From NCBI GenBank assembly GCA_026214975.1, contig CM047805.1, positions 5,456,001-5,520,000 of the forward strand: a DNA stretch of 64,000 nt, in the 5' to 3' direction. A program made the translations under genes and the position numbers. This DNA is from Gentiana macrophylla (taxonomy: Eukaryota; Streptophyta; Magnoliopsida; Gentianales; Gentianaceae). Shown here piece by piece: positions 1 through 64,000 of this stretch (the stretch's first letter is position 1; every line of letters begins with the position of its first letter). Under the pieces are notes generated by a model, which was not told the DNA's origin, ran no database searches, and saw only the letters and a list, made by a program, of their open reading frames with translations.

Positions 1-195
1 GTTCTCTCATGGACATATGTTCACTTTCAAGGGGAACTTCAATATCAACAACTTAAGGTGTTGATCAAACCCAAAAATCAACTAGACAACATCCACAGAT
101 GCACAAAAGCATAGTATTCAAACAAGTTCTACACTCTGGTATGTAAATATTTTATTCCTTTATTATCATTATTCTATTATTTTCATTAAATAATT

Positions 196-563
196 GGAAT
201 TTTGACACTTTTAGTCCCTCATGTTGTAGTAAAAATAACCCTTATATTTTTGAATGATACTTTTGGTCACTTATGTTTGTATTTTGTTTCAATTTTAGGA
301 CGCCTTATGTTTCTGACAATTTTGGTCCCTTATATTTGTAGTTTGTTTCAATTTTAGGACAATTACCTAATTAGCCATCTAAGTTAACGTCGACTAAATG
401 TTGGATCAAACGTTTAGTCGACGTTAACTTAGATGGTTAATTAGGTGATTGTCCTAAAATTGAAACAAAATACTAACTTAGGGGACCAAATGTTTCATTC
501 GGAAACATAAGGTTATTTTTGAAACAAAGCTAAAACACAATGGTCCAAAAGTGTCAAAATACC
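196..563. mobile_element. Foldback MITE (MULE-like), 368 bp, with 10-bp target duplication
   Basis: The ends are inverted repeats: GGAATTTTGACACTTTTAG at the left and the complement of GTGTCAAAATACC at the right. The middle (about 345-455) is a strong hairpin in which CCATCTAAGTTAACGTCGAC reappears inverted around a short loop. The direct repeat TTAAATAATT flanks it at 186-195 and 564-573. A 9-10-bp duplication is typical of Mutator-like elements, so I assign it there by inference. It has no coding capacity. Confidence 0.82.
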
Positions 564-573
564 TTAAATAATT

Positions 574-2058
574 CACTTACTCTTATGAGTTCTTATAAAG
601 AAAACGATCCTTCTTAATGAATAATGAAAGCACACAAAGTTTTTACACTTATTGATGACCCAATTTATGCTATGGAAGTGGAGGACACATAAAGAGTGAA
701 GGAACACAGTATCGACACCTGCATCATTAAGTATTGAGTTCCAAAGTGGAATTTTGTTTTTCTTCAAATTTCTATTGTTTTATTTTTTATATATTCAACT
801 GCTTACCCTTTTATGTTTATCTTGAAATTCACAATAGTGTCAGACGATGTTTGAAATCGTCAATGATGAATTGGATCATTAGGCGGGTAATTAGGAATCG
901 TAAGGATAATCCAATTACTTGACTGGTGGATTTTGTGATGAATTATAGCTGAGTCAATGTGATTGAATTCTTATGTACCCAGAGGATTTGGGATCAAGAT
1001 ATTAATAAAGTTCTTAATTTTTTAGGAGTGAATCGTTTTTATATAATCCTCACTCCGAAGAAGATACCTTGGAGCATATGATTGGGGACATGACTGAAAT
1101 CATGGTACGGTTTACGGTTCGTGCCATAATAGAGTGAGAATCATACAGGCATTATTGTGGCAGTCATAGTTTGCTAAATGACCTGACCGGTCTTTTCAGA
1201 AACATGAAGTCATCGATGATGATATGCCCTGAGCTGAGACACTTCAAATCAGACTAAGACATCTTCGTTAAAGTTATCTAGAGTATGAGACCCTAAATTA
1301 GGCTGAACTTATGTGGCCCATATGGTAATATGATCTGATGTCATTAAGTGCCACGTGTATTACTTCGGGTCATACGCACCATCAAAATAACCACAAACCT
1401 GAGAAAGAACGGAGGTCATAGGTTAGGTCTGATTGGGGATGATGTGGCACTTCTTAAGAGGCGGGAACCAAAAGGTCTCTTACATGAATGTGTTTTCCAG
1501 CTGTCTTTTAAAATTCAAATCTCATTATCAATTTTTGAGATCCCGATTCACTTGCACCTTGGCATACGTACTAATCATTAAATCATGTAACCAAGACGTC
1601 TCTTTGACTTCACCTTTATAAAATAAAACTCTTTCGATCTGAATCTTTCTTCGGTTTTTCCATTATAATCATTGTCCTTTTGTTTTTCAGAGTATGCGCA
1701 TTATTAACAATGTCATTAATTTTTTCTTCTGAAACCGAAATCTTCCCCGAAATCTAAACGGCCTCAATTGAAGATTAAGGTACCTCAATTCAAGAAGTTT
1801 TGGGTCCATTTGAAATTAAGTCCTCAACCTGCTCAAAAGAAAGGTGTAAACTCATACAATGTGGGAGGTCTCCGATTGCCTTTGAATCCAATCTCTCATA
1901 CATGTCCTGAGATTTTTTAAGTATCCATTCTTTTATGATTCAGCTTGTTTATATTATGTTATAACAATAGACGTGTTCATAATGTTATGTTGTTTAGATT
2001 TTGTTTGTATTAATGTTTATTCCACAATTGAATTTACAATTGAAACAATCAACTCATA
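574..2058. other. Intergenic stretch, no gene seen
   Basis: Only short open frames with no recognisable domain occur here. I see no repeat with clear ends and no RNA gene. It may be degraded transposon DNA. Confidence 0.4.
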
Positions 2059-2237
2059 CAAGGTCGGAGCTAGTATAGAAATTTAGGGGGGGCTAAGCCC
2101 ACCCGGACAAAAAAATATTACACTAGAAAATATCTGTAGTCTGGTCGGGTCCATAAAATATTCTTAATCCAGCCCACCTACCGAACTCGATATAGTCCAT
2201 TAGCCCACCCGAAGTTAAAATCCTGGCTCCGTCCTTG
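2059..2237. mobile_element. hAT-like MITE, copy 1
   Basis: The element begins CAAGGTCGGAGCTAG and ends CTGGCTCCGTCCTTG, which are inverted copies of each other. The interior (GGGGGCTAAGCCCA, then AAAAAAATATTACACTA, then ATAGTCCATTAGCCCA) recurs in copy 2 at 18963-19138 and partly at 19915-20021. Copy 1 itself shows no clear target duplication. Family assignment rests on the 8-bp duplication of copy 2. Confidence 0.65.
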
Positions 2238-2339
2238 TACAAGGTTATCATTATACACTATACTATTATTTTATAGTTAAACACGTACATAACAATTTAT
2301 AACGTTAAATAATGTTGTCAAATTTCATATAAATATATA

Positions 2340-2381
2340 AATTTCACCGACACCGACACGTGCAACGTACGGGCATTTACT
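2340..2381 (+). mobile_element. Helitron-like 3' terminus, split by the adjacent solo LTR
   Basis: The sequence CACGTGCAACGTACGGGC resembles the GC-rich 3' hairpin of plant Helitrons, here somewhat diverged. If the LTR at 2382-4691 and one TTACT copy are removed, the hairpin is followed by ATTTACTAGT, giving the CTAG(T) end expected of a Helitron. The 5' end was not found. Confidence 0.5.
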
Positions 2382-4691
2382 TGTAACGCCCCGCTCCCGG
2401 ATACCGAGCCCTTATCTGGAAGAGAAACGTTCGGCGCGTATAGCATTAAATAAATCTAATATTATACGCCAGCCTCTACGTCGTCGTATCAAAATAAAGC
2501 AAACGGAAGCTAAAAAGACTCGGGTAAAAACATAAATGCTACTATGAATAGAAATTAACCATACTAAAGATGGATAGTTAAATTACAACGACGAAACAAA
2601 CCAAAGTCTTACAAAATACGAGATCTTAAAAGTAAAGGTACAACAAGTCTAAGTATAAGAATACAACTAGTCTAGTACAACATTTACAAAGAAATGAACT
2701 AGAAGCTTCGTCAAGACTTCAATGTCTTCAAAAGTCGTCATTTACTCTGGGTCAACCTGTTCGTCTTCTCACCCCACAATACATACAAAAGAAAATGCAA
2801 ACGGGTAAGTACAAAGTACTTAGTAAAAGTGAGAAGCTAATGAACAACTAAGTTATACAACGAAAGGGTATTATTATGATTATTAAATTATCTTTATGAG
2901 ACCGACTCAATTCTGGGGTTCACTTTATGCTCATCAACATGTCGTGACTAAACGTTTCTAACTTAACTTATCTTTGTTACAGCATGTTTGCGAGGGCACT
3001 ACACTTAGTGAGATATGCACTAAGACAAAAGACGCAACCCTATAGAGATAAATCTCTAGCGGTCCCAAGACAGTCCTTCCACTTTGTCAGGCCAACCCTA
3101 GAGAGTTGACCGGTGAATGTCTATCTCGTTCGTGAGTTTGTCCGGTGGAATGATCACTACTTTATCTAGCGGGTCTAGAATCCGGCAGTGATCATCACCA
3201 CTTTATCTGGCCAAATCTCACATTGCCGATATTGTACTTGCATATCCAAGCTCTCATGATGTTTAACCTTTTATCTAGTCAAATACGTTTATTGTTAATT
3301 ATTAACTGGCCACCTATGTATTTTCAAGTAAGCTCCCTCACATACACTACTCTCTTTCCTGACCACTAAAAGCGGACAAGGCCTAGCAAATACATTGCAT
3401 TGATGAACTCTAGTTCATCAAAGCACAAGCCCTTTCATGCTCCTCCGATGGTCCCGAACTTCAACTCCTTTAAGAGTACGTCCGGTGCCGGAACCAAACG
3501 CATCGTAAGCTCAATCGAGGCTTGTTCATTTTCATTTAATCTTATTTAAGATCATTAACAAAACTACAATTCAAGCTAAGTATCAAAATAACACTGGCCA
3601 CCAAATTCATTGTCCACCAAATTATAAATTCATATTTTCCGAAAGAGAAATTAACACAACACAATACCATAATACCATCCAAATATACACTATACATGTA
3701 TTAATTAAATCCCCTTTTTTTTAATTCCTTTTTTTTTAAGGAAAGGAAGCAAGAATTCCTTTTTTCTTTCTTCTCTGCATGCCTTCGGCAACACAGCATG
3801 AACGAGTACATATGTATTTTTTTTTTATACCATTTTCTTTTCTTTTAAACCTCTTTCTACTTACAAGTGCAGTAGTACCTACAGTATGTCGAACATGGCC
3901 GATGGTACTAACCATCTGCAAATTGGAAAATAATAAATTAAATAACAGAACCCTATAAAGAATAATCCAAAATAAGACTACGCAGAACTAATCAAATTCA
4001 TCATATATATCAATTCATCATAAATAAACGCAACCCAAACTTTATAAACGTTTCTATTCAAATCTAACATTAACACTCAACCTAATATTGTAAAACCTAA
4101 TTACTCATTTGAAAGAGCCTTTTACCTTAATTGCGAGCAAAACCGATCCCAAAACTGAATGCAAGGCTTGAATCCTTCGATTCACAACTCCTACAACCAA
4201 ACTACGATATTTAAACGATACTCTACGATTGAAACAACCATTCACACAATCAAAGCTCAAACTTTTATAAAAAACGATCATGATTACGATTTTAGGGCTA
4301 AAACGGAAACTCACTGTTTGGGAAACGAAGAGTATGGGAATGACCTTCTTCATCCAGCCGATCAATTTCTTCTATCACTGCATTTTCAAAATCCTCGACG
4401 GATTAGCCGCACGATTGAAGATTCCGTTCTTCTATTTCCTGGCAACTCTACGTCCTTCTTCTATGCCGCCGTTCATCTCCTTTTTTTTTTATCCAGAATT
4501 GCGTGATGTGTGATATGAGGGAAATTAAAGGATTATTTATAAGTTAAATAATAATTAGTTTCCTTAAAAATAAAATCTCATAATCTTTTATTAAATCATT
4601 TTTAATTAATTAAATGGGACGAATAATAATTAGGTCTTAATAAAAATACCCAATTACTACTTTACCCTTTTTAAAAAGTCGGGGTGTTACG
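2382..4691 (+). mobile_element. Solo LTR, probably Ty3/Gypsy, 2,310 bp, TSD TTACT
   Basis: The left end TGTAACGCCCCG and right end CGGGGTGTTACG form an imperfect inverted pair of the type that bounds many plant Gypsy LTRs (TGTAACACCCC...GGGGTGTTACA). The last base is G rather than A. The 5-bp repeat TTACT lies at 2377-2381 and 4692-4696. There are no gag or pol remnants between the ends and no second LTR, so this is a solo LTR left by LTR-LTR recombination. The short open frames inside are not genes. Confidence 0.75.
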
Positions 4692-4696
4692 TTACT

Positions 4697-5330
4697 AGTT
4701 AAACATACAATTCGGTAAAGCACGTATCCTAACAGGTTAAGTCAATATCCGTTTCGTTAGTTAAACGTACAATTCGGTTTATGCATGTTGGTATACAATA
4801 TCATTCTATTGGATTTAATTTTGGGTTCGTTTTTTTTGTTCTACTAACCAATTATTTAAAAATTGAATTTTCTTGCGATTTGTCGATTGGTCTATACAAT
4901 TCTATTTTCTTTTCTTCTTCTGCTACTGCTGTTGTTGTTGAGTTCGTTTGAGAACGGACATATTTCTGATTTTGACGATCTGATATGTTTACAGAAATGA
5001 ATACAAATAACACTAATTAATGTTGTACTAGTTGTGCCTACTGTTGCACAACCTGCTGTTTGGTGGTGCCAAACAATTTGACACCAGAAAATAACAACAA
5101 AGTTTGGTGGTTTGAATTTCAAGAGATGACAACAAAAGATGATGTTCTGTCTGACCACTTCTTCATCAAAACTAACTACTAGAGCATCAAATGCACAATA
5201 AATTAAATTTTGTATTTACGGATATAAAATTTGTTTCTAAATATGCACGTATAATTATTTAGAAAAGACTACTTTGTATGCATGTTTTGAGGCTATCAAT
5301 AAACTGAATTTTGTATTTACGGATGTTAAA
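4697..5330. other. Non-coding stretch, no gene seen
   Basis: Two imperfect copies of GTTAAACATACAATTCGGT (near 4695 and 4760) are the only visible structure. The open frame on the minus strand at 4892-5158 shows no recognisable domain. Confidence 0.35.
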
Positions 5331-5680
5331 TGTTAAAGGTGATATAAGGAAATATAAGTAAGCGCTTTACTAACACCAATTGGTTTTAAGATAACTGGTA
5401 AGTCATTGATCCTAATACAGTATCGAGCGGGAGGTCATGAGATCAATCCTTGCTACCAACATTGTTTCCCAATTATATTGTCTGCAAGTGTTGGCGCTCT
5501 TTGTTGGTCTTGTGTGTGCCATTTATATGCCTTTGTGTGCTATGTGTTGGCGGGCTTATTAAAGCGCCCACACTGGCGGAGAAGCGTGTTAAAGGTGATA
5601 TAAGGAATATATAGAAATGCGTTACTAACAACAATTGGTTTTAAGACAACGGTAAATCACTGATCCTAATATTAAAAACG
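5331..5680. repeat. Two imperfect direct copies of a SINE-like repeat
   Basis: GTTAAAGGTGATATAAGG followed by ACTAACACCAATTGGTTTTAAG occurs near 5331-5415 and again near 5588-5660. After the first copy, a phrase resembling a tRNA-type B box region (GGTCATGAGATCAATCC) follows. Related CAACCAATTGGTTTTA phrases recur at 21830-22490, upstream of the BAHD pseudogene. The SINE origin is an inference. Confidence 0.4.
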
Positions 5681-6180
5681 CGATAAGTGTGTTTTTTTAA
5701 AAAAACAACTTCAACTAAAATGCTCAATTCGAGAAACTTGCTTTGCCTCAAAAATGTCGGGGCGGTCCCGCCAACCGAGCCCACTAATCCCGTGTTGGCC
5801 ATGGTCGCGCTTCTCGCAGAAATGACATTTTTACTCGCGATAAAGTTCGATTATCATTGACATACATCATTATCAATGAATCAAGGTTGTGTAATTCGTT
5901 GTGTTGGTTGTGTCAATCGTGAAATAAACCATTTTTTTTCCCGGACAAATCAACAAACACCAACCGATTTCATAACAAATTGTGTCACTCGTTCTGATCG
6001 AGTGGTTTTGTCCGTAGTATTTTTTTTCTTAGTACTTCCGGTATCCGAGACCAACTGGCTCGACTAATCCGAAGTGTGGCTTGTATCATGTCTGTAGAGT
6101 CTGACTTTTACTCAAGGCACGCCTCAGAGGAGAATTCAACATGGAGCTTAGAGAAGAATCGAATCGTTGATCTCCTTAAG
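5681..6180. other. Non-coding stretch, no gene seen
   Basis: This is mixed-composition sequence with no supported coding frame and no clear repeat ends. Confidence 0.35.
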
Positions 6181-6449
6181 TACTACATCTGTCCCAAAAT
6201 ATAAGTCCATTTAAGGTTTTTTATACAGATGAAGAAAGTTGGTTAAATTGGTTATGTGTCATTAATTTTGATGGAAAAGACTAAAATAACCTTTGACTGT
6301 TATTAATGCAAAATAATGAAAATTTGGTGAGTAAATAATAAATAAGGGAAAAATGAGAAAAATATAATAAATGCTTCTTTGGTTATTTAGATGAAATTAC
6401 ATTATGGGACAAAATATAAAAGGTAAACTTACATCTTGGGATGAAGGTA
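6181..6449. mobile_element. Stowaway-like MITE
   Basis: It starts TACTACATCTGTCCCAAAAT and ends CATCTTGGGATGAAGGTA, diverged inverted versions of the common plant end CTCCCTCCGTCCCAAA...TTTGGGACGGAGGGAG. The terminal TA dinucleotides fit the TA duplication of Tc1/Mariner-type MITEs. Confidence 0.6.
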
Positions 6450-7038
6450 ATATTTTCAAGTCACTTATCACTTGAGTCAAGCTACTTGAATTTACTTTTT
6501 TCTTTTTCATGTAATTGATATGAGTAGTGATACATCCACTACTCAATTTACCACAACATCTTATAGAACACAATCAACGTCATTTATTTTGTTGGGACCC
6601 AGCACAATAACTAATTCATCACTTTAATAAATGAGAATAATGGATATAGTGGAAAGTGCACTACACAAATATGTAGCGCATATACCTGTTCCCCATTTGA
6701 TATCATCAACCTTCACTAGAAACAACAGAGCTCTTTTTTATTTTTATTTGTAGGGTTACAGGGGAAGTTTTAGCAATGTGCGGATACACGCCGTGCCACA
6801 CTACACACCGCACGATTTCATTCTGCACTTAAACTGTGTGGTTTTAATCGTTTTATCCGTCACATCAACTCAAAATCTCTACACCACACAAGTATTTCTT
6901 AGGGAACAGAGCATCTTAACATGAATCAAATCAATCATTTGCAACATCGAAATACTAAAATTAACACACAAAACGAACACTTTAGGAAGTTAAAGAAAAA
7001 GCTTGAATACAAAAAATAAAAAAGCCATCTTCTTGGTT
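6450..7038. other. 3' flank of the first BAHD gene
   Basis: No coding frame is supported. This segment lies downstream of the stop codon of the minus-strand acyltransferase and must contain its 3' UTR and polyadenylation region. Confidence 0.4.
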
Positions 7039-8343
7039 TTAACCGCTCTCTGCCATTGATGTTGCTGCGTATGCAAGGAACTCCTCGTCAACTTCAAACT
7101 TGGCCATATCTTCCACTTTGAGACAGACCCAAGCCTGAATTCCACCACCACCACCACCACCACCACCGGAAGAACAAGAAGACGAGTCCATGAAAGAAAC
7201 TACATTCTTGAAACAACTGGTGCCGGGTCCACTCCATACCGGCTTTCCCCATCCGAAATCTGCTTCAAATATAGGAAACCCACAAAGACTGGTGAAGTAA
7301 AATGGCACCACCTCACCACCAAAAGTCTTAGAATCGAAAGTCTGGCTTCCTTCCCGGAGTGTAGTCACATAATCCCCGCCGACCCGGCGTATTGCTTCTC
7401 TCAGTTTATGCACTATCTCATAACCTTCTTCTTCACCATCCCCCAAGACAGGCACGGCCTTTGTTGTCAGAACCAGATTACCAAATAAATCATCGGATAG
7501 AGGCGGATCAACCCTTTTTCTTATATTGACAGCATGATATAGGGTGAAGATTCTTTTAGGGTCGCCTTTGTTTTTAGTGGAAACCATAAAACGAGTCAAA
7601 ATAAATGTAGTTAGTGCTTCAATTCTGGTCGCACGTGTTGTGTTTGTGTATTTGTCTCTGAGGTCATTGATCTTTGTGGCAGTGAACACAAACCTCTTAG
7701 TGATGATACCTTCTTTACTCATCATCCCCATTTCCGGGTTGGATCCAACCAAATCTGATTTCGGGGGGAAAATCGTCGCGCCATTGAATAAAGGAGATCG
7801 GATATGAGTATCCCCATCCCCATCCCCACGTGAAATCGCAGCCCAGCAATTGATAAACAATGAGATAGACCAGCCATCACCAAGTTTATGAGAAAGTGCT
7901 ATCCCAATTGCTAACCCTCCACATTCAAAGAAAGTAGCTTGGATAATACTGCAATTATCAGAAACGTTATCAACAATCTTTCGAGGGAAAAGCGTATCGA
8001 TCTCAAGTGGGAGGGGTTCATTTACAACTTCCATAAGGGTACAATTAGCTTGAGCTTCAATATATGTGATGCCTTGGTCATTGCAGTTAACGTAGCTGTT
8101 GTCAACGAGGCGTCCTGCAAGAGGATAGTAAAAAGATAGTGTTTTTGCTAAGGTTTTTTTAAGACGGCTTGATATCTCGGATTTGGTGAAGTTACTAGTG
8201 GCTTTGTACAACAGAGGAAGACAAATAAAAGCAGGAGGGCTGATTTGATCTAAGTAAGAGAGGTTGTGGTTTGATAGATCATTTGGAGTTGGGGAAGATG
8301 GAGTGATGATTTCTGTGGAAACGACGTCGATTTCGAACTTCAT
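7039..8343 (-). CDS. BAHD acyltransferase, vinorine-synthase-like
   Basis: This is an intact, intronless 434-residue protein, a normal length for the BAHD family of acyl-CoA-dependent O/N-acyltransferases, which work in the cytosol on alcohols or amines of specialised metabolism. The catalytic motif HKLGD is at residues 152-156 (His152 is the general base in the family) and the structural motif DFGWG at 362-366. The N-terminus carries the clade-typical SSPTPNDL and YYPLAGR segments. The start is supported by alignment with the paralogues at 11882-13150 and 20417-21672. Residues about 393-401 are nine consecutive glycines encoded by a GGT/GGA-type microsatellite just before the C-terminal IQAWV strand, and the paralogues lack this tract. 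The conserved FIW of the family is FIL here. The acyl donor and acceptor cannot be read from sequence. A TATA box lies about 100 bp upstream. Confidence 0.95.
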   Translation of the reverse strand: MKFEIDVVSTEIITPSSPTPNDLSNHNLSYLDQISPPAFICLPLLYKATSNFTKSEISSRLKKTLAKTLSFYYPLAGRLVDNSYVNCNDQGITYIEAQANCTLMEVVNEPLPLEIDTLFPRKIVDNVSDNCSIIQATFFECGGLAIGIALSHKLGDGWSISLFINCWAAISRGDGDGDTHIRSPLFNGATIFPPKSDLVGSNPEMGMMSKEGIITKRFVFTATKINDLRDKYTNTTRATRIEALTTFILTRFMVSTKNKGDPKRIFTLYHAVNIRKRVDPPLSDDLFGNLVLTTKAVPVLGDGEEEGYEIVHKLREAIRRVGGDYVTTLREGSQTFDSKTFGGEVVPFYFTSLCGFPIFEADFGWGKPVWSGPGTSCFKNVVSFMDSSSCSSGGGGGGGGGIQAWVCLKVEDMAKFEVDEEFLAYAATSMAESG

Positions 8344-8444
8344 TTCTTAGGCTGAGTGAATTTAGACTTTGAAACTTTGAAGGCTAACCCCAATATTCTT
8401 ATTTGATTCTTGTGTTCACCTCAGATTTGATTCTTAGAAAGCTT

Positions 8445-8454
8445 AATTATATAA
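8445..8454 (-). promoter_or_regulatory. Probable TATA box of the first BAHD gene
   Basis: The minus strand reads TTATATAATT about 100 bp upstream of the ATG, a plausible distance for a plant core promoter. Equivalent TATATAA motifs precede the other two BAHD copies. Confidence 0.55.
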
Positions 8455-8459
8455 CCCCC

Positions 8460-9190
8460 CAAGTGGTTTGAAAAAGAGAAATGGTGATCGATGATCATGA
8501 CGACACAACCACTCGATAATAACGAATGACACGACCTGATTTCACATCTTTGACCATTATTTAGAATCTATTGATTATGATGTAGGCCAATGATGATGAA
8601 TTGTGTACAAAGAAAAAAGGATAGGGGTGTACAGAGAAATTTGAAAACTAGACTAATTGATTGGATTGGACCAAAACGGATCGAAAAAAGGAAACCACGG
8701 TTTTATAGTCGGTATTTTTATTGGTGGTCCGGAACCAATCAATTTTATCTATTTTAAGTTGGACTCACCTGTGTAGAAAATAACCACCAATTTTTTTGAT
8801 TGGAGGAGAAGGTGATGACATGATGATTCTGGACCACCATAAAATCACTCAGTATATAAATACATTAAATACTTAAACTTTTTTATTCAGATATTAAAAC
8901 CTCATCTACCCTATATTCAGTCAGACGCTCTCTTCAACCCTCACACTCTCTTGATTCTTCACAAAATATCCCTACCCCCACCATTAACGACACTTCTCTC
9001 ACTCTCTAGCCTCTTTTCTTGAATCCTCCATTCATCCTTCATCGATTATTAGCTCGTCTGCATCGCACTCGGATTTTGATTTTTGCAAATAACCTTTCAG
9101 ATTGGAAGATGAGGCAATGTATGTTTGATTAAGAGAAAGAGACGATGGAGTATACATACTTCTTTTTGGTTCGTAAGAAGTTGTGAATAC
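8460..9190. other. Upstream region of the first BAHD gene, no gene seen
   Basis: The stretch has pyrimidine-rich parts (8930-9010) but no supported coding frame. Confidence 0.35.
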
Positions 9191-9214
9191 AAAGGTTTTA
9201 TTTTAGGGGGTCAT

Positions 9215-9560
9215 TGATATGCCTGAACCGTAAACCGGTGCGTGGATCCTCTTAATTTCAGGTCCATCCGGCAGCCATGACAAGGATAAAGGCCTCAGGC
9301 CATTAAGTCCGCAAACAAGCCAGAGCGGGACTGCAAGCCGTCAGCACGATCTCAAGCCTTCCGAACACCTCGTACGGTGCGGAAATAGGCTAGGAGCCGA
9401 TCCTCTAGGTCCCAATGCCTTTAGGTCCGCCAGCGACCCGAGCCCGTGATATCAAGAAGAGCGAACTACAATCCAAGAGGACAAGACAAAGACTCGACAA
9501 ATAGCTAAGTGTCATGGGTCCGCCCCACGCCGGCCCGCTAGATAGCTATTTGCTTAGTTT
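9215..9560. other. GC-rich island, likely retroelement fragment
   Basis: This segment is clearly richer in G+C than its surroundings and has repeated phrases such as AGGTCC and CAAGCC. It has no open frame of note and no terminal repeats. An old LTR or leader fragment is the likeliest origin, by inference only. Confidence 0.3.
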
Positions 9561-9581
9561 ACGCCGTGTTGTACTTAATTA

Positions 9582-9817
9582 TACTACCTCCGGTCCAAAA
9601 TATAAGTCACCGTTGACTTTGACACGCGCGTATTAAGGAGGCGATAACTAATCGAATTTTACACTATCACGACGAAATTACCCATCGTTTACACCGCAAT
9701 TGATCGAACAAGCGCTGAGGTAATTTCGTCATGATAATGTAAAAATTGATAAGTTATCGCCTCCTTAATATACGCCACAAAAGCTTCAACAGCGACTTAT
9801 ATTTTTGACCGATAATA
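9582..9817. mobile_element. Stowaway-like foldback MITE
   Basis: It begins TACTACCTCCGGTCCAAAAT and ends GACTTATATTTTTGACCGATAATA-like sequence. Inside, AAGGAGGCGATAACT and AGTTATCGCCTCCTT are exact inverse copies, and CATCACGACGAAATTAC-type sequence also reappears inverted. The whole element can fold into a long hairpin. Confidence 0.68.
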
Positions 9818-10065
9818 TCTTATTGTCATTAGTTAAACCCTAATATGTATTTTGCGTATAAATAAATGCTCAATGTACATTTCACATGTACACAATTAAT
9901 AGAAAAACAGAGGCAGGCTCTGCCAAGTTTCATACTCTCTTTCATTTTACTTTGCAACCACCGTGAATTCTTTTCCACCGCCGTGCACCACCGGTGAACT
10001 CTCAATTTCACAACGAGCTATCCACCAATAAACACCGCATAACACCATCGTGATAATTTCGACTT

Positions 10066-10343
10066 ATCATCTCTCCGTCCCAATTTGTTTGGAACTTTAA
10101 AAATTTAAAGAAACATTATTTATTAGCTTTTCTGGTTATTAAAAATATGACTACTTTACAATTATTTCCTCCTTTTATTGTCTTTAAACTTCATTTCCTC
10201 CTTTTATTGTCTTTAAACTTCATAATAAACGTAATTATGTGGGAATTTAGGAAATTAAGAAGAATAAATATTAATTAAAAGACATATTTTGAGACATCAA
10301 TAAATAGAATAAAAATCCCAAACAATTTGGGACACAGGAAGTA
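10066..10343. mobile_element. Stowaway-like MITE
   Basis: The left end is CTCTCCGTCCCAATTTGTTTG and the right end is CAAACAATTTGGGACACAGGA followed by GTA. They are inverted copies of the plant consensus CTCCGTCCCAATTTGTTTG. A 21-bp direct duplication (CTTCATTTCCTCCTTTTATTG region) lies at about 10168-10213. Confidence 0.68.
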
Positions 10344-11881
10344 TTTTTAATTTCATGTTGCATAATTTACAAATGGAGGATAAACTCATAAACCTCAATA
10401 AACTCCAAACCCATTAAATGACCCAACTACATTCCGGTCCTTTTGTTGGTGACTTGTCGTGAATTTGGAGCAGTGTGGTTGATTAAAATATCTCATTTGC
10501 AAATGGAAAAAAAAAATAAATAATAATAAAAAATAAAAAAAAATGATTATATGAAAAAATAAAACATACTATATCCGTCTTATAGTAAGTGTTCACTTTT
10601 TGAAAAGTATTTGTTCCAGGAAAAAAGTTTTCTTTTATAATCCAATGCATAACCCTCAAAAAAAATTCCAATGCATTATTTAATACCTTTTTTTTTTTCC
10701 TTTTCAAACATACCGTTATTCAAACATTTAATTATTCTACAATTATTTCATACTGCAAAATAAGCATTTGTGATAAGACAGAGTATATATGTCTATTTAT
10801 ATTTAAAATTCAATACATTAATTGATTTTTTAATTTATGTGAAATTTTTGACGCACTCTCCATATCGAGTGGAAGTAGTATGACGTATTGCTCTGTACTT
10901 AGTATGTTTCTAAATTGTATTGAATATGTATGGTTCATATTTATTTAGCTGTTATTTCACCACAAGTGTAGACACCACTCAAAAACTTCCCCTGAAGTAG
11001 GTACCCACAAATACCTATTGTATACTAATTATTTTACATAACATAAAGCAGTGCATCTCTCTCTAACATTCCAATTTTATCGGATGTCCCCGAAGAGACT
11101 AAAGTAGTGCATCCAAACGCCAAATTATTTTCCGTAACATAAATCAAAAACATTATTTTGACACATCCAAACGCCAAATTTAAGAGAATGGTGTTGAAGT
11201 GACAAACTTGTATTTGAGCTGAGATTTAAGAGTATAATGTCTTATATCGATTTTTATCAATTAGAAAGTGTGTGCTAACAAGAATTAGTAAAACAGGACC
11301 ACTGAGGTGGGACAATCGGGCCCTCTGGATTGACACTCAAATATTTATTTATTTCTTAGAGTAATAATACTTGTGTACCGTTGTTTCATAACAAGTGACA
11401 TAACGGTTATCTACACTGTTAATCATGATAAATTTACATTATTATCAATTTAGACTCATCATTATCAACGATGCAAATTATTGTTGTGTCACAGATTTTG
11501 TCCAGCAACGTATCCATGAATTTTTGTCCAACGACGTATCCATGAATTTGTTCATATGGGGATCACCACATCCAAAAACTACATTTTGTAACTTAAAATT
11601 ACATTTTTTAACAATAAAACTAAATCGTTTTAAAAAACAAAAAAATTCTCGGATCTCAAAAGTGTTTGAATACTTCTGAGAATTACTATTATTATTAAGA
11701 ATATTATTAACCCCTCAAAAAAAATTAAAAATATTATTAAGAAATACTTGAATCATAACACAAATAAAAAGAAAGGAAAAAAAAAAACACAAATAATAAT
11801 CAGATGCTTAAAAAAAAAAAAAAAAAAAACAAAACAAAAAAAAAACACAAATAATGATAAGAAAATCAAAAAGTGTTGCAT
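10344..11881. other. AT-rich intergenic region between BAHD copies
   Basis: No gene is supported. A further very diverged MITE may span about 10567-10880 (starts TACTATATCCGTCTTATAG, ends GAGTGGAAGTAGTA). Long A-runs at 11777-11860 precede the second BAHD stop codon. The phrase CATCCAAACGCCAAATT is repeated at 11110 and 11164. Confidence 0.35.
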
Positions 11882-13150
11882 TCATGTTGTTGCATACGCA
11901 AGGACTTCTTGATCAGCTTTAAACATGGCCATGTCTTCCAGCTTAAGACTAACCCACGCCTCAATACAACCTTCATCAGGCGAGTCAATAAAACCAACTA
12001 CATTCTTGTGACTACTGCTGCCGAATCCAATCCAAATCGGCTTTCCCCATCCGAAATCAGCTTCGTATAGAGGAAATCTACAAAGACTCGTGAACAGAAA
12101 TGGAACAACGTCTTCTTCACCACCACTCGAAGGCGGCTTCTCCGTGTTAGAATTTATAGAATTCACATAATCGGAACCGCCGACACCGCGTATAGCTTCT
12201 CTCAGTTTTTGCACTACCCCAGAAATGGCTTCTTGTTCATCGTCGCCGCCGAGGGAAACAACGGCGATGGCAGGCCGAATGAAATTGCCAAAAGATTCTT
12301 CAGAAAGAGGTGGGACAACCCTTTTCCTGATGTTTACAATATGAAGGAGAATGGAGATTTTTTTAAGGTCGTCTTTTGTTTGAGTAGAGGAAACCATGAA
12401 ACGAGTCCATATAAAAGCTGATAATGCTTCTATTCGGGTTGTACGTGAGGTGTTTGTGTATTTGTCTCTGAGGTCATTGATCTTTGAGGCAGTGAATATA
12501 AACCTCTTAGTGATGATATCTTCTTTATTTATCATTCTACTTCTTGAGTCAGATTCACAAAAATCTGATCTCGGGGGAAAAAGTTTTGCCCCGTTGAATA
12601 TGGGAGATTGGATATCATCATTAACATCCCCACCACGTGAAATCGCAGCCCAGCTATTAGCAAACAAAGAGAAGGACCAACCATCACAGAGTTTGTGAGA
12701 AATTCCAACTCCAATGGCCAACCCTCCACAATTGAAGAAAGTGGTTTGGACAATAATGCAAGCATTTGTGTTAACATCATCAAGATTATGAGGGTTAAGC
12801 TTATCCAACTCAATTGGAATAGGTTCATTTATAACATCCAAAAGCTTACAATTAGCTTCAGCTTCGATGTACGTGATGCCTTGGTCGTTGCAGTTTACAT
12901 AGGTGTTGTCAACGATTCGTCCTGCAAGAGGATAGTAAATGGACAGTGTTTTCGATAAGGATTTTTTAAGACGGCTTGATATCTCTGAATTGGTGAGGCT
13001 GACACTGGCTTTGTAAAAGAGAGTATAAGGAATATGAATAGGAGGGCTCATTTGATCTATGAAAGAGAGCTTGTAGTTTGATAGATCATTTGGAGTTGGG
13101 GAAGATGGAATGATGATTTCTTTGGAAACTACTTTGATTTCAACCTCCAT
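11882..13150 (-). CDS. BAHD acyltransferase, vinorine-synthase-like, second copy
   Basis: An intact, intronless 422-residue BAHD protein, paralogous to the copy at 7039-8343 and in the same orientation 3.5 kb away. The N-terminal SSPTPNDLSNYKLSF, the YYPLAGR segment and the FNCGGLAIGVGISH strand are near-identical between copies. The HxxxD motif reads HKLCD at residues 152-156, so the fourth position is Cys, where its paralogues have Gly. The flanking GWSFSLF is normal. DFGWG is at 365-369, followed by KPIW. The loop after the REAIRGVGG helix (about 325-346) is rich in Ser, Asn, Glu and Gly and is the least conserved part. It probably acts in cytosolic acyl-CoA-dependent acylation of a specialised metabolite. 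The substrate is unknown. The start is chosen by alignment and by a TATA box about 65 bp upstream. Confidence 0.95.
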   Translation of the reverse strand: MEVEIKVVSKEIIIPSSPTPNDLSNYKLSFIDQMSPPIHIPYTLFYKASVSLTNSEISSRLKKSLSKTLSIYYPLAGRIVDNTYVNCNDQGITYIEAEANCKLLDVINEPIPIELDKLNPHNLDDVNTNACIIVQTTFFNCGGLAIGVGISHKLCDGWSFSLFANSWAAISRGGDVNDDIQSPIFNGAKLFPPRSDFCESDSRSRMINKEDIITKRFIFTASKINDLRDKYTNTSRTTRIEALSAFIWTRFMVSSTQTKDDLKKISILLHIVNIRKRVVPPLSEESFGNFIRPAIAVVSLGGDDEQEAISGVVQKLREAIRGVGGSDYVNSINSNTEKPPSSGGEEDVVPFLFTSLCRFPLYEADFGWGKPIWIGFGSSSHKNVVGFIDSPDEGCIEAWVSLKLEDMAMFKADQEVLAYATT

Positions 13151-13214
13151 ATTTTTTGTTTTTGTTTTTTGTAGACTATATTTTCATGTGTTTTGAAGAG
13201 TTAGTGGTTGAAAG

Positions 13215-13222
13215 TTATATAA
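13215..13222 (-). promoter_or_regulatory. Probable TATA box of the second BAHD gene
   Basis: The minus strand reads CTTATATAAC about 65 bp before the ATG, matching the position of TATA motifs at the two paralogues. Confidence 0.5.
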
Positions 13223-13267
13223 GGTGCAACTGGTTTTGGCTCACTAGCCTTGAATTTTAATTTTGGG

Positions 13268-13271
<4 letters not shown>

Positions 13272-13317
<46 letters not shown>
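13272..13317. repeat. Poly-T tract of about 46 bp
   Basis: An uninterrupted homopolymer just upstream of the second BAHD promoter. It could be the tail of an integrated retrocopy or a SINE on the minus strand, or a simple repeat. The length may be inaccurate because of sequencing error. Confidence 0.8.
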
Positions 13318-13558
13318 CCATGGTATCTCCATTTGTGAAGATTTGATACTTAAACAAATTCAGACTACACATTTTAAATCCAGCTTGAAAACAAATTGTT
13401 CCGTACAACTTAACTCCACGTATGGAAGGAGGGTGTATATAAAGACTTCTTCCATAGTACATACATAATGAGGCTTGGCCACTAGGCCAAAGATGAGGCC
13501 TGAGGACATGGAGGTCCTAGGTTTGAGTCCTAGTCTAGGCAAATTTGAGTGTGCTTTA

Positions 13559-13836
13559 TATGCCTTCCGTCTCAAAATATAAATTTGTTTAATTTTTTGT
13601 ATTGTCTCATAATATAAGACTCTGTAGAATACCAATCTAGCATTTATTGCGTTGTATTCTTCATTTTACCCACTTATTTATTGTGAATTCACCAACTTTC
13701 TATGTTTTACAACTATTATGTTAATAATAGTCAAAAAGAATTTTAGACTATTACTTTTAAAATTTGTAACACTCGTTCATTTTTTTGAATGGTATAAAAA
13801 CTTTAAACAAACTTATATTTTGGGTTGGTGGGAGTA
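13559..13836. mobile_element. Stowaway-like MITE
   Basis: The left end CTTCCGTCTCAAAATATAAAT and right end ACTTATATTTTGGGTTGGTGG followed by GAGTA are diverged inverted versions of the CTCCGTCCCAAAATATAAGT family end, flanked by TA. Confidence 0.6.
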
Positions 13837-13839
13837 TAA

Positions 13840-14624
13840 TTGTGCTATTGTTTCCGTAAAAGAAAAAACCTCCATACACACAGAAAAAACAACTCTTTAG
13901 GGAAATGGAAAATAAGAACAACTTTTTTTAACGATCCGACCCGAAACCCAAGTAATTCTGGATCAACCCGTTCATCCATTACCAGAGATGTCGAACATTT
14001 TTTAATCTCGAATCACAAAGTCTCATGCTACGAAAATAGTGTAGAAGCTAAAACGAATAAACTCGACTTTCTAGACAAAGTTTAAGTTCATGGAGTAACA
14101 CAGTATCGAGAGAGAGAAAAGGGTCACAAGTTCAAATCACGCTGCAAACATACCTACCCTAAACAAACTAACAAACAAACAAAAGTTCAAGTGTTGCACC
14201 TCCCGCCAGCTTAATTTTCAGTAGAGATTGATAATAATGACCTCTCTTCTATGATTTCACACATATTTCACCCAATTTGATAGCATTTCGGCTCTTTTCT
14301 ATCGTATAAAACACGCTTTACGTGTTATTTTATTACTTTTGGTTGCACATAGCAGATTAATTGGAAATCTCATTTTTTTATCATGGAAATGTGGATCTTT
14401 ATAGCACACGGGTACCTTATACCCTACTCTAATTACGCTTTGTTTGTTGTTCGCGTCTTTGTTCAAGGTTTTCCGATTATTAATATAATCGGAAATGGTG
14501 AGATACGATGATGATAGCATGTTGTTTGGGCCGAGCTACACCCTCCATGCAGCTCAGTTCGCCGGTCAAGCCAGACCCTCACCTTATTCCTCCGGCCGAA
14601 GTGCTATCGACTCAGATAGCATAC

Positions 14625-14669
<45 letters not shown>

Positions 14670-14880
14670 GTTAGACTATATCTTTGCTAGGGCAATTTAG
14701 ACGAAAAAGAATAGAAAAAGATATTATTATGATATTAGATGGAACTATTATGATATGGATATTTCAGATTAGGAAGTACTGGGAATGGTCGAAAAACAGG
14801 GGAGTTCTACCCGTATTTTCTGAGCCGAAGAATGAGGGTTTAAAACCTCAAAAAGTTGAGTCATTTTATTCAGCTATTGA
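13840..14880. other. Intergenic, contains an (ATT)n microsatellite
   Basis: Nothing coding is supported. A perfect ATT trinucleotide repeat of about 40 bp occupies 14629-14669. Confidence 0.45.
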
Positions 14881-15830
14881 GTGAAATTAAAGCATGGGTT
14901 TTACTCTACTATGGATAATTCACCATCTTCTTTGTCGATTTCATGGGATTTGAGCTCTATTCATGTATGACACTCAATTGAAGTATAATTCCGAATTTAG
15001 CAATAATTTTCTGTTTGATGGCTTTATTTAGTTTAATTGCATCTTTGCTTTGTGCTTTTGTTGAGATTATGAGTAGTTAAACACCTTTGTGGCTTGGGTG
15101 ATGAATTTGGACTAGATATCTTGTAATTGCTTGGATTCAAGTTGGGTAGTCTCGTATGTTCTTAGTTTGTTCAAGTCATGATGATTGATCTTCATGGTGT
15201 GATTAATTTGTGACTAATTGCATTATCATAGTGTTGATTCGAGGCGTAATTGTAATAATTGGCATGAACACTAGTCACCATGAGCGCTTAGTAAAATCAT
15301 CTAGAGATAGAATTGATTTCTAGAGTGTGTGTTACCTAATCTTAGATTAGGCAATTCATAGCACTTTAATGCGTAGCCATTCACTCAAATCTAGTCCTAG
15401 CCGATAGATAGATGTTTGGTTATAGTTCGTGAATGCGAAAGATCGATTTACGTTAACTTAGTGAATTGCACATTGAATGTGTTGAGAACTCATTAGTGAA
15501 GCATGATTCCGAGTAGTTACAAGATCTTATATCTAATTCGCTGGAACATCACCCGAGCCACCTCGTTTCATATCATTTCTCCTTCATCTGAGTCATTTTA
15601 GCCTTAGTTAATTGCACTTTTAGTTTGTTTTCATAACTAGTTTAAGTTGCTTTTGTAGTTGATTAAAAACCACTTCTCAAGTTATGGATACACCTAACTA
15701 AATGTTTGTGCCACTTTGGTACTCAATTGAGATTTCTCCCTGTGGTTACGATCTTGACTCACCTAGCTAGACTACAGTAGACCCGGTACTCCGCCGGTAA
15801 GATTGGATACCTAGAGAGGTTTATCAAGCT
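14881..15830 (+). mobile_element. Tat-like Gypsy non-coding remnant
   Basis: The segment is non-coding and includes TCTCCCTGTGGTTACGATCTTGAC followed by CAGTAGACCCGGTACTCCG, the kind of phrase (cctgtgg-ttcga) found in non-coding parts of plant Tat-lineage Ty3/Gypsy elements. An inverted, diverged copy of this phrase lies at 16196-16275. Family assignment is from memory of such repeats and is tentative. Confidence 0.35.
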
Positions 15831-16195
15831 TTATTAGAGATGGTAGTTCAACAAAGTTTCCTATATCTCAGCAAATAAAAGGGTTTTATAGTGAAACTTT
15901 CTTAAGGCAACAACATGGTAAAAAAACCTCTCTACTAGGAGCCATTATCTGCTGCTACACCGAATGTGTCGTTGTGTAGAATTTGGACTTCTTGTAAGCT
16001 ATCTATTCTTCTCATAAGATGAATCTTCAACCTCAAGTGGTTGTGTTTGTCTTTGAGGAATTTGCTTCTGTGTTTCTCCTTAGAGTTTGATGAAATTGCC
16101 TTAAGAAGGTTGGAATTATCCATTACCCTCTTCTCGAGTTGCTTGACATGTTGCTTGAGAAGGACACACTGGTGACCAAAATAGTGACGACCAAC
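15831..16195. other. Spacer between inverted Tat-like segments, no gene seen
   Basis: A minus-strand 62-codon frame at 15935-16123 is rich in Lys, Asn and Leu but matches no family I recognise. Confidence 0.3.
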
Positions 16196-18800
16196 CTTGA
16201 CCGACAGAGTACCGGGTCGGAAGTATTATAGAGGTGAGCAAGGTCGTATCCCACGGAGAATTAAACGAGTACCAAAGTCGTTATCAGACTTAGTTTAAGA
16301 GAATCAAAGTTTGATCACGGCAAATTTATACTAAAACGATATTTAAACTAGAGATAAAGAGAGAAAGAGGCATAGCCAAATCACGATCCAATTGAATATT
16401 TTCGCCCCTCTAATAAATTATTTGGAAATGGAAACTACCAACCAACCATCCTAATGCTTATATCGACTTGTTCATGGGCGCAAACTCCTAAGATAGTAGA
16501 TGCCATGCAACAACCTAGCACCCTTTGCCCGGTTCAACAGTCCGCCTTTAAGGATTTAACTGACCGAAACAAGATTAACGTGCTAGAGCCGCTTGATTTA
16601 CACCGACAAACCTCGTTACGCAATCGATCTAAACAACTCAGTAAATTGTAATTAACAATCTTAAAACCCTTTTCCCACACCCCTTCGCAACATAAATTTA
16701 TAAAAGTGGTGTGTGTTCATGAACTAGGTGTACATTCTAATTCAAGCATTAACAACTGGTTTTAAGACATGAATTAAATCGATACAACAACAATTAAACA
16801 CTACTCATTCACAATTTCATCAATTAGAGGGTGATTTATTCAATCTTCACATGACTTGGCTATGAAATGTTTAGCTACTCATTATTAAACAAGAAATAAC
16901 AATTAAAGATAAAATCAAAGCCATGAAAGAGATAGAAACTAAGATTGAGTACCAAAATCGTAGCAAAAGTCGGATTACATCAAGCTCCAACACCACCCAA
17001 TGTCAATTGATGATGAAGAAGGACCAAAATGACAAAATCCACGAGTTGAGCTAGCAATCTAAGCTAAATTAAGTTTAATACAAGAGGATTTTATGTAGAA
17101 ATGAGTTTATGGGAGTAAAAGAGGATGGGGGTCAAAACTAATCTAATAGTTAGGGTTTGGGAGGATGGAGAATGCTGAAAAATTTGTGTAAAAATGTATC
17201 TAGGTGCAGAAAATCGACCCGGTGTGTCCGCACTAGACCTCAGTGTGCTTGCACTGAGTGTTCTGTGCTAAAATTGAACTTTCTGTCCGTCCCGCTAAGC
17301 GTCCGCAAGATACATCCGTGCGCCCAAGATCGATCCTCGAACTTTCAGCACTGACGGCCTTCAGTAATTTGGCAATATCTTTGGGTGTATAGCTCCGATT
17401 CGAGTGATTCAAGTTGCGTTGGAAATATCATTCAATTATCTACAACTTTAATGAAGATTAAAAGTCCAGAAAAAGCATGTAACTGCGAGAAAATGGCAGA
17501 TAAAGTGAATGTAGGCTAAAAACACCAACTATATTTGATCCGTTTCCATCCCCGTGCTTCGTTTATTCCACTCTAAGTCTCATTCCTTGTCTTCCGGGCT
17601 CTAACTCACCTAGATCCTGCATCACAACATTCAAACACATACCGAGCATAACTCCGCAAGATAACTAGGGCTCGAAAGTGGTCAAAATACCGTAAAATGG
17701 TGGTGAGTTTTCCATCTATTTGACTGTTTGCCTCAAAGTGAGTGTACAATGCATTTTGCCTTATAAATGGTCTAAAACTACCCAATACAAGCCAAAAGTA
17801 TCATAAATGGGGGTTAAAACATGCACTGATGAATAGTAAAATTGACTATCATCACATAGTAGTACTGTAGTAGTAGATGACATCTCCATGACCAATGTAA
17901 CTTATACTATTTGGGCTATCCCTTTACCACGGTATTGAGATGGTGCCCCGCAGCTCTGGTGAATCTTCTTATTACCCTATAGTAGAGTTAAGACGGTCGA
18001 GATTGGATAAGAGTTGAATCAAAGCACCCCAAAGTTTAGGACCTTCGAGTTTGGAGACATAATGATAAGAACCTTGTCGTGAGAGAATGAAATGAATCAC
18101 ACTTTCCCTTGAAGTAGGAGTTTTTGTAAGATTCACCGGAACAAATGGCTCTATTCTCTAGGCTCTTCCTCTGACGCCAAATGATGAAGAAAAGAAATCG
18201 CCGCGTGAAATAGTAAAATCTGAAGTTTTGGTATATGAACGTTGAGGCCTCCTATGGCGGCGTACATACATTAAACCACATGCATTAATGACAATGGGGG
18301 TGGGGGAGTAATGAAACCCATTGTTCCACAAAGTGGCTGCCTATGTATCACAAAGAGAAATCAAATTTTTGTGGTTCACAAAAGAAGTGATTGTACCTTG
18401 GTCATTGCATAAATAGACGTTATATGTGAAATAATACGTGAATGTGACGTAGGAAAAAAATCAGAATTGATGCCATGATAGTAAGGTTGTTGGATGAATG
18501 TGAGTGCATGGAGAGAATGTTACTCATACGCATATCCCGTTATAGGCTCAGTGTGTTTGGACATACTTTTATTCAATTTCTTACCCTACTAAGAAAACAA
18601 GATTATTCATTTAAATAAAATAATCGTCTCTCTCTTACTTTTCTCCCCCACGATAAATCACAGACACACGAAACCGATACGACTCAAAGTCTCAAACACA
18701 ATTCAATCAAAATTTACTTTCTAAATACATAATAATCCAAAAATTCCATATCGAAACTGACATATATCAAAAGCTTGAATCTTCATCAAAAAAAAAAAAG
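16196..18800 (-). mobile_element. Tat-like Gypsy non-coding remnant, inverted orientation
   Basis: The start (GAGTACCGGGTCGG, GTATCCCACGGAGAATTAA, CGAGTACCAAAG) is an inverted version of 15705-15795. Beyond it there is about 2.5 kb of degraded sequence without a supported coding frame. The right border is unknown and the assigned end is arbitrary. Confidence 0.3.
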
Positions 18801-18962
18801 AAAAAATTCAAAAGCTTGAATCAAACCAAGGTTGTGGGCTTGGGGTGGCTAAGCCCATCCATATATTTTTTTATGCCCATAACGGGATTCGAACACTGGT
18901 TTTCATACCAGATTATAGTCTAACTCACCACTGTAATCGACGTCACTCAAGCGCCATCTAGT

Positions 18963-19138
18963 CAAGGACGTAGCCAATGTATAGTTGTAGGGGGCTAAGC
19001 CCATCGGATAAAAAAATATTACACTAAAATACTTAGGTGGTCCAGTTTGATCTATATAATATTCTTAATCCAGCACACTCGACGAACTCTACATAGTCCA
19101 TTAGCCCATCCTAAGTCAAAATTCTGGCTCCGTCCTTG
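18963..19138. mobile_element. hAT-like MITE, copy 2, with 8-bp target duplication
   Basis: It begins CAAGGACGTAGCCA and ends TGGCTCCGTCCTTG, inverted copies. It is flanked by CATCTAGT (18955-18962) and CATCCAGT (19139-19146), an 8-bp target duplication with one mismatch, which is typical for hAT elements. It is homologous over its length to the copy at 2059-2237. Confidence 0.72.
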
Positions 19139-19179
19139 CATCCAGTTGTTTTCTTTGTTACGCAAAAAAACATAGAGAA

Positions 19180-19900
19180 TTAGGGATAAAGACAACATTT
19201 AGAATATTTTTAAGTAACATGACAACCCAATATTTTTATAGGGAAAATGACAACTCTTATTATTTTCATAGTCTGAAGGACAAAACCTAAAAAAACATTA
19301 AAAAAAATAAAATATAAAAAAATCCGACGCGCTGGAACGGACGCTGCTCCAGTTTGTTTGGTTTTTTCCCCTCTTTCCTCCCCTATTTTTAAACACTCAT
19401 ATCTTTTGATCTAGAGATTCAAATACTATAAAAATTTCACTGAATTTTTTACTTTTTGATGCTCTTCGTTTTGAGACTTGATTCGATATAATTACATATT
19501 TTTAGTAAAATTTACTGTGAAATTCACTCAATAATATTTACAGTGAATCCTCAAAATCAAATGAATTTAATAATAATTTCGAATAATAATGAATTTCGAC
19601 AGATGGATTTTAAAATCACGTCGAAATATATTGAATGTGATCAAAATAAATAAAGATAAAAAATAAAAAAATTGGTGAAAGAATTTTTAAATTTGGAGTT
19701 ATAGATTGAGAAATATAATTGTTTAAAAAAGATGAATAACAAAAAAACTATGTTGTTTTTTTTTTTTTCCTTTTTTTTTTCGGAAAAAGGCTCCAAAAAA
19801 TTAAAAAAATAAAATAAAATAGTTTTGCGTTTTATGTAAAAGTTTTAAAAAGATGTCATTCTCCATAATTGCTGAAATGTTGGTGTCATTTTTCCCCATT
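19180..19900 (+). repeat. Dispersed repeat family X, copy 1
   Basis: The core (about 19375-19640) includes AAACACTCATATCTTTTGATC, then TTTGAGACTTGATTCGATAT and ATAATTACATA. The same phrases occur in inverted orientation at about 40380-40640. It is non-coding and its ends are uncertain. It seems to be an undescribed non-autonomous element seen twice in this window. Confidence 0.55.
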
Positions 19901-19914
19901 TCCCCCTAAAAATA

Positions 19915-20021
19915 TATATATAATCCGGTACAACACAGTCGGTTATATTAATACAATCCACCCGACCATACATAGATAGTCCACTAGTCCACCAAACAAT
20001 AAATTATTGCCTCCGTCCTTG
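19915..20021. mobile_element. hAT-like MITE, partial copy 3
   Basis: Phrases such as CCACCCGACCATACATAGATAGTCC and the end GCCTCCGTCCTTG match the right half of copies 1 and 2. The left end is missing. Confidence 0.45.
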
Positions 20022-20416
20022 AATCAAACAAATCAAACGAAGAAAAGGAAAAACCCCAATTACAACAATATTTTTATTAATAAGACCAATTGATATTTGA
20101 TAGATATAAATGCTTATTATAACAACACACTTTCTTCCCCCACCAAAACAAAAACAAAACAAACGAAAAAAAAACACCACACTTTTATTAATTGGACCAA
20201 TTAATTGATAAGAAGACTCATATGAATTAAACACCACACTTTCCGATACGGGCATAATGGTTATATCACAACGGTGATTTATGGTTAAGTTTAAATTAAT
20301 CATGATGTAATCTAACATTATCCACAGTACAGATCACCCGTTGTGTCACTCGTTGTTGCACTACCATTATGCCGTATCATTACTCTTTCTGAAAAGTCAA
20401 ACACTAAAACATACAA

Positions 20417-21672
20417 TTATGTTGCTGTGTATGCAAGGAACTCTTGATCAGCTTCAAACTTAGCCATGTCCTCAGACTTGAGAGTGATCCAAGCCTCAAT
20501 GTCACCTTGAGATAATGAGTCCAAGAAAATAGCTATATTCTTTTGATGACTGCTGCCTAATCCAAACCACAACGGCTTTCCCCATCCGAAATCAACTTCA
20601 TATACTGGAAATCTACAAATACTCGAGAAAGAAAATGTCACCACCTCACCACTTAAAAATTTCTTCAAGATGTCATTCAAAGAATCCAAACTCTGGGTTC
20701 CTTCCGGAGTTTAGTCACATAAACTCCGTCGATATTGCGTATAGCTTCTCTCATTTTTCCACTACCCGACCTTCTTCATTATCACCAAGGGAAGGCACTG
20801 CGTGCTCAATGAAATTACCGGATAACTCATCGGGAAATGGTGGAACAGCCCTTCTTCTGATATTAACAGCATGAAGCTGAATAAATGATCTTTTCGGGTC
20901 AGCTTTCGCTTCAGCGCAAGCCAGAAAACAAGACCAAATAAAAGCAGACAGGGCTTCGATTCTGGTTGCACGCGTTGTGGTTGTGTATTTGTCTCTGAGT
21001 TCATTGATCTTTGAGGCAGTGAACACAAACCGCTTAGTCATTCTGCTTTCATTAATCAACCAAAGTTTTGGGTCAAATCCACCCAAATCTGATACCGGCG
21101 GGAATAGGGTTGCCCCGTCAAACACCGGAGCTCGTATATGAACAGCCTCATCATCCCCACGTGAAATCGCAGCCCAGCAATTGAAAAACAAGAAAGACGA
21201 CCAACCATCACCAAGTTTGTGAAAATGCAATCCCAATGGCCAGCCCTCCACATTTGAAGAAAGTGGTTTGGACGATAACACAAACATCATCTCTAACATC
21301 ATCAAGATTTCGAGGGCAAAGCCTATCCAATTCCTGTGGGATGGGTTTGTTTAAAACATCCAAAAGCTTACAATCAGCTAGAGCTTCCACAAACGGAACG
21401 CCTTCGTCGTTGCAGTTGACGTGGGTGTTGTCAACGATTCGTCCTGCAAGAGGATAGTAAATAGATAGTGTTTTTGATAAGGATTTTTTAAGATGGCTTG
21501 ATATCTCTAAATTGTTGAGGCCACCTGTGGCTTCATAGAAGAAAGTATGAGGCATAAAAACAGGAACAGTTAGTTGATCTAGGAAAGAGAACTTGTAGTT
21601 GGATACATCATTTGGTGTTGGGGAGGATGGAGGGATGATTTCTGTGGAAACTACTTTGATTTCAAGCTTCAT
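20417..21672 (-). pseudogene. BAHD acyltransferase pseudogene, third copy
   Basis: The sequence is homologous along its whole length to the two intact BAHD genes and in the same orientation, but the frame is broken. The N-terminal part (21672-21208) reads through SSPTPNDVSNYKFSF, YYPLAGR and CGGLAIGIAF, and loses frame just before the HxxxD motif at about 21230. The middle part (to about 20758) reads HKLGDGWS, then the NIRRR segment. A second shift falls in the helix corresponding to REAIR (about 20757) and a third near 20700. The C-terminal part (20689-20417) has DFGWGKPLW and ends LAYTAT. The motifs remain recognisable, so decay is recent. A TATA box is retained. Confidence 0.9.
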
Positions 21673-21747
21673 AATTAATATAATTTTTTTTTTCTTTCTT
21701 TTAGATTTGGGATTCTTGTGTGCTCAAAAGCTATAGGTGGCTGAAAG

Positions 21748-21757
21748 ATTATATAAT
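21748..21757 (-). promoter_or_regulatory. Probable TATA box of the BAHD pseudogene
   Basis: The minus strand reads TATTATATAATC about 80 bp upstream of the old ATG, matching its paralogues. Confidence 0.4.
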
Positions 21758-21809
21758 ATGCCAATCAAATTGTGAGACATGATTACTTGACACTTTTGAA
21801 CGCCTAAAG

Positions 21810-22520
21810 AATTATAAGAAGCTTTTACTTCAACCAATTGGTTTTAAGACAAATGATGAAGTCACTTGGTCTTAACTTGGTATCGGAGGCAGAGGTAATG
21901 AGATCGAACCCTGGTTGGAACAATATTTAAAAAATAAATAAAAATTATGCAAGTGTTGGGACAGATTATTACACTCTTGAATGAAAATTTTGTGCAAGTG
22001 TTGGCAATCACAAGTGTTGGACAGATTGCCAACACTTGAGGGTAGTGTTGGAATTTCTGTTCTTGAATCTTTAAAGAAATATAATAGTCGCTTTTTACTT
22101 CAACCAATTAGTTTTAGTCTGATAAATAGTAACAATCTAAACGCAACCAACACAAGTGTATTTTGTTTTGTAAATGCTTGATCTTAACACAACCAATTTG
22201 GTTTTAGACAACTGACACACTCTTGAATCTTAAAGAAATACAATGAGTGCTTTTACTTCAACAAATTAGTTTTAGTCAACGCTAAGTCATTGATATTAAC
22301 ACAACCAATTGGTTCTTGATCTTAACACAAGTCTATTTTGTTTTATAAGTCACGATGATATAATACAAAGACAACCAATTGGTTGCTTGATCTTAGCACA
22401 AGTGTATTTTGTTTTGTAAGCGTTTGATCTTAACACAAACGCTTGATCTTAACACAACCAATTTTTTTTTAGTACAACGGTAATTGCTTGATGTTCACAC
22501 AAGTGTATTTTATTTTGTAT
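21810..22520. repeat. Degenerate cluster of SINE-like repeats
   Basis: The phrases CTTTTACTTCAACCAATTGG, TTGATCTTAACACAA and AAGTGTATTTTGTTTTGTAA recur at least four times at irregular spacing. One unit contains GGTATCGGAGGCAGAGG then GAGATCGAACCCTGG, resembling tRNA-derived A/B box regions. The same CAACCAATTGGTTTTAAG phrase occurs at 5331-5660. Confidence 0.5.
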
Positions 22521-24050
22521 GTATAAAAAGATTTCAGGTTAAGATGCGAAAAAATTCAAGTGTTTGAATATTCTAATTGAATGAGAGAGAAAATAATTAT
22601 ATATGAAAACACATTGAGTGAATAAAAAATGCCGAACACTCAAATATGAGTAAACGGTAGCAATTTACAAAAGATTTTTTTTTTTATCGTTGTTTAATTT
22701 ATTTTTTTTTATCACCATTGAACAAATAATCTATTTTTTTTTTGTATAAAAAAACACAAATAATCTAAAGTTTTATTGAAACCAAAAAAATAATCTAAAT
22801 AAGAATATTGTTTGTAAATTTATAATGTAGCAAATTATATTTAGTTGTCAAATCATATATGCCATACTTTGCGTTTTAATAAATTTCTTTTTTAGAAAAA
22901 CAAAATGAAAAATCATATTTTGAGTACTATTTTAGTGTAAGTTACCCATAGATGAATTTATATACAAACAGAGGGTATAACTGTAGTACTACATCCGGCT
23001 CAATATGCAATTCCATTTAGTTTTTAGTTTTGTATCATATTATAAATTCATTTAGAAAACCAACGAAACATTTATTAAAATTTTCACATTTTACCTCTTA
23101 TTTATTATATATCCACTTACTTTTCTCTATTTTATAAAGATTTCATTATTGGTAGTCAAATGGTATTTCAGACTTTTATCTTAGAATTAATGCTACGTAG
23201 CCGATTTAAACTGTTTGAAAATCCAAATGGACTTATATTTTAACACGGATTTAGTAATGTACAAGAGGTACTTTCATATTCAATAAGTTTTTCTCAGTAT
23301 TGGTTTAAACGATAATTCCTTACATAATTTATTGATTCGGATATATATATTTTTTTGCTCATGTGTCTTTGTAATGATAAATGGAAGAAAAAATTATATT
23401 ATGAATTTATGTTAATAAAATTATATGTATTGTAACTGTTTTGGAAATGTAGGTAAGATGTTTAACGAATAATGTCTTAGGTTCGAATATTTCTTAATAT
23501 ACGAAGATTATATATCATGTTTTTGGTTTTAGCACAAAAAAAATGGAAGAATTACTTTGAGTTTATAAAAAAAATAAAATCTAAGGTCACGTCCCCATAA
23601 AAATAAAAATAAAATTAAAAAAAGCTAAGGTCACGTCCCCATAAAAATAAAAAAAGCTAAGGTCACGCTGACATAAAATGTAGGAATTGCTTTTACACGT
23701 CCCCATAACAAGAAAACGATAAACTCAAAAAAACGAAAAAGGAAAAGAATAAAAAAACATTGAATAATTATATAATCATATTTTTATCCGCAAACCAATA
23801 GAAGAGAAACCTTTTTTTTTTTTATTATTTTTTTTTAGTGTATGGAAGAGAAATGATACCGAAATTATAACAATTTACAAGAATAAAGTGGGACAGAGAC
23901 ACATTTATGACGGTGAGTTTTGTATTGTAGGTATTCTTTAAACAATTCAGAGGGGCAATTGGGGCAAGTTGCTTAGGCTGGAGCAGTGGTGCTCTGGCAG
24001 TAGCACTACCCTTAAGAAAATCAAGAGCCCATCAAGAATTAATCTTGAGA
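22521..24050. other. AT-rich region with a probable MITE and a short tandem duplication
   Basis: A diverged Stowaway-like MITE probably spans 22986-23255 (starts TACTACATCCGGCTCAATAT, ends CTTATATTTTAACACGGATTTAGTA-like). At 23580-23670 the phrase CTAAGGTCACGTCCCCATAA occurs twice and a third partial time. No gene is supported. Confidence 0.45.
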
Positions 24051-24520
24051 TTACGTGTTGGAGGTTAATCCCCAATTACAACAACCAGCAGAGAAAGAGG
24101 AAAGAGAAAACCCTAATTTTGCAAGTCTATCTGCAGCTAAATTACAGTCTCGTCGGATATGAGTGAAGCGGCAAATTGAGAAAAACTGACAAGCAGATCG
24201 GATTCTATGGATGATTGTACCAAAAGGTGAGATATCTTCTTCTTTACTGTTGATCCGACTGACGCGGGCTAAGGAGTCAGATTCAATTACAACAACTCCA
24301 CTCCACAACCGGGGAGCTTCTATGGTGCCTTCAAGAATTGCAGAAAGTTCTGCATGCTCAATTGATGTTGAAGATCCTAGATTGAAGGTCAAAGCTCCTC
24401 TAAGTGATCCAGTATAATCCCGGATTACTACCCCAGCCGTACCAACTCCATCACAAAAACCAGCATCAACATTCACCTTAAGGGTCTATCGATTTGGACG
24501 AGTCCACATGTGTGAGTAGG
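24051..24520 (-). pseudogene. RNase H-like (RVT_3) domain remnant of a plant non-LTR element
   Basis: An open frame of 141 residues (24476-24051) matches the plant RVT_3 RNase H-like domain: NVDAGFCDGVGTAGVVIRD (first Asp), EHAELSAILEG (Glu, helix) and VVIESDSL (second Asp), then CNLAADRLAKLG with the final Asp. The frame continues upstream through an in-frame TAG to WTRPNR..LKVNVDAG, the usual lead-in. The domain typically ends LINE-type polyproteins or stands as decayed single-domain copies. No reverse transcriptase is adjacent. Confidence 0.75.
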
Positions 24521-25197
24521 GAACTGATATACCAAAATCAACATAAGCCCAGTAGCGGACAGGGTCCTAGGCCAGCTCCGTCTCACGCTATCACGATCCG
24601 CATCGTTAGCCAGTACAATGGGAATAAATCAGCTAACAACTAGATCGATGCTAAGCACTGGGGGCCGACCTGCTCGCCCCTCCGGCTTGCCATCCTTCAA
24701 CACAACTTGGCAACAAAGTTCCTCTCTGTCCGTCTAGGACTCTCTGCCCGTCGTGGGCTCTCCGAGTAGTCCGCACCTACTCCGGTAGTCCGAACCACTG
24801 CGAAATCCGTTTTCATGGCGTCGCCGGAAAAGTCCTTCCTCCATCTTCAACTTCAAAATCAATAAAAGCTTTGATTTTCTGGGTTGTACAGCCTGGAAAT
24901 CATCGTTTTCAGCATTTTAGCAGCAAACTCGGTGCAAGGATTGTTGGTTTTTCGGATCGTTACTACCTTTTCCGGCAAAATCATCTCAACTTGAAGGAAC
25001 ACCTTCAACGTCATCTTCAAAACTCGCACACGAGTCCTTCATAATTTCCAGGTTGGCGTATGTGTTTTATCAACTCAGCTTTTACATATAAAGGTGATTG
25101 CCTCTACTTGTGTTGTTTGAGACCATTTGGGGTTACATCGCTGAGCTCGTCGGATTCGGATTGAGGCTTCACCGGCGGCACCGCTTATGTTGAGTGT
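24521..25197. other. Non-coding region before the 26-bp array
   Basis: Moderately GC-rich sequence with no supported coding frame and no recognised repeat ends. Confidence 0.3.
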
Positions 25198-25672
25198 TCA
25201 TCTCGGCAAGCTCTAAGCCCGACCTCAGTCGGAAATCTCTAAGTCCAAACTCATCTCGGCAAGCTCTAAGTCCGACCTCAGCCGGCAAGCTTTAAGCCCG
25301 ACCTCAGCCGGCAAGCTCTAAGCCCGACCTTAGTCGGCCAGCGGTAAGTCCGACCTCAACTGACAAGCTCTAAGCCCGACCTCAGCCGGCAAGCTCTAAG
25401 TCCGACCTCATCTCGGAAAGCTCTAAGCCCCACCTCATCTCAGCAAGCTCTAAGCCCGACCTCAGTCGGCAAGTTCTAAGCCCGACTTCAGTCGGCCAGC
25501 TCTAAGTCCGACCTCAGCCGGCAAACTCTAAGCCCGACCTCAGCCGGAAAGCTCTAAGTCCGACCTCAGCCGGCACTCTAAGCCCGTCGCTCCACGCACG
25601 GCACCCTAAGCCCGTCTCTCCACGCACGGCACTCTAAGCCCTTCGCTTCAGGCACGACACTTTAAGCCCGTC
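25198..25672. repeat. Tandem array of about 18 units of 24-28 bp
   Basis: The core unit is GACCTCAGCCGGCAAGCTCT followed by AAGCCC (26 bp). About 15 imperfect copies are followed by three 28-bp variants with CTCCACGCACGGCACTCTAAG. Variation is mainly at CAGCC/CAGTC/CATCT and AAGCC/AAGTC. It abuts the Copia LTR exactly at 25673. Confidence 0.88.
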
Positions 25673-27352
25673 TGTTGGACTTATTTTTAAGTTTTAGTGA
25701 TGAGTGCCAGACTAACTGTTATAGAGCAAAGGCAAAAAGATGTCTAGATCAAATGTATAGGTTAATTAAAGTTTGATTTTGTATAGGTTTGATCAAACAA
25801 GCATTGTAAAAGGTCAGCTGACTTACATCAGCAGACTAGTCTAGATCAGTAGGGTACTTAGGTCGATGAGACTTGTCGGAACCTCTTTGAAGACGAAGGT
25901 GAGGCTCAAACTCAGTTAATGAAGGCTAAAGGATCAAACTTAGTAATTAAAGTCAAGGATATGGAATCAGAATTTAGGGAAGTCTGTGATGACCTAAACT
26001 GATTACATATACCTTGTGTACAAGGTCTAAGTTCCATAAGTTGGATAGTGATTCGAACTTAGTTATGTTCAAAATGGTGTAATCTAACTTCATAAATAAA
26101 AGTTAGATAAAAGACAGTTAGCAAAATATGGATCAGCTAACTAATAAGTATATCAGCAGACTTATTATTTCAGGAACCTGCTGATACACATACATCGAAT
26201 TATTCAAAGGTTACATTGAAAGAAAACATGGATAAGGAGATAAATAACAACATCCGGATTTTTATCAAACAAATCAATGGTTAAGATTAAAGGGGACGTT
26301 GGGATGATTAGGACTTTATCCAATGGTTACAAGTCAAAGGGTGGATGCCAGTATGCCTCTGTCAAAAAGTAATATGACAGATGTCGATTACTATGAACAA
26401 AGATGTGAAAGCAAGTCAAATGGGACAAAATCAAAAGCGACTATGTTTGAATTTCAAACATAAGTCACAAGGATTCCTACCTATAAATAGAGGACTCTAA
26501 TTCAGCTACAAGTGATGAACATTGATGAAAATTAAGGATCTATCTTGAGAATCGAATTAAATCAAGAAAAACACCTCACTGAACCTCATCGAGCTTAAGG
26601 CTCTCGATCCGGAGAAAATCTTCAAGTGTAATTTGTATTCAAGATACATCACGTTTACACTTGAAGACTCGCAAAGTCTTGATCATATCATCCAGATCAA
26701 ACTCACATGAATCGAATCATTTACTTGATTCAAACTTTCTTTACAAGAAATCTGTTGAAGACAATGAAGCACATCTGTGTGAAAGATTGTTTGTTTGTGG
26801 TGGAGTGGTGAAGAGGCAATCCTACCATTCAAGGACCAGTGGAAGACTTTGGAGCAACAATCCTACTGCTCTAGTTTTCGATGTGTGAAGCCATAGCTAT
26901 TGGTGAGGACAAACATCTTAGGGATTTTGTAACAACTATCTCAAGAATCTCTCTAGTGAATTACCTCCAACATCACATGAGAAGAGTGGATCGACGAGAT
27001 TACACCACAGGAACCACTATAAAATCTGTCTACTTACTTTCTGCATTTATATTCTCGCACGAGTTTATATAACAAATCAATCTACCGAATCTAGCAACTC
27101 GAATTCACACACATACACTCATCGAGTATCTCGATACTTGGTATCATATTTAACAACAAGTAATAAGGCTTAATTTTAATATAATTCCGCCTGCACAAAT
27201 TCATAAACTCAACGATCGTAGACTACAAGTGTCGTGAGACTCATCAAGTATCGCTAATTCTTTGAAGTTGTTGAGTTTGTTAACTCCAAAAGTTTTAAGT
27301 GTTAAGTTTATTCACCCCCAAACTTAACCAAAGCCTTTTCAAGGGACCAACA
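25673..27352 (+). mobile_element. Copia-type 5' LTR, 1,680 bp
   Basis: The segment starts TGTTGGACTT and ends GGGACCAACA, giving inverted TGTTGG/CCAACA ends. A primer-binding site and gag follow directly. There is no 3' LTR in view, so the right part must lie in or beyond the N gap or be deleted. Open frames inside (for example 26661-26888) are not genes. Confidence 0.78.
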
Positions 27353-27371
27353 ATTGGTATCGAGCGGTGCT
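27353..27371 (+). other. Primer-binding site of the Copia element
   Basis: ATTGGTATCGAGCGGTGCT immediately follows the LTR and resembles the complement of the initiator tRNA-Met 3' end (TGGTATCAGAGC) used by plant Copia elements, with a deleted base. Confidence 0.7.
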
Positions 27372-27479
27372 TACGCTGCAAGTAATCCTACTTGTTGTGC
27401 TTGTGAAAATTCTTTGAAAACTTTTTGAAGTTTCTAATTTTCAAAAACTTGCATCATTGATAACAATCAGTATGCTAGA

Positions 27480-29110
27480 ACAATGTTGATGTGTTCTTTG
27501 GATCAATTTGATGAATATAAACGTCGTTATGCAGAGGCTTATCTAGTCAAGCAACACATGATGAAATGATGGATGTCTTGTGAGATGGACCACCGGAGAT
27601 TACAAAAGTCAGAATCGTGGATAATGAGATCCAAAGACATTCCAAAACCAAGAGAGAATGGACGGTGAAGATAGAAAGAGAGCCAATCTCAACAACATTG
27701 CTATAGATATCATTTACGTAACTCGGATAGCAATATGTATGAAGGTAAAAGATTGCAAAAGCGCCAAGGAACTTTGGGACAAGTTGCGCTTAATTTGTGA
27801 AGGCAATGATGTTATCAAAAGAACAAGATTAGTGTAGCAAAGAAGAAGTTCCAAGAGTTCAAAATGAAACCAAATGAAACCATTGAACAAATGGAATCTA
27901 GGTTCAATGCAATCATGGATGAACTCACCTCGCTGAGTGTGAAGTACTCACAGGAAGAAATCAACTCAAAATCTTGGAAGCTTTACCTCGCCAAAGTGTG
28001 GGAGATGAAGGTGACTCGCCATAGAAGAAATGAGGAGTTTGCATGAAGAAGACACCTTTCAAACTGTTTTTCGATCTCAAGGCCTATGAATTTAGCAAAA
28101 GCTTGTGCTGGCGAAAAAGAAGAGCCAAAGACCACTGCATTGGCTGCTTCACATCAAGAAGAGACATCAGCAATAGCCCAAGATGATTTGTTGGATGAGA
28201 TGCAAGAGCAGATTGCATTGCTGAGCAAGAAAATTAGATTGATGAAGACTGGAAAGAGTTCACCTAGGAATTTCACAAAGAAATTCAATGAAAAGAAAAA
28301 GGAAGAATCAAAGAAAGACAATGATTACTTGTGTTATCATTGCAAGAAACCAGGACACTTCAAACCTGATTGTCCTGAGTTAAAACAGAAAAGGAACTAG
28401 ATTATCTTTGCTTTAACTGCAAGAAGCCTGGACATTTTAGACCTGATTGTCTAGATCTACAAAAGAGCAAGAGTCAACAAAGAAGACATGGAAAGAAAGC
28501 AATGGTTGCTGAAGATGAATCTGGTTATGAAGTTGAATCGAGATAAAGGAAATGAATCATGATGACACCGCATTGGTTCTTTGAATTGGATGATTATGCC
28601 TTGATGGCTAACATGGATGAGACAGGAGGAGGTATGCAATTCTGTATCAATTAATACTCCTGCTGATGGTGATTGTGAATCCACCTGTGGTTCAAATCCC
28701 AAAAATTTTGACAATGAAGAAACTTTGGATGCCATCCTTAATCAACTGAGGATAATACAATCTGGTTATAAGGTTGTGAAGGCTGAAAAAGAAGCTTTTC
28801 AATCAGAAGTTGAAAGATTAAATGCTGAATTAAGAGTTCTCAAAGGAAAGGGAAAAGAAGTCGACAGAATCAAGATAAGCTCTTTGAACCTTCATGAGTC
28901 GCGATTCTCACCAACCATCTTGCTCCTCCACCGCATTCAAATCTGGAAAGCTTTATGGTGATAGAACATGGCTTGATTTGGAACTCAACAATCCAATAAG
29001 AGTGGATCCAGTGGAGTCATCAACCTAGTACCGCAATGGTCCTAAGTTTGTGCTCATACGAGATCCAACTCCCAAAAGATGGTTTGAGGAGTAAAACCTA
29101 TTGAGAAAGC
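27480..29110 (+). pseudogene. Decayed Copia gag (UBN2 type) with two zinc knuckles
   Basis: Fragments in shifted frames read ETIEQMESRFNAIMDELTSL (UBN2/gag region, 27879 on), QEQIALLSKKIRLM, and CYHCKKPGHFKPDC, a CCHC zinc knuckle ending near 28373. A second knuckle, CFNCKKPGHFRPDC, follows in another frame at about 28410-28450. The next block (28617-28961) is Glu/Lys-rich and probably coiled coil. After that comes WLDLELNNPIRVDPVES. Multiple stops and frameshifts make it non-functional. Order and PBS place it in a Copia element transcribed rightward. Confidence 0.8.
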
Positions 29111-29760
29111 TTCAAGGAAGCAAAATCGTAAGTCAAAAAGTCAATAGCTCCTAATAAAAAGAATAAATCTAAAAATAGGATCACTGTGCCTTCTAGACTC
29201 TGCTGACAAGCACCGCCACCAAGTCTCCGCTGGACCACGTATGGTAAAAACCAGAATATTCCAAGGATAAGAATCCTAAATCCAAAAATGTTAATCATTC
29301 TAGTGATACTTATCTCGTGGGAAAGGTAAACTGTTCCTCATCATGATGATTGGAATATTCACCGCCTCACCGATAGAAACAAGTAGATACAACCATACCG
29401 CTAGGGTAAAATCTAGGCAATGGAATCAAGAGAGGACTCAACAGAGGACTTATATAAGACCTCAAAGAGACCTCGGCGAGACTCATACTACAAAATGCTC
29501 CTAATGACAAAGAATTTAATGGTTATACTAATGCTTCTAACAACAGAAATCACTTTAAACAAAGATTACAAACCAAAAGGCCGAAAAACATATGTGAATT
29601 CTACACAACCAACTCGTTAGAACTTATGGATGTGTGGAATACATGTATGATCCAAAGTATGACACTTTTCAAAGAAGACCTTATGGAAATTTGCCAAGGG
29701 TCATGCTTACCACTCGACCATTATGGACCCAAATAGGTTTCGGTACCTAAAATGCATTAA
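29111..29760. other. Further decayed retroelement interior up to the gap
   Basis: Low-complexity coding-like sequence without a recognisable pol motif. It probably continues the Copia element. Confidence 0.35.
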
Positions 29761-29860
29761 NNNNNNNNNNNNNNNNNNNNNNNNNNNNNNNNNNNNNNNN
29801 NNNNNNNNNNNNNNNNNNNNNNNNNNNNNNNNNNNNNNNNNNNNNNNNNNNNNNNNNNNN
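29761..29860. other. Assembly gap of 100 N
   Basis: A run of exactly 100 N marks a scaffold gap of unknown real length. The retroelement body is interrupted here. Confidence 0.99.
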
Positions 29861-30074
29861 ATAATGCCTTTTATTGTAGTACTATCCAGTGTCCTACTGT
29901 ACTATATATATGTTTTCTATGGCTCTAAACAACCGAAATGCAGTTAACCATTTGGATACCTGAGCGAGAAACTAAAAGCGGATATCTGTTTTTTATAAAA
30001 ATTTATTAACGTCCAATAAGTTAAAACATATAGCATGGGCATGCCGTGGGTTGCACGGCGTCGAATCTCACTAG
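29861..30074 (+). mobile_element. Helitron-like 3' terminus
   Basis: The hairpin GCCGTGGGTTGCACGGC (30043-30059, 6-bp stem) is followed 11 bp later by CTAG and then T (30071-30075), the classic 3' end of plant Helitrons inserted in an A/T site. The 5' end is lost in or before the N gap. Confidence 0.6.
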
Positions 30075-30449
30075 TATTTGAACAAAACAAACAAATGTGA
30101 CATTATGTGAGTTAAACTCGGGGTTTTTCACGAATTGTACATATACAACACTACTCTTTATTCATGACAATTTAGTGAATATAATTAAATACGTGATTTC
30201 CATGTGCATTATCAAGTTACTAACAACTTTGCAAGCTCTTGGGTAGGGAAACTCAAATAGTGCAATGCACCTGCTAAATCTTATATACTATTAAACTGGT
30301 CTTGTGCCTATTTTTTAAATTTTTTTTTTTTTTTGAAGGGATATTGTACCTCTTTTAAATCAAGGTTTTTGGTATGACAATTAAGCATGAGCCACAAACA
30401 TCCTATCGTACTGGCATGGAATATCTTTGATGACCAGGAAACCATATTG
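30075..30449. other. Non-coding flank left of the CACTA element
   Basis: No gene is supported. The last three bases (TTG) are the target duplication of the CACTA element. Confidence 0.4.
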
Positions 30450-32173
30450 CACTACAAAAACTTATCTTTTAGCGGTGGATTTAAGCGGTGGATTTTACAT
30501 ATCTATGCCGTGAGTGGTATGATTTATCGGCGGGTTTTATATTTCATGCAAGAAAGCAAGTAAGAGTTCATTGTAGCGTTTCATTTAGTGGTGGATTAAA
30601 AAATCGGCCTCAAAAATTGTTTTTTGCTGGCGATTATCATCATCCACCGTTAAAAATGTAATTATAAAATTAGAAAAATACTTATGATTTGATTTACAAT
30701 ATCCGCCGATAAATGGATACTTTTAACATAAACGACTTTACTTTCTATTGACAAACCAAATAAAAGATTTCCATTCCATTTCACTCGTAAATGGAAGTCA
30801 ACCTATCTCGATGTCGCTCTCAACTTCGCCATCAGCTGCACTCGCGTGTTAAGAGAACACAAAATTCATCAGCTTGCAGTTTCGATTCAATCACGAGCGA
30901 TTCGGTTCCAGTTTCAAAATGGATTCTATTCAATTTCGAGCTCAAGAACAAGAGATGAAGGCGACAATTTTCATACTTTGTGCCCTAATCGTAGAAGCTA
31001 AAAAGCATGATGATCAACAAAAACATAAAAAATTGTGGAACCGCGATCGTGTTTGCGATTCTCGTTTGATCTCTCTATACGGAAATTCCTCTTCTGGTAA
31101 ATAATTAGTAAACTAGTTCAATGATTTTCTTAAATCGCCTGTATTGAGTCATCTTGTTGAGTTTAGTATTTGAAGTTTTAGTATTTGAGCAGAGATGAAA
31201 TTTTGTTAGAAATTATGTGTTTTCATCTATATTGTTATTATTCAACATCCTTTTGTTCTTTTTTCTTTCTTTGTCAAGCGCATATCACATGTTCGATGAA
31301 ATGGCTGAAAGATGTTCAGTTCTTTTCTCTTGTGTATTTTCATTAGTTGAATTTTCATTAGATAGTTAAGTATGTGTTTAAATGATTGGTCGATTGTTGG
31401 TGGGCTTTTCTTGGCATTTTTTAATCTGGATTTTAGTTGGCTTTGTTAATTTTTGTTTCGTGACTGGTCCTAGAGCCGGGTAATTACATAGTCTATGTTC
31501 ATTCTATGTCTTTTGATGACCTGTTTTATAAGTTGCTCGTGTTTTACCTTACACACAGAATTGAGCTCATTTTATTCCAAGTGTTGAGTTAATATATGCC
31601 TGAAAGCCTGATGCTTGATTCCCAGTCTCCTTCTACATCCAATTGGTTAGAAGATTGGAACCAACTTTTGATCAGATGGCGTTCTTAAGCAGAAGCCCAA
31701 GTGATTCACAGGCAGATTGATGTTAGAATGAAAAGGGTTCTAGGGTTCTGTAGCATTTTTCCACCTTGTTCAATTTTGTTAGCTATCAGCCTATCTTAAT
31801 GTAATGCTTTTTAATAAAGTGTGGTGAATTTGTAGCTTGATTGAATGACAGCTGAATTTGCAAGGAGGCAAAGAAGTTGCTGATATCTTCTGTATCCTTT
31901 ATATTTGTGGTCTTTTTAGATCTTTCTGTTGTGCTTGGTCGGTTATGTATTTTAAAGTTTTGTGCTTTGATTTGATTTTCTGTTTGATTGATTTATGAAT
32001 AATAAGCTTAGTGAGATGCTTATGAAATTGATGGCACTTAACAAGCAGTGTTTCAGTAATACAGTACTTAATTATATATGGTGTTAAGGCTTATCTAAAC
32101 AAAAAATTTTGAGAAATAACCAGTGTTGTATAATGACCATGTATTCACTGATTTGAAGATAGACTGATCATAA

Positions 32174-32482
32174 ATGGGGAAGAAAGGGAGTTGGTTTCAG
32201 CAGTGAAGAAAGTCTTGATCCTGAATCTAGAAAAAGACCAAGAAAAGGTATTGCGTTTTATAATATCAAGCAAGAGTAAGAAAATCTAATGCTTTTCTTG
32301 GGAGATTGAAAGTATTATTGTGAAATTTCCATTTCTAGAAAGCCCGTAAATCGAATGGATGGTTTGGGAGGCAGAATAAGCAGGAACCAGACAATTTGAA
32401 GACAGAGCCAACATTAGTACCTTCTACTACAGAGGAGATAGAACTCATTGAGGCCGAGAAGGAGCAGAGCAATTATGCATAG
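32174..32482 (+). pseudogene. Captured fragment of an IQD (IQ67-domain) gene
   Basis: The first exon (32174-32247) opens MGKKGSWF and, after a frameshift, AVKK, the conserved N-terminus of IQD calmodulin-binding proteins. After an intron with GT...TAG borders, the second exon (32339-32482) reads KARKSNGWFGRQNKQ and, further on, EEIELIEAEKEQSNYA, matching the IQD segment before the alanine-rich stretch (family: LTEAENEQSKHAYSVA). It then hits a stop. The family links calcium/calmodulin to microtubules, but this copy is non-functional. Confidence 0.7.
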
Positions 32483-32804
32483 AAATTCGGATGCACGGGA
32501 AGCAAGTTCGTCATCAAATACTGTTAGGTACTACTTAAATATGGCCTCTTAGACTAACTAGTTAATGCAATGTACTAAGAAAACTGTTCATTAGTACAAC
32601 ATTGATTCTGATTTCAGGGTACACCTCAAGAAGCCAAGCATATCCCGATTCCTGTTATATTTTTTCCTTTTTTATACTGCAAGCTATTTCTCGTATCAAT
32701 TCTTTAGTTTTTGGTTTATGCTTGTACTTCGGCATTGTCCATTTCAATGTATATGGTGAGCATGTATGGATTGTGATGTTGAGAATTTTCATGAATCATC
32801 TCAG

Positions 32805-32912
32805 GGAACTACTGTACGTGTGGAGCTTGGTGATTCAACTACTGCAGCTGACCCGTCGAGAGCCCACACCATAAGTCGCTCATTTCCTCACACTTATGGT
32901 CAGCCTTTAGCT
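32805..32912 (+). pseudogene. Captured exon of PPi-dependent phosphofructokinase (PFP alpha-like)
   Basis: After a splice-acceptor-like CATCTCAG, an open frame reads [18 protein letters not shown], then [18 protein letters not shown]. This closely matches the N-terminal region I know from the plant pyrophosphate--fructose 6-phosphate 1-phosphotransferase alpha subunit (GTTVRVEFGD..., [20 protein letters not shown]). The similarity stops at 32912. The rest of the gene is absent, so this fragment cannot be catalytic. Confidence 0.75.
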
Positions 32913-33186
32913 GGACAATGTATTTCCAGTTTAATTCTGTCTTTTGCAGCCTAATTCAATTGTCATTGTTATTACTAATTGCATGTACATTTTCCTGCCA
33001 TTGGCTGGTTCATTCATGGCACAAAATGAGAATGGGGATGACGGGAGATTGTGGAAGGGCATTGGAAAAAAGTGCATGACAATGTTGATTAGTATTTTAA
33101 AATGATTGGTGAGGTCATATGGGATACTTTCGGATCCGACAAAGTTTCGTTTCTGTCTGCATATATGTTTTTAAAGCTTATACTGA

Positions 33187-33592
33187 ATGGCGGCTAAAAT
33201 GGCCGTTAATCAATCCGCTGGTGTTCCATGGGTTATGTGTAAGCAAGATGATGCCCTTTATCCTGTTGTAAGTTCTGTGCTCTTTTGTTATCGTGCACGT
33301 GTCGATGTGTCATTGTCAAGATCTTATTTTTATTTAACTTTCACTAATTATGACATATCTTTGTTGCCTTGCTAGATTAATACTTGCAATTGTTTTTACT
33401 GTGATTACTTCACTCTAATAAGGCTCATAAACCACAGATGTGGACTGAAACTTGGACTGGCTGGTAATTTTACACCATTGTTTGCTTTTTAAGAGATTTA
33501 TCTTTTACTTAATTTATTGTCCTGCTGAAGATATGGCATTCTATGTTGCAAGATTTTTTCAAACAGGGGGCTCTTTTATCAACTATTATATG
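33187..33592 (+). pseudogene. Captured fragment of a GH35 beta-galactosidase gene
   Basis: Exon 1 (33187-33267) reads [20 protein letters not shown] followed by DALYPV. A GT-AG intron follows. Exon 2 (33376-33463) reads INTCNCFYCDYF and, after a frameshift, MWTETWTGW. A third piece (33567-33592) reads GGSFINYYM. All match successive exons of plant GH35 beta-galactosidases ([22 protein letters not shown] in the family; catalytic Glu in TEAWTGW). In the third motif the family Glu of MWTEAWTGW is kept, but the copy is too short and frameshifted to function. Confidence 0.85.
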
Positions 33593-34100
33593 TCTGCACT
33601 ATTTTTTACCCAGGCAGGTTAGTGAGTCCTTTTTACTATTGAATCATATTGCCTCCAACTTCAATCTATGTTTTTCCACTCTCATTCTGCATGCAAATCG
33701 AATTTCACAATTCCTCTGATTTTTGCACTGCTGTCTAGTATCGTTGCACATACATACCGTTGTTTCCTATGTTTTCAAAAGCACAGTCCATGCTTTATGA
33801 GCAAAATATGTAAAAGCTTGTCAACCAATGAAAGTTTCTAATTTTGGGCATCCGTTTCCGTGCTTCGGAAACAAAGTTCTGTAGCTTTGATAAAATATGG
33901 GTACGTGTCATGGGCTACTATTTTTAAAATAAAGAGGTACAGATAAAAGAGAGTATTAAAGGAGCGAATTCGGAGCTCGATCTGAGTCCATCGTTTCTAT
34001 AATGACAGACATTTGATCTTTCTCTTTCCGTTTGAATTGCCTCAAGTAAGAATTTGGGCCTGCTAATACTCATGTTTCAATGATTTGGATTGATTGACAG

Positions 34101-34275
34101 GTTTTTAAGGGTCCAGAAATGCAATATGAAATGACTGGGCTTACGTAAGTTGAATTGGGTAGTTCTCTGCACTGCACCAGGACATTGTTTCTGTTCTGAA
34201 GCTAATGCTTTCCTTGATTGCAGGGGAAGTAGTTTGGTTACATGCTGCATGTACTCACTTTGAATGCCCTGAGGT
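34101..34275 (+). pseudogene. Possible fourth captured gene fragment, unrecognised
   Basis: Two exon-like segments bounded by CAG and GTAAG/GTGAG signals (about 34102-34145 and 34224-34273) read VFKGPEMQYEMTGLT and then EVVWLHAACTHFECPE in one possible phase. I do not recognise the parent gene. The intron-like borders and the setting inside the Pack-CACTA make a captured fragment plausible. Confidence 0.4.
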
Positions 34276-35121
34276 GAGTGTCAAAGTGGAAACTCTGTAC
34301 TACCCCTGTTTTCAAAAAATAGACCAAGAGGCCTTTTGATGTCCTTCATGTGGTATAATCCTTTGAATTATTAAATATTATAATCCTCTCGTTATCTAGT
34401 TCTGGAAGTTTCCTCCAGTCTTTCTCCTGTGTAAATTTTCTTTAGTAGATGAATAGTCCTAGTCCATGTAATTATTTGTGTTTTGGAAATAAAATGTGGT
34501 GTTTTTGTGTTGAGATTCATGTTAGAATCAATTTTCTTAAATTTTTATTTTATTTTTATTTTTATTTCAATTTCTATTTTTTTTTTTATTTTTCTGGATT
34601 CGCGGTGGAGTGAAAATCCGCCGCCAAAACCTCTATTTTCCTCTTGTGATGGACTAAGTATTCCTGGCGGAATATTGAGTAATTGCTGGCGGATAGTAAC
34701 CGCCACAAAAAAATCTTAGCGGTGGACCCAAAAATCCGCCAGGAAAAGGCCTAAAACATTTAGCGGCGAAGGCAAATACGGCGGATTTTATACAGCCGCG
34801 AAAAATCTTTAACGGCGGATTTTCAGCTTTAGCGGTGGAAAAAATCTGCGCTTAAAAGCATTTTTTGTAGTGTTGCAATCAGCTGCGAATCCTAAAATTA
34901 GTTGAGTTGTGACAAAACATAAAAATAAATCGGCCGATCGAGACATGGAATGTATTTGTAGTTTATCAACCATCATTCGGATGACATCGATGGCATATAT
35001 AGAATCGACTCAAACTCAATCATAAGAAGTATCTCCAACAATAAAACTTTTAAAAGCTTTATATGTGTGCCTATCCGGGCACTCCATTTAACTCAAGCAG
35101 CTGATCCGAAAGAGGGATTGA

Positions 35122-35322
35122 GTGAATCTATCTGCAGATGCGGCCACTCCATTTAATTCAAACAAATGGAGATACATATGGAAAGAAGCTGTGTATGGAA
35201 TTTGGATGTGGCGCAATAAGATCAAGCATGGAAGCGAGGATGAAAGGCCTTCAGCCTTTGTGTTCATAGCGAATACGGTTGAAAGAGCGAGAAATCTTAG
35301 ATTAGATTGGAATTTAGATTAG
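35122..35322 (+). pseudogene. C-terminal end of a LINE reverse-transcriptase polyprotein
   Basis: The reading frame includes WRYIWKEAVYGIWMWRNKIK and NTVERARN, the conserved tail after the zf-RVT region of plant LINE ORF2 (typically ..W..T.Y.IW..RN...). The stop at 35322 is probably the genuine ORF2 stop. Everything upstream was lost by 5' truncation. Confidence 0.7.
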
Positions 35323-35344
35323 TCTATACAATTTTGAAACAATT

Positions 35345-35448
35345 TGACAAACTTTGATAAACCGTAATGTTCCTTTTCCTACTTACCATAGAACTTAATT
35401 ACTAATAATTCAATAATAATAATATTGTATATAGATATATCCGCAATA
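35345..35448 (-). repeat. 3' LTR of the Copia element
   Basis: 104-bp copy of the LTR. On the plus strand it starts TGACAAACTTTGATAAACCG and ends ATATCCGCAATA. The polypurine tract lies directly to its right. Confidence 0.9.
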
Positions 35449-35499
35449 CCTCTCCTCAAGTTGGAGCGTGAAGATCGGGCCTTAATCGGGACGATAAGT

Positions 35500-38190
35500 A
35501 AGCTATTTGCTTCCGGCGCGCTTGGTAAATATGTCAACATTCTTGTTCATGAGGTAGTAACATAATCCGAGGGCAATCGGACCTCAATAATCGCGTCACG
35601 AACAAAATGACAATCGGCCTCAATATGTTTAGTCCGCTCATGAAAGAGCGGGATTCTGCGCAATATGCAATCTTTGCGACTATCCTGATGTAAGGAATCG
35701 CGGAATTCGGACCCTGAAGTCTCGAGAAGTTGGCGGAGCCACTTAAGTTCTGCGTAATAGCCGCCATGAACGATATTACGCCGGCGGATGACCGTGACAA
35801 CTTGTTTGTTGTTTCTTAGTCTTCCACGAGACCGCGACGTACCAAGGACCACGAACCAACTAGTCAACGGCGACGAGTGACCGGGCAACGCCCAATCGAA
35901 TCACACCACCCTTCCAAAGATAATGGATTATCGGTAGCGCAATAAAATGCCCTGGCCAGGATGTTTCTTTAAGTAACGAACGATGTGAAACGCGGCTTAC
36001 CAATGCCCAAGCGCGGGATTGCATAAAGCGAGAAAGAATATGGACCGCATAAGCCAAATCGGTCGCGTAACGCCAAGATAGATTAACCGACCCACCCGTC
36101 GGTATTTACGGGGATCATCCAAAAAGCGCTTTGTCATCGGTGGCCAACGGTGATTTTGCTCCATGGAAACTTCGGCGGGCGAGATCCTAACAATCAGATT
36201 CTGAATAATGTCCAAAGCATACTTCCGTTGGGAGAGAATAATACCTTGTGCATTTCTTGCAACTTCCAACCCAAGAAAATATTTCAAAGCGGCCCAAATC
36301 TTTCATTTTGAAACAAGCTGCTCAAGTAATTTTTGAATACCAGAATGCGGTAGCATTGTTGCCAAAGACAAGAATCATATCGTCAACATACACCAAGACA
36401 TTAATTGAACATCACCACGAACAAGAGTGAATAAGGGAGTAGTCCGAATAAGATTGTTGAAAGCCATATTGTTTCAATGCGAAGCCAATTTTGCAAACCG
36501 AAGAACGAGGTGCTGTTTCAATCCATATAAAGATTTACGCATCCGACATACCATATTTCGATTTGCATGGTCAAAGCCGGGAAATTTTCATATAAATCTC
36601 CTCATCGAGATCACCATGCAAGAAAGCATTGTGGGCGTCCATCGATGAAGTTCCGTTTCGAACGCGCCACCGCAAGAAATGCGCGGACATTCACCATTTT
36701 GTACGGAGCAAATGTTTCATGATAATCAACTCCTTCGACTTGGTGATTACCAAAGGTAACCGAGCCTTTAACATTGAAGATTCCCAACTCATCATATTTT
36801 TCGATTGTAAACCCATTTGCTCCCCAAAGGCCTTCTTTCCGGGAGGCAATTCTTGCAAGACCCACGCACGCTTGTTCCTTGAGCTCGTATTTCGTTGGCC
36901 ATATTTGGCGCCAACCGTCAGATTTCTTGCTTCTTTAAAAGTATGAGGAGGATGTCATGTGCTCACATTTGCTAGAAAATGACTATGGGCGTCAGAAAAA
37001 CAATTATAATCAACAAAGTGTGTAGCGGATATAAACTACCTGAGGAGACGGATGGACCGGAGGAGCATGCCGAAGGACTTTTCTTTTCCACGCCAAATGA
37101 GTCACGTAATCTTGATACCGAGTGTTGGGAATTTTTGCACGTTTCCTCTACCCAACTCCATCTGTATAAATGTTACCGTTCTTTGGAACCTCCGTAACTA
37201 GATCATCATGCTCCACACTTTGTCATCGCAGTAGAAGAGGTGACCCTTCAATCAAACCACTTATATCCGTATACACCTCATCATGTGCAATGTCGGAAAT
37301 ACACAGGGTGGGGGAGTGGAGGACAACTTCGCCCATAGGAAAGATATGTTCAAAGAACTTCACATCTCTAGACACAAATATTTCTTCAGTTTCTAAATCA
37401 AATAAAGTCCAACCTTTTTCACGAAAGGGTATCCTAAAAACACGCATTTCCGACTCTACTTTCAAATTTATCGCCCTTATGGCGTAAATTGTGTGCATAA
37501 CATAGACATCCAAAAACTCGCAATGCATCGAGACTAGGTGGTTTCTAAAAAGGCATTCATAAGGTGTCGATAATTTAAAACACGGGATGGAGTACGATTT
37601 ATTAGGTAGCAAGCGGTCATAACACACTCTCCCTAAAACCGCGGTGGGAGTTGACCCTCAAACCGTAGTAGAGCCTCGCCACATTCAAAATACGTTGATG
37701 TTTTCTTTCAACCCGACCATTACATTGAGGGTTCCCACACAAGATGTTTCAAAAATAATCCCTTCTTTTACGAAAGTCACGGAAACAAGCGCTTAAACTC
37801 GTTCCATTGTCACTCCCTAACCCGTTGAAGTTTGACACTAAATTGCCTCTCAATTAACGCAAGAAAATTCAAAAAAATATATTCAACTTCCCATTTATTA
37901 TATAATAAATAAACCCAGACAGAACGATAATAATCATCCACAATAGTCAAAAAAAATAAGAGGCCCCGCATGTAGAAGGTGTAGCATCTGATCCCACACA
38001 AATCACAATGCACGAGTTCAAAAATTCTACTAGCTCTACTTTCACTACGCGGGAAACTTTCCCGTGGTTGTTTAGCTCGGAAACAAGCCTCACAACCATC
38101 CTTATTGAGAAAACTAGACGCACTCACACTAGGAAGTTGTTTCAACACTTTTTCTGAGGGATGTCCCAACCGCTTGTGCCATAGATCCAT
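35500..38190 (-). pseudogene. Copia pol remnant: integrase, reverse transcriptase, RNase H
   Basis: Read leftward. The GAG-pre-integrase His/Cys region has WHKRLGHPSEKVLKQLP and C..C..AKQPRESF (38190-38070). The integrase core has HCDLCG and LTIVDDYYRSVWVYLL (first two catalytic Asp). The integrase C-terminus is at 37627-37223. RT begins at 36865 with GVDYHETFAPYKMVNVR, has YVDDMILV at about 36395-36372, and continues KYFLGLEVARNAQGIILSQR at 36287. RNase H ends near 35550 with HIEADCHFVRDAI. At least six frame changes occur. The element is dead. Confidence 0.88.
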
Positions 38191-38239
38191 GGATGTTGTC
38201 CCAGCTGATAGCCATAACCTTCACGTCTGGTACTCCCGG

Positions 38240-39480
38240 AAAAAGAAAAGTCCATCTGCTCGCTCACCCACGCAAATCGACCTCGCCGTCATTCGGTCTG
38301 CATAACACACAATGTTGAAGTGAGTTGAATCGACAATCAAATGCATCAAGTAATTGAGTCACAGATATTAAGTTGCATTCTAAATGTGGGACAAAAAACG
38401 TTTTTAAGTGTCAAACCACCGGGCAAAATACTCGTTCCTTCATGAGTCGCATGATGAGATGTTCGACCATCTGGTAGTCCCACGGGACATATTTCTATCT
38501 CCGTACATCTATTAAATTATTTAACTCACTGATCACATGGTGAGTTGCACATGTATCTATTATCCACGAGTACTCACCGTTAATCGATCTTTAGGCTTTG
38601 CTAGATTCAAGATATCAAGAATCCTTGCCTTTGTGCCTCTGTCAAGTTTGTGACCCCGCCGCTTCTGCCGTTTCGGGACCTTTGGCCTTCATTGAATTTG
38701 AGTGGAATGACCATTTTGCTGCTTTATTTGCACGAGCCGTAGCCGCTATCGAGCCGCCCGATCTGGTGGTCTGTTCGACTGAAATCCACGTCTTGCTACC
38801 GAACACCGTACATCCTCCCCTCGGTTACCACGCCACGAACTTCGACCACCCTTGGGCCTATCTCCCACCATTCGGGATATCCATGGAGCTCAAAACATGT
38901 GCGATCATCGTGCCTACGCGGCGGTGGTTGCGATATTTCTCTGCATTTTCACCTTGGTTTTTGCTCTACTATCGGCTGAAATTTAAATGCCATCATGGTG
39001 TCTCGTTCTTCCCTTTGATGCGAGTCGCCACGCAGATTGCTCCTCTTGAATTAAATTTTGATAAGCTCGGTCAATTGATGGGAGCGGCTCTTGATTCAAA
39101 CAATTGGGACCGAACCGATGAGTAGGTTCCATCTAATCCCAACAAAAACGAGTAATCGATCCTCAAGCAACAATTTTTGGAATTGATCGGGATTTGCACT
39201 GCGCAACCTCCACATGAACACCCATCACAGGAACATCACGAGTAATGCAATCAAAGTTGCCAAATCGTCCCAAAATTTCTTTGTCGTCCGAAATAGGAGG
39301 AGATAGATTCAGTTTTACCTTGTTTGCATTCACTAAGGCGCGCTTTAATTGTGATTTGCGTTCCGTTCACCACGCCCGAAACGATCCCTTTTGGCGCCAA
39401 CCAGAGATCATGAGCATCTTCAAAGTGAGACAAAGTCGATCGAATAAACAGATTCGATCGTATTCATAAGCCGGACACTA
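38240..39480 (-). pseudogene. Copia gag and protease remnant
   Basis: The minus strand codes ISSYFGRQRNFGTIW (UBN2 gag region, 39433-39251). Near 38900 it codes RHDDRTCFELHGYPEWW, the second half of a CCHC knuckle followed by the typical gag tail. Near 38530-38580 it codes WIIDTCATHHV, the retroviral-type aspartic protease motif in which the usual D-T/S-G is changed to D-T-C. The 175-codon frame on the opposite strand at 38598-39125 is an antisense shadow. Confidence 0.78.
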
Positions 39481-39834
39481 ACATCGGAGTGTCTTTGTAT
39501 ACCAATCTTCTAATTTTCCGTCATCTGTTGGTTTCTTGATCGTCCGCTTCAAAAAAAAAACAAATTTTCGTTTTGCTCTCCAGCGCCGTCGTCACGCCCT
39601 CGACCATTCATCGTAGTTATTTCCACGCAATTGTGTTGGTGTAATAAGGTAGCTGGATTATCTGTGTTGCTAAGGAAGTAAGCATCCACCTTTTTCCTTG
39701 TTCTTCACCTTCGCCATGATGATACTGTTGGTTTGATTTTGCGGCTTTAAGTTTCTTTGCTGCGTTTTTTTTTCTTCCGATCCCTTTTCTTTTTTTTTTT
39801 TTCAAGTCAAGTAGCGTAACATTGCTCGATATCA

Positions 39835-39938
39835 TGACAAACTTTGATAAACCGTAATGTTTCTTTTCCTACTTACCATAGAACTTAATTACTAATAATT
39901 CAATAATAATAATATTGTATATAGATATATCCGCAATA
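39835..39938 (-). repeat. 5' LTR of the Copia element
   Basis: 104-bp partner of 35345-35448. The primer-binding site lies immediately to its left. Confidence 0.9.
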
Positions 39939-40199
39939 CAATTGATGTAATTTTTGTGCCACCTCGTTTTTTGAGGCTTTGTTAATAAAATGATCGTTCT
40001 AATAAAAAAAAAAGCTTTATATGTGTGTCACGTCATACAACTTCTAAACATTTTCTCTCTGAACATAAAGCTTCTTACACTACTACATCATCATTATATA
40101 AAATTTTACATTAACTTTTTACAACTTCGCAAAAACATTTTATAACTTTATAACATGAACTCAGTTTATAAATATTTAATATTTTTAGGGAATTTGTGA

Positions 40200-40680
40200 G
40201 AAGCACAAAAATATTTCAAAACTTTTTCATAAAAGACAAAATTATTAAAAAAAACCAACGCGCATTCTCTATCATCCCTATTTTTAAAAACATATATCTC
40301 TCAATATAAAACTCCAAATTTGAAAATTCTTTGTGATTTTTTTTTTTTTTTTTTTCATCATCTTTATTTTGAGACCACATTAACCATATTCCAACGTAAT
40401 TTCTGAAAATCTGCTGTCGAAATTCACCATTATTCAAAATTCACTGATTTTTGGGATTCATTGTCGAGATTCACCGAGTGAATTTCAATAGTGAATCTCA
40501 CAAAACTATGTAATTATATCGAACAAAGTCTCAAAGCGAAGAAAGCATGAACAAAATAAAAATTCATTTGAAATTTTCATCGTGTTTGGATCTACAGATC
40601 AAAAGATATGAGTGTTTGAAAATGGGGAAAGAAAAAAAAAAGATTGAGTAGACGTGCGTCGATGTGTAATTTTTTTTTTT
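40200..40680 (-). repeat. Dispersed repeat family X, copy 2
   Basis: The complement contains AAACACTCATATCTTTTGATC, then CTTTGAGACTTTGTTCGATAT and ATAATTACATA, in the same order as 19375-19500. Similarity continues through GTGAATTTCGACAG. Coding potential is absent. The outer ends are unclear. Confidence 0.55.
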
Positions 40681-41271
40681 TCATTTTTGCGCTACAAAAT
40701 TATATAAGTTGTAGATTCTCTCATATAAAATTATTTGAGTGTCGTATTCTTAAAAAATTTAAAAGTGTCCTTATACTTAATTTTCTAATATTTTTATTGG
40801 CGATGTCTATCCAACGGCTACTTGTGTTAGACCAAAAAAAAAATAAATTAAATTCCACCTGTCACTTCTTAATCCGGTGCAAGCAGACGGGAAAATTATC
40901 ACCAGGAATTTCCTCAGGAGGAAGCTCTCTGCGTGAAAATCTGGTGTGCATGATTTCACACATGAAGATTTGTGTATTCCACGTCGAAAAGCCATGTGTG
41001 ATCAGAGATCTCTTAGCGTGGCGATTCCTCTAAAAATCCTCTACAATAAAAACGCACTCGTGAGACGAGTTATATGTAAAAGTTTTGCACACTCATCAAT
41101 GCTCCAACAGTAAAAATCTTTTCTTAAAGCATTGAAAAAAAAGTTTTGTGATAAGGTTGTCCAAAAAAACACACAAACTCTCTCTCTTGGTGGGAGCCTC
41201 CCTCTCTACTCTCTGAGTTTCCCTAACCTCTTTGGTCACCTTCTAGCCTTCTTGGCTTCTCTCTTTTAGTT

Positions 41272-42363
41272 ATGGAGAAGATTAGCATAAAGGATCTCAT
41301 GAAAAAGCTTAATCTGCAAGATGATGCGACATCAACTATCTCCAGAATCCAGCTTGGTGATTTAGACTTTGAGGTGCAAAAAAACAGGAACAATCTGCTT
41401 GGGGAGTTCATTACGTCCAAGGAGATGCATATCAAGAATCTGCAACCTGCGTTTGATAAGTCCTGGTTAACATCCAAATTCAAAGTCATCAAACGCTACA
41501 AGAATTTCTATCAATTTATGTTTGAGGATCCAAATGACCTTTAAAAGATCTACAATAAGGGACCTTGGTGTTTCGATAATGTTTTGTTAGTGATGAAGAA
41601 GTGGAAGCCATACCTCTCAAACGATAGTCATGAATTTGAAGAGTGTGCTTACTGGATCCAAGTTTGGGATCTTCCTTACATTACTATATTGCCGAGGTGG
41701 GGAAAAAGATAGCCCATGAACTCTCTGACTGCACCTTTGTTCAAATCAGAGGGGATACAAGTACCGATCAACTCTTTTTCTGTTTCAAAGCTCATGTCTC
41801 AGTGAATAAACCAATTTCTCAACTCTTAACCCTTTTCCTAGAAGATGATAAATCTCTTACACCCCAACCATCTATCCAACATGCCCTCTTTCAGCATGAA
41901 CGTCTTCTCTTTTTTGTTACTATTGTGGTATCATGGGGCACACAACTAAATCCTGCCTTTCTGTCAGTGAAGAGTTTAACTTAGAAGATGAAAGTCAATT
42001 TAAATACGGGAGCTGGCTAAACGCCACAAATAGGTCCAAACTCGTTCAAGAAATCCGGATCCTTGACATGGATTCAACAACTACTCCTCATTTTTTTCCA
42101 GCCCCCACCCACAACGCCCAGATCCAAGTCTCAAATCTCCAGTCAAACCAACACAAAGTCTACCAGAAAAGTCAATTTTGTCTTCTAGTGTAAGTCATCC
42201 CACTCTCTCTCTAAAACCCCCATCAACCTTTTCTGAACTTCATTTACACTCCACCCCAGAAATAAAACAAGACAAAAGTTCAGATCCCATCCGATCTCCT
42301 TCTAACACTAGCCCAGTCCTAACTCAAACCTCACCTGTCACATCAACTATGAGCTCTGCATAA
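41272..42363 (+). pseudogene. LINE ORF1-like remnant (DUF4283 type with zinc knuckle)
   Basis: The frame starts MEKISIKDLMKKLNLQDD and reaches FYQFMFEDPNDL. After a stop it continues GPWCFDNVLLVMKKWKPYLS and WIQVWDLPY, the DUF4283 signature of plant LINE ORF1 proteins. After a frameshift, YYCGIMGHTTKSC (about 41921-41960) is a CCHC knuckle. The rest (to 42363) is Ser/Pro/Thr-rich. One stop and at least one frameshift are present, and no ORF2 follows. Confidence 0.8.
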
Positions 42364-42499
42364 TTGCAGTCACAAAAGCCTGACAACCTTAACACAACAC
42401 AACCCCCCAAACCTGACTACTTTTGACTAATCATCTTTCAACCTCACAACCTCAATCGCGTCGTTGGCGGCGCGATCATTTACCACTCTCGATCCATTT

Positions 42500-42697
42500 G
42501 TGTGGCGCGATCACGGTGGCCATCCCCGTCGATGCCTACCCCAATACGGAGACACACAATGATGCATTCACCACCGTGATGCAGTGACCACCCCAACGCA
42601 TTGACCACCACGATGCATTGACCACCGCGATGCAGTGACCATCCCGATGCAGTGACCATCTCCGGTGCAGTGACCATCGCGATGCATTGACCACCGC
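42500..42697. repeat. 17-18-bp tandem repeat array
   Basis: Units such as GATGCATTGACCACCGC and GATGCAGTGACCATCCC repeat about nine times between 42560 and 42697. It lies directly before the next LTR. Confidence 0.75.
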
Positions 42698-42699
42698 GA

Positions 42700-44547
42700 T
42701 GTTGAAATGGTGTCACAAACCCAATCGGGTTGGATTGATCCGACCGGGTCGGGTCATTTCTGATCTATTTAGTTCTTGTAATAACTTTATTATGATTAAT
42801 AAAAGCACTTTTGTTATTATATATCTTGTTTATCTTAATGTTATTGAATATGTATATATAGTAACGTCCTTAGTATTAAAGCGTGATAGAGAAACCATGA
42901 TCATCGATTATGGTTGATGAGATCTTTATTCACGCTTGATAAGTTTGGTACTTAAATGTCTACAGTCGTATGTCTTATCAAGCGGGACATTGATGGTATG
43001 ATTAGACTAAAGCACGTATTGAATGTCTTATATCTTATTAAACATAGGGATAGATCTCGTCTATCTAAGTGTAAACACGCTTGGGTATGCGTGGGCGTGT
43101 ATTAGAGAATGCATCGTCAGGTGACCCACTTACATTAAGTGTCGCGGTATGTGGCGATTGTGTAATTATCTTGAGACCGAGTCTTCATGTGTGTGGATTG
43201 TCATGCTTTGACACTATTGAGGTTTCCACAGCCATGGGGCCATCATGCGGTAGTGATTGAGTGTGATATTGAAGCATCGCGTAGGATACATGTTTGTTCG
43301 TCTAGAAATCGCGTATCGTATGTTTAGGAGTAAATATCCGAAATGGGCCTTCTTATAAGGAATGTCTAGCTCTCGTGAATCTTTGCAAAGTGGGAGTAAG
43401 CGAGTTATTCGAGAGAGCATGATATCAGATTATAAGATACGATCGTTGATGTATTGACACTCGAGAAGCGATCTTATGGATGTTATTCTTGCGATATGAT
43501 TCTATTTTTACGATGAATCGTTTCACATGAAAGGTAGTAGTCATTGTTTTTTACTCTTACGATGGTTGGCGGTCACGGTGTGTTCTTAGACGCTATCCGT
43601 GATCGAATTATGTATGAAGGGCATTTTTAAGTAATTTACACTTTGTGTCTACGGCCAACATATTCGGAAGCCTATTGGGCCACACACATAAGAACATCTA
43701 GCCGGATTAAAATGCGGTTATAGTGATAACCAAACAAAGAAAGTTTATCTCGAGTATAAAGTGTTATAGTGATTAAATTAATATGACGGTATTTATTTAT
43801 TATGAATAAATTAATACAAGATATTAAATTAACTAAAAAATATTCCGGAAGCCATTTAATGGCTATATGGGGCGCCACATTTAAGTGTATGATATACACT
43901 TGACTTGTGCAATTTAATTAATGATATTATCATATATTAATATTGTATATTAAATGATTTTGGAAAAATAGATTTATGGTAATAAGATAAAGATATTCAA
44001 TATTAGATATTGGCAATATCTTAGATTTATTTAATATAAGATATTAAATTAAAATAGATAAATCAATCAAAGTGATTTTCTTTATTTTATTAGGAAAAAG
44101 GTTTTCTTTCTCATCAATCAACTAGAAGCTTCTCCTAATCAGATTAGGAGGCAATATGGGCGCCACCTTCACCTATAAAAGAAAGGGGTTGGCTAGATCT
44201 TTTGTACATCACAATACCAAGACTACATAATTCTTGTGAAAAATAGAGAGCTTCTTCTAAAGAGTTTTAGAGAGAGAGAGAATGCCGGTCTTGCAACCGG
44301 ATTTTTCTAGTAGCAATCTAAGGAGGATTCCGCCGAGGAGTTCGTGTGGATATCAATAGAGGCTAGACACGTGGACGGCTCTCACGCACTACTACTCTCC
44401 GTTGACGGTCAAAGCGTCGATCTATTAGATCAAGCAAGGTAATCACGTCAACTACTTAACGTGTTTATTGCATTAAACGAAGTCGATCTCGGGATCGGAA
44501 ATCAAAATTTTATATTCCGCCGCGTTAAACTAGTTGATTTCCTAACA
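42700..44547 (+). mobile_element. Probable Copia 5' LTR, about 1.85 kb
   Basis: The right end CCTAACA is followed at once by a perfect primer-binding site. The left end is placed at TGTTGAAATGG because it gives TGTT...AACA termini and a usual Copia start. No 3' LTR is in the window to confirm it. Confidence 0.6.
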
Positions 44548-44560
44548 GTGGTATCAGAGC
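44548..44560 (+). other. Primer-binding site (initiator tRNA-Met)
   Basis: GTGGTATCAGAGC is the canonical complement of the plant initiator tRNA-Met 3' end used by Copia elements. Confidence 0.88.
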
Positions 44561-46207
44561 GAACTCCGAACTTAAGCAATAAGCACTAATTAATTTGCGT
44601 AGTAATTAATCGATAGATGCAAGATCTAGATTCGCGAAATGATAAAACAAAAAAAACACGTCGATTGGGGGCTCGGCCGAAGTGGCGCCCCCCTCCACCG
44701 CGGTAGCCGCCGGAGGTGTCGGCGCCCAAGGAACCGGCGTCATTTGGGGTATCATGGGAGATCGATTTAATTTTTCGTTTTGTGATATTTATTGTGCATT
44801 GATATCTCTTTTGTTTAGTTGTGTCATGTGGCTAACTAATGATTCAAATAGTTTGAGCCATTGGAATGCCACATGGCATCAAATATTATTGGCCCTTTCC
44901 AAACTTTGTTTGGAATAGGCTAAGCCATTTTCAAAATATTTGGTTTTGGAATGGCTGCAGCCTTATTTCGAAAAGGCCAAGAGAGATGCATTTTGGTTTT
45001 GGATACCAAAAGCATCCTTTTGATTAGGAATCAAAAGGAAAGAAACTAAAAGTGACCATTTTAATTTTGATTTAAAATCGAATAGTTCTTATTACTAAAA
45101 TTAAAATAGAAATCGATTAAAATTAATAGTTAATTTTATTTCGATAGAAGTCATTTAATAATTAAATGTTGATTGATTATTTGATTTGATAAGGACGCAA
45201 GTAATTAAATTTTAGAATTTTCTTTTCATAAGATGTTATTGTATGTATTAGATGTTGTAGATATAATGTGATTATATGGACCCGATTGATCTTGGACTCG
45301 ACCGATAGGCGTTTTGAAGAAACGTGACCTAGTTTAATTTACTGCATTTCCCGTTAGCTTCCTTCCGTGTGCAATGGATGTATTAATTTATTAGATAAAT
45401 TATTATGTAACAAGAATGGGAGCGAGAAGATGGAGGCCAAAGAGACATAAATATTCCATTGGTGATGGCGCATCAAAGATCCTATTGGCGATTCTGATTA
45501 CCTTAGATTGTGACCCGCGATTTTGTTAGTTTGTATTTGAAACCGCATTACAGGAAAAGTCATGATAATACCAGTTATTTTGTGTGCGGAATGGTGTGTG
45601 TTTTACTTTATATGGATAACGTAGAAATATGCGCGTTTAGATGATACCATAATTTAATTAGAAAATAATTAAGTGAATTAATTTAAACCCATGCTAAAAA
45701 ATTGAGTTAATGTCTGTCTCCCAATATTATAACGATGGTGAAGAGCCCTTGTTCGGATCCAACTGATCGACCACCGTCGGGAGTTGACATACCTCGGGTT
45801 ATTGAGATATGATCGTATGAGATCTCACGAATATTGGGTTACGACTCGACTGAAGTCTTTCGGTGATTGGCCACCGTCAGGGCCGTCTAACTTTAGAAAC
45901 AAGGGGTTGACTACCACATAGAGATGCGGACTGTCAAAGAGTTGACTAGTCAACCACTAGGAGTCACATAAGATGCGACCGGTAGGAGTACCTACCTTTC
46001 GAAATTTCCAAAATTGATCGACCACCGTCGGGAATTGAGGCAACTAGATTGGGTCCTAGCCACTAAGGAATTAATTAAATTCTGGAAAGCCAATTGAAAA
46101 TAGTTGGCTAGTGGGAAGCAAAACCTAATTAAAATTTTAAAGTGCAATTTTATGGTTTTGTATGCATGAACTTTACTTATACTATCTTTACTTTATTGTG
46201 GTAGAAA
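44561..46207 (+). other. Copia leader region
   Basis: Untranslated leader between PBS and gag. It has three copies of GATCGACCACCGTCGGGA or variants (45765, 45868, 46018) and no supported gene. Confidence 0.5.
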
Positions 46208-46470
46208 TGTCGAATAAATTGAACCTTCGTTTTATCATTGAAAACAAATTTGACGAATCAAACTTTCTCGACTGGGAAAGAAATCTCAAAATCGTTTTGA
46301 GACATGAAGGCATTGGCTATGTCTTGGACACACACTTAACCAAGGATCCCGAAGATGCTACGAATGAAATTATGAACACTCTGAACATGACAAATGTATT
46401 TAATTACACTATCACAAATAGAAATCACCCAAGACCACAGGAAAATCATAATATTAGTAATCCAAAATGA
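46208..46470 (+). pseudogene. Copia gag N-terminus, truncated
   Basis: MSNKLNLRFIIENKF, then SNFLDWERNLKIVLRHEGIG and YVLDT match the start of Copia gag proteins (LDGSNFLDWERNLKIVLR in related elements). The similarity stops after about 70 residues at MNTLN and is followed by unrelated sequence to the stop. The downstream gag, pol and 3' LTR are missing. Confidence 0.78.
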
Positions 46471-48464
46471 TTTACAAACCAACACTAATAACCCAATTTT
46501 TATTATGAGAAGTACGTACTGAACAATTTTATTGTATGTCATTGAGGACAAATCTAACATTAGGGTGGTCAAAATAAACTTTATCCTTATTGGAAATGCA
46601 TATCTAAAATGGTTTAATTTTATTTTAAGAGCATTCGCATAAGCGACTGATTCGCTAAAATGCTCATAAATCAACCCATCAGTTGATAAATGTGATTCCG
46701 TAGTGAGTGGTGGAGTACCTATACGAATTACAAGATCCTAACCAATGCATTCCAAAATCAATCATATGAGTTGCCTTAGACAAAATCAACCAATTTTAAT
46801 TCTTTTAAAAATAAATTCACGGCCTTCCTGTGGGTAATGCTGTAATCACTTCATAGAACCTACTATCATAAATAATAAGACTGGAGAATTAACTGTATAG
46901 AGTGAGACCATCTGTACCTGTGGGCATAAGATAAATCTCCTCATCTTTATGCTAATTTCCATCTTATTTCAATTAGTCTCATAAAGATAATTGCTTCCCT
47001 ATGGGGCCGAGCATTATCTAAATGAACTAATTGGTCTGAAATGTATGAGTCACTCATGTAATCACTAACATTATGTGATTAATGGTTGCATTACTTCTCA
47101 TGCATTTCGGATGATGTAGCTACTCCAAGAGATGCAAGAGAAATAATATTTTAATGTGACACATACGGTTTGATTATATAGTCTCCATTTAATACAAACA
47201 ATCAAATAATGTATATTAATTACGATATGGAAAAACTACAACCTTAATGATCAAACTAGTTAATTATTAGGTTCCACCAAATGCACAAACAAGATATGGT
47301 TCACTAATATATGTCAATCATCCCTTTAGTTGTAGCTAAAATATGCATTAAATTGATCACCAAACATGATGCAATCAATTTCGTCAATTTAATCACCAAC
47401 AATATGTGATCAAGTCTTTTGTCAATCATTGAGCTGCTATGGCTATACTCAAAATCGACCGTATGACATGGCATATATTAGAAGTTACTAAATAAGGGTA
47501 AATGCAAATGTATTTCTTATGTCGACACACCATTTAATTGAACCATTTGTCAATTCAACTGAATATCGATGAATTTTCAATCACTTCACATAATGTGATC
47601 AAAACTTGTATGCATCATCATGTCAGGCTGCTGTGGCTACACCCAACATTTGACATTATTGACATTCAAAATATTGACAACTTTACATAAGTCAACTAAA
47701 TCTTATGTTGACATAAACATGTGCAATTTAATATATGAATATGGTTCAAACATACATGTCTATCGCCCTCCACAATATTTACAACATAAATATGTCATGA
47801 TCTAATTACTAAACATAATGTGACTAGTTATATATCAACAATTTGAGATGGTGTGGTTAAACCATAATAAACTTGACTTAGCTATATGACATATTCCTTA
47901 ACATTGCAAATAAATAATAATTAAATCAAGACAAATATTTTATGACATGTTTAAGACTATAGGTGAACCAAATCTTTTCGATTTTGTCACTTTACTCCTA
48001 TGTCACTAATCCTTTTATATGTCACAACATAATCGCCAATATGAATGATTAATCACATCATATATGACAGTTGTCACTCCGATGAATGTTCACAAACATA
48101 AATTTACGACATTCCAAAACACATATATATATAGGAGAAATAAATAATCATATTTAATCACTTAATTATGTACATGTGGCTAAATCTTAATGTATCACTA
48201 CATATCACCACTGAATGTGATAAGTCATTATATATGTGGACATGAAAAGGTTGATTAATATAATTTTCTATCAAAAATTATGTACAGGTACATAAAACAA
48301 GTAGCGACTTACGCTGCTAATTACAAACTGAAAGATTATTTACAATATACAATCAAACAATAGGGCTCACATATACTTCAACTTCTTTTTGTTCAAAAAC
48401 TATATGCAAATAGTTGTTTTTCCATATCATGCCATATCATTGAGTGACTTAGTCCTTATGTGAT
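46471..48464. other. AT-rich non-coding region
   Basis: About 2 kb with no supported gene. Phrases like ATATGTGATCAA and AATGTGATTAAT recur loosely. It may be an LTR or satellite-like remnant with no boundaries that I can define. Confidence 0.35.
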
Positions 48465-49895
48465 TGTTGTGTGATTTTCACTTTAATCACTAAATCCTAC
48501 CGCAAGTGCACGGCTTATCGAGTAGTACTTAGGATGTCGATCCCACAGGGACTTGGGACAATCACCGAATAGTTATCAATTTATATTAGCTAAACTAATC
48601 AAATTTTGGTGTTTTAAGATATAAGATAACTAAAAACTAAGGTCCTATTTAAATCTCAACACAAGTCCAAGAAAATGCTAGAAATCAAGTTGGAAGAACT
48701 TCTAGGACGTCGAATTACCACGGTAACAAATATATGACTTTTACAACGACCTTTCCATTTACTATGAATTTTTACTTATGTTGACGAATAATCAAAAGTG
48801 ACTAACAATATTCTTTCAAACTACTATTAATCGTGCCTAAATTAATATTAAATCCGATTTCTCGCTCATTAACTTAATCTAGACCCATTAAAACATCATT
48901 ATTCATATTGCCACAAGAAATTTCAATTAACTTTCACTCTCATGAATTTTCTTGATTGAAATTAGGGTTCTAACCTATCAACTAAACTTCACCTTTCAGT
49001 ACATCACCTAATTGATAATAAATTCTTCATATAAACCTATGGAAATTCATCTTACGATCCATCAATTCATAAATTCATACGAAATAGCACACCAAAATCA
49101 ATACAAAAGCATATCAATTCATAATAATAGGAAAGATCAAATCTTTAACTCATATATTCATTTACCGGCTCTCTCTAATCCTAGAAAATTAAATCTACTC
49201 GCGCATAATCAAAGAGATCACAAAAATCATGGATTTAGGCATTGTGAAACGTAAAGATAAAATAAAAGGAAGAAAATTAAGAGAAAGGAAATAGAATTGT
49301 CTCACAAATATCATAAAACCAAGAAATTCACGATCCGTTCTTCGTTTTTGAGCCCTAAGCAAAAATCTTGTTCTTCAAAAGTTGAGGGAAAATAATAGAT
49401 GGGATTGGGAGTGCAAATCACACAACAAGTTTGAATATGGCGTCTATGATCATTTTTCCAATTTAAGGGAATTATTTTAGGATAAATAGGAATTTTCCTT
49501 AATTTAAATTGTGTAATTTATCTCATAAAATAAAATTCCCTAAAAATATGCATGTAAATCCATCCAAATTTGCGCCATCAACATGAAAATCACGTTGGAA
49601 GTTGTGTCAACCAATCAGAACATTTCGTTGGCCTGTAGAAAATCTGGATAGTTTCTGCATTTTTTTCACACCCTATTCCATTCTTCCACACCTGGGTGTG
49701 ATTCTTCTTGCCTTCATGATTTTGACTTCTTTTTAGCTCGTTTTCATTGCCTTTTATGCTCGGATTCATCATATCTGCAAAATATCAAAGCCACAGCAGT
49801 AATCTAGTCCAAAAAGGCAATTTATCATACGAAAATCACAAAATAGGCATTAAAACAGACCAAAATGATCAAAGAATAACCACATATGATGGACT
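48465..49895 (-). repeat. Tat-like Gypsy repeat, copy A (1.43 kb)
   Basis: It begins TGTTGTGTGATTTTCACTTT, exactly as copies B (58078) and C (60930). It is collinear with them through GTCGATCCCACAGGGACTTGG and the region near 49750-49830, then ends. The CCCACAGGGA phrase is typical of the non-coding end of plant Tat/Ogre elements, here read on the minus strand. This copy lacks the right-hand half present in B and C. Confidence 0.65.
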
Positions 49896-50740
49896 TATCA
49901 GTGATCAATACGCACCGATACCTACACTATACCATATGTTACTACTAGACAGAGAAATCAAGTTGGCAGAATCACTAGATTACAATGCCTATATGATTAA
50001 TAAATGTAATAATCAATCTTGTATATAGTAAGCAAATAGGATTTCTATTAATAAACCGTGACATTTTTTACCTTTACCCAAGCTGCGCTACATCCCTTTC
50101 AATTGATCTATAGTGGTCATCCGCCCTCTGACGAGTGACGTACGCACCTCTGTTCTCGTGAGCTAGGTTTCAAAAAATAGATAAGGTAGGTGGATCAGTT
50201 TGGTCTCAGAGGCCGCCGAGTAGTCGTAGGTAAGTAGCAGCTATAATATACCATCATTAAAATTTAATGATCTAAAAAGGATTTCTATTAATCAATAATA
50301 AAATTGATTGCACTAATCAATCAAGCAATCATTAGAAACCGGGGATGGCACAAGCAAGGCCGATAGTCCTCCGAGGAATATAATTTTTTATTTTTATTTT
50401 TTAATAACGATATGTCCCCAAAAAAAAAAAGGAGAAAAAAAAAAATTTCCAGCCACAGAAGCATATTATACTAAAACACAATGTGGTTGTGTTTAATCAT
50501 GCAACAATTAAATATTGCAATCAGTAGGAAAAATAATTAAAATACCATTGTTCACTTTTCGATAATTATTGCTTGATTGGGAGATCATGTTAATGGTCAA
50601 GTATCAATTCCAAAATAAAAAATAAAAAAATTGAAATCCATAAAACTTATAGTGAGGCAATAATAACGAAACTGAAATTCATTATCGGTTTCAGAAACAA
50701 GAAGAATAATTCAACGATAGTTCCACGCTTAATCGAATAA
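49896..50740. other. Non-coding region, no gene seen
   Basis: Nothing recognisable as a gene. A short phrase, AGGATTTCTATTAATAA/ATCAA, is repeated near 50036 and 50277. Confidence 0.35.
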
Positions 50741-51130
50741 CATGGATTATAGGTGGCTTTGATACCACATGAAAGAAAACAATATATTGATTCACGATTA
50801 AGCGGGCGTAAGAAATCAACATGACCGTTCCTATATCCATTGTTATCCGACTCCATTAGTCATCTCGGTCTAAGCCCCGAATAAGAGAGAAAGCCGAATC
50901 CATACACACAACGGATCTAAGCCCCGAATAAGAGGAGAGAACCGAATCCATACGCACAATGGTGGTGGCATATGGTGTTTTAGGTCTTCTAGTCTATCTT
51001 GCCTATTTCTCGTATAATCACCAACCGATGGTACACATGCATCAATATATAAAGCAAGACTAGGGACCTAAAGCATTATGAAATATATTCCGCAATGAAA
51101 ATCCTAACCATCATAGGATTAATTTCCCAT
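50741..51130 (-). mobile_element. Probable minus-strand Copia LTR and primer-binding site
   Basis: The complement of 50750-50772 reads TGTGGTATCAAAGCCACC, a variant tRNA-iMet primer-binding site. To its right, TGAAAGAAAACAATATATTG is a usual Copia LTR border. Inside, CTAAGCCCCGAATAAGAG is duplicated (50870 and 50918). The right border is a guess. Confidence 0.5.
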
Positions 51131-51404
51131 AAAACCCTTAATTAGTTAAATAATAAACCAATAATATATTTACTAACATAATATTTAAATAACTTGAGGG
51201 CAACATATAATTATCTTTAACTAAATGATAATTCTTACATGTACGCATTACAGATACAAGTAAGCAGCTGAAAAAAAGAATATTCTTGATAAGATGACGG
51301 TAAGGCTGCACAGAATACATTCACATCTAGTTTGCAAGGATTTTGGAAAATCAGGCTTTGTCCCCCCCTCCGGGAATCAAAGTTGCAAAAGAGACCACAT
51401 TCGG

Positions 51405-52110
51405 TTTTAGGTATAACACCGATAATATTGTCATTAATACACACATAACGACAATATAATTGTCGTAAAACCACCCATTTAGAGAACTGCTCATTATTGG
51501 CGTAACGAGGTAAGTTTAACGCCAATAATATTGCCGTTAAATATTTAACGACAATATTATTGGCGTTAAACTTACCTCGTTACGCCAATAATGAGCTTTT
51601 TGATGTTATTATTGTCGTTCCCTCTTCTTCTTCCCCAAATTATCAATTTTCTGCAAAAATCCCCAAAAATTCTCAGAAAACGATCTGTGCCTGCAGTGGA
51701 TTCTGAAGCTCCTTTGGAACAAATGTATCAAATTCCACAACGGGAGATAGCCCCAGAGGTTAATGTTAATTTCTATCTCTCATTTTTTTCGAATAAGAAG
51801 TTAAATCTTTGATTATTTGATTGTATTTTTGTTGTGCAATTTGTAAGAATACTTGTTGTTGTTTAGCAAGATTTTGCAAAAGGAGGGGTAGATTAGTTAG
51901 GGTTAGGGGTTGTTTTTGAATTTCCTGAAGAACAAGATGATAGATAGGCTTTGAATGGTGATTTTACACCAATATGTGGATCATTTTACGCCAATATTCG
52001 AAGTTATTGGCGTTAAATATGTGTTTAACGAAAATACTATTGTCGTTAAGTGTATGTTAACGCCAATAAAATTGTCGTTGAGTATTGTTTAACGCCAATA
52101 ATATTGTTGT
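51405..52110. mobile_element. Subterminal-type repeat array of a DNA transposon
   Basis: The motif TTAACGCCAATAATATTGTCG and its inverse recur at least ten times in two clusters (51405-51600 and 51960-52110), resembling the subterminal arrays of CACTA elements. No CACTA terminus was found next to it. The short frame between the clusters (51591-51812) is not recognised. Its GAG/GTTAATG end could be a splice donor. Confidence 0.5.
51489..51596. repeat. Near-perfect 108-bp palindrome
   Basis: Two 54-bp arms meet with no spacer at 51542/51543, and 53 of 54 positions pair. The outer part is GCTCATTATTGGCGTAACG and the centre GTTAAATATTTAAC. Confidence 0.92.
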
Positions 52111-52940
52111 TACGTTTATTATTTAAATTTTTTAGTGTTTAATATATATAATTCAATAAACATAGTTTGAATGTATATAATAATTTTATAGCCTTATTGT
52201 AATGGTGTGAACATAATTTGACATACTATAATTTTGAATGAATATTTAATAGCCCTATATATAATATAATTGCCTTAGTATAGTATAATGTAATCTAATA
52301 TTTAATAGCCCTGTATAATATAATTGCCTTAGTATATTCATATTCTCGATATCACTGACAATATATGTAACGAAAACGATGATGATGAATAACACATAAC
52401 AATAACACAAATAAGAACGAACAACGACAATAACATCGACAAATTCCGTCGCGCTTTACGGTGAAAGCCTCCACCCAAAGCGAGGTTCTTGTAGGTCTAG
52501 GTTGTTTCGATTCCACTCCTTCCTTCTCACCGATTATGGCCTTCCTCATGCCTCGCAAGAAATGAGGTCCTATAGAGACAGCTCGTAGAGGATTTGTAGG
52601 TTCTCTTGTTCATCTCTCCACAAAAGACTTGGTAAAGCCTCACCGGAAGTGAGGCATCATGGAGATTAGGTATTTCGATCTTTGTTTTGCCGGATTCGTC
52701 CGGCATCTCCATCACTCCTCCCGTGGTTTACTAACAAACAACGCAACTAAATGACACATAACTTAACATACAAAACCTCACCGTTACTTAGAAATAATCG
52801 ACTGTAAATACTAATGTTAACAACCAACAATGCAACTAAATCACAAAAATAACCAAACAAACCAAACTTGAAATCGTAACAAGTTATATGAAAATAGAGA
52901 CGACACGAATTTTACGTTTATGAACTTATATGCATATTTC
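52111..52940. other. Non-coding region between subterminal array and microsatellites
   Basis: The minus-strand frames at 52352-52715 contain no recognised domain. The two frames overlap around 52540. A broken small exon cannot be excluded. Confidence 0.3.
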
Positions 52941-52950
52941 CATGTATGTA

Positions 52951-52955
<5 letters not shown>

Positions 52956-53010
<55 letters not shown>
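52956..53010. repeat. (TG)n(TA)n microsatellite
   Basis: Short TG repeat followed by about 25 TA units. Confidence 0.95.
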
Positions 53011-53014
<4 letters not shown>

Positions 53015-53102
53015 ATATGTATTTCCATATACTGTGTAGCCGTGTATGATATTCATGAAGAAAAAATTTACACACATATATTTGTTGATTACGACTTATT
53101 AT

Positions 53103-53225
53103 AAATATACGTGAAAGTTGTAATGTATATATATATGTACGTATACATATGTCATGTGTATATATATACACACATGACATATGTATACGTACATATATAT
53201 ACATTACAACTTTCACGTATATTAT
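53103..53225. repeat. Long AT-rich palindrome, about 120 bp
   Basis: ATATACGTGAAAGTTGTAAT on the left reappears inverted as ATTACAACTTTCACGTATAT on the right. The arms differ mainly by one TA unit and meet in a TA-rich centre near 53163. Confidence 0.88.
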
Positions 53226-53259
53226 ATTTATATACATAGTTTGATTTCAAATCTATATG

Positions 53260-53342
53260 CACACACACACACACATCTATATATATATGCACACACACAT
53301 CTATACGCACACACACACACACATCTATATATATGCACACAC

Positions 53343-53405
<63 letters not shown>
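53260..53405. repeat. (CA)n and (TA)n microsatellites
   Basis: Interrupted CA repeats (53260-53342) followed by a TA run of about 28 units (53350-53405). Open frames across this stretch are repeat artefacts. Confidence 0.95.
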
Positions 53406-53408
<3 letters not shown>

Positions 53409-53459
53409 TGTGTGTGTGTTATATGATGTAATACTTATGCATGGTCGTTATATTGTGAT

Positions 53460-54146
53460 ATGCAGCTCGTAGGCACCCCCGGAGCGTATATAATTGATCC
53501 ATGGAGTCATTTCAAGGGAGTTTGGAATTTTAATGGGGAATCCGCTAAGTTGACAAGTGTTTTAACAAATTTAAAAAAGTTGAGCGTTGGTGATGTAGAT
53601 TTTGAAGACAGGTTCAGAAAGTCCATATTTAGGCGATTTATAGAGGCGAATGAAAAAGATGAAAAGTGGAAGTTCTGTGGCATGATTTTCAGATATCTTG
53701 GATTCAACATGATATACCCTGACATGCCTGATGAGCTACATTTTAGGTTTGGTAACCTGGGGACAACATGCGTGTTCGGCAAGAGAGAGTTCGCCATAAT
53801 ATCTGGCTTACGGTTTGGCCATCTTGATCCGACTTTGGGTACGGCTACTTCTACGTGCTTTGGCCCCGGATGGTACTTGGAACAATATAAAAAACAATCT
53901 ATTACCATAATTTTTTTGGAGAGGGCATTTGAGCATCCTGTTCGAGACGGTGCTTATACCGATGAGATTGTATACCGGTTAGCCTTGGTGTATTTTATTT
54001 ATGGATATCTATTAGGGTGGAATGACAGTCTTGGAATCCCGAAAGAAATATTCTTCGTCGTTGAAGATTTGAATATTGTAAATGAGTTTCCATGGGGAGA
54101 GTACATATGGAGAATTACTTATCACGGCTATCGCAAGACATTTTAA
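53460..54146 (+). pseudogene. DUF1985 protein gene fragment of a transposon
   Basis: The 228-residue frame contains FRRFIEANEKDEKWKFCGMI, CVFGKREFAIISGLRFG and YRLALVYFIYGYLLG, which is DUF1985, a plant domain usually fused to a Ulp1-like C48 cysteine protease and carried by MULE (and some CACTA) transposons. The first codons follow a pyrimidine-poor CAG at 53462-53464 that could be a splice acceptor, so the protein probably began in an upstream exon. It stops soon after WGEYIWRITYHGY at the end of the domain. No Ulp1 His/Asp/Cys domain follows before the oppositely oriented transposase. I read it as a truncated or decayed gene. Confidence 0.72.
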
Positions 54147-54734
54147 CATACTAGAGTATGACACGGATGACATTTCTTCGGAAACCTCCCCTGTCATCTA
54201 TAGTGACCACCCTTGGTTTGTTTAAGTATTTTGTTCTATTATTTCTTGTTTTTTCTCTCTTTCTACTCGCAATTGTAATGGATGTTCTTCGACGATACAT
54301 GACCACCCCTGATAATTGTACTGTTTTGTGTTCTTGTGCTACCTAAATTTGAAGGAAAATGTCTCCATCGCCGTGTATTTTCTGTACTAACATGGCATTG
54401 TCATTTTAAAAAGGTTACATAGCTAGTTATGTGAGAAGTTTTTTTTTTACAACTTTTCATTTTTGGGGAGAGGAATCAATTTCTTTACGTGAATTAATTG
54501 GGGTCTGGAATGGGAGTATTGGGGGGGAGTGGGGAGGGGGGTTGGGCATATAGAAAGCTACAACACCATGTGGATATAGTATATTCTAAATAGCCATGCA
54601 AGCATTCAAAAAGTTGAGCGAAACATAAACGATATTACAGAACATTGTTATCGAAAAGACAAAGCAAAACTCGTCAGTCTTTTCATACATCAAATTAACA
54701 ATCTAAATTATACTATACATTGAGTGGGCCAGCT
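54147..54734. other. Spacer between convergent DUF1985 and transposase reading frames
   Basis: No domain is recognised. A G-rich tract lies at 54520-54545. Confidence 0.4.
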
Positions 54735-56410
54735 AAATGAAGTGCTGTAGGACATTTGTCTTTTCTATGTCTAGGGAGACCGCAAGTTGAATATTTTTTG
54801 ATACGCCGGCCTACCGAAAGTATCCTCCTAATCCTGGCGGCTTTACGTTCTCCGTTTGAAGTATCCTCTTCGTTCTACGTCGGCCTCGTTTTCGTCCATG
54901 CCGTATCCGGTCTCCCGTCACATTATCCCTCTCAATAGTTGGAATAATAACGTCTGTTCGAACATTATATGGGAGTTTCCAATGTTTTTCAACAGGAACA
55001 GGAAACACGCGGCCTTCATAAATACGTTTGAAGCACACCGCTTTGAAATAAGGATGACAACCGTCATAAATGTTCAAACGACATTCTGCGACAGCTGCAG
55101 CGGCATGTACACATAGTAGCCTATGTGCTTGCCACTCTCCACAATAGCACTTCTGGTTGTAGAGATTAACTCTGCTGCTGCTATCAAGGTTCGACACCTG
55201 AAACTCAACGGCGTTGATAGGATAGAGGGTGAAGTTTATTCTACGATGAACCGTATCCATCACCTTCGTTTCAACTTCTGGTGCTAATACACTACTACAG
55301 CCGTATGCTAACTCTCTCCGCTTATGATACCAATGTTGTAACGTCTTCCTAATGAATTCAAGCATATTCCTTATATTCATGTTCCGTGCCTCGGGAAGTA
55401 CTGTGTTGAAGCTCTCAGCATAGTTGCTTGTCATGATAGCGTATCGTGTTCCAGGAAAATGTGCCATTGCCCAGTATTTCACTCCGACATTCTCCAAATA
55501 AGTATGAACCTCCGCATCTTTATGCTTAATCTCTTCAAACAATATTTCAAATTCCCGTTCTGAACAAGTGTAAGCTGCTTTCTTCAATTTTATTGGACAA
55601 TATCTTTTCTTACCGTAAGTGTCATTGACGTTCATGTCAAGGTGGTGGTAGCAATATCCATGGTAAGCATCTGGAAACACTCTTTCAAGGGAAGACTTGA
55701 TTGCCTGATTTCTATCTAAGACAAATGACAAATCTCTCAGATCCCCACGTTCTCCGATTTCCTTCATCAAGTGGTTAAAGAAATACGTCCACGAATCATT
55801 AGTCTCACCGTCGGCTACGCAAACGGCCAATGGAAACAAGTGATCACCCGCATCTACTCCGACAGCAACTAATAAAGTCCCTCCATACTTATTCTTCAAA
55901 TGAGTACCATCTACGCATAGTATAGGACGACAAAACTTGAATCCAACAATACTAGGCCCCAACGACATAAAACAATACTTGAACCTACCCATGCTATCCC
56001 TTTCTATAATCGTCAATGTATCGGCATTTGCTGCTTTAAGCATGTGAAAGTAAGCCGACCATCTTAGTATAAGACGTGCGGAGTTCCACCAATCAGACGT
56101 AAAGACTCTTGTATACATCTATAAGCTTGGTCATAACTAAGGGATAAGCCGAATCCTTTATTCACCGCAACTTGGATATTCTTTGCTTTAAATTTTCCCT
56201 TAAGTTCAATAATGTCGTTCCTTACCAAATGGCCTATAGAAGATGGGGTGGCTTGAGCATGCTGATTAGTTATGCTTTCCAGTCCACATGTATGTTTTGC
56301 CTCATACTCAGTTATCTTGAAATAGTGGACATCGTCACCCTCAGCCTTCCTACAATTCAACTTCCAATCACATTTATTCGATCGCTTACATTTCAAATAC
56401 AGTGTATCCT
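54735..56410 (-). pseudogene. MuDR/MULE transposase, catalytic and SWIM parts, frameshifted
   Basis: The main frame (56118-54811, 435 residues) holds the MULE domain: CVDGTHLK (Asp70), FVLDRNQAI (Asp135), the CYHHL motif (156-160) and TSNYAESFN (Glu235), so the DDE set is present. The SWIM zinc finger CYC...LLCVH is at 324-338 and a basic RHGRKRGRRRTKR tail follows at 406-418. Past 54811 a different frame reads STCGLPRHRKDKCP, an incomplete zinc knuckle. Upstream, 56396-56064 codes the Cys/His region LKCKRSNKCDWKL and KHTCGL, then NKGFGLSLSYDQAYR. The pieces are separated by small frameshifts at about 56075-56100 and 56410, so the gene is inactive although well preserved. Confidence 0.88.
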
Positions 56411-56412
56411 TA

Positions 56413-56949
56413 TCAGACCTTTTTCAGTTTGAACTGATACCTATTCTTCATTGCGTGATATCGTAATATGTCATGCATCCCATCTTTATTTTTGAACAAC
56501 CTTCCAACATACAAACCATCTTCGTCTTCAATGGTAATCGTCCCTGTGCTAGGGCACAATAGTATTTCAATTGTCGGAAGACTGTCTCCAAAATCACCTA
56601 AATCACTCCATCCGTCACGACTGCTACTGCCATATGTGTGTCGGGACTCAACATGGTGTGCAACACTGTGGTTTAAAAATGAACCGCCTAGGCCAAAACT
56701 GGGTTGAACTAGAATGGTCGGAATAGCACAATTCGTTGTAGGTGGAGCGTTATGACTCGTATTCAGAATTTGAGGTCCACCACGTAATCGACGACTTGTA
56801 TTCAAAACTGGCATAGTCGGAGCTGTTGTAGCGTCATTATAAGGTTGACTGGAGCTACCAAACAGTAGTTCAGTGAATGATGTATTTGGTACCTCACTGA
56901 GTATATGATCAGACGAGTATGGTGTATCAGAAAGCCCGTAATCTGGCAT
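56413..56949 (-). pseudogene. MULE transposase, linker and N-terminal DNA-binding region
   Basis: This Ser/Thr/Asn-rich segment ends with LYVGRLFKNKDGMHDILRYH and AMKNRYQFKLKK, the start of the MuDR-type N-terminal domain (usually F..G..F..K......RYA...NR.F...KS). One extra base at the boundary with 56410 breaks the frame to the transposase body. Its frame also opens before the first Met. Confidence 0.78.
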
Positions 56950-57174
56950 ATGATCCGATCGTTCTCTTCTATTTTCAAGAGGATAAATATAAGGAACCGT
57001 TGCTGAGAAAATCTCTGGTTGAGCACAACAAACAAGAGTAGCTGCTGATTTACCTTATGGCTGGATAGATAAATGTTTAGATTTTTGTGAGTTTTTTTTT
57101 AACAGGGGTTAATGAGTATAAAAGAATTATTACGCGTAATCCTGTTTTTTTAGAACGGGTTGAGGGTGTAGGTA

Positions 57175-57699
57175 TTATTGGTGGAAAAGAAGCACTAAAT
57201 TGGGGTTGATCGGGACCAATGTTACGAGCTTCCGGAATCCAATGGGATCGTTACTGGGAAAACCTTCACCGCAGTTTTCTTCATTTAAATCAATCGTGCA
57301 CTCATTTAAATCAATCATGGTCTCATTCATATCTTTCGGAGGATCATAACTAACCATTTTTTTGGCAACAACACATAGTTTCACGGGAATATTTGCTAAT
57401 TTTTCACAAATGTAACCGTACCATGAGTCATCGTCTGAAATCTCAACAGGAGACGTTTGGTGTGTTCCACCGGTCGTGTACAAGGCTTTAATGTTCAACT
57501 TATACCCAAGAGGATCAATGCCGGCTCTCTTGTAAATTTTCTCCGTCATTTCGTCAAAGGAAATATTCCTATTCACGCAAGTGATATAAGCGGTTCCGTT
57601 CGAAAAAGACCATTCTTTACCGGATTTGTGATTCCACTTCCCATTCAAAGTAAATGAAATACCCAACATGTTGTCACCTGAGAAAAAATCAATAACCAC
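57175..57699 (-). pseudogene. N-terminal exon of the MULE transposase gene
   Basis: The frame has MLGISFTLNGKWNHKSG, YITCVNRNISFDEMTEKIYK, RAGIDPLGYKLNIKALYTTG and EISDDDSWYGYICEKL. This is the N-terminal part common in plant MULE proteins, with a PB1-like fold by inference. An ACAACATG border near 57670 may be a splice acceptor or the true start. The tail repeats IDLNE twice (from the duplication TCATTTAAATCAATC at 57282-57315). Confidence 0.7.
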
Positions 57700-57724
57700 T
57701 CGTCAGTATCCACAAGTAATTTGA

Positions 57725-58077
57725 AACTTTGAAATAGGTCCGTGTAAGCATATGTGTGTATATATATATTTATAAAAGTGTGTGTATGTATAGGTGTGTG
57801 TGTATATCTATATATAGGGAAATTGTACACACACATACATATAAATATAATGACAACTTCTACGTATATAATCATGTATATATATATATATATACTGTTA
57901 CAATTTTGGACAGTATGAAAATGAATTCGACACGAGTACGATATCCAATGTACATATATACATGACACAAACAATATCTGTTTGTCACTGCATATATTTT
58001 TATACATACCATACACAAACATACACACACGATATCCGAACCTTTATGATATTCATTTATGAAAGTGTGTGTGTGTG
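57725..58077. repeat. Dinucleotide-rich region
   Basis: TG, TA and CA tracts alternate. The phrase ATAATGACAACTTCTACGTATATAAT at 57848-57873 resembles part of the palindrome at 53103-53225, and TATGAAAATGA followed by CGACACGA at 57913-57936 resembles 52888-52912. The transposase block may thus be bounded by related flanks. Confidence 0.6.
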
Positions 58078-60929
58078 TGTTGTGTGATTTTCACTTTAAT
58101 CACTTAATGCTACCGCAAGCGCACGGCTTATCGAGTAGTACTTAGGATGTCGATCCCACAGGGACTTGGGACAATCACAAAATAGTTATCAATTAATATT
58201 AGCTAAACTGATCAAATTTTGGTGCTTTGAATTATAAAATAACTAAGAACTAAGGTCCTATTTAAACTCAACAAAAGTCCAAGAAATTACTAGAGATCAA
58301 GTTGGAAGAACTTCTAAGATGTCGGATTACCACGGTATCAAATATATGGCTTTTACAACGACCTCTCCATTTACTACGAACCTTTACTTATGTTGACGAA
58401 TAATAAAAAATGATTAACAATATTCTTTCAAACTACTATTAATCATGCCCAAATTAATATTAAATCCGATTTCTCGCTCATGAAACTAATTTAGACTATT
58501 AAAACATCATTATTCATAATATCACAAGAAATTTCAATTAACTTTCGCTCTCATGAATTTTCTTGATTTCAATTAGGGTTCTAACCTATCAATTAGATTT
58601 CACCTTTCAGTCCATCACCTAATTGATAATAAATGCTTCATATAAACCTATGGAAATTCATCTTTCGATCCATCAATCCATAAATTCATACGAAATAGTA
58701 CACCAAAATCAATACAAAAGCATATCGATTCATAATAATAGGAAAGATCGAATCTTTAACTTATATATTCATTTACCGGGCTCTTCTAATCCTAGAAATT
58801 TAAATCTACTCACGCATAATCAAAGAGATCACAAAAATCATGGATTTAGGCATTATGAGACGTAAAAATAAAGTAAAAGGCAGAAAATTAAGAGAAAAAA
58901 ATAGAATTGTCTCACAAATAGCATAAAACCAAGAAATTCATGATCCGTTCTTCGTTCTTGAGCCCTAAGCAAAATCATGTTCTTCCAAAGTTGAGAGAAA
59001 AAAAGTAGATGGTGATGGAATGGTTTTCACTCCCCAAAATCTGAATATGGCATGTATGTCCCTGTTTTTTGCGACTTGGGGAGTAAAAAAAGGGATAATC
59101 ACCTAATTAAATCAATTTCCATAATTAATTTAATCAAGAAAATCTCTAAAATCAAATATCTATCAATCTTGGACTCTTCTAGTGTATGGGCCCCTCTTTT
59201 GCATTGAAAATCACGCCAATATACTCGAAATCACGTTGGTGAATGTTTCGACCAATCAGAACATTTCGTTGGCCAGTATAAGATTTCTGGAAACTGTCAC
59301 ACACTGGGTGTGACAGAGGCTGGTTTTTGAACTCTTCCACTTTAGCTCCGCTTTTCAGGCCTTTTTCTTCTAATCTCGAATCGTCCTGCAATAATTCAAT
59401 CATCCGCAGTAATCTAGCCCAAAAAGGATAAAAACATCACAAAATAACAACACACAACACAAAATTGAGTCCAAAACATCTAGAATTATTCGACTTTTTA
59501 GGAACTTATCACTCCCCCAAGCTTAAGACTTTGCTTGTCCCCAAGCAAACAAAAAGACTCAAGACGAGACGGACTAAGAAGATCACACATGACATAGCAT
59601 TAGACAAAGATGTACAACACACGAGCATTAATAAAATTCATTCTGGCATTCAAAACACAAGACATAGACTAACGAATCCTTCTTATCATATCTGGAGAAA
59701 AAGTAACGAAAATTGTCATTGGGATACAACATAGACCAAGAAGATAGACCCCCACGGGATAAATCACTCAACGCTCAATATTTGTGAGGTGACTAAACTC
59801 TCAAGCTCATTCCATTGAAAATGTCCTACTATATGCTTGTATATCGTCTCATATCAATCACCAAGGTAATGTGCAACACATAAATCATAAGGTCTTTGGG
59901 AAAAAGGACGGTAAGTGAGAATAGCCTAAGTAGAAAAAAAACGGTGATAGGTGTAGGAAAATGTATAAGAGATGGCAAAAACCATTAGAACTAGCAAAAC
60001 ACATGACTAACAAACTTCAACGTCATACAAATGCAAGGGGGTCCAACGCTTTATTTCCAAACAAAAGAAAATACAAAGGATAATTTCTCTACTTTTGGGA
60101 GGATAATGATACAACTCCCTCTTTATTACTAACAAATAGAACAAATAATATTTAGGAGGTTTTTTTTTTTAAATTTTTATTGCCTCCTTTATTGATTTTT
60201 TCCCTCTTTTTTTCATATATTTTTCTTCTTTTTTTTGTCATTTTTTTTCAAACTAAGAAACATACAAATGGTAACAATATGGATTTCCCCCAAGCTTGAT
60301 CATTACATACTAAGTACAAGAAATTTGATAGCCACATGCCCCAGTTAGTCCTAAGGTTGGGTGAAAGGAATTGGGCTACCTCTTTTTCGGGTTGTTCAAT
60401 GTATGGTGTAGTGAAGTAAGGTAAAGTGGGAAAAAGGTGTAATAAAGATCAAGATTCAAAAGGTATAAGGTATATAATGTTGTGGAAGGTAGAAACGAAT
60501 GCCTCAATCATTTCTATGTGTTTGCACATAGCAAAGTAACATCAACAAGACTCAACACAAGTTCTAAAGGAACAAATCCAAGGAAGAGAAAATAGGCACA
60601 AATTTAGGGTGAGACTGATGTGGCCAGTCATATGGCTGGAATAATATCTCACCTGGTCAATTTTGTCTATTCACTCGGACTCTATTGTTTCCTAAAAAAT
60701 AATGGCACTTTTAAACATGATATTTTAAAAAAGATTTTTCACTCCATGTCATGCATTTTCCTTGTCAGAACAAACGATATCAATTTTCAAGCATTGCAAA
60801 ATTCATCTAAAGTAGCTATGTGTGATCATCAAAACCATCAAGAAAAAATGACACAACTGACTCGGCTAACAATGACTAAGACTGTAAATTGCATAGTAGA
60901 AAGATTTGCACAAGTGTCGCTAGAAAACT
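58078..60929 (-). repeat. Tat-like Gypsy repeat, copy B (2.85 kb)
   Basis: It begins TGTTGTGTGATTTTC after a (GT)n run and matches copy C along its entire length. It contains TCGATCCCACAGGGACTTGG and, near 59505-59550, TCCCCCAAGCTTAAGACTTT with TTGCTTGTCCCCAAGCAAA, a phrase I associate with the non-coding 3' region of plant Tat-lineage elements on the reverse strand. The open frames inside (58623, 59465, 60620) also exist in copy C but resemble no protein. The copy is cut at GCTAGAAAACT, where copy C begins. Confidence 0.72.
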
Positions 60930-63784
60930 TGTTGTGTGATTTTCACTTTAATCACTAAATGCTACCGACAGCACACGGCTTATCGAGTAGTACTTTGGAT
61001 GTCGATCCCGCAGGGACTTGGGACAATCACCGAATTGTTATCAATTTATATTATCTAAACTAATCAAATTTTGGTGTTTTGAATTATAAAATAACTAAGA
61101 ACTAAGGTCCTATTTAAACTCAACAAAAGTCCAAGAAATTACTAGAGATCAAGTTGGAAGAACTTCTAGGATGTCGGATTACCACTGTATCAAATATATG
61201 ACTTTTACAACGACCTCTCCATTTACTACGAACTTTTACTTATGTTGACGAATAATCAAAAATGATTAACAATATTCTTTCAACCTACTATTAATCGTGC
61301 CCAAATTAATATTAAATCCGATTTCTCGCTCATGAAACTAATTTAGACTCATTAAAACATCATTATTCATAATATCACAAGAAATTTCAATTAACTTTCG
61401 CTCTCATGAATTTTCTTGATTGAAATTAGGGTTCTAACCTATCAATTAGATTTCACCTTTCAGTCCATCACCTAATTGATAATAAATGCTTCATATAAAC
61501 CTATGGAAATTCATCTTTCGATCCATCAATCCATAAATTCATACGAAATAGTACACCAAAATCAATACAAAAGCATATCGATTCATAATAATAGGAAAGA
61601 TCGAATCTTTAACTCATATTCATTTACCGGGCTCTCCTAATCCTAGAAATTTAAATCTACTCACGCATAATCAAAGATATCACAAAAATCATGGATTTAG
61701 GCATTATGAGACGTAATAATAAAGTAAAAGGCAGAAAATTAAGAGAAAAGAAATAGAATTGTCTCGCAAATAGCATAAAACCAAGAAATTCACGATCCGT
61801 TCTTCGTTCTTGAGCCCTAAGCAAAATCATGTTCTTCCAAAGTTGAGAGAAAAAAATTAGATGGTGATGGAATGGTTTTCACGCCCCAAAATTTGAATAT
61901 GGCGTGTATGTCCCTGTTTTTTGCGACTTGGGGAGTAAAAAAGGGATAATCACCCAATTAAATCAATTTCCATAATTAATTTAATCAAGAAAATCTCTAA
62001 AATCAAATATCTATCAATCTTGGACTCTTCTAGTGTATGGGCCCTCTTTTGCATTGAAAATCACACCAATATACTAGAAATCACGTTGGTGAATGTTTGA
62101 CCAATCGAACATTTCGTTGGCTAGTATAAGATTTACGAAATCACACACACAGGTGTGACAGAGGCTGGTTTTTGAACTCTTCCACTTTAGCTCCGCTTTT
62201 TAGGCCTTTTCTTCTAATCTCGAATCATCCTGCAATAATTCAATCATCCGCAGAATCTAGCCCAAAAGGATAAAACATCACAAAATAACAACACACGACA
62301 CCAAATTGAGTCTAAAACATCTAGAATTATCCGACTTTTTAGGAACTTATCACTCCCCCAAGCTTAAGACTTTGCTTGTCCCCAAGCAAACAAAAAGACT
62401 CAAGACGAGACGGACTAAGAAGATCATACATGACATAGCATTGGACAAAGATGTACAACACACGAGCATTAATAAAATTCATTCCGGCATTCAAAACACA
62501 AGACATAGACTACTTAATCCTTCTTATCATATCAGAGCAAAAGTAACGAAAATTGTCAATGGGAAACAACATAGACCAAGAAGATAGACCCTCACGGGAT
62601 AAATCACTCAGCGCTCAATATTTGTGAGGTGACTAAACTCTCAAGCTCATTCCATTGAAAATGTCCTACTATATGCTTGTATATCGTCTCATATCAATCA
62701 CTAAGGTAATGTGCAACACATAAATCATAAGGTCTTTGGGAAAAAGGACGGTAAGTGAGAATAGCCCAAGTAGAAAAAAAACGGTGATAGGTGCAGGAAA
62801 ATGTATAAGAGATGGCGAAAACCATTAGAACTAGCAAAACACATGACTAACAAACTTCAACGTCATACAAGTGCAAGGGGGTCCAACGCTTTATTTCCAA
62901 ACAAATGAAAACACAAAAGATAATTTCTCTACTTTTGGGAGGATAAAGATACAACTCCCTCTTTATTACTAACAAATAGAACAAATAATATTTAGGAGGT
63001 TTTTTTCTTTTTTTTTATAATTTTTTTTATTGCCTCCTTTATTGATTTTTTTCCCTTTTTTTTCATATATTTTTCTTCTTTTTTTTTGTCATTTTTTCTT
63101 TCAAACTAAGAAACATACAAATGGTAACAATATGGATTTCCCCCGAGCTTGATCATTACATACTAAGTACAAGAAATTTGATAGCCACATGCCCCAGTTA
63201 GTCCTAAGGTTGGGTGAAAGGAATTAGGCTACCTCTTTTTCGGGTTGTTTAATGTATGGTGTAGTGAAGTAATGTAAAGTGGGAAAAAGGTGTAATAAAG
63301 ATCAAGGTTCAAAAGGTATAAGGTATATAATGTGGTGGAAGGTAGAAACGAATGCCTCAATCATTTCTATGTGTTTGCACACACCAAAGTAACATCAACA
63401 AGACTCAACACAAGTTCTAAAGGAACAAATCCAAGGAAGAGAAAATACGCACAAATTTAGGGTGAAACTGAAGTGGTCAGTCATATGGCTGGAATAATAT
63501 CTCACCGAGTCAATTTTGTCTATTCACTCGGACTCTATTGTTTCCTAAAAAATAATGGCACTTTTAAACATGATATTTTAAATATTTTTCACTCCATGTC
63601 ATGCATTTTTCTTGTCAGAACAAACGATATCAATTTTCATGAATTGCAAAATTCATCTAAAGTAGCTATGTGTGATCATCAAAACCATCAAGATAAAACG
63701 ACACAACTGACTCGGCTGACAATGACTAAGACTTTAAATTGCATAGAAGAAAGATTTGCACAAGTGTTGCTCCCCCACACTTAA
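60930..63784 (-). repeat. Tat-like Gypsy repeat, copy C (2.85 kb or more)
   Basis: A directly adjacent head-to-tail copy of B, offset by about 2,852 bp, with scattered substitutions and small indels. Unlike B it continues past CAAGTGTTGC into TCCCCCACACTTAAAGGTTGC and TTGTCCCCAATGTAAT. Confidence 0.72.
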
Positions 63785-64000
63785 AGGTTGCATTGTCCCC
63801 AATGTAATTAAATTAAAACATGGTAGGGTAAAAAGTAAACTCACAAGATGAAATGGACGGGCTCCTTGTGTGCATATCATCACGCTCCGAACATCGTAGT
63901 CCTGAAGATTCTTCTTCTAACCCTGTGGAGTTGGAGAGTGGAGAATTGAGAGTTACCGGAGCTCCGGCAAAGTGACCGGGATTATGCGGTGGTCCTCTCC
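63785..64000 (-). mobile_element. Continuation of the Tat-like element beyond copy C
   Basis: The sequence continues the element unit that is truncated in copy B. The window ends before any coding domain appears. Confidence 0.4.

What the first reader, a model, noticed from the sequence alone, without database searches (positions are those of the whole stretch)
30450..34872. Pack-CACTA carrying fragments of three or more unrelated genes in one orientation
Seen: CACTA termini, a TTG duplication, subterminal repeat arrays on both sides, no transposase. Between them, in the same orientation and with intron borders, lie an IQD N-terminus (32174-32482), a PFP alpha exon (32805-32912), a GH35 beta-galactosidase exon set (33187-33592) and a possible fourth piece (34101-34275). 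Known: CACTA elements can capture host gene fragments. Inference: serial capture placed unlinked genes side by side and could yield chimeric or antisense transcripts against three housekeeping or signalling genes.
Basis: partly seen in the sequence, partly recalled or inferred. Interest (0 to 1): 0.85.

Follow-up and report, generated by a model that had tools for sequence, protein, structure and literature searches.

The report
Plant jumping gene carrying gene scraps
This is a plant transposon of the CACTA type, without its own transposase, that has picked up broken pieces of three unrelated host genes; it is a clear example of a well-known kind of gene-capturing transposon rather than something new.

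Summary
The observation largely holds up. Window 30450-34872 (4423 bp) begins CACTACAAAAA, ends TTTTTGTAGTG, is flanked by TTG on both sides and has repeat-rich ends. Its six frames show no transposase domain. Three of the four claimed gene pieces are confirmed, all on the + strand: an IQD-family N-terminus in two exons (P0121, 63% identity, E 5.5e-20; tblastn 2.7e-13), a PFP-alpha exon (78-92% identity to the listed relatives; 86-92%) and GH35 beta-galactosidase exons (PF01301 4.7e-12; solved structure 3w5f 1.9e-30). The IQD and GH35 pieces carry frame damage, so no working protein is expected from them. The fourth piece found no relative. Copies and parent genes could not be sought: the genome search was unanswered in 10 attempts. 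Gene-carrying CACTA elements are long known (soybean Tgm-Express1 with five fragments, Tpn1, Pack-CACTA). Chimeric or antisense effects are untested here. Verdict: a well-formed new member of a known kind, of low to moderate interest.

The parts
30447..30449 (.). left copy of the TTG target-site duplication
   Evidence: read directly
30450..30460 (+). left terminal inverted repeat CACTACAAAAA
30450..30720 (.). left subterminal region with GCGGTGGA/TCCGCC-type repeats
   Evidence: 3 strict motifs in the first 300 bp, resampled mean 0.09
30740..32173 (+). stretch upstream of the IQD ATG without a recognised domain; may be the captured IQD promoter, 5' UTR and intron (inference, no relative available)
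   Evidence: no significant Pfam match in any of 6 frames (one chance-level match, MRP-S28 E 0.27, lies in this stretch); otherwise position only
32174..32247 (+). IQD-family exon 1 piece, starts MGKKGSWF and then changes frame (SAVKKVL in another frame); donor AAAAG|GTATTG
32339..32479 (+). IQD-family exon 2 piece (KARKSNGWFGRQ...EQSNYA), about residues 26-72 of P0121
32802..32912 (+). PFP-alpha exon piece, residues 30-66 of plant PFP-alpha ([37 protein letters not shown]), open frame; the resemblance ends after LA
   Evidence: 92% identity to Olea and Fraxinus proteins; E 1.7e-16 for P0002 against the window
33190..33267 (+). GH35 exon piece [26 protein letters not shown], donor after CCTGTT
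33376..33463 (+). GH35 exon piece INTCN...MWTETWTG, starts in phase with the previous exon, one frame change inside
33521..33592 (+). GH35 exon piece PAEDMAFYVARFFQTGGSFINYYM; the residues between TGW and PAED of the solved relative are missing
34101..34275 (+). claimed fourth piece; not supported
   Evidence: no relative; frequency of such segments
34590..34872 (.). right subterminal region, dense GGCGGA/GCGGTGGA/TCCGCC repeats in both orientations
   Evidence: 10 strict motifs in the last 300 bp, resampled mean 0.36; folds as single-stranded DNA better than each of 200 shuffles
34862..34872 (-). right terminal inverted repeat (TTTTTGTAGTG on the + strand)
34873..34875 (.). right copy of the TTG target-site duplication

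Best explanation
A non-autonomous CACTA (En/Spm) transposon of a flowering plant whose interior holds genomic, intron-containing fragments of three unrelated host genes: an IQD (IQ-domain) protein gene, a gene for the alpha subunit of pyrophosphate--fructose 6-phosphate 1-phosphotransferase (PFP) and a GH35 beta-galactosidase gene. Shown: ends, duplication, subterminal repeats, no recognised transposase, homology and orientation of three pieces, intron borders within the IQD and GH35 pieces, frame damage in those two. Inferred: it moves when an autonomous relative supplies the CACTA proteins, which act on the ends and subterminal repeats; the fragments were taken up as DNA, not as mRNA, since introns remain; capture probably happened in more than one step, for example by joint mobilisation of neighbouring related elements with loss of the inner ends (the model reported for Pack-CACTA). 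The pieces encode no working enzyme or IQD protein.
For: Termini, TTG and subterminal motifs; no Pfam match better than E 0.27 in six frames of the element; IQD, PFP-alpha, GH35; splice-like borders in phase for GH35 CCTGTT|ATTAAT, and for IQD exons 1/2 in the frame that reads SAVKKVL; published elements of the same anatomy; capture model.
Against: No second copy of the element, no parent gene and no empty site could be examined: the genome search was unanswered in all 10 attempts. One terminal pair with a 3-bp duplication is a single instance; multi-copy support, which packFinder uses to remove singletons that could be false positives, is missing. Shorter (8-bp) CACTA-type pairs are in unexplained excess in this window.
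Confidence: 0.93

Rival explanations
1. The element captured one already scrambled stretch of DNA (for instance another transposon carrying the three fragments) in a single step, so there was no serial capture by this element. This differs from the best explanation only in the history.
For: All three pieces lie in one orientation and close together (32174-33592); nothing in the data dates the pieces separately.
Against: [quoted passage not shown] that supports repeated capture only in general.
Confidence: 0.25
2. The captured stretch is transcribed, perhaps from a captured IQD promoter (30740-32173), into a chimeric or regulatory RNA that affects the parent genes.
For: The IQD piece begins at its ATG with about 1.4 kb of upstream sequence inside the element; Tgm-Express1 and Tpn1 fragments do enter chimeric transcripts.
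Against: No RNA data; frame damage in the IQD and GH35 pieces; the Tgm-Express1 transcripts that were isolated start from the promoter of the gene that holds it, and no gene was recognised next to this element.
Confidence: 0.1
3. The termini are a chance pairing and the three pieces are separate pseudogene debris.
For: Four other CACTA-type pairs, identical over 8 bases and with matching 3-bp flanks, occur in the window, more than resampled sequence gives.
Against: The 11-base pair is expected 0.005 times per window; motif clusters lie at both ends and are absent from the middle.
Confidence: 0.02

Closest known systems
Tgm-Express1, soybean wp allele (PMC1947982; abstract, Background and Discussion read)
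   Same: CACTA element with intronic and exonic regions of several unrelated host genes: five fragments in 5.7 kb.
   Different: Other genes captured; it sits in intron 2 of F3H1 and is spliced into its transcripts, whereas no host gene was recognised around this element.
Tpn1 family, Ipomoea nil (PMC5105172; passages seen)
   Same: Non-autonomous En/Spm-related elements with conserved ends and interiors replaced by captured host sequence.
   Different: The transposase-encoding Tpn1 elements have 122-bp and 104-bp subterminal tandem repeats; here the subterminal repeats are short GCGGTGGA/GGCGGA-type motifs.
Pack-CACTA (PMC8903248; passages seen; the original Arabidopsis paper was not held)
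   Different: Their elements are accepted as clusters of copies; copy number is unknown here.
LsC1, lettuce (PMC8195511; passages seen)
   Same: Non-autonomous CACTA element of similar size (3,913 nt) with a 3-base duplication and no transposase gene.
   Different: 28-nt imperfect terminal repeats; the passages seen do not say which host genes, if any, LsC1 itself carries.

Membership tests
CACTA (En/Spm) superfamily | inverted termini beginning CACTA | tested here: met
   CACTACAAAAA / TTTTTGTAGTG, 11 identical bases
CACTA (En/Spm) superfamily | 3-bp target-site duplication | tested here: met
   TTG at 30447-30449 and 34873-34875; 3 bp according to a passage of PMC8978399, (a passage of PMC8903248 gives 5 nt for its rice and maize CACTA set)
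CACTA (En/Spm) superfamily | subterminal direct and inverted repeats of 10-20 bp units | tested here: met
   direct families D2, D3, D20 and inverted pairs I1, I4, I5; criterion from passages
CACTA (En/Spm) superfamily | mobilised by CACTA TnpA/TnpD proteins | not testable with these tools
   an experiment is needed; no autonomous relative could be sought because the genome search was unanswered
Pack-CACTA / Pack-TYPE | no transposase | tested here: met
   six frames against Pfam, one chance-level match (MRP-S28, E 0.27). The same scan also missed the GH35 pieces, so a short degraded remnant could be missed too
Pack-CACTA / Pack-TYPE | contains host gene fragments | tested here: met
   three genes
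Pack-CACTA / Pack-TYPE | more than one copy in the genome (cluster) | not tested
   The genome search unanswered; only one copy in the window
Pack-CACTA / Pack-TYPE | intact parent genes elsewhere in the genome | not tested
   same reason; within the window no second IQD or PFP-alpha place with a meaningful score

The most novel reading that the evidence does not exclude
The element took the IQD promoter with the IQD start and now makes its own chimeric RNA that joins IQD, PFP-alpha and GH35 exons, acting on three parent genes at once through small RNAs.
Probability: 0.04. Interest if true: 0.55.

Novelty: new member of a known kind. Interest (0 to 1): 0.25.

Why it matters
It is a complete-looking, multi-gene Pack-CACTA-type element from a plant whose BAHD protein has no close relative among the best 120 matches. 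Its value is as a further case for studying how such elements collect fragments; it does not change the picture.

Tried and rejected
Fourth piece (34101-34275): read as VFKGPEMQYEMTGLT, FGYMLHVLTLNALR and GEVVWLHAACTHFECPE. No relative seen in two protein searches, no Pfam match, and in the PDB sequences only three chance-level matches (best E 0.79). Limits: one search listed the best 120 of 276 matches (one search listed all 12), and both searches take only candidates of 0.55-1.75 times the padded query length, so a parent outside about 230-900 residues would be missed.

P0001, an 880-aa Ilex protein with 107 bits, first looked as if it also held the fourth piece; its sequence shows a duplicated PFP-alpha start, so it is a double match to PFP and does not name the host species.

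Many of the top named matches are asterids, so an asterid is my guess; no genus can be named. The six-frame Pfam scan did not find GH35 by itself, because its exons lie in different frames; the GH35 match rests on the joined reading. Pfam and the PDB gave nothing for the short PFP piece, and Pfam nothing for the IQD piece; settled both. Rfam and tRNA searches of the window: nothing. A literature search for orientation or antisense effects of captured pieces gave a list of mostly unrelated papers; I read none of them for this point.

Full report
The element. Window 30450-34872 (4423 bp) starts CACTACAAAAACTTATC and ends GCATTTTTTGTAGTG. TTG stands on both sides. The two ends are identical over 11 bases when inverted. 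Such an 11-bp match at CACTA ends with an equal 3-bp flank occurs once in the window and 0.005 times on average in 200 resampled windows. With 8 bp the window has 5 such pairs against 0.24 expected (max 3 of 200); the other 4 are identical over exactly 8 bases and unexplained. Subterminal motifs of the type GCGGTGGA, GGCGGA and their complements cluster at the two ends (3 and 10 strict motifs in 300 bp each, none in the 3823 bp between, 26 in the remaining 59,577 bp), and one search lists them as direct and inverted repeats. The motif set was chosen after seeing the ends. The right end is the denser one and folds as a single strand better than each of 200 shuffles (z -3.92), as expected of a region with many inverted repeats. 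CACTACAA occurs in the window only at these two ends, and the element has no second copy in the window.

No transposase recognised. Six frames of the element with stops as X give one chance-level Pfam match (MRP-S28, E 0.27). That scan has limited power: it also missed the GH35 pieces, whose exons lie in different frames.

IQD piece. At 32174 an ATG opens MGKKGSWF, the start shared by the IQD relatives; SAVKKVL follows in another frame, and DPESRK, also parent-like, in the third, so exon 1 has at least one and probably more frame changes. A donor follows at 32247/32248, an acceptor precedes 32339, and the second exon reads KARKSNGWFGRQNKQEPDNLKTEPTLVPSTTEEIELIEAEKEQSNYA. The joined reading finds 12 proteins with E up to 1 among 46 candidates. 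Eight of the 12 are named IQ-DOMAIN or DUF4005 proteins by a source, three without a name carry PF13178 and PF00612 (DUF4005 and IQ; names recalled), and one (Cinchona, P0122) has no informative name. The best is P0121 (63% identity, E 5.5e-20), followed by two Cinchona proteins (58%). Because I chose the frames with the family in mind, the independent check is tblastn of four of these proteins against the whole window: all four have their best place at 32174-32479 (E 2.7e-13, 1.6e-7, 8.5e-11 and 0.002 for P0121, P0122, P0123 and P0126; the alignment runs across the intron and stops). The match covers residues 1-72 of P0121; what follows in P0121, including its IQ region, is not matched.

PFP-alpha piece. 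32802-32912 reads [37 protein letters not shown] without a stop. One search gives 276 proteins with E up to 1 among 297 candidates; of the 120 listed, 119 carry the phosphofructokinase domain PF00365 (all but P0039), and the identities run from 78 to 92%. tblastn places residues 30-66 of four PFP-alpha proteins here at 86-92% (E 1.7e-16 to 3.0e-14). The resemblance stops after LA, inside what continues as HFLRATAKV in Ilex and tomato relatives.

GH35 piece. Three exon pieces, 33190-33267, 33376-33463 and 33521-33592, read [31 protein letters not shown]...MWTETWTG(W) and PAEDMAFYVARFFQTGGSFINYYM. A joined reading with X (it began the third piece at DM) matches PF01301 (E 4.7e-12, profile 172-269) and residues 183-273 of the beta-galactosidase in entries 6ik6 and 3w5f (E 1.8e-30 and 1.9e-30; that this is the tomato enzyme TBG4 is recalled). 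The first border, CCTGTT|gtaag ... ctag|ATTAAT, is in phase; the second exon changes frame between YFT and NKAHKP; the third lacks the residues that stand between TGW and RPAED in the solved relative.

Fourth piece. Nothing supports it, and open AG-(40-60 nt)-GT segments number 232 on the + strand of the 3.84 kb interior (no shuffled control was made).

Interpretation. The IQD and GH35 pieces keep introns, and intron-like sequence precedes the PFP exon, so DNA rather than mRNA was captured. All three lie on the + strand, a 1 in 4 outcome for three pieces placed at random. Frame damage in two of three argues against selection for coding. The 1.4 kb before the IQD ATG could be the captured IQD promoter and 5' UTR, but this is inference. 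No gene was recognised next to the element: the nearest recognised coding remains are copia-type pieces (28047-28400 plus strand; 35997-38220 minus strand). I scanned 30 of the window's 47 ORFs of 100 aa or more, so short exons could be missed. The Tgm-Express1 type of splicing into a host transcript is therefore not indicated here, though not excluded.

Comparison. Soybean Tgm-Express1 (PMC1947982; [quoted passage not shown] at least 12 distinct transcripts were found, 11 of them with cassette exons. Tpn1 elements of morning glory (PMC5105172, passages) have interiors replaced by captured host sequence, and one in the DFR-B gene gives chimeric transcripts. Lettuce LsC1 (PMC8195511, passages) is a non-autonomous CACTA element of similar size. 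[quoted passage not shown] A 2026 review (PMC13317346, passages) describes the proposed capture mechanism. CACTA criteria were taken from passages of PMC8978399. The finding is therefore a new member of a known kind.

Limits. The genome search did not complete in 10 attempts, so copy number, parents, capture order and insertion age are all open.

Noticed in passing
7039-8346 (-), 11882-13183 (-), 20751-21723 (-): A cluster of BAHD acyltransferase genes (PF02458): two stop-to-stop frames of 435 and 433 aa with HxxxD and DFGWG motifs, 61% identical to each other, and a third copy split over two frames. Among the best 120 matches to the first, the highest identity is 58% (P0135, named shikimate O-hydroxycinnamoyltransferase by its source); stemmadenine O-acetyltransferase- and vinorine synthase-like proteins reach 49%.
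   Followed up: partly
53427-56118: A Mutator-like element: MULE transposase and SWIM domains at 54811-56118 (-) and DUF1985 at 53427-54146 (+).
   Followed up: no
28047-28400 (+) and 35997-38220 (-): Remains of copia-type retrotransposons on either side of the CACTA element and on opposite strands (CCHC knuckle; gag_pre-integrs, SH3-like and a sub-threshold RVT_2).
   Followed up: no
24051-24485 (-): Open frame of 144 aa with an RNase H-like domain (RVT_3, PF13456, E 4.4e-19).
   Followed up: no
25203-25672: Tandem arrays of 26-bp and 28-bp units (TCGGCAAGCTCTAAGCCCGACCTCAG and kin), 14.7 and 3.6 copies.
   Followed up: no
51515-51570 and 52005-52119: Short arrays of 29-bp and 32-bp units rich in TTTAACG and GTTAA words, which might be subterminal repeats of another DNA transposon.
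   Followed up: no
3018-22047: Four CACTA-type inverted 8-bp pairs with matching 3-bp flanks (3018/7702, 3018/12512, 3345/6529, 12212/22047), more than resampled sequence gives; several ends lie in or near the BAHD genes, so gene duplication may inflate the count.
   Followed up: partly
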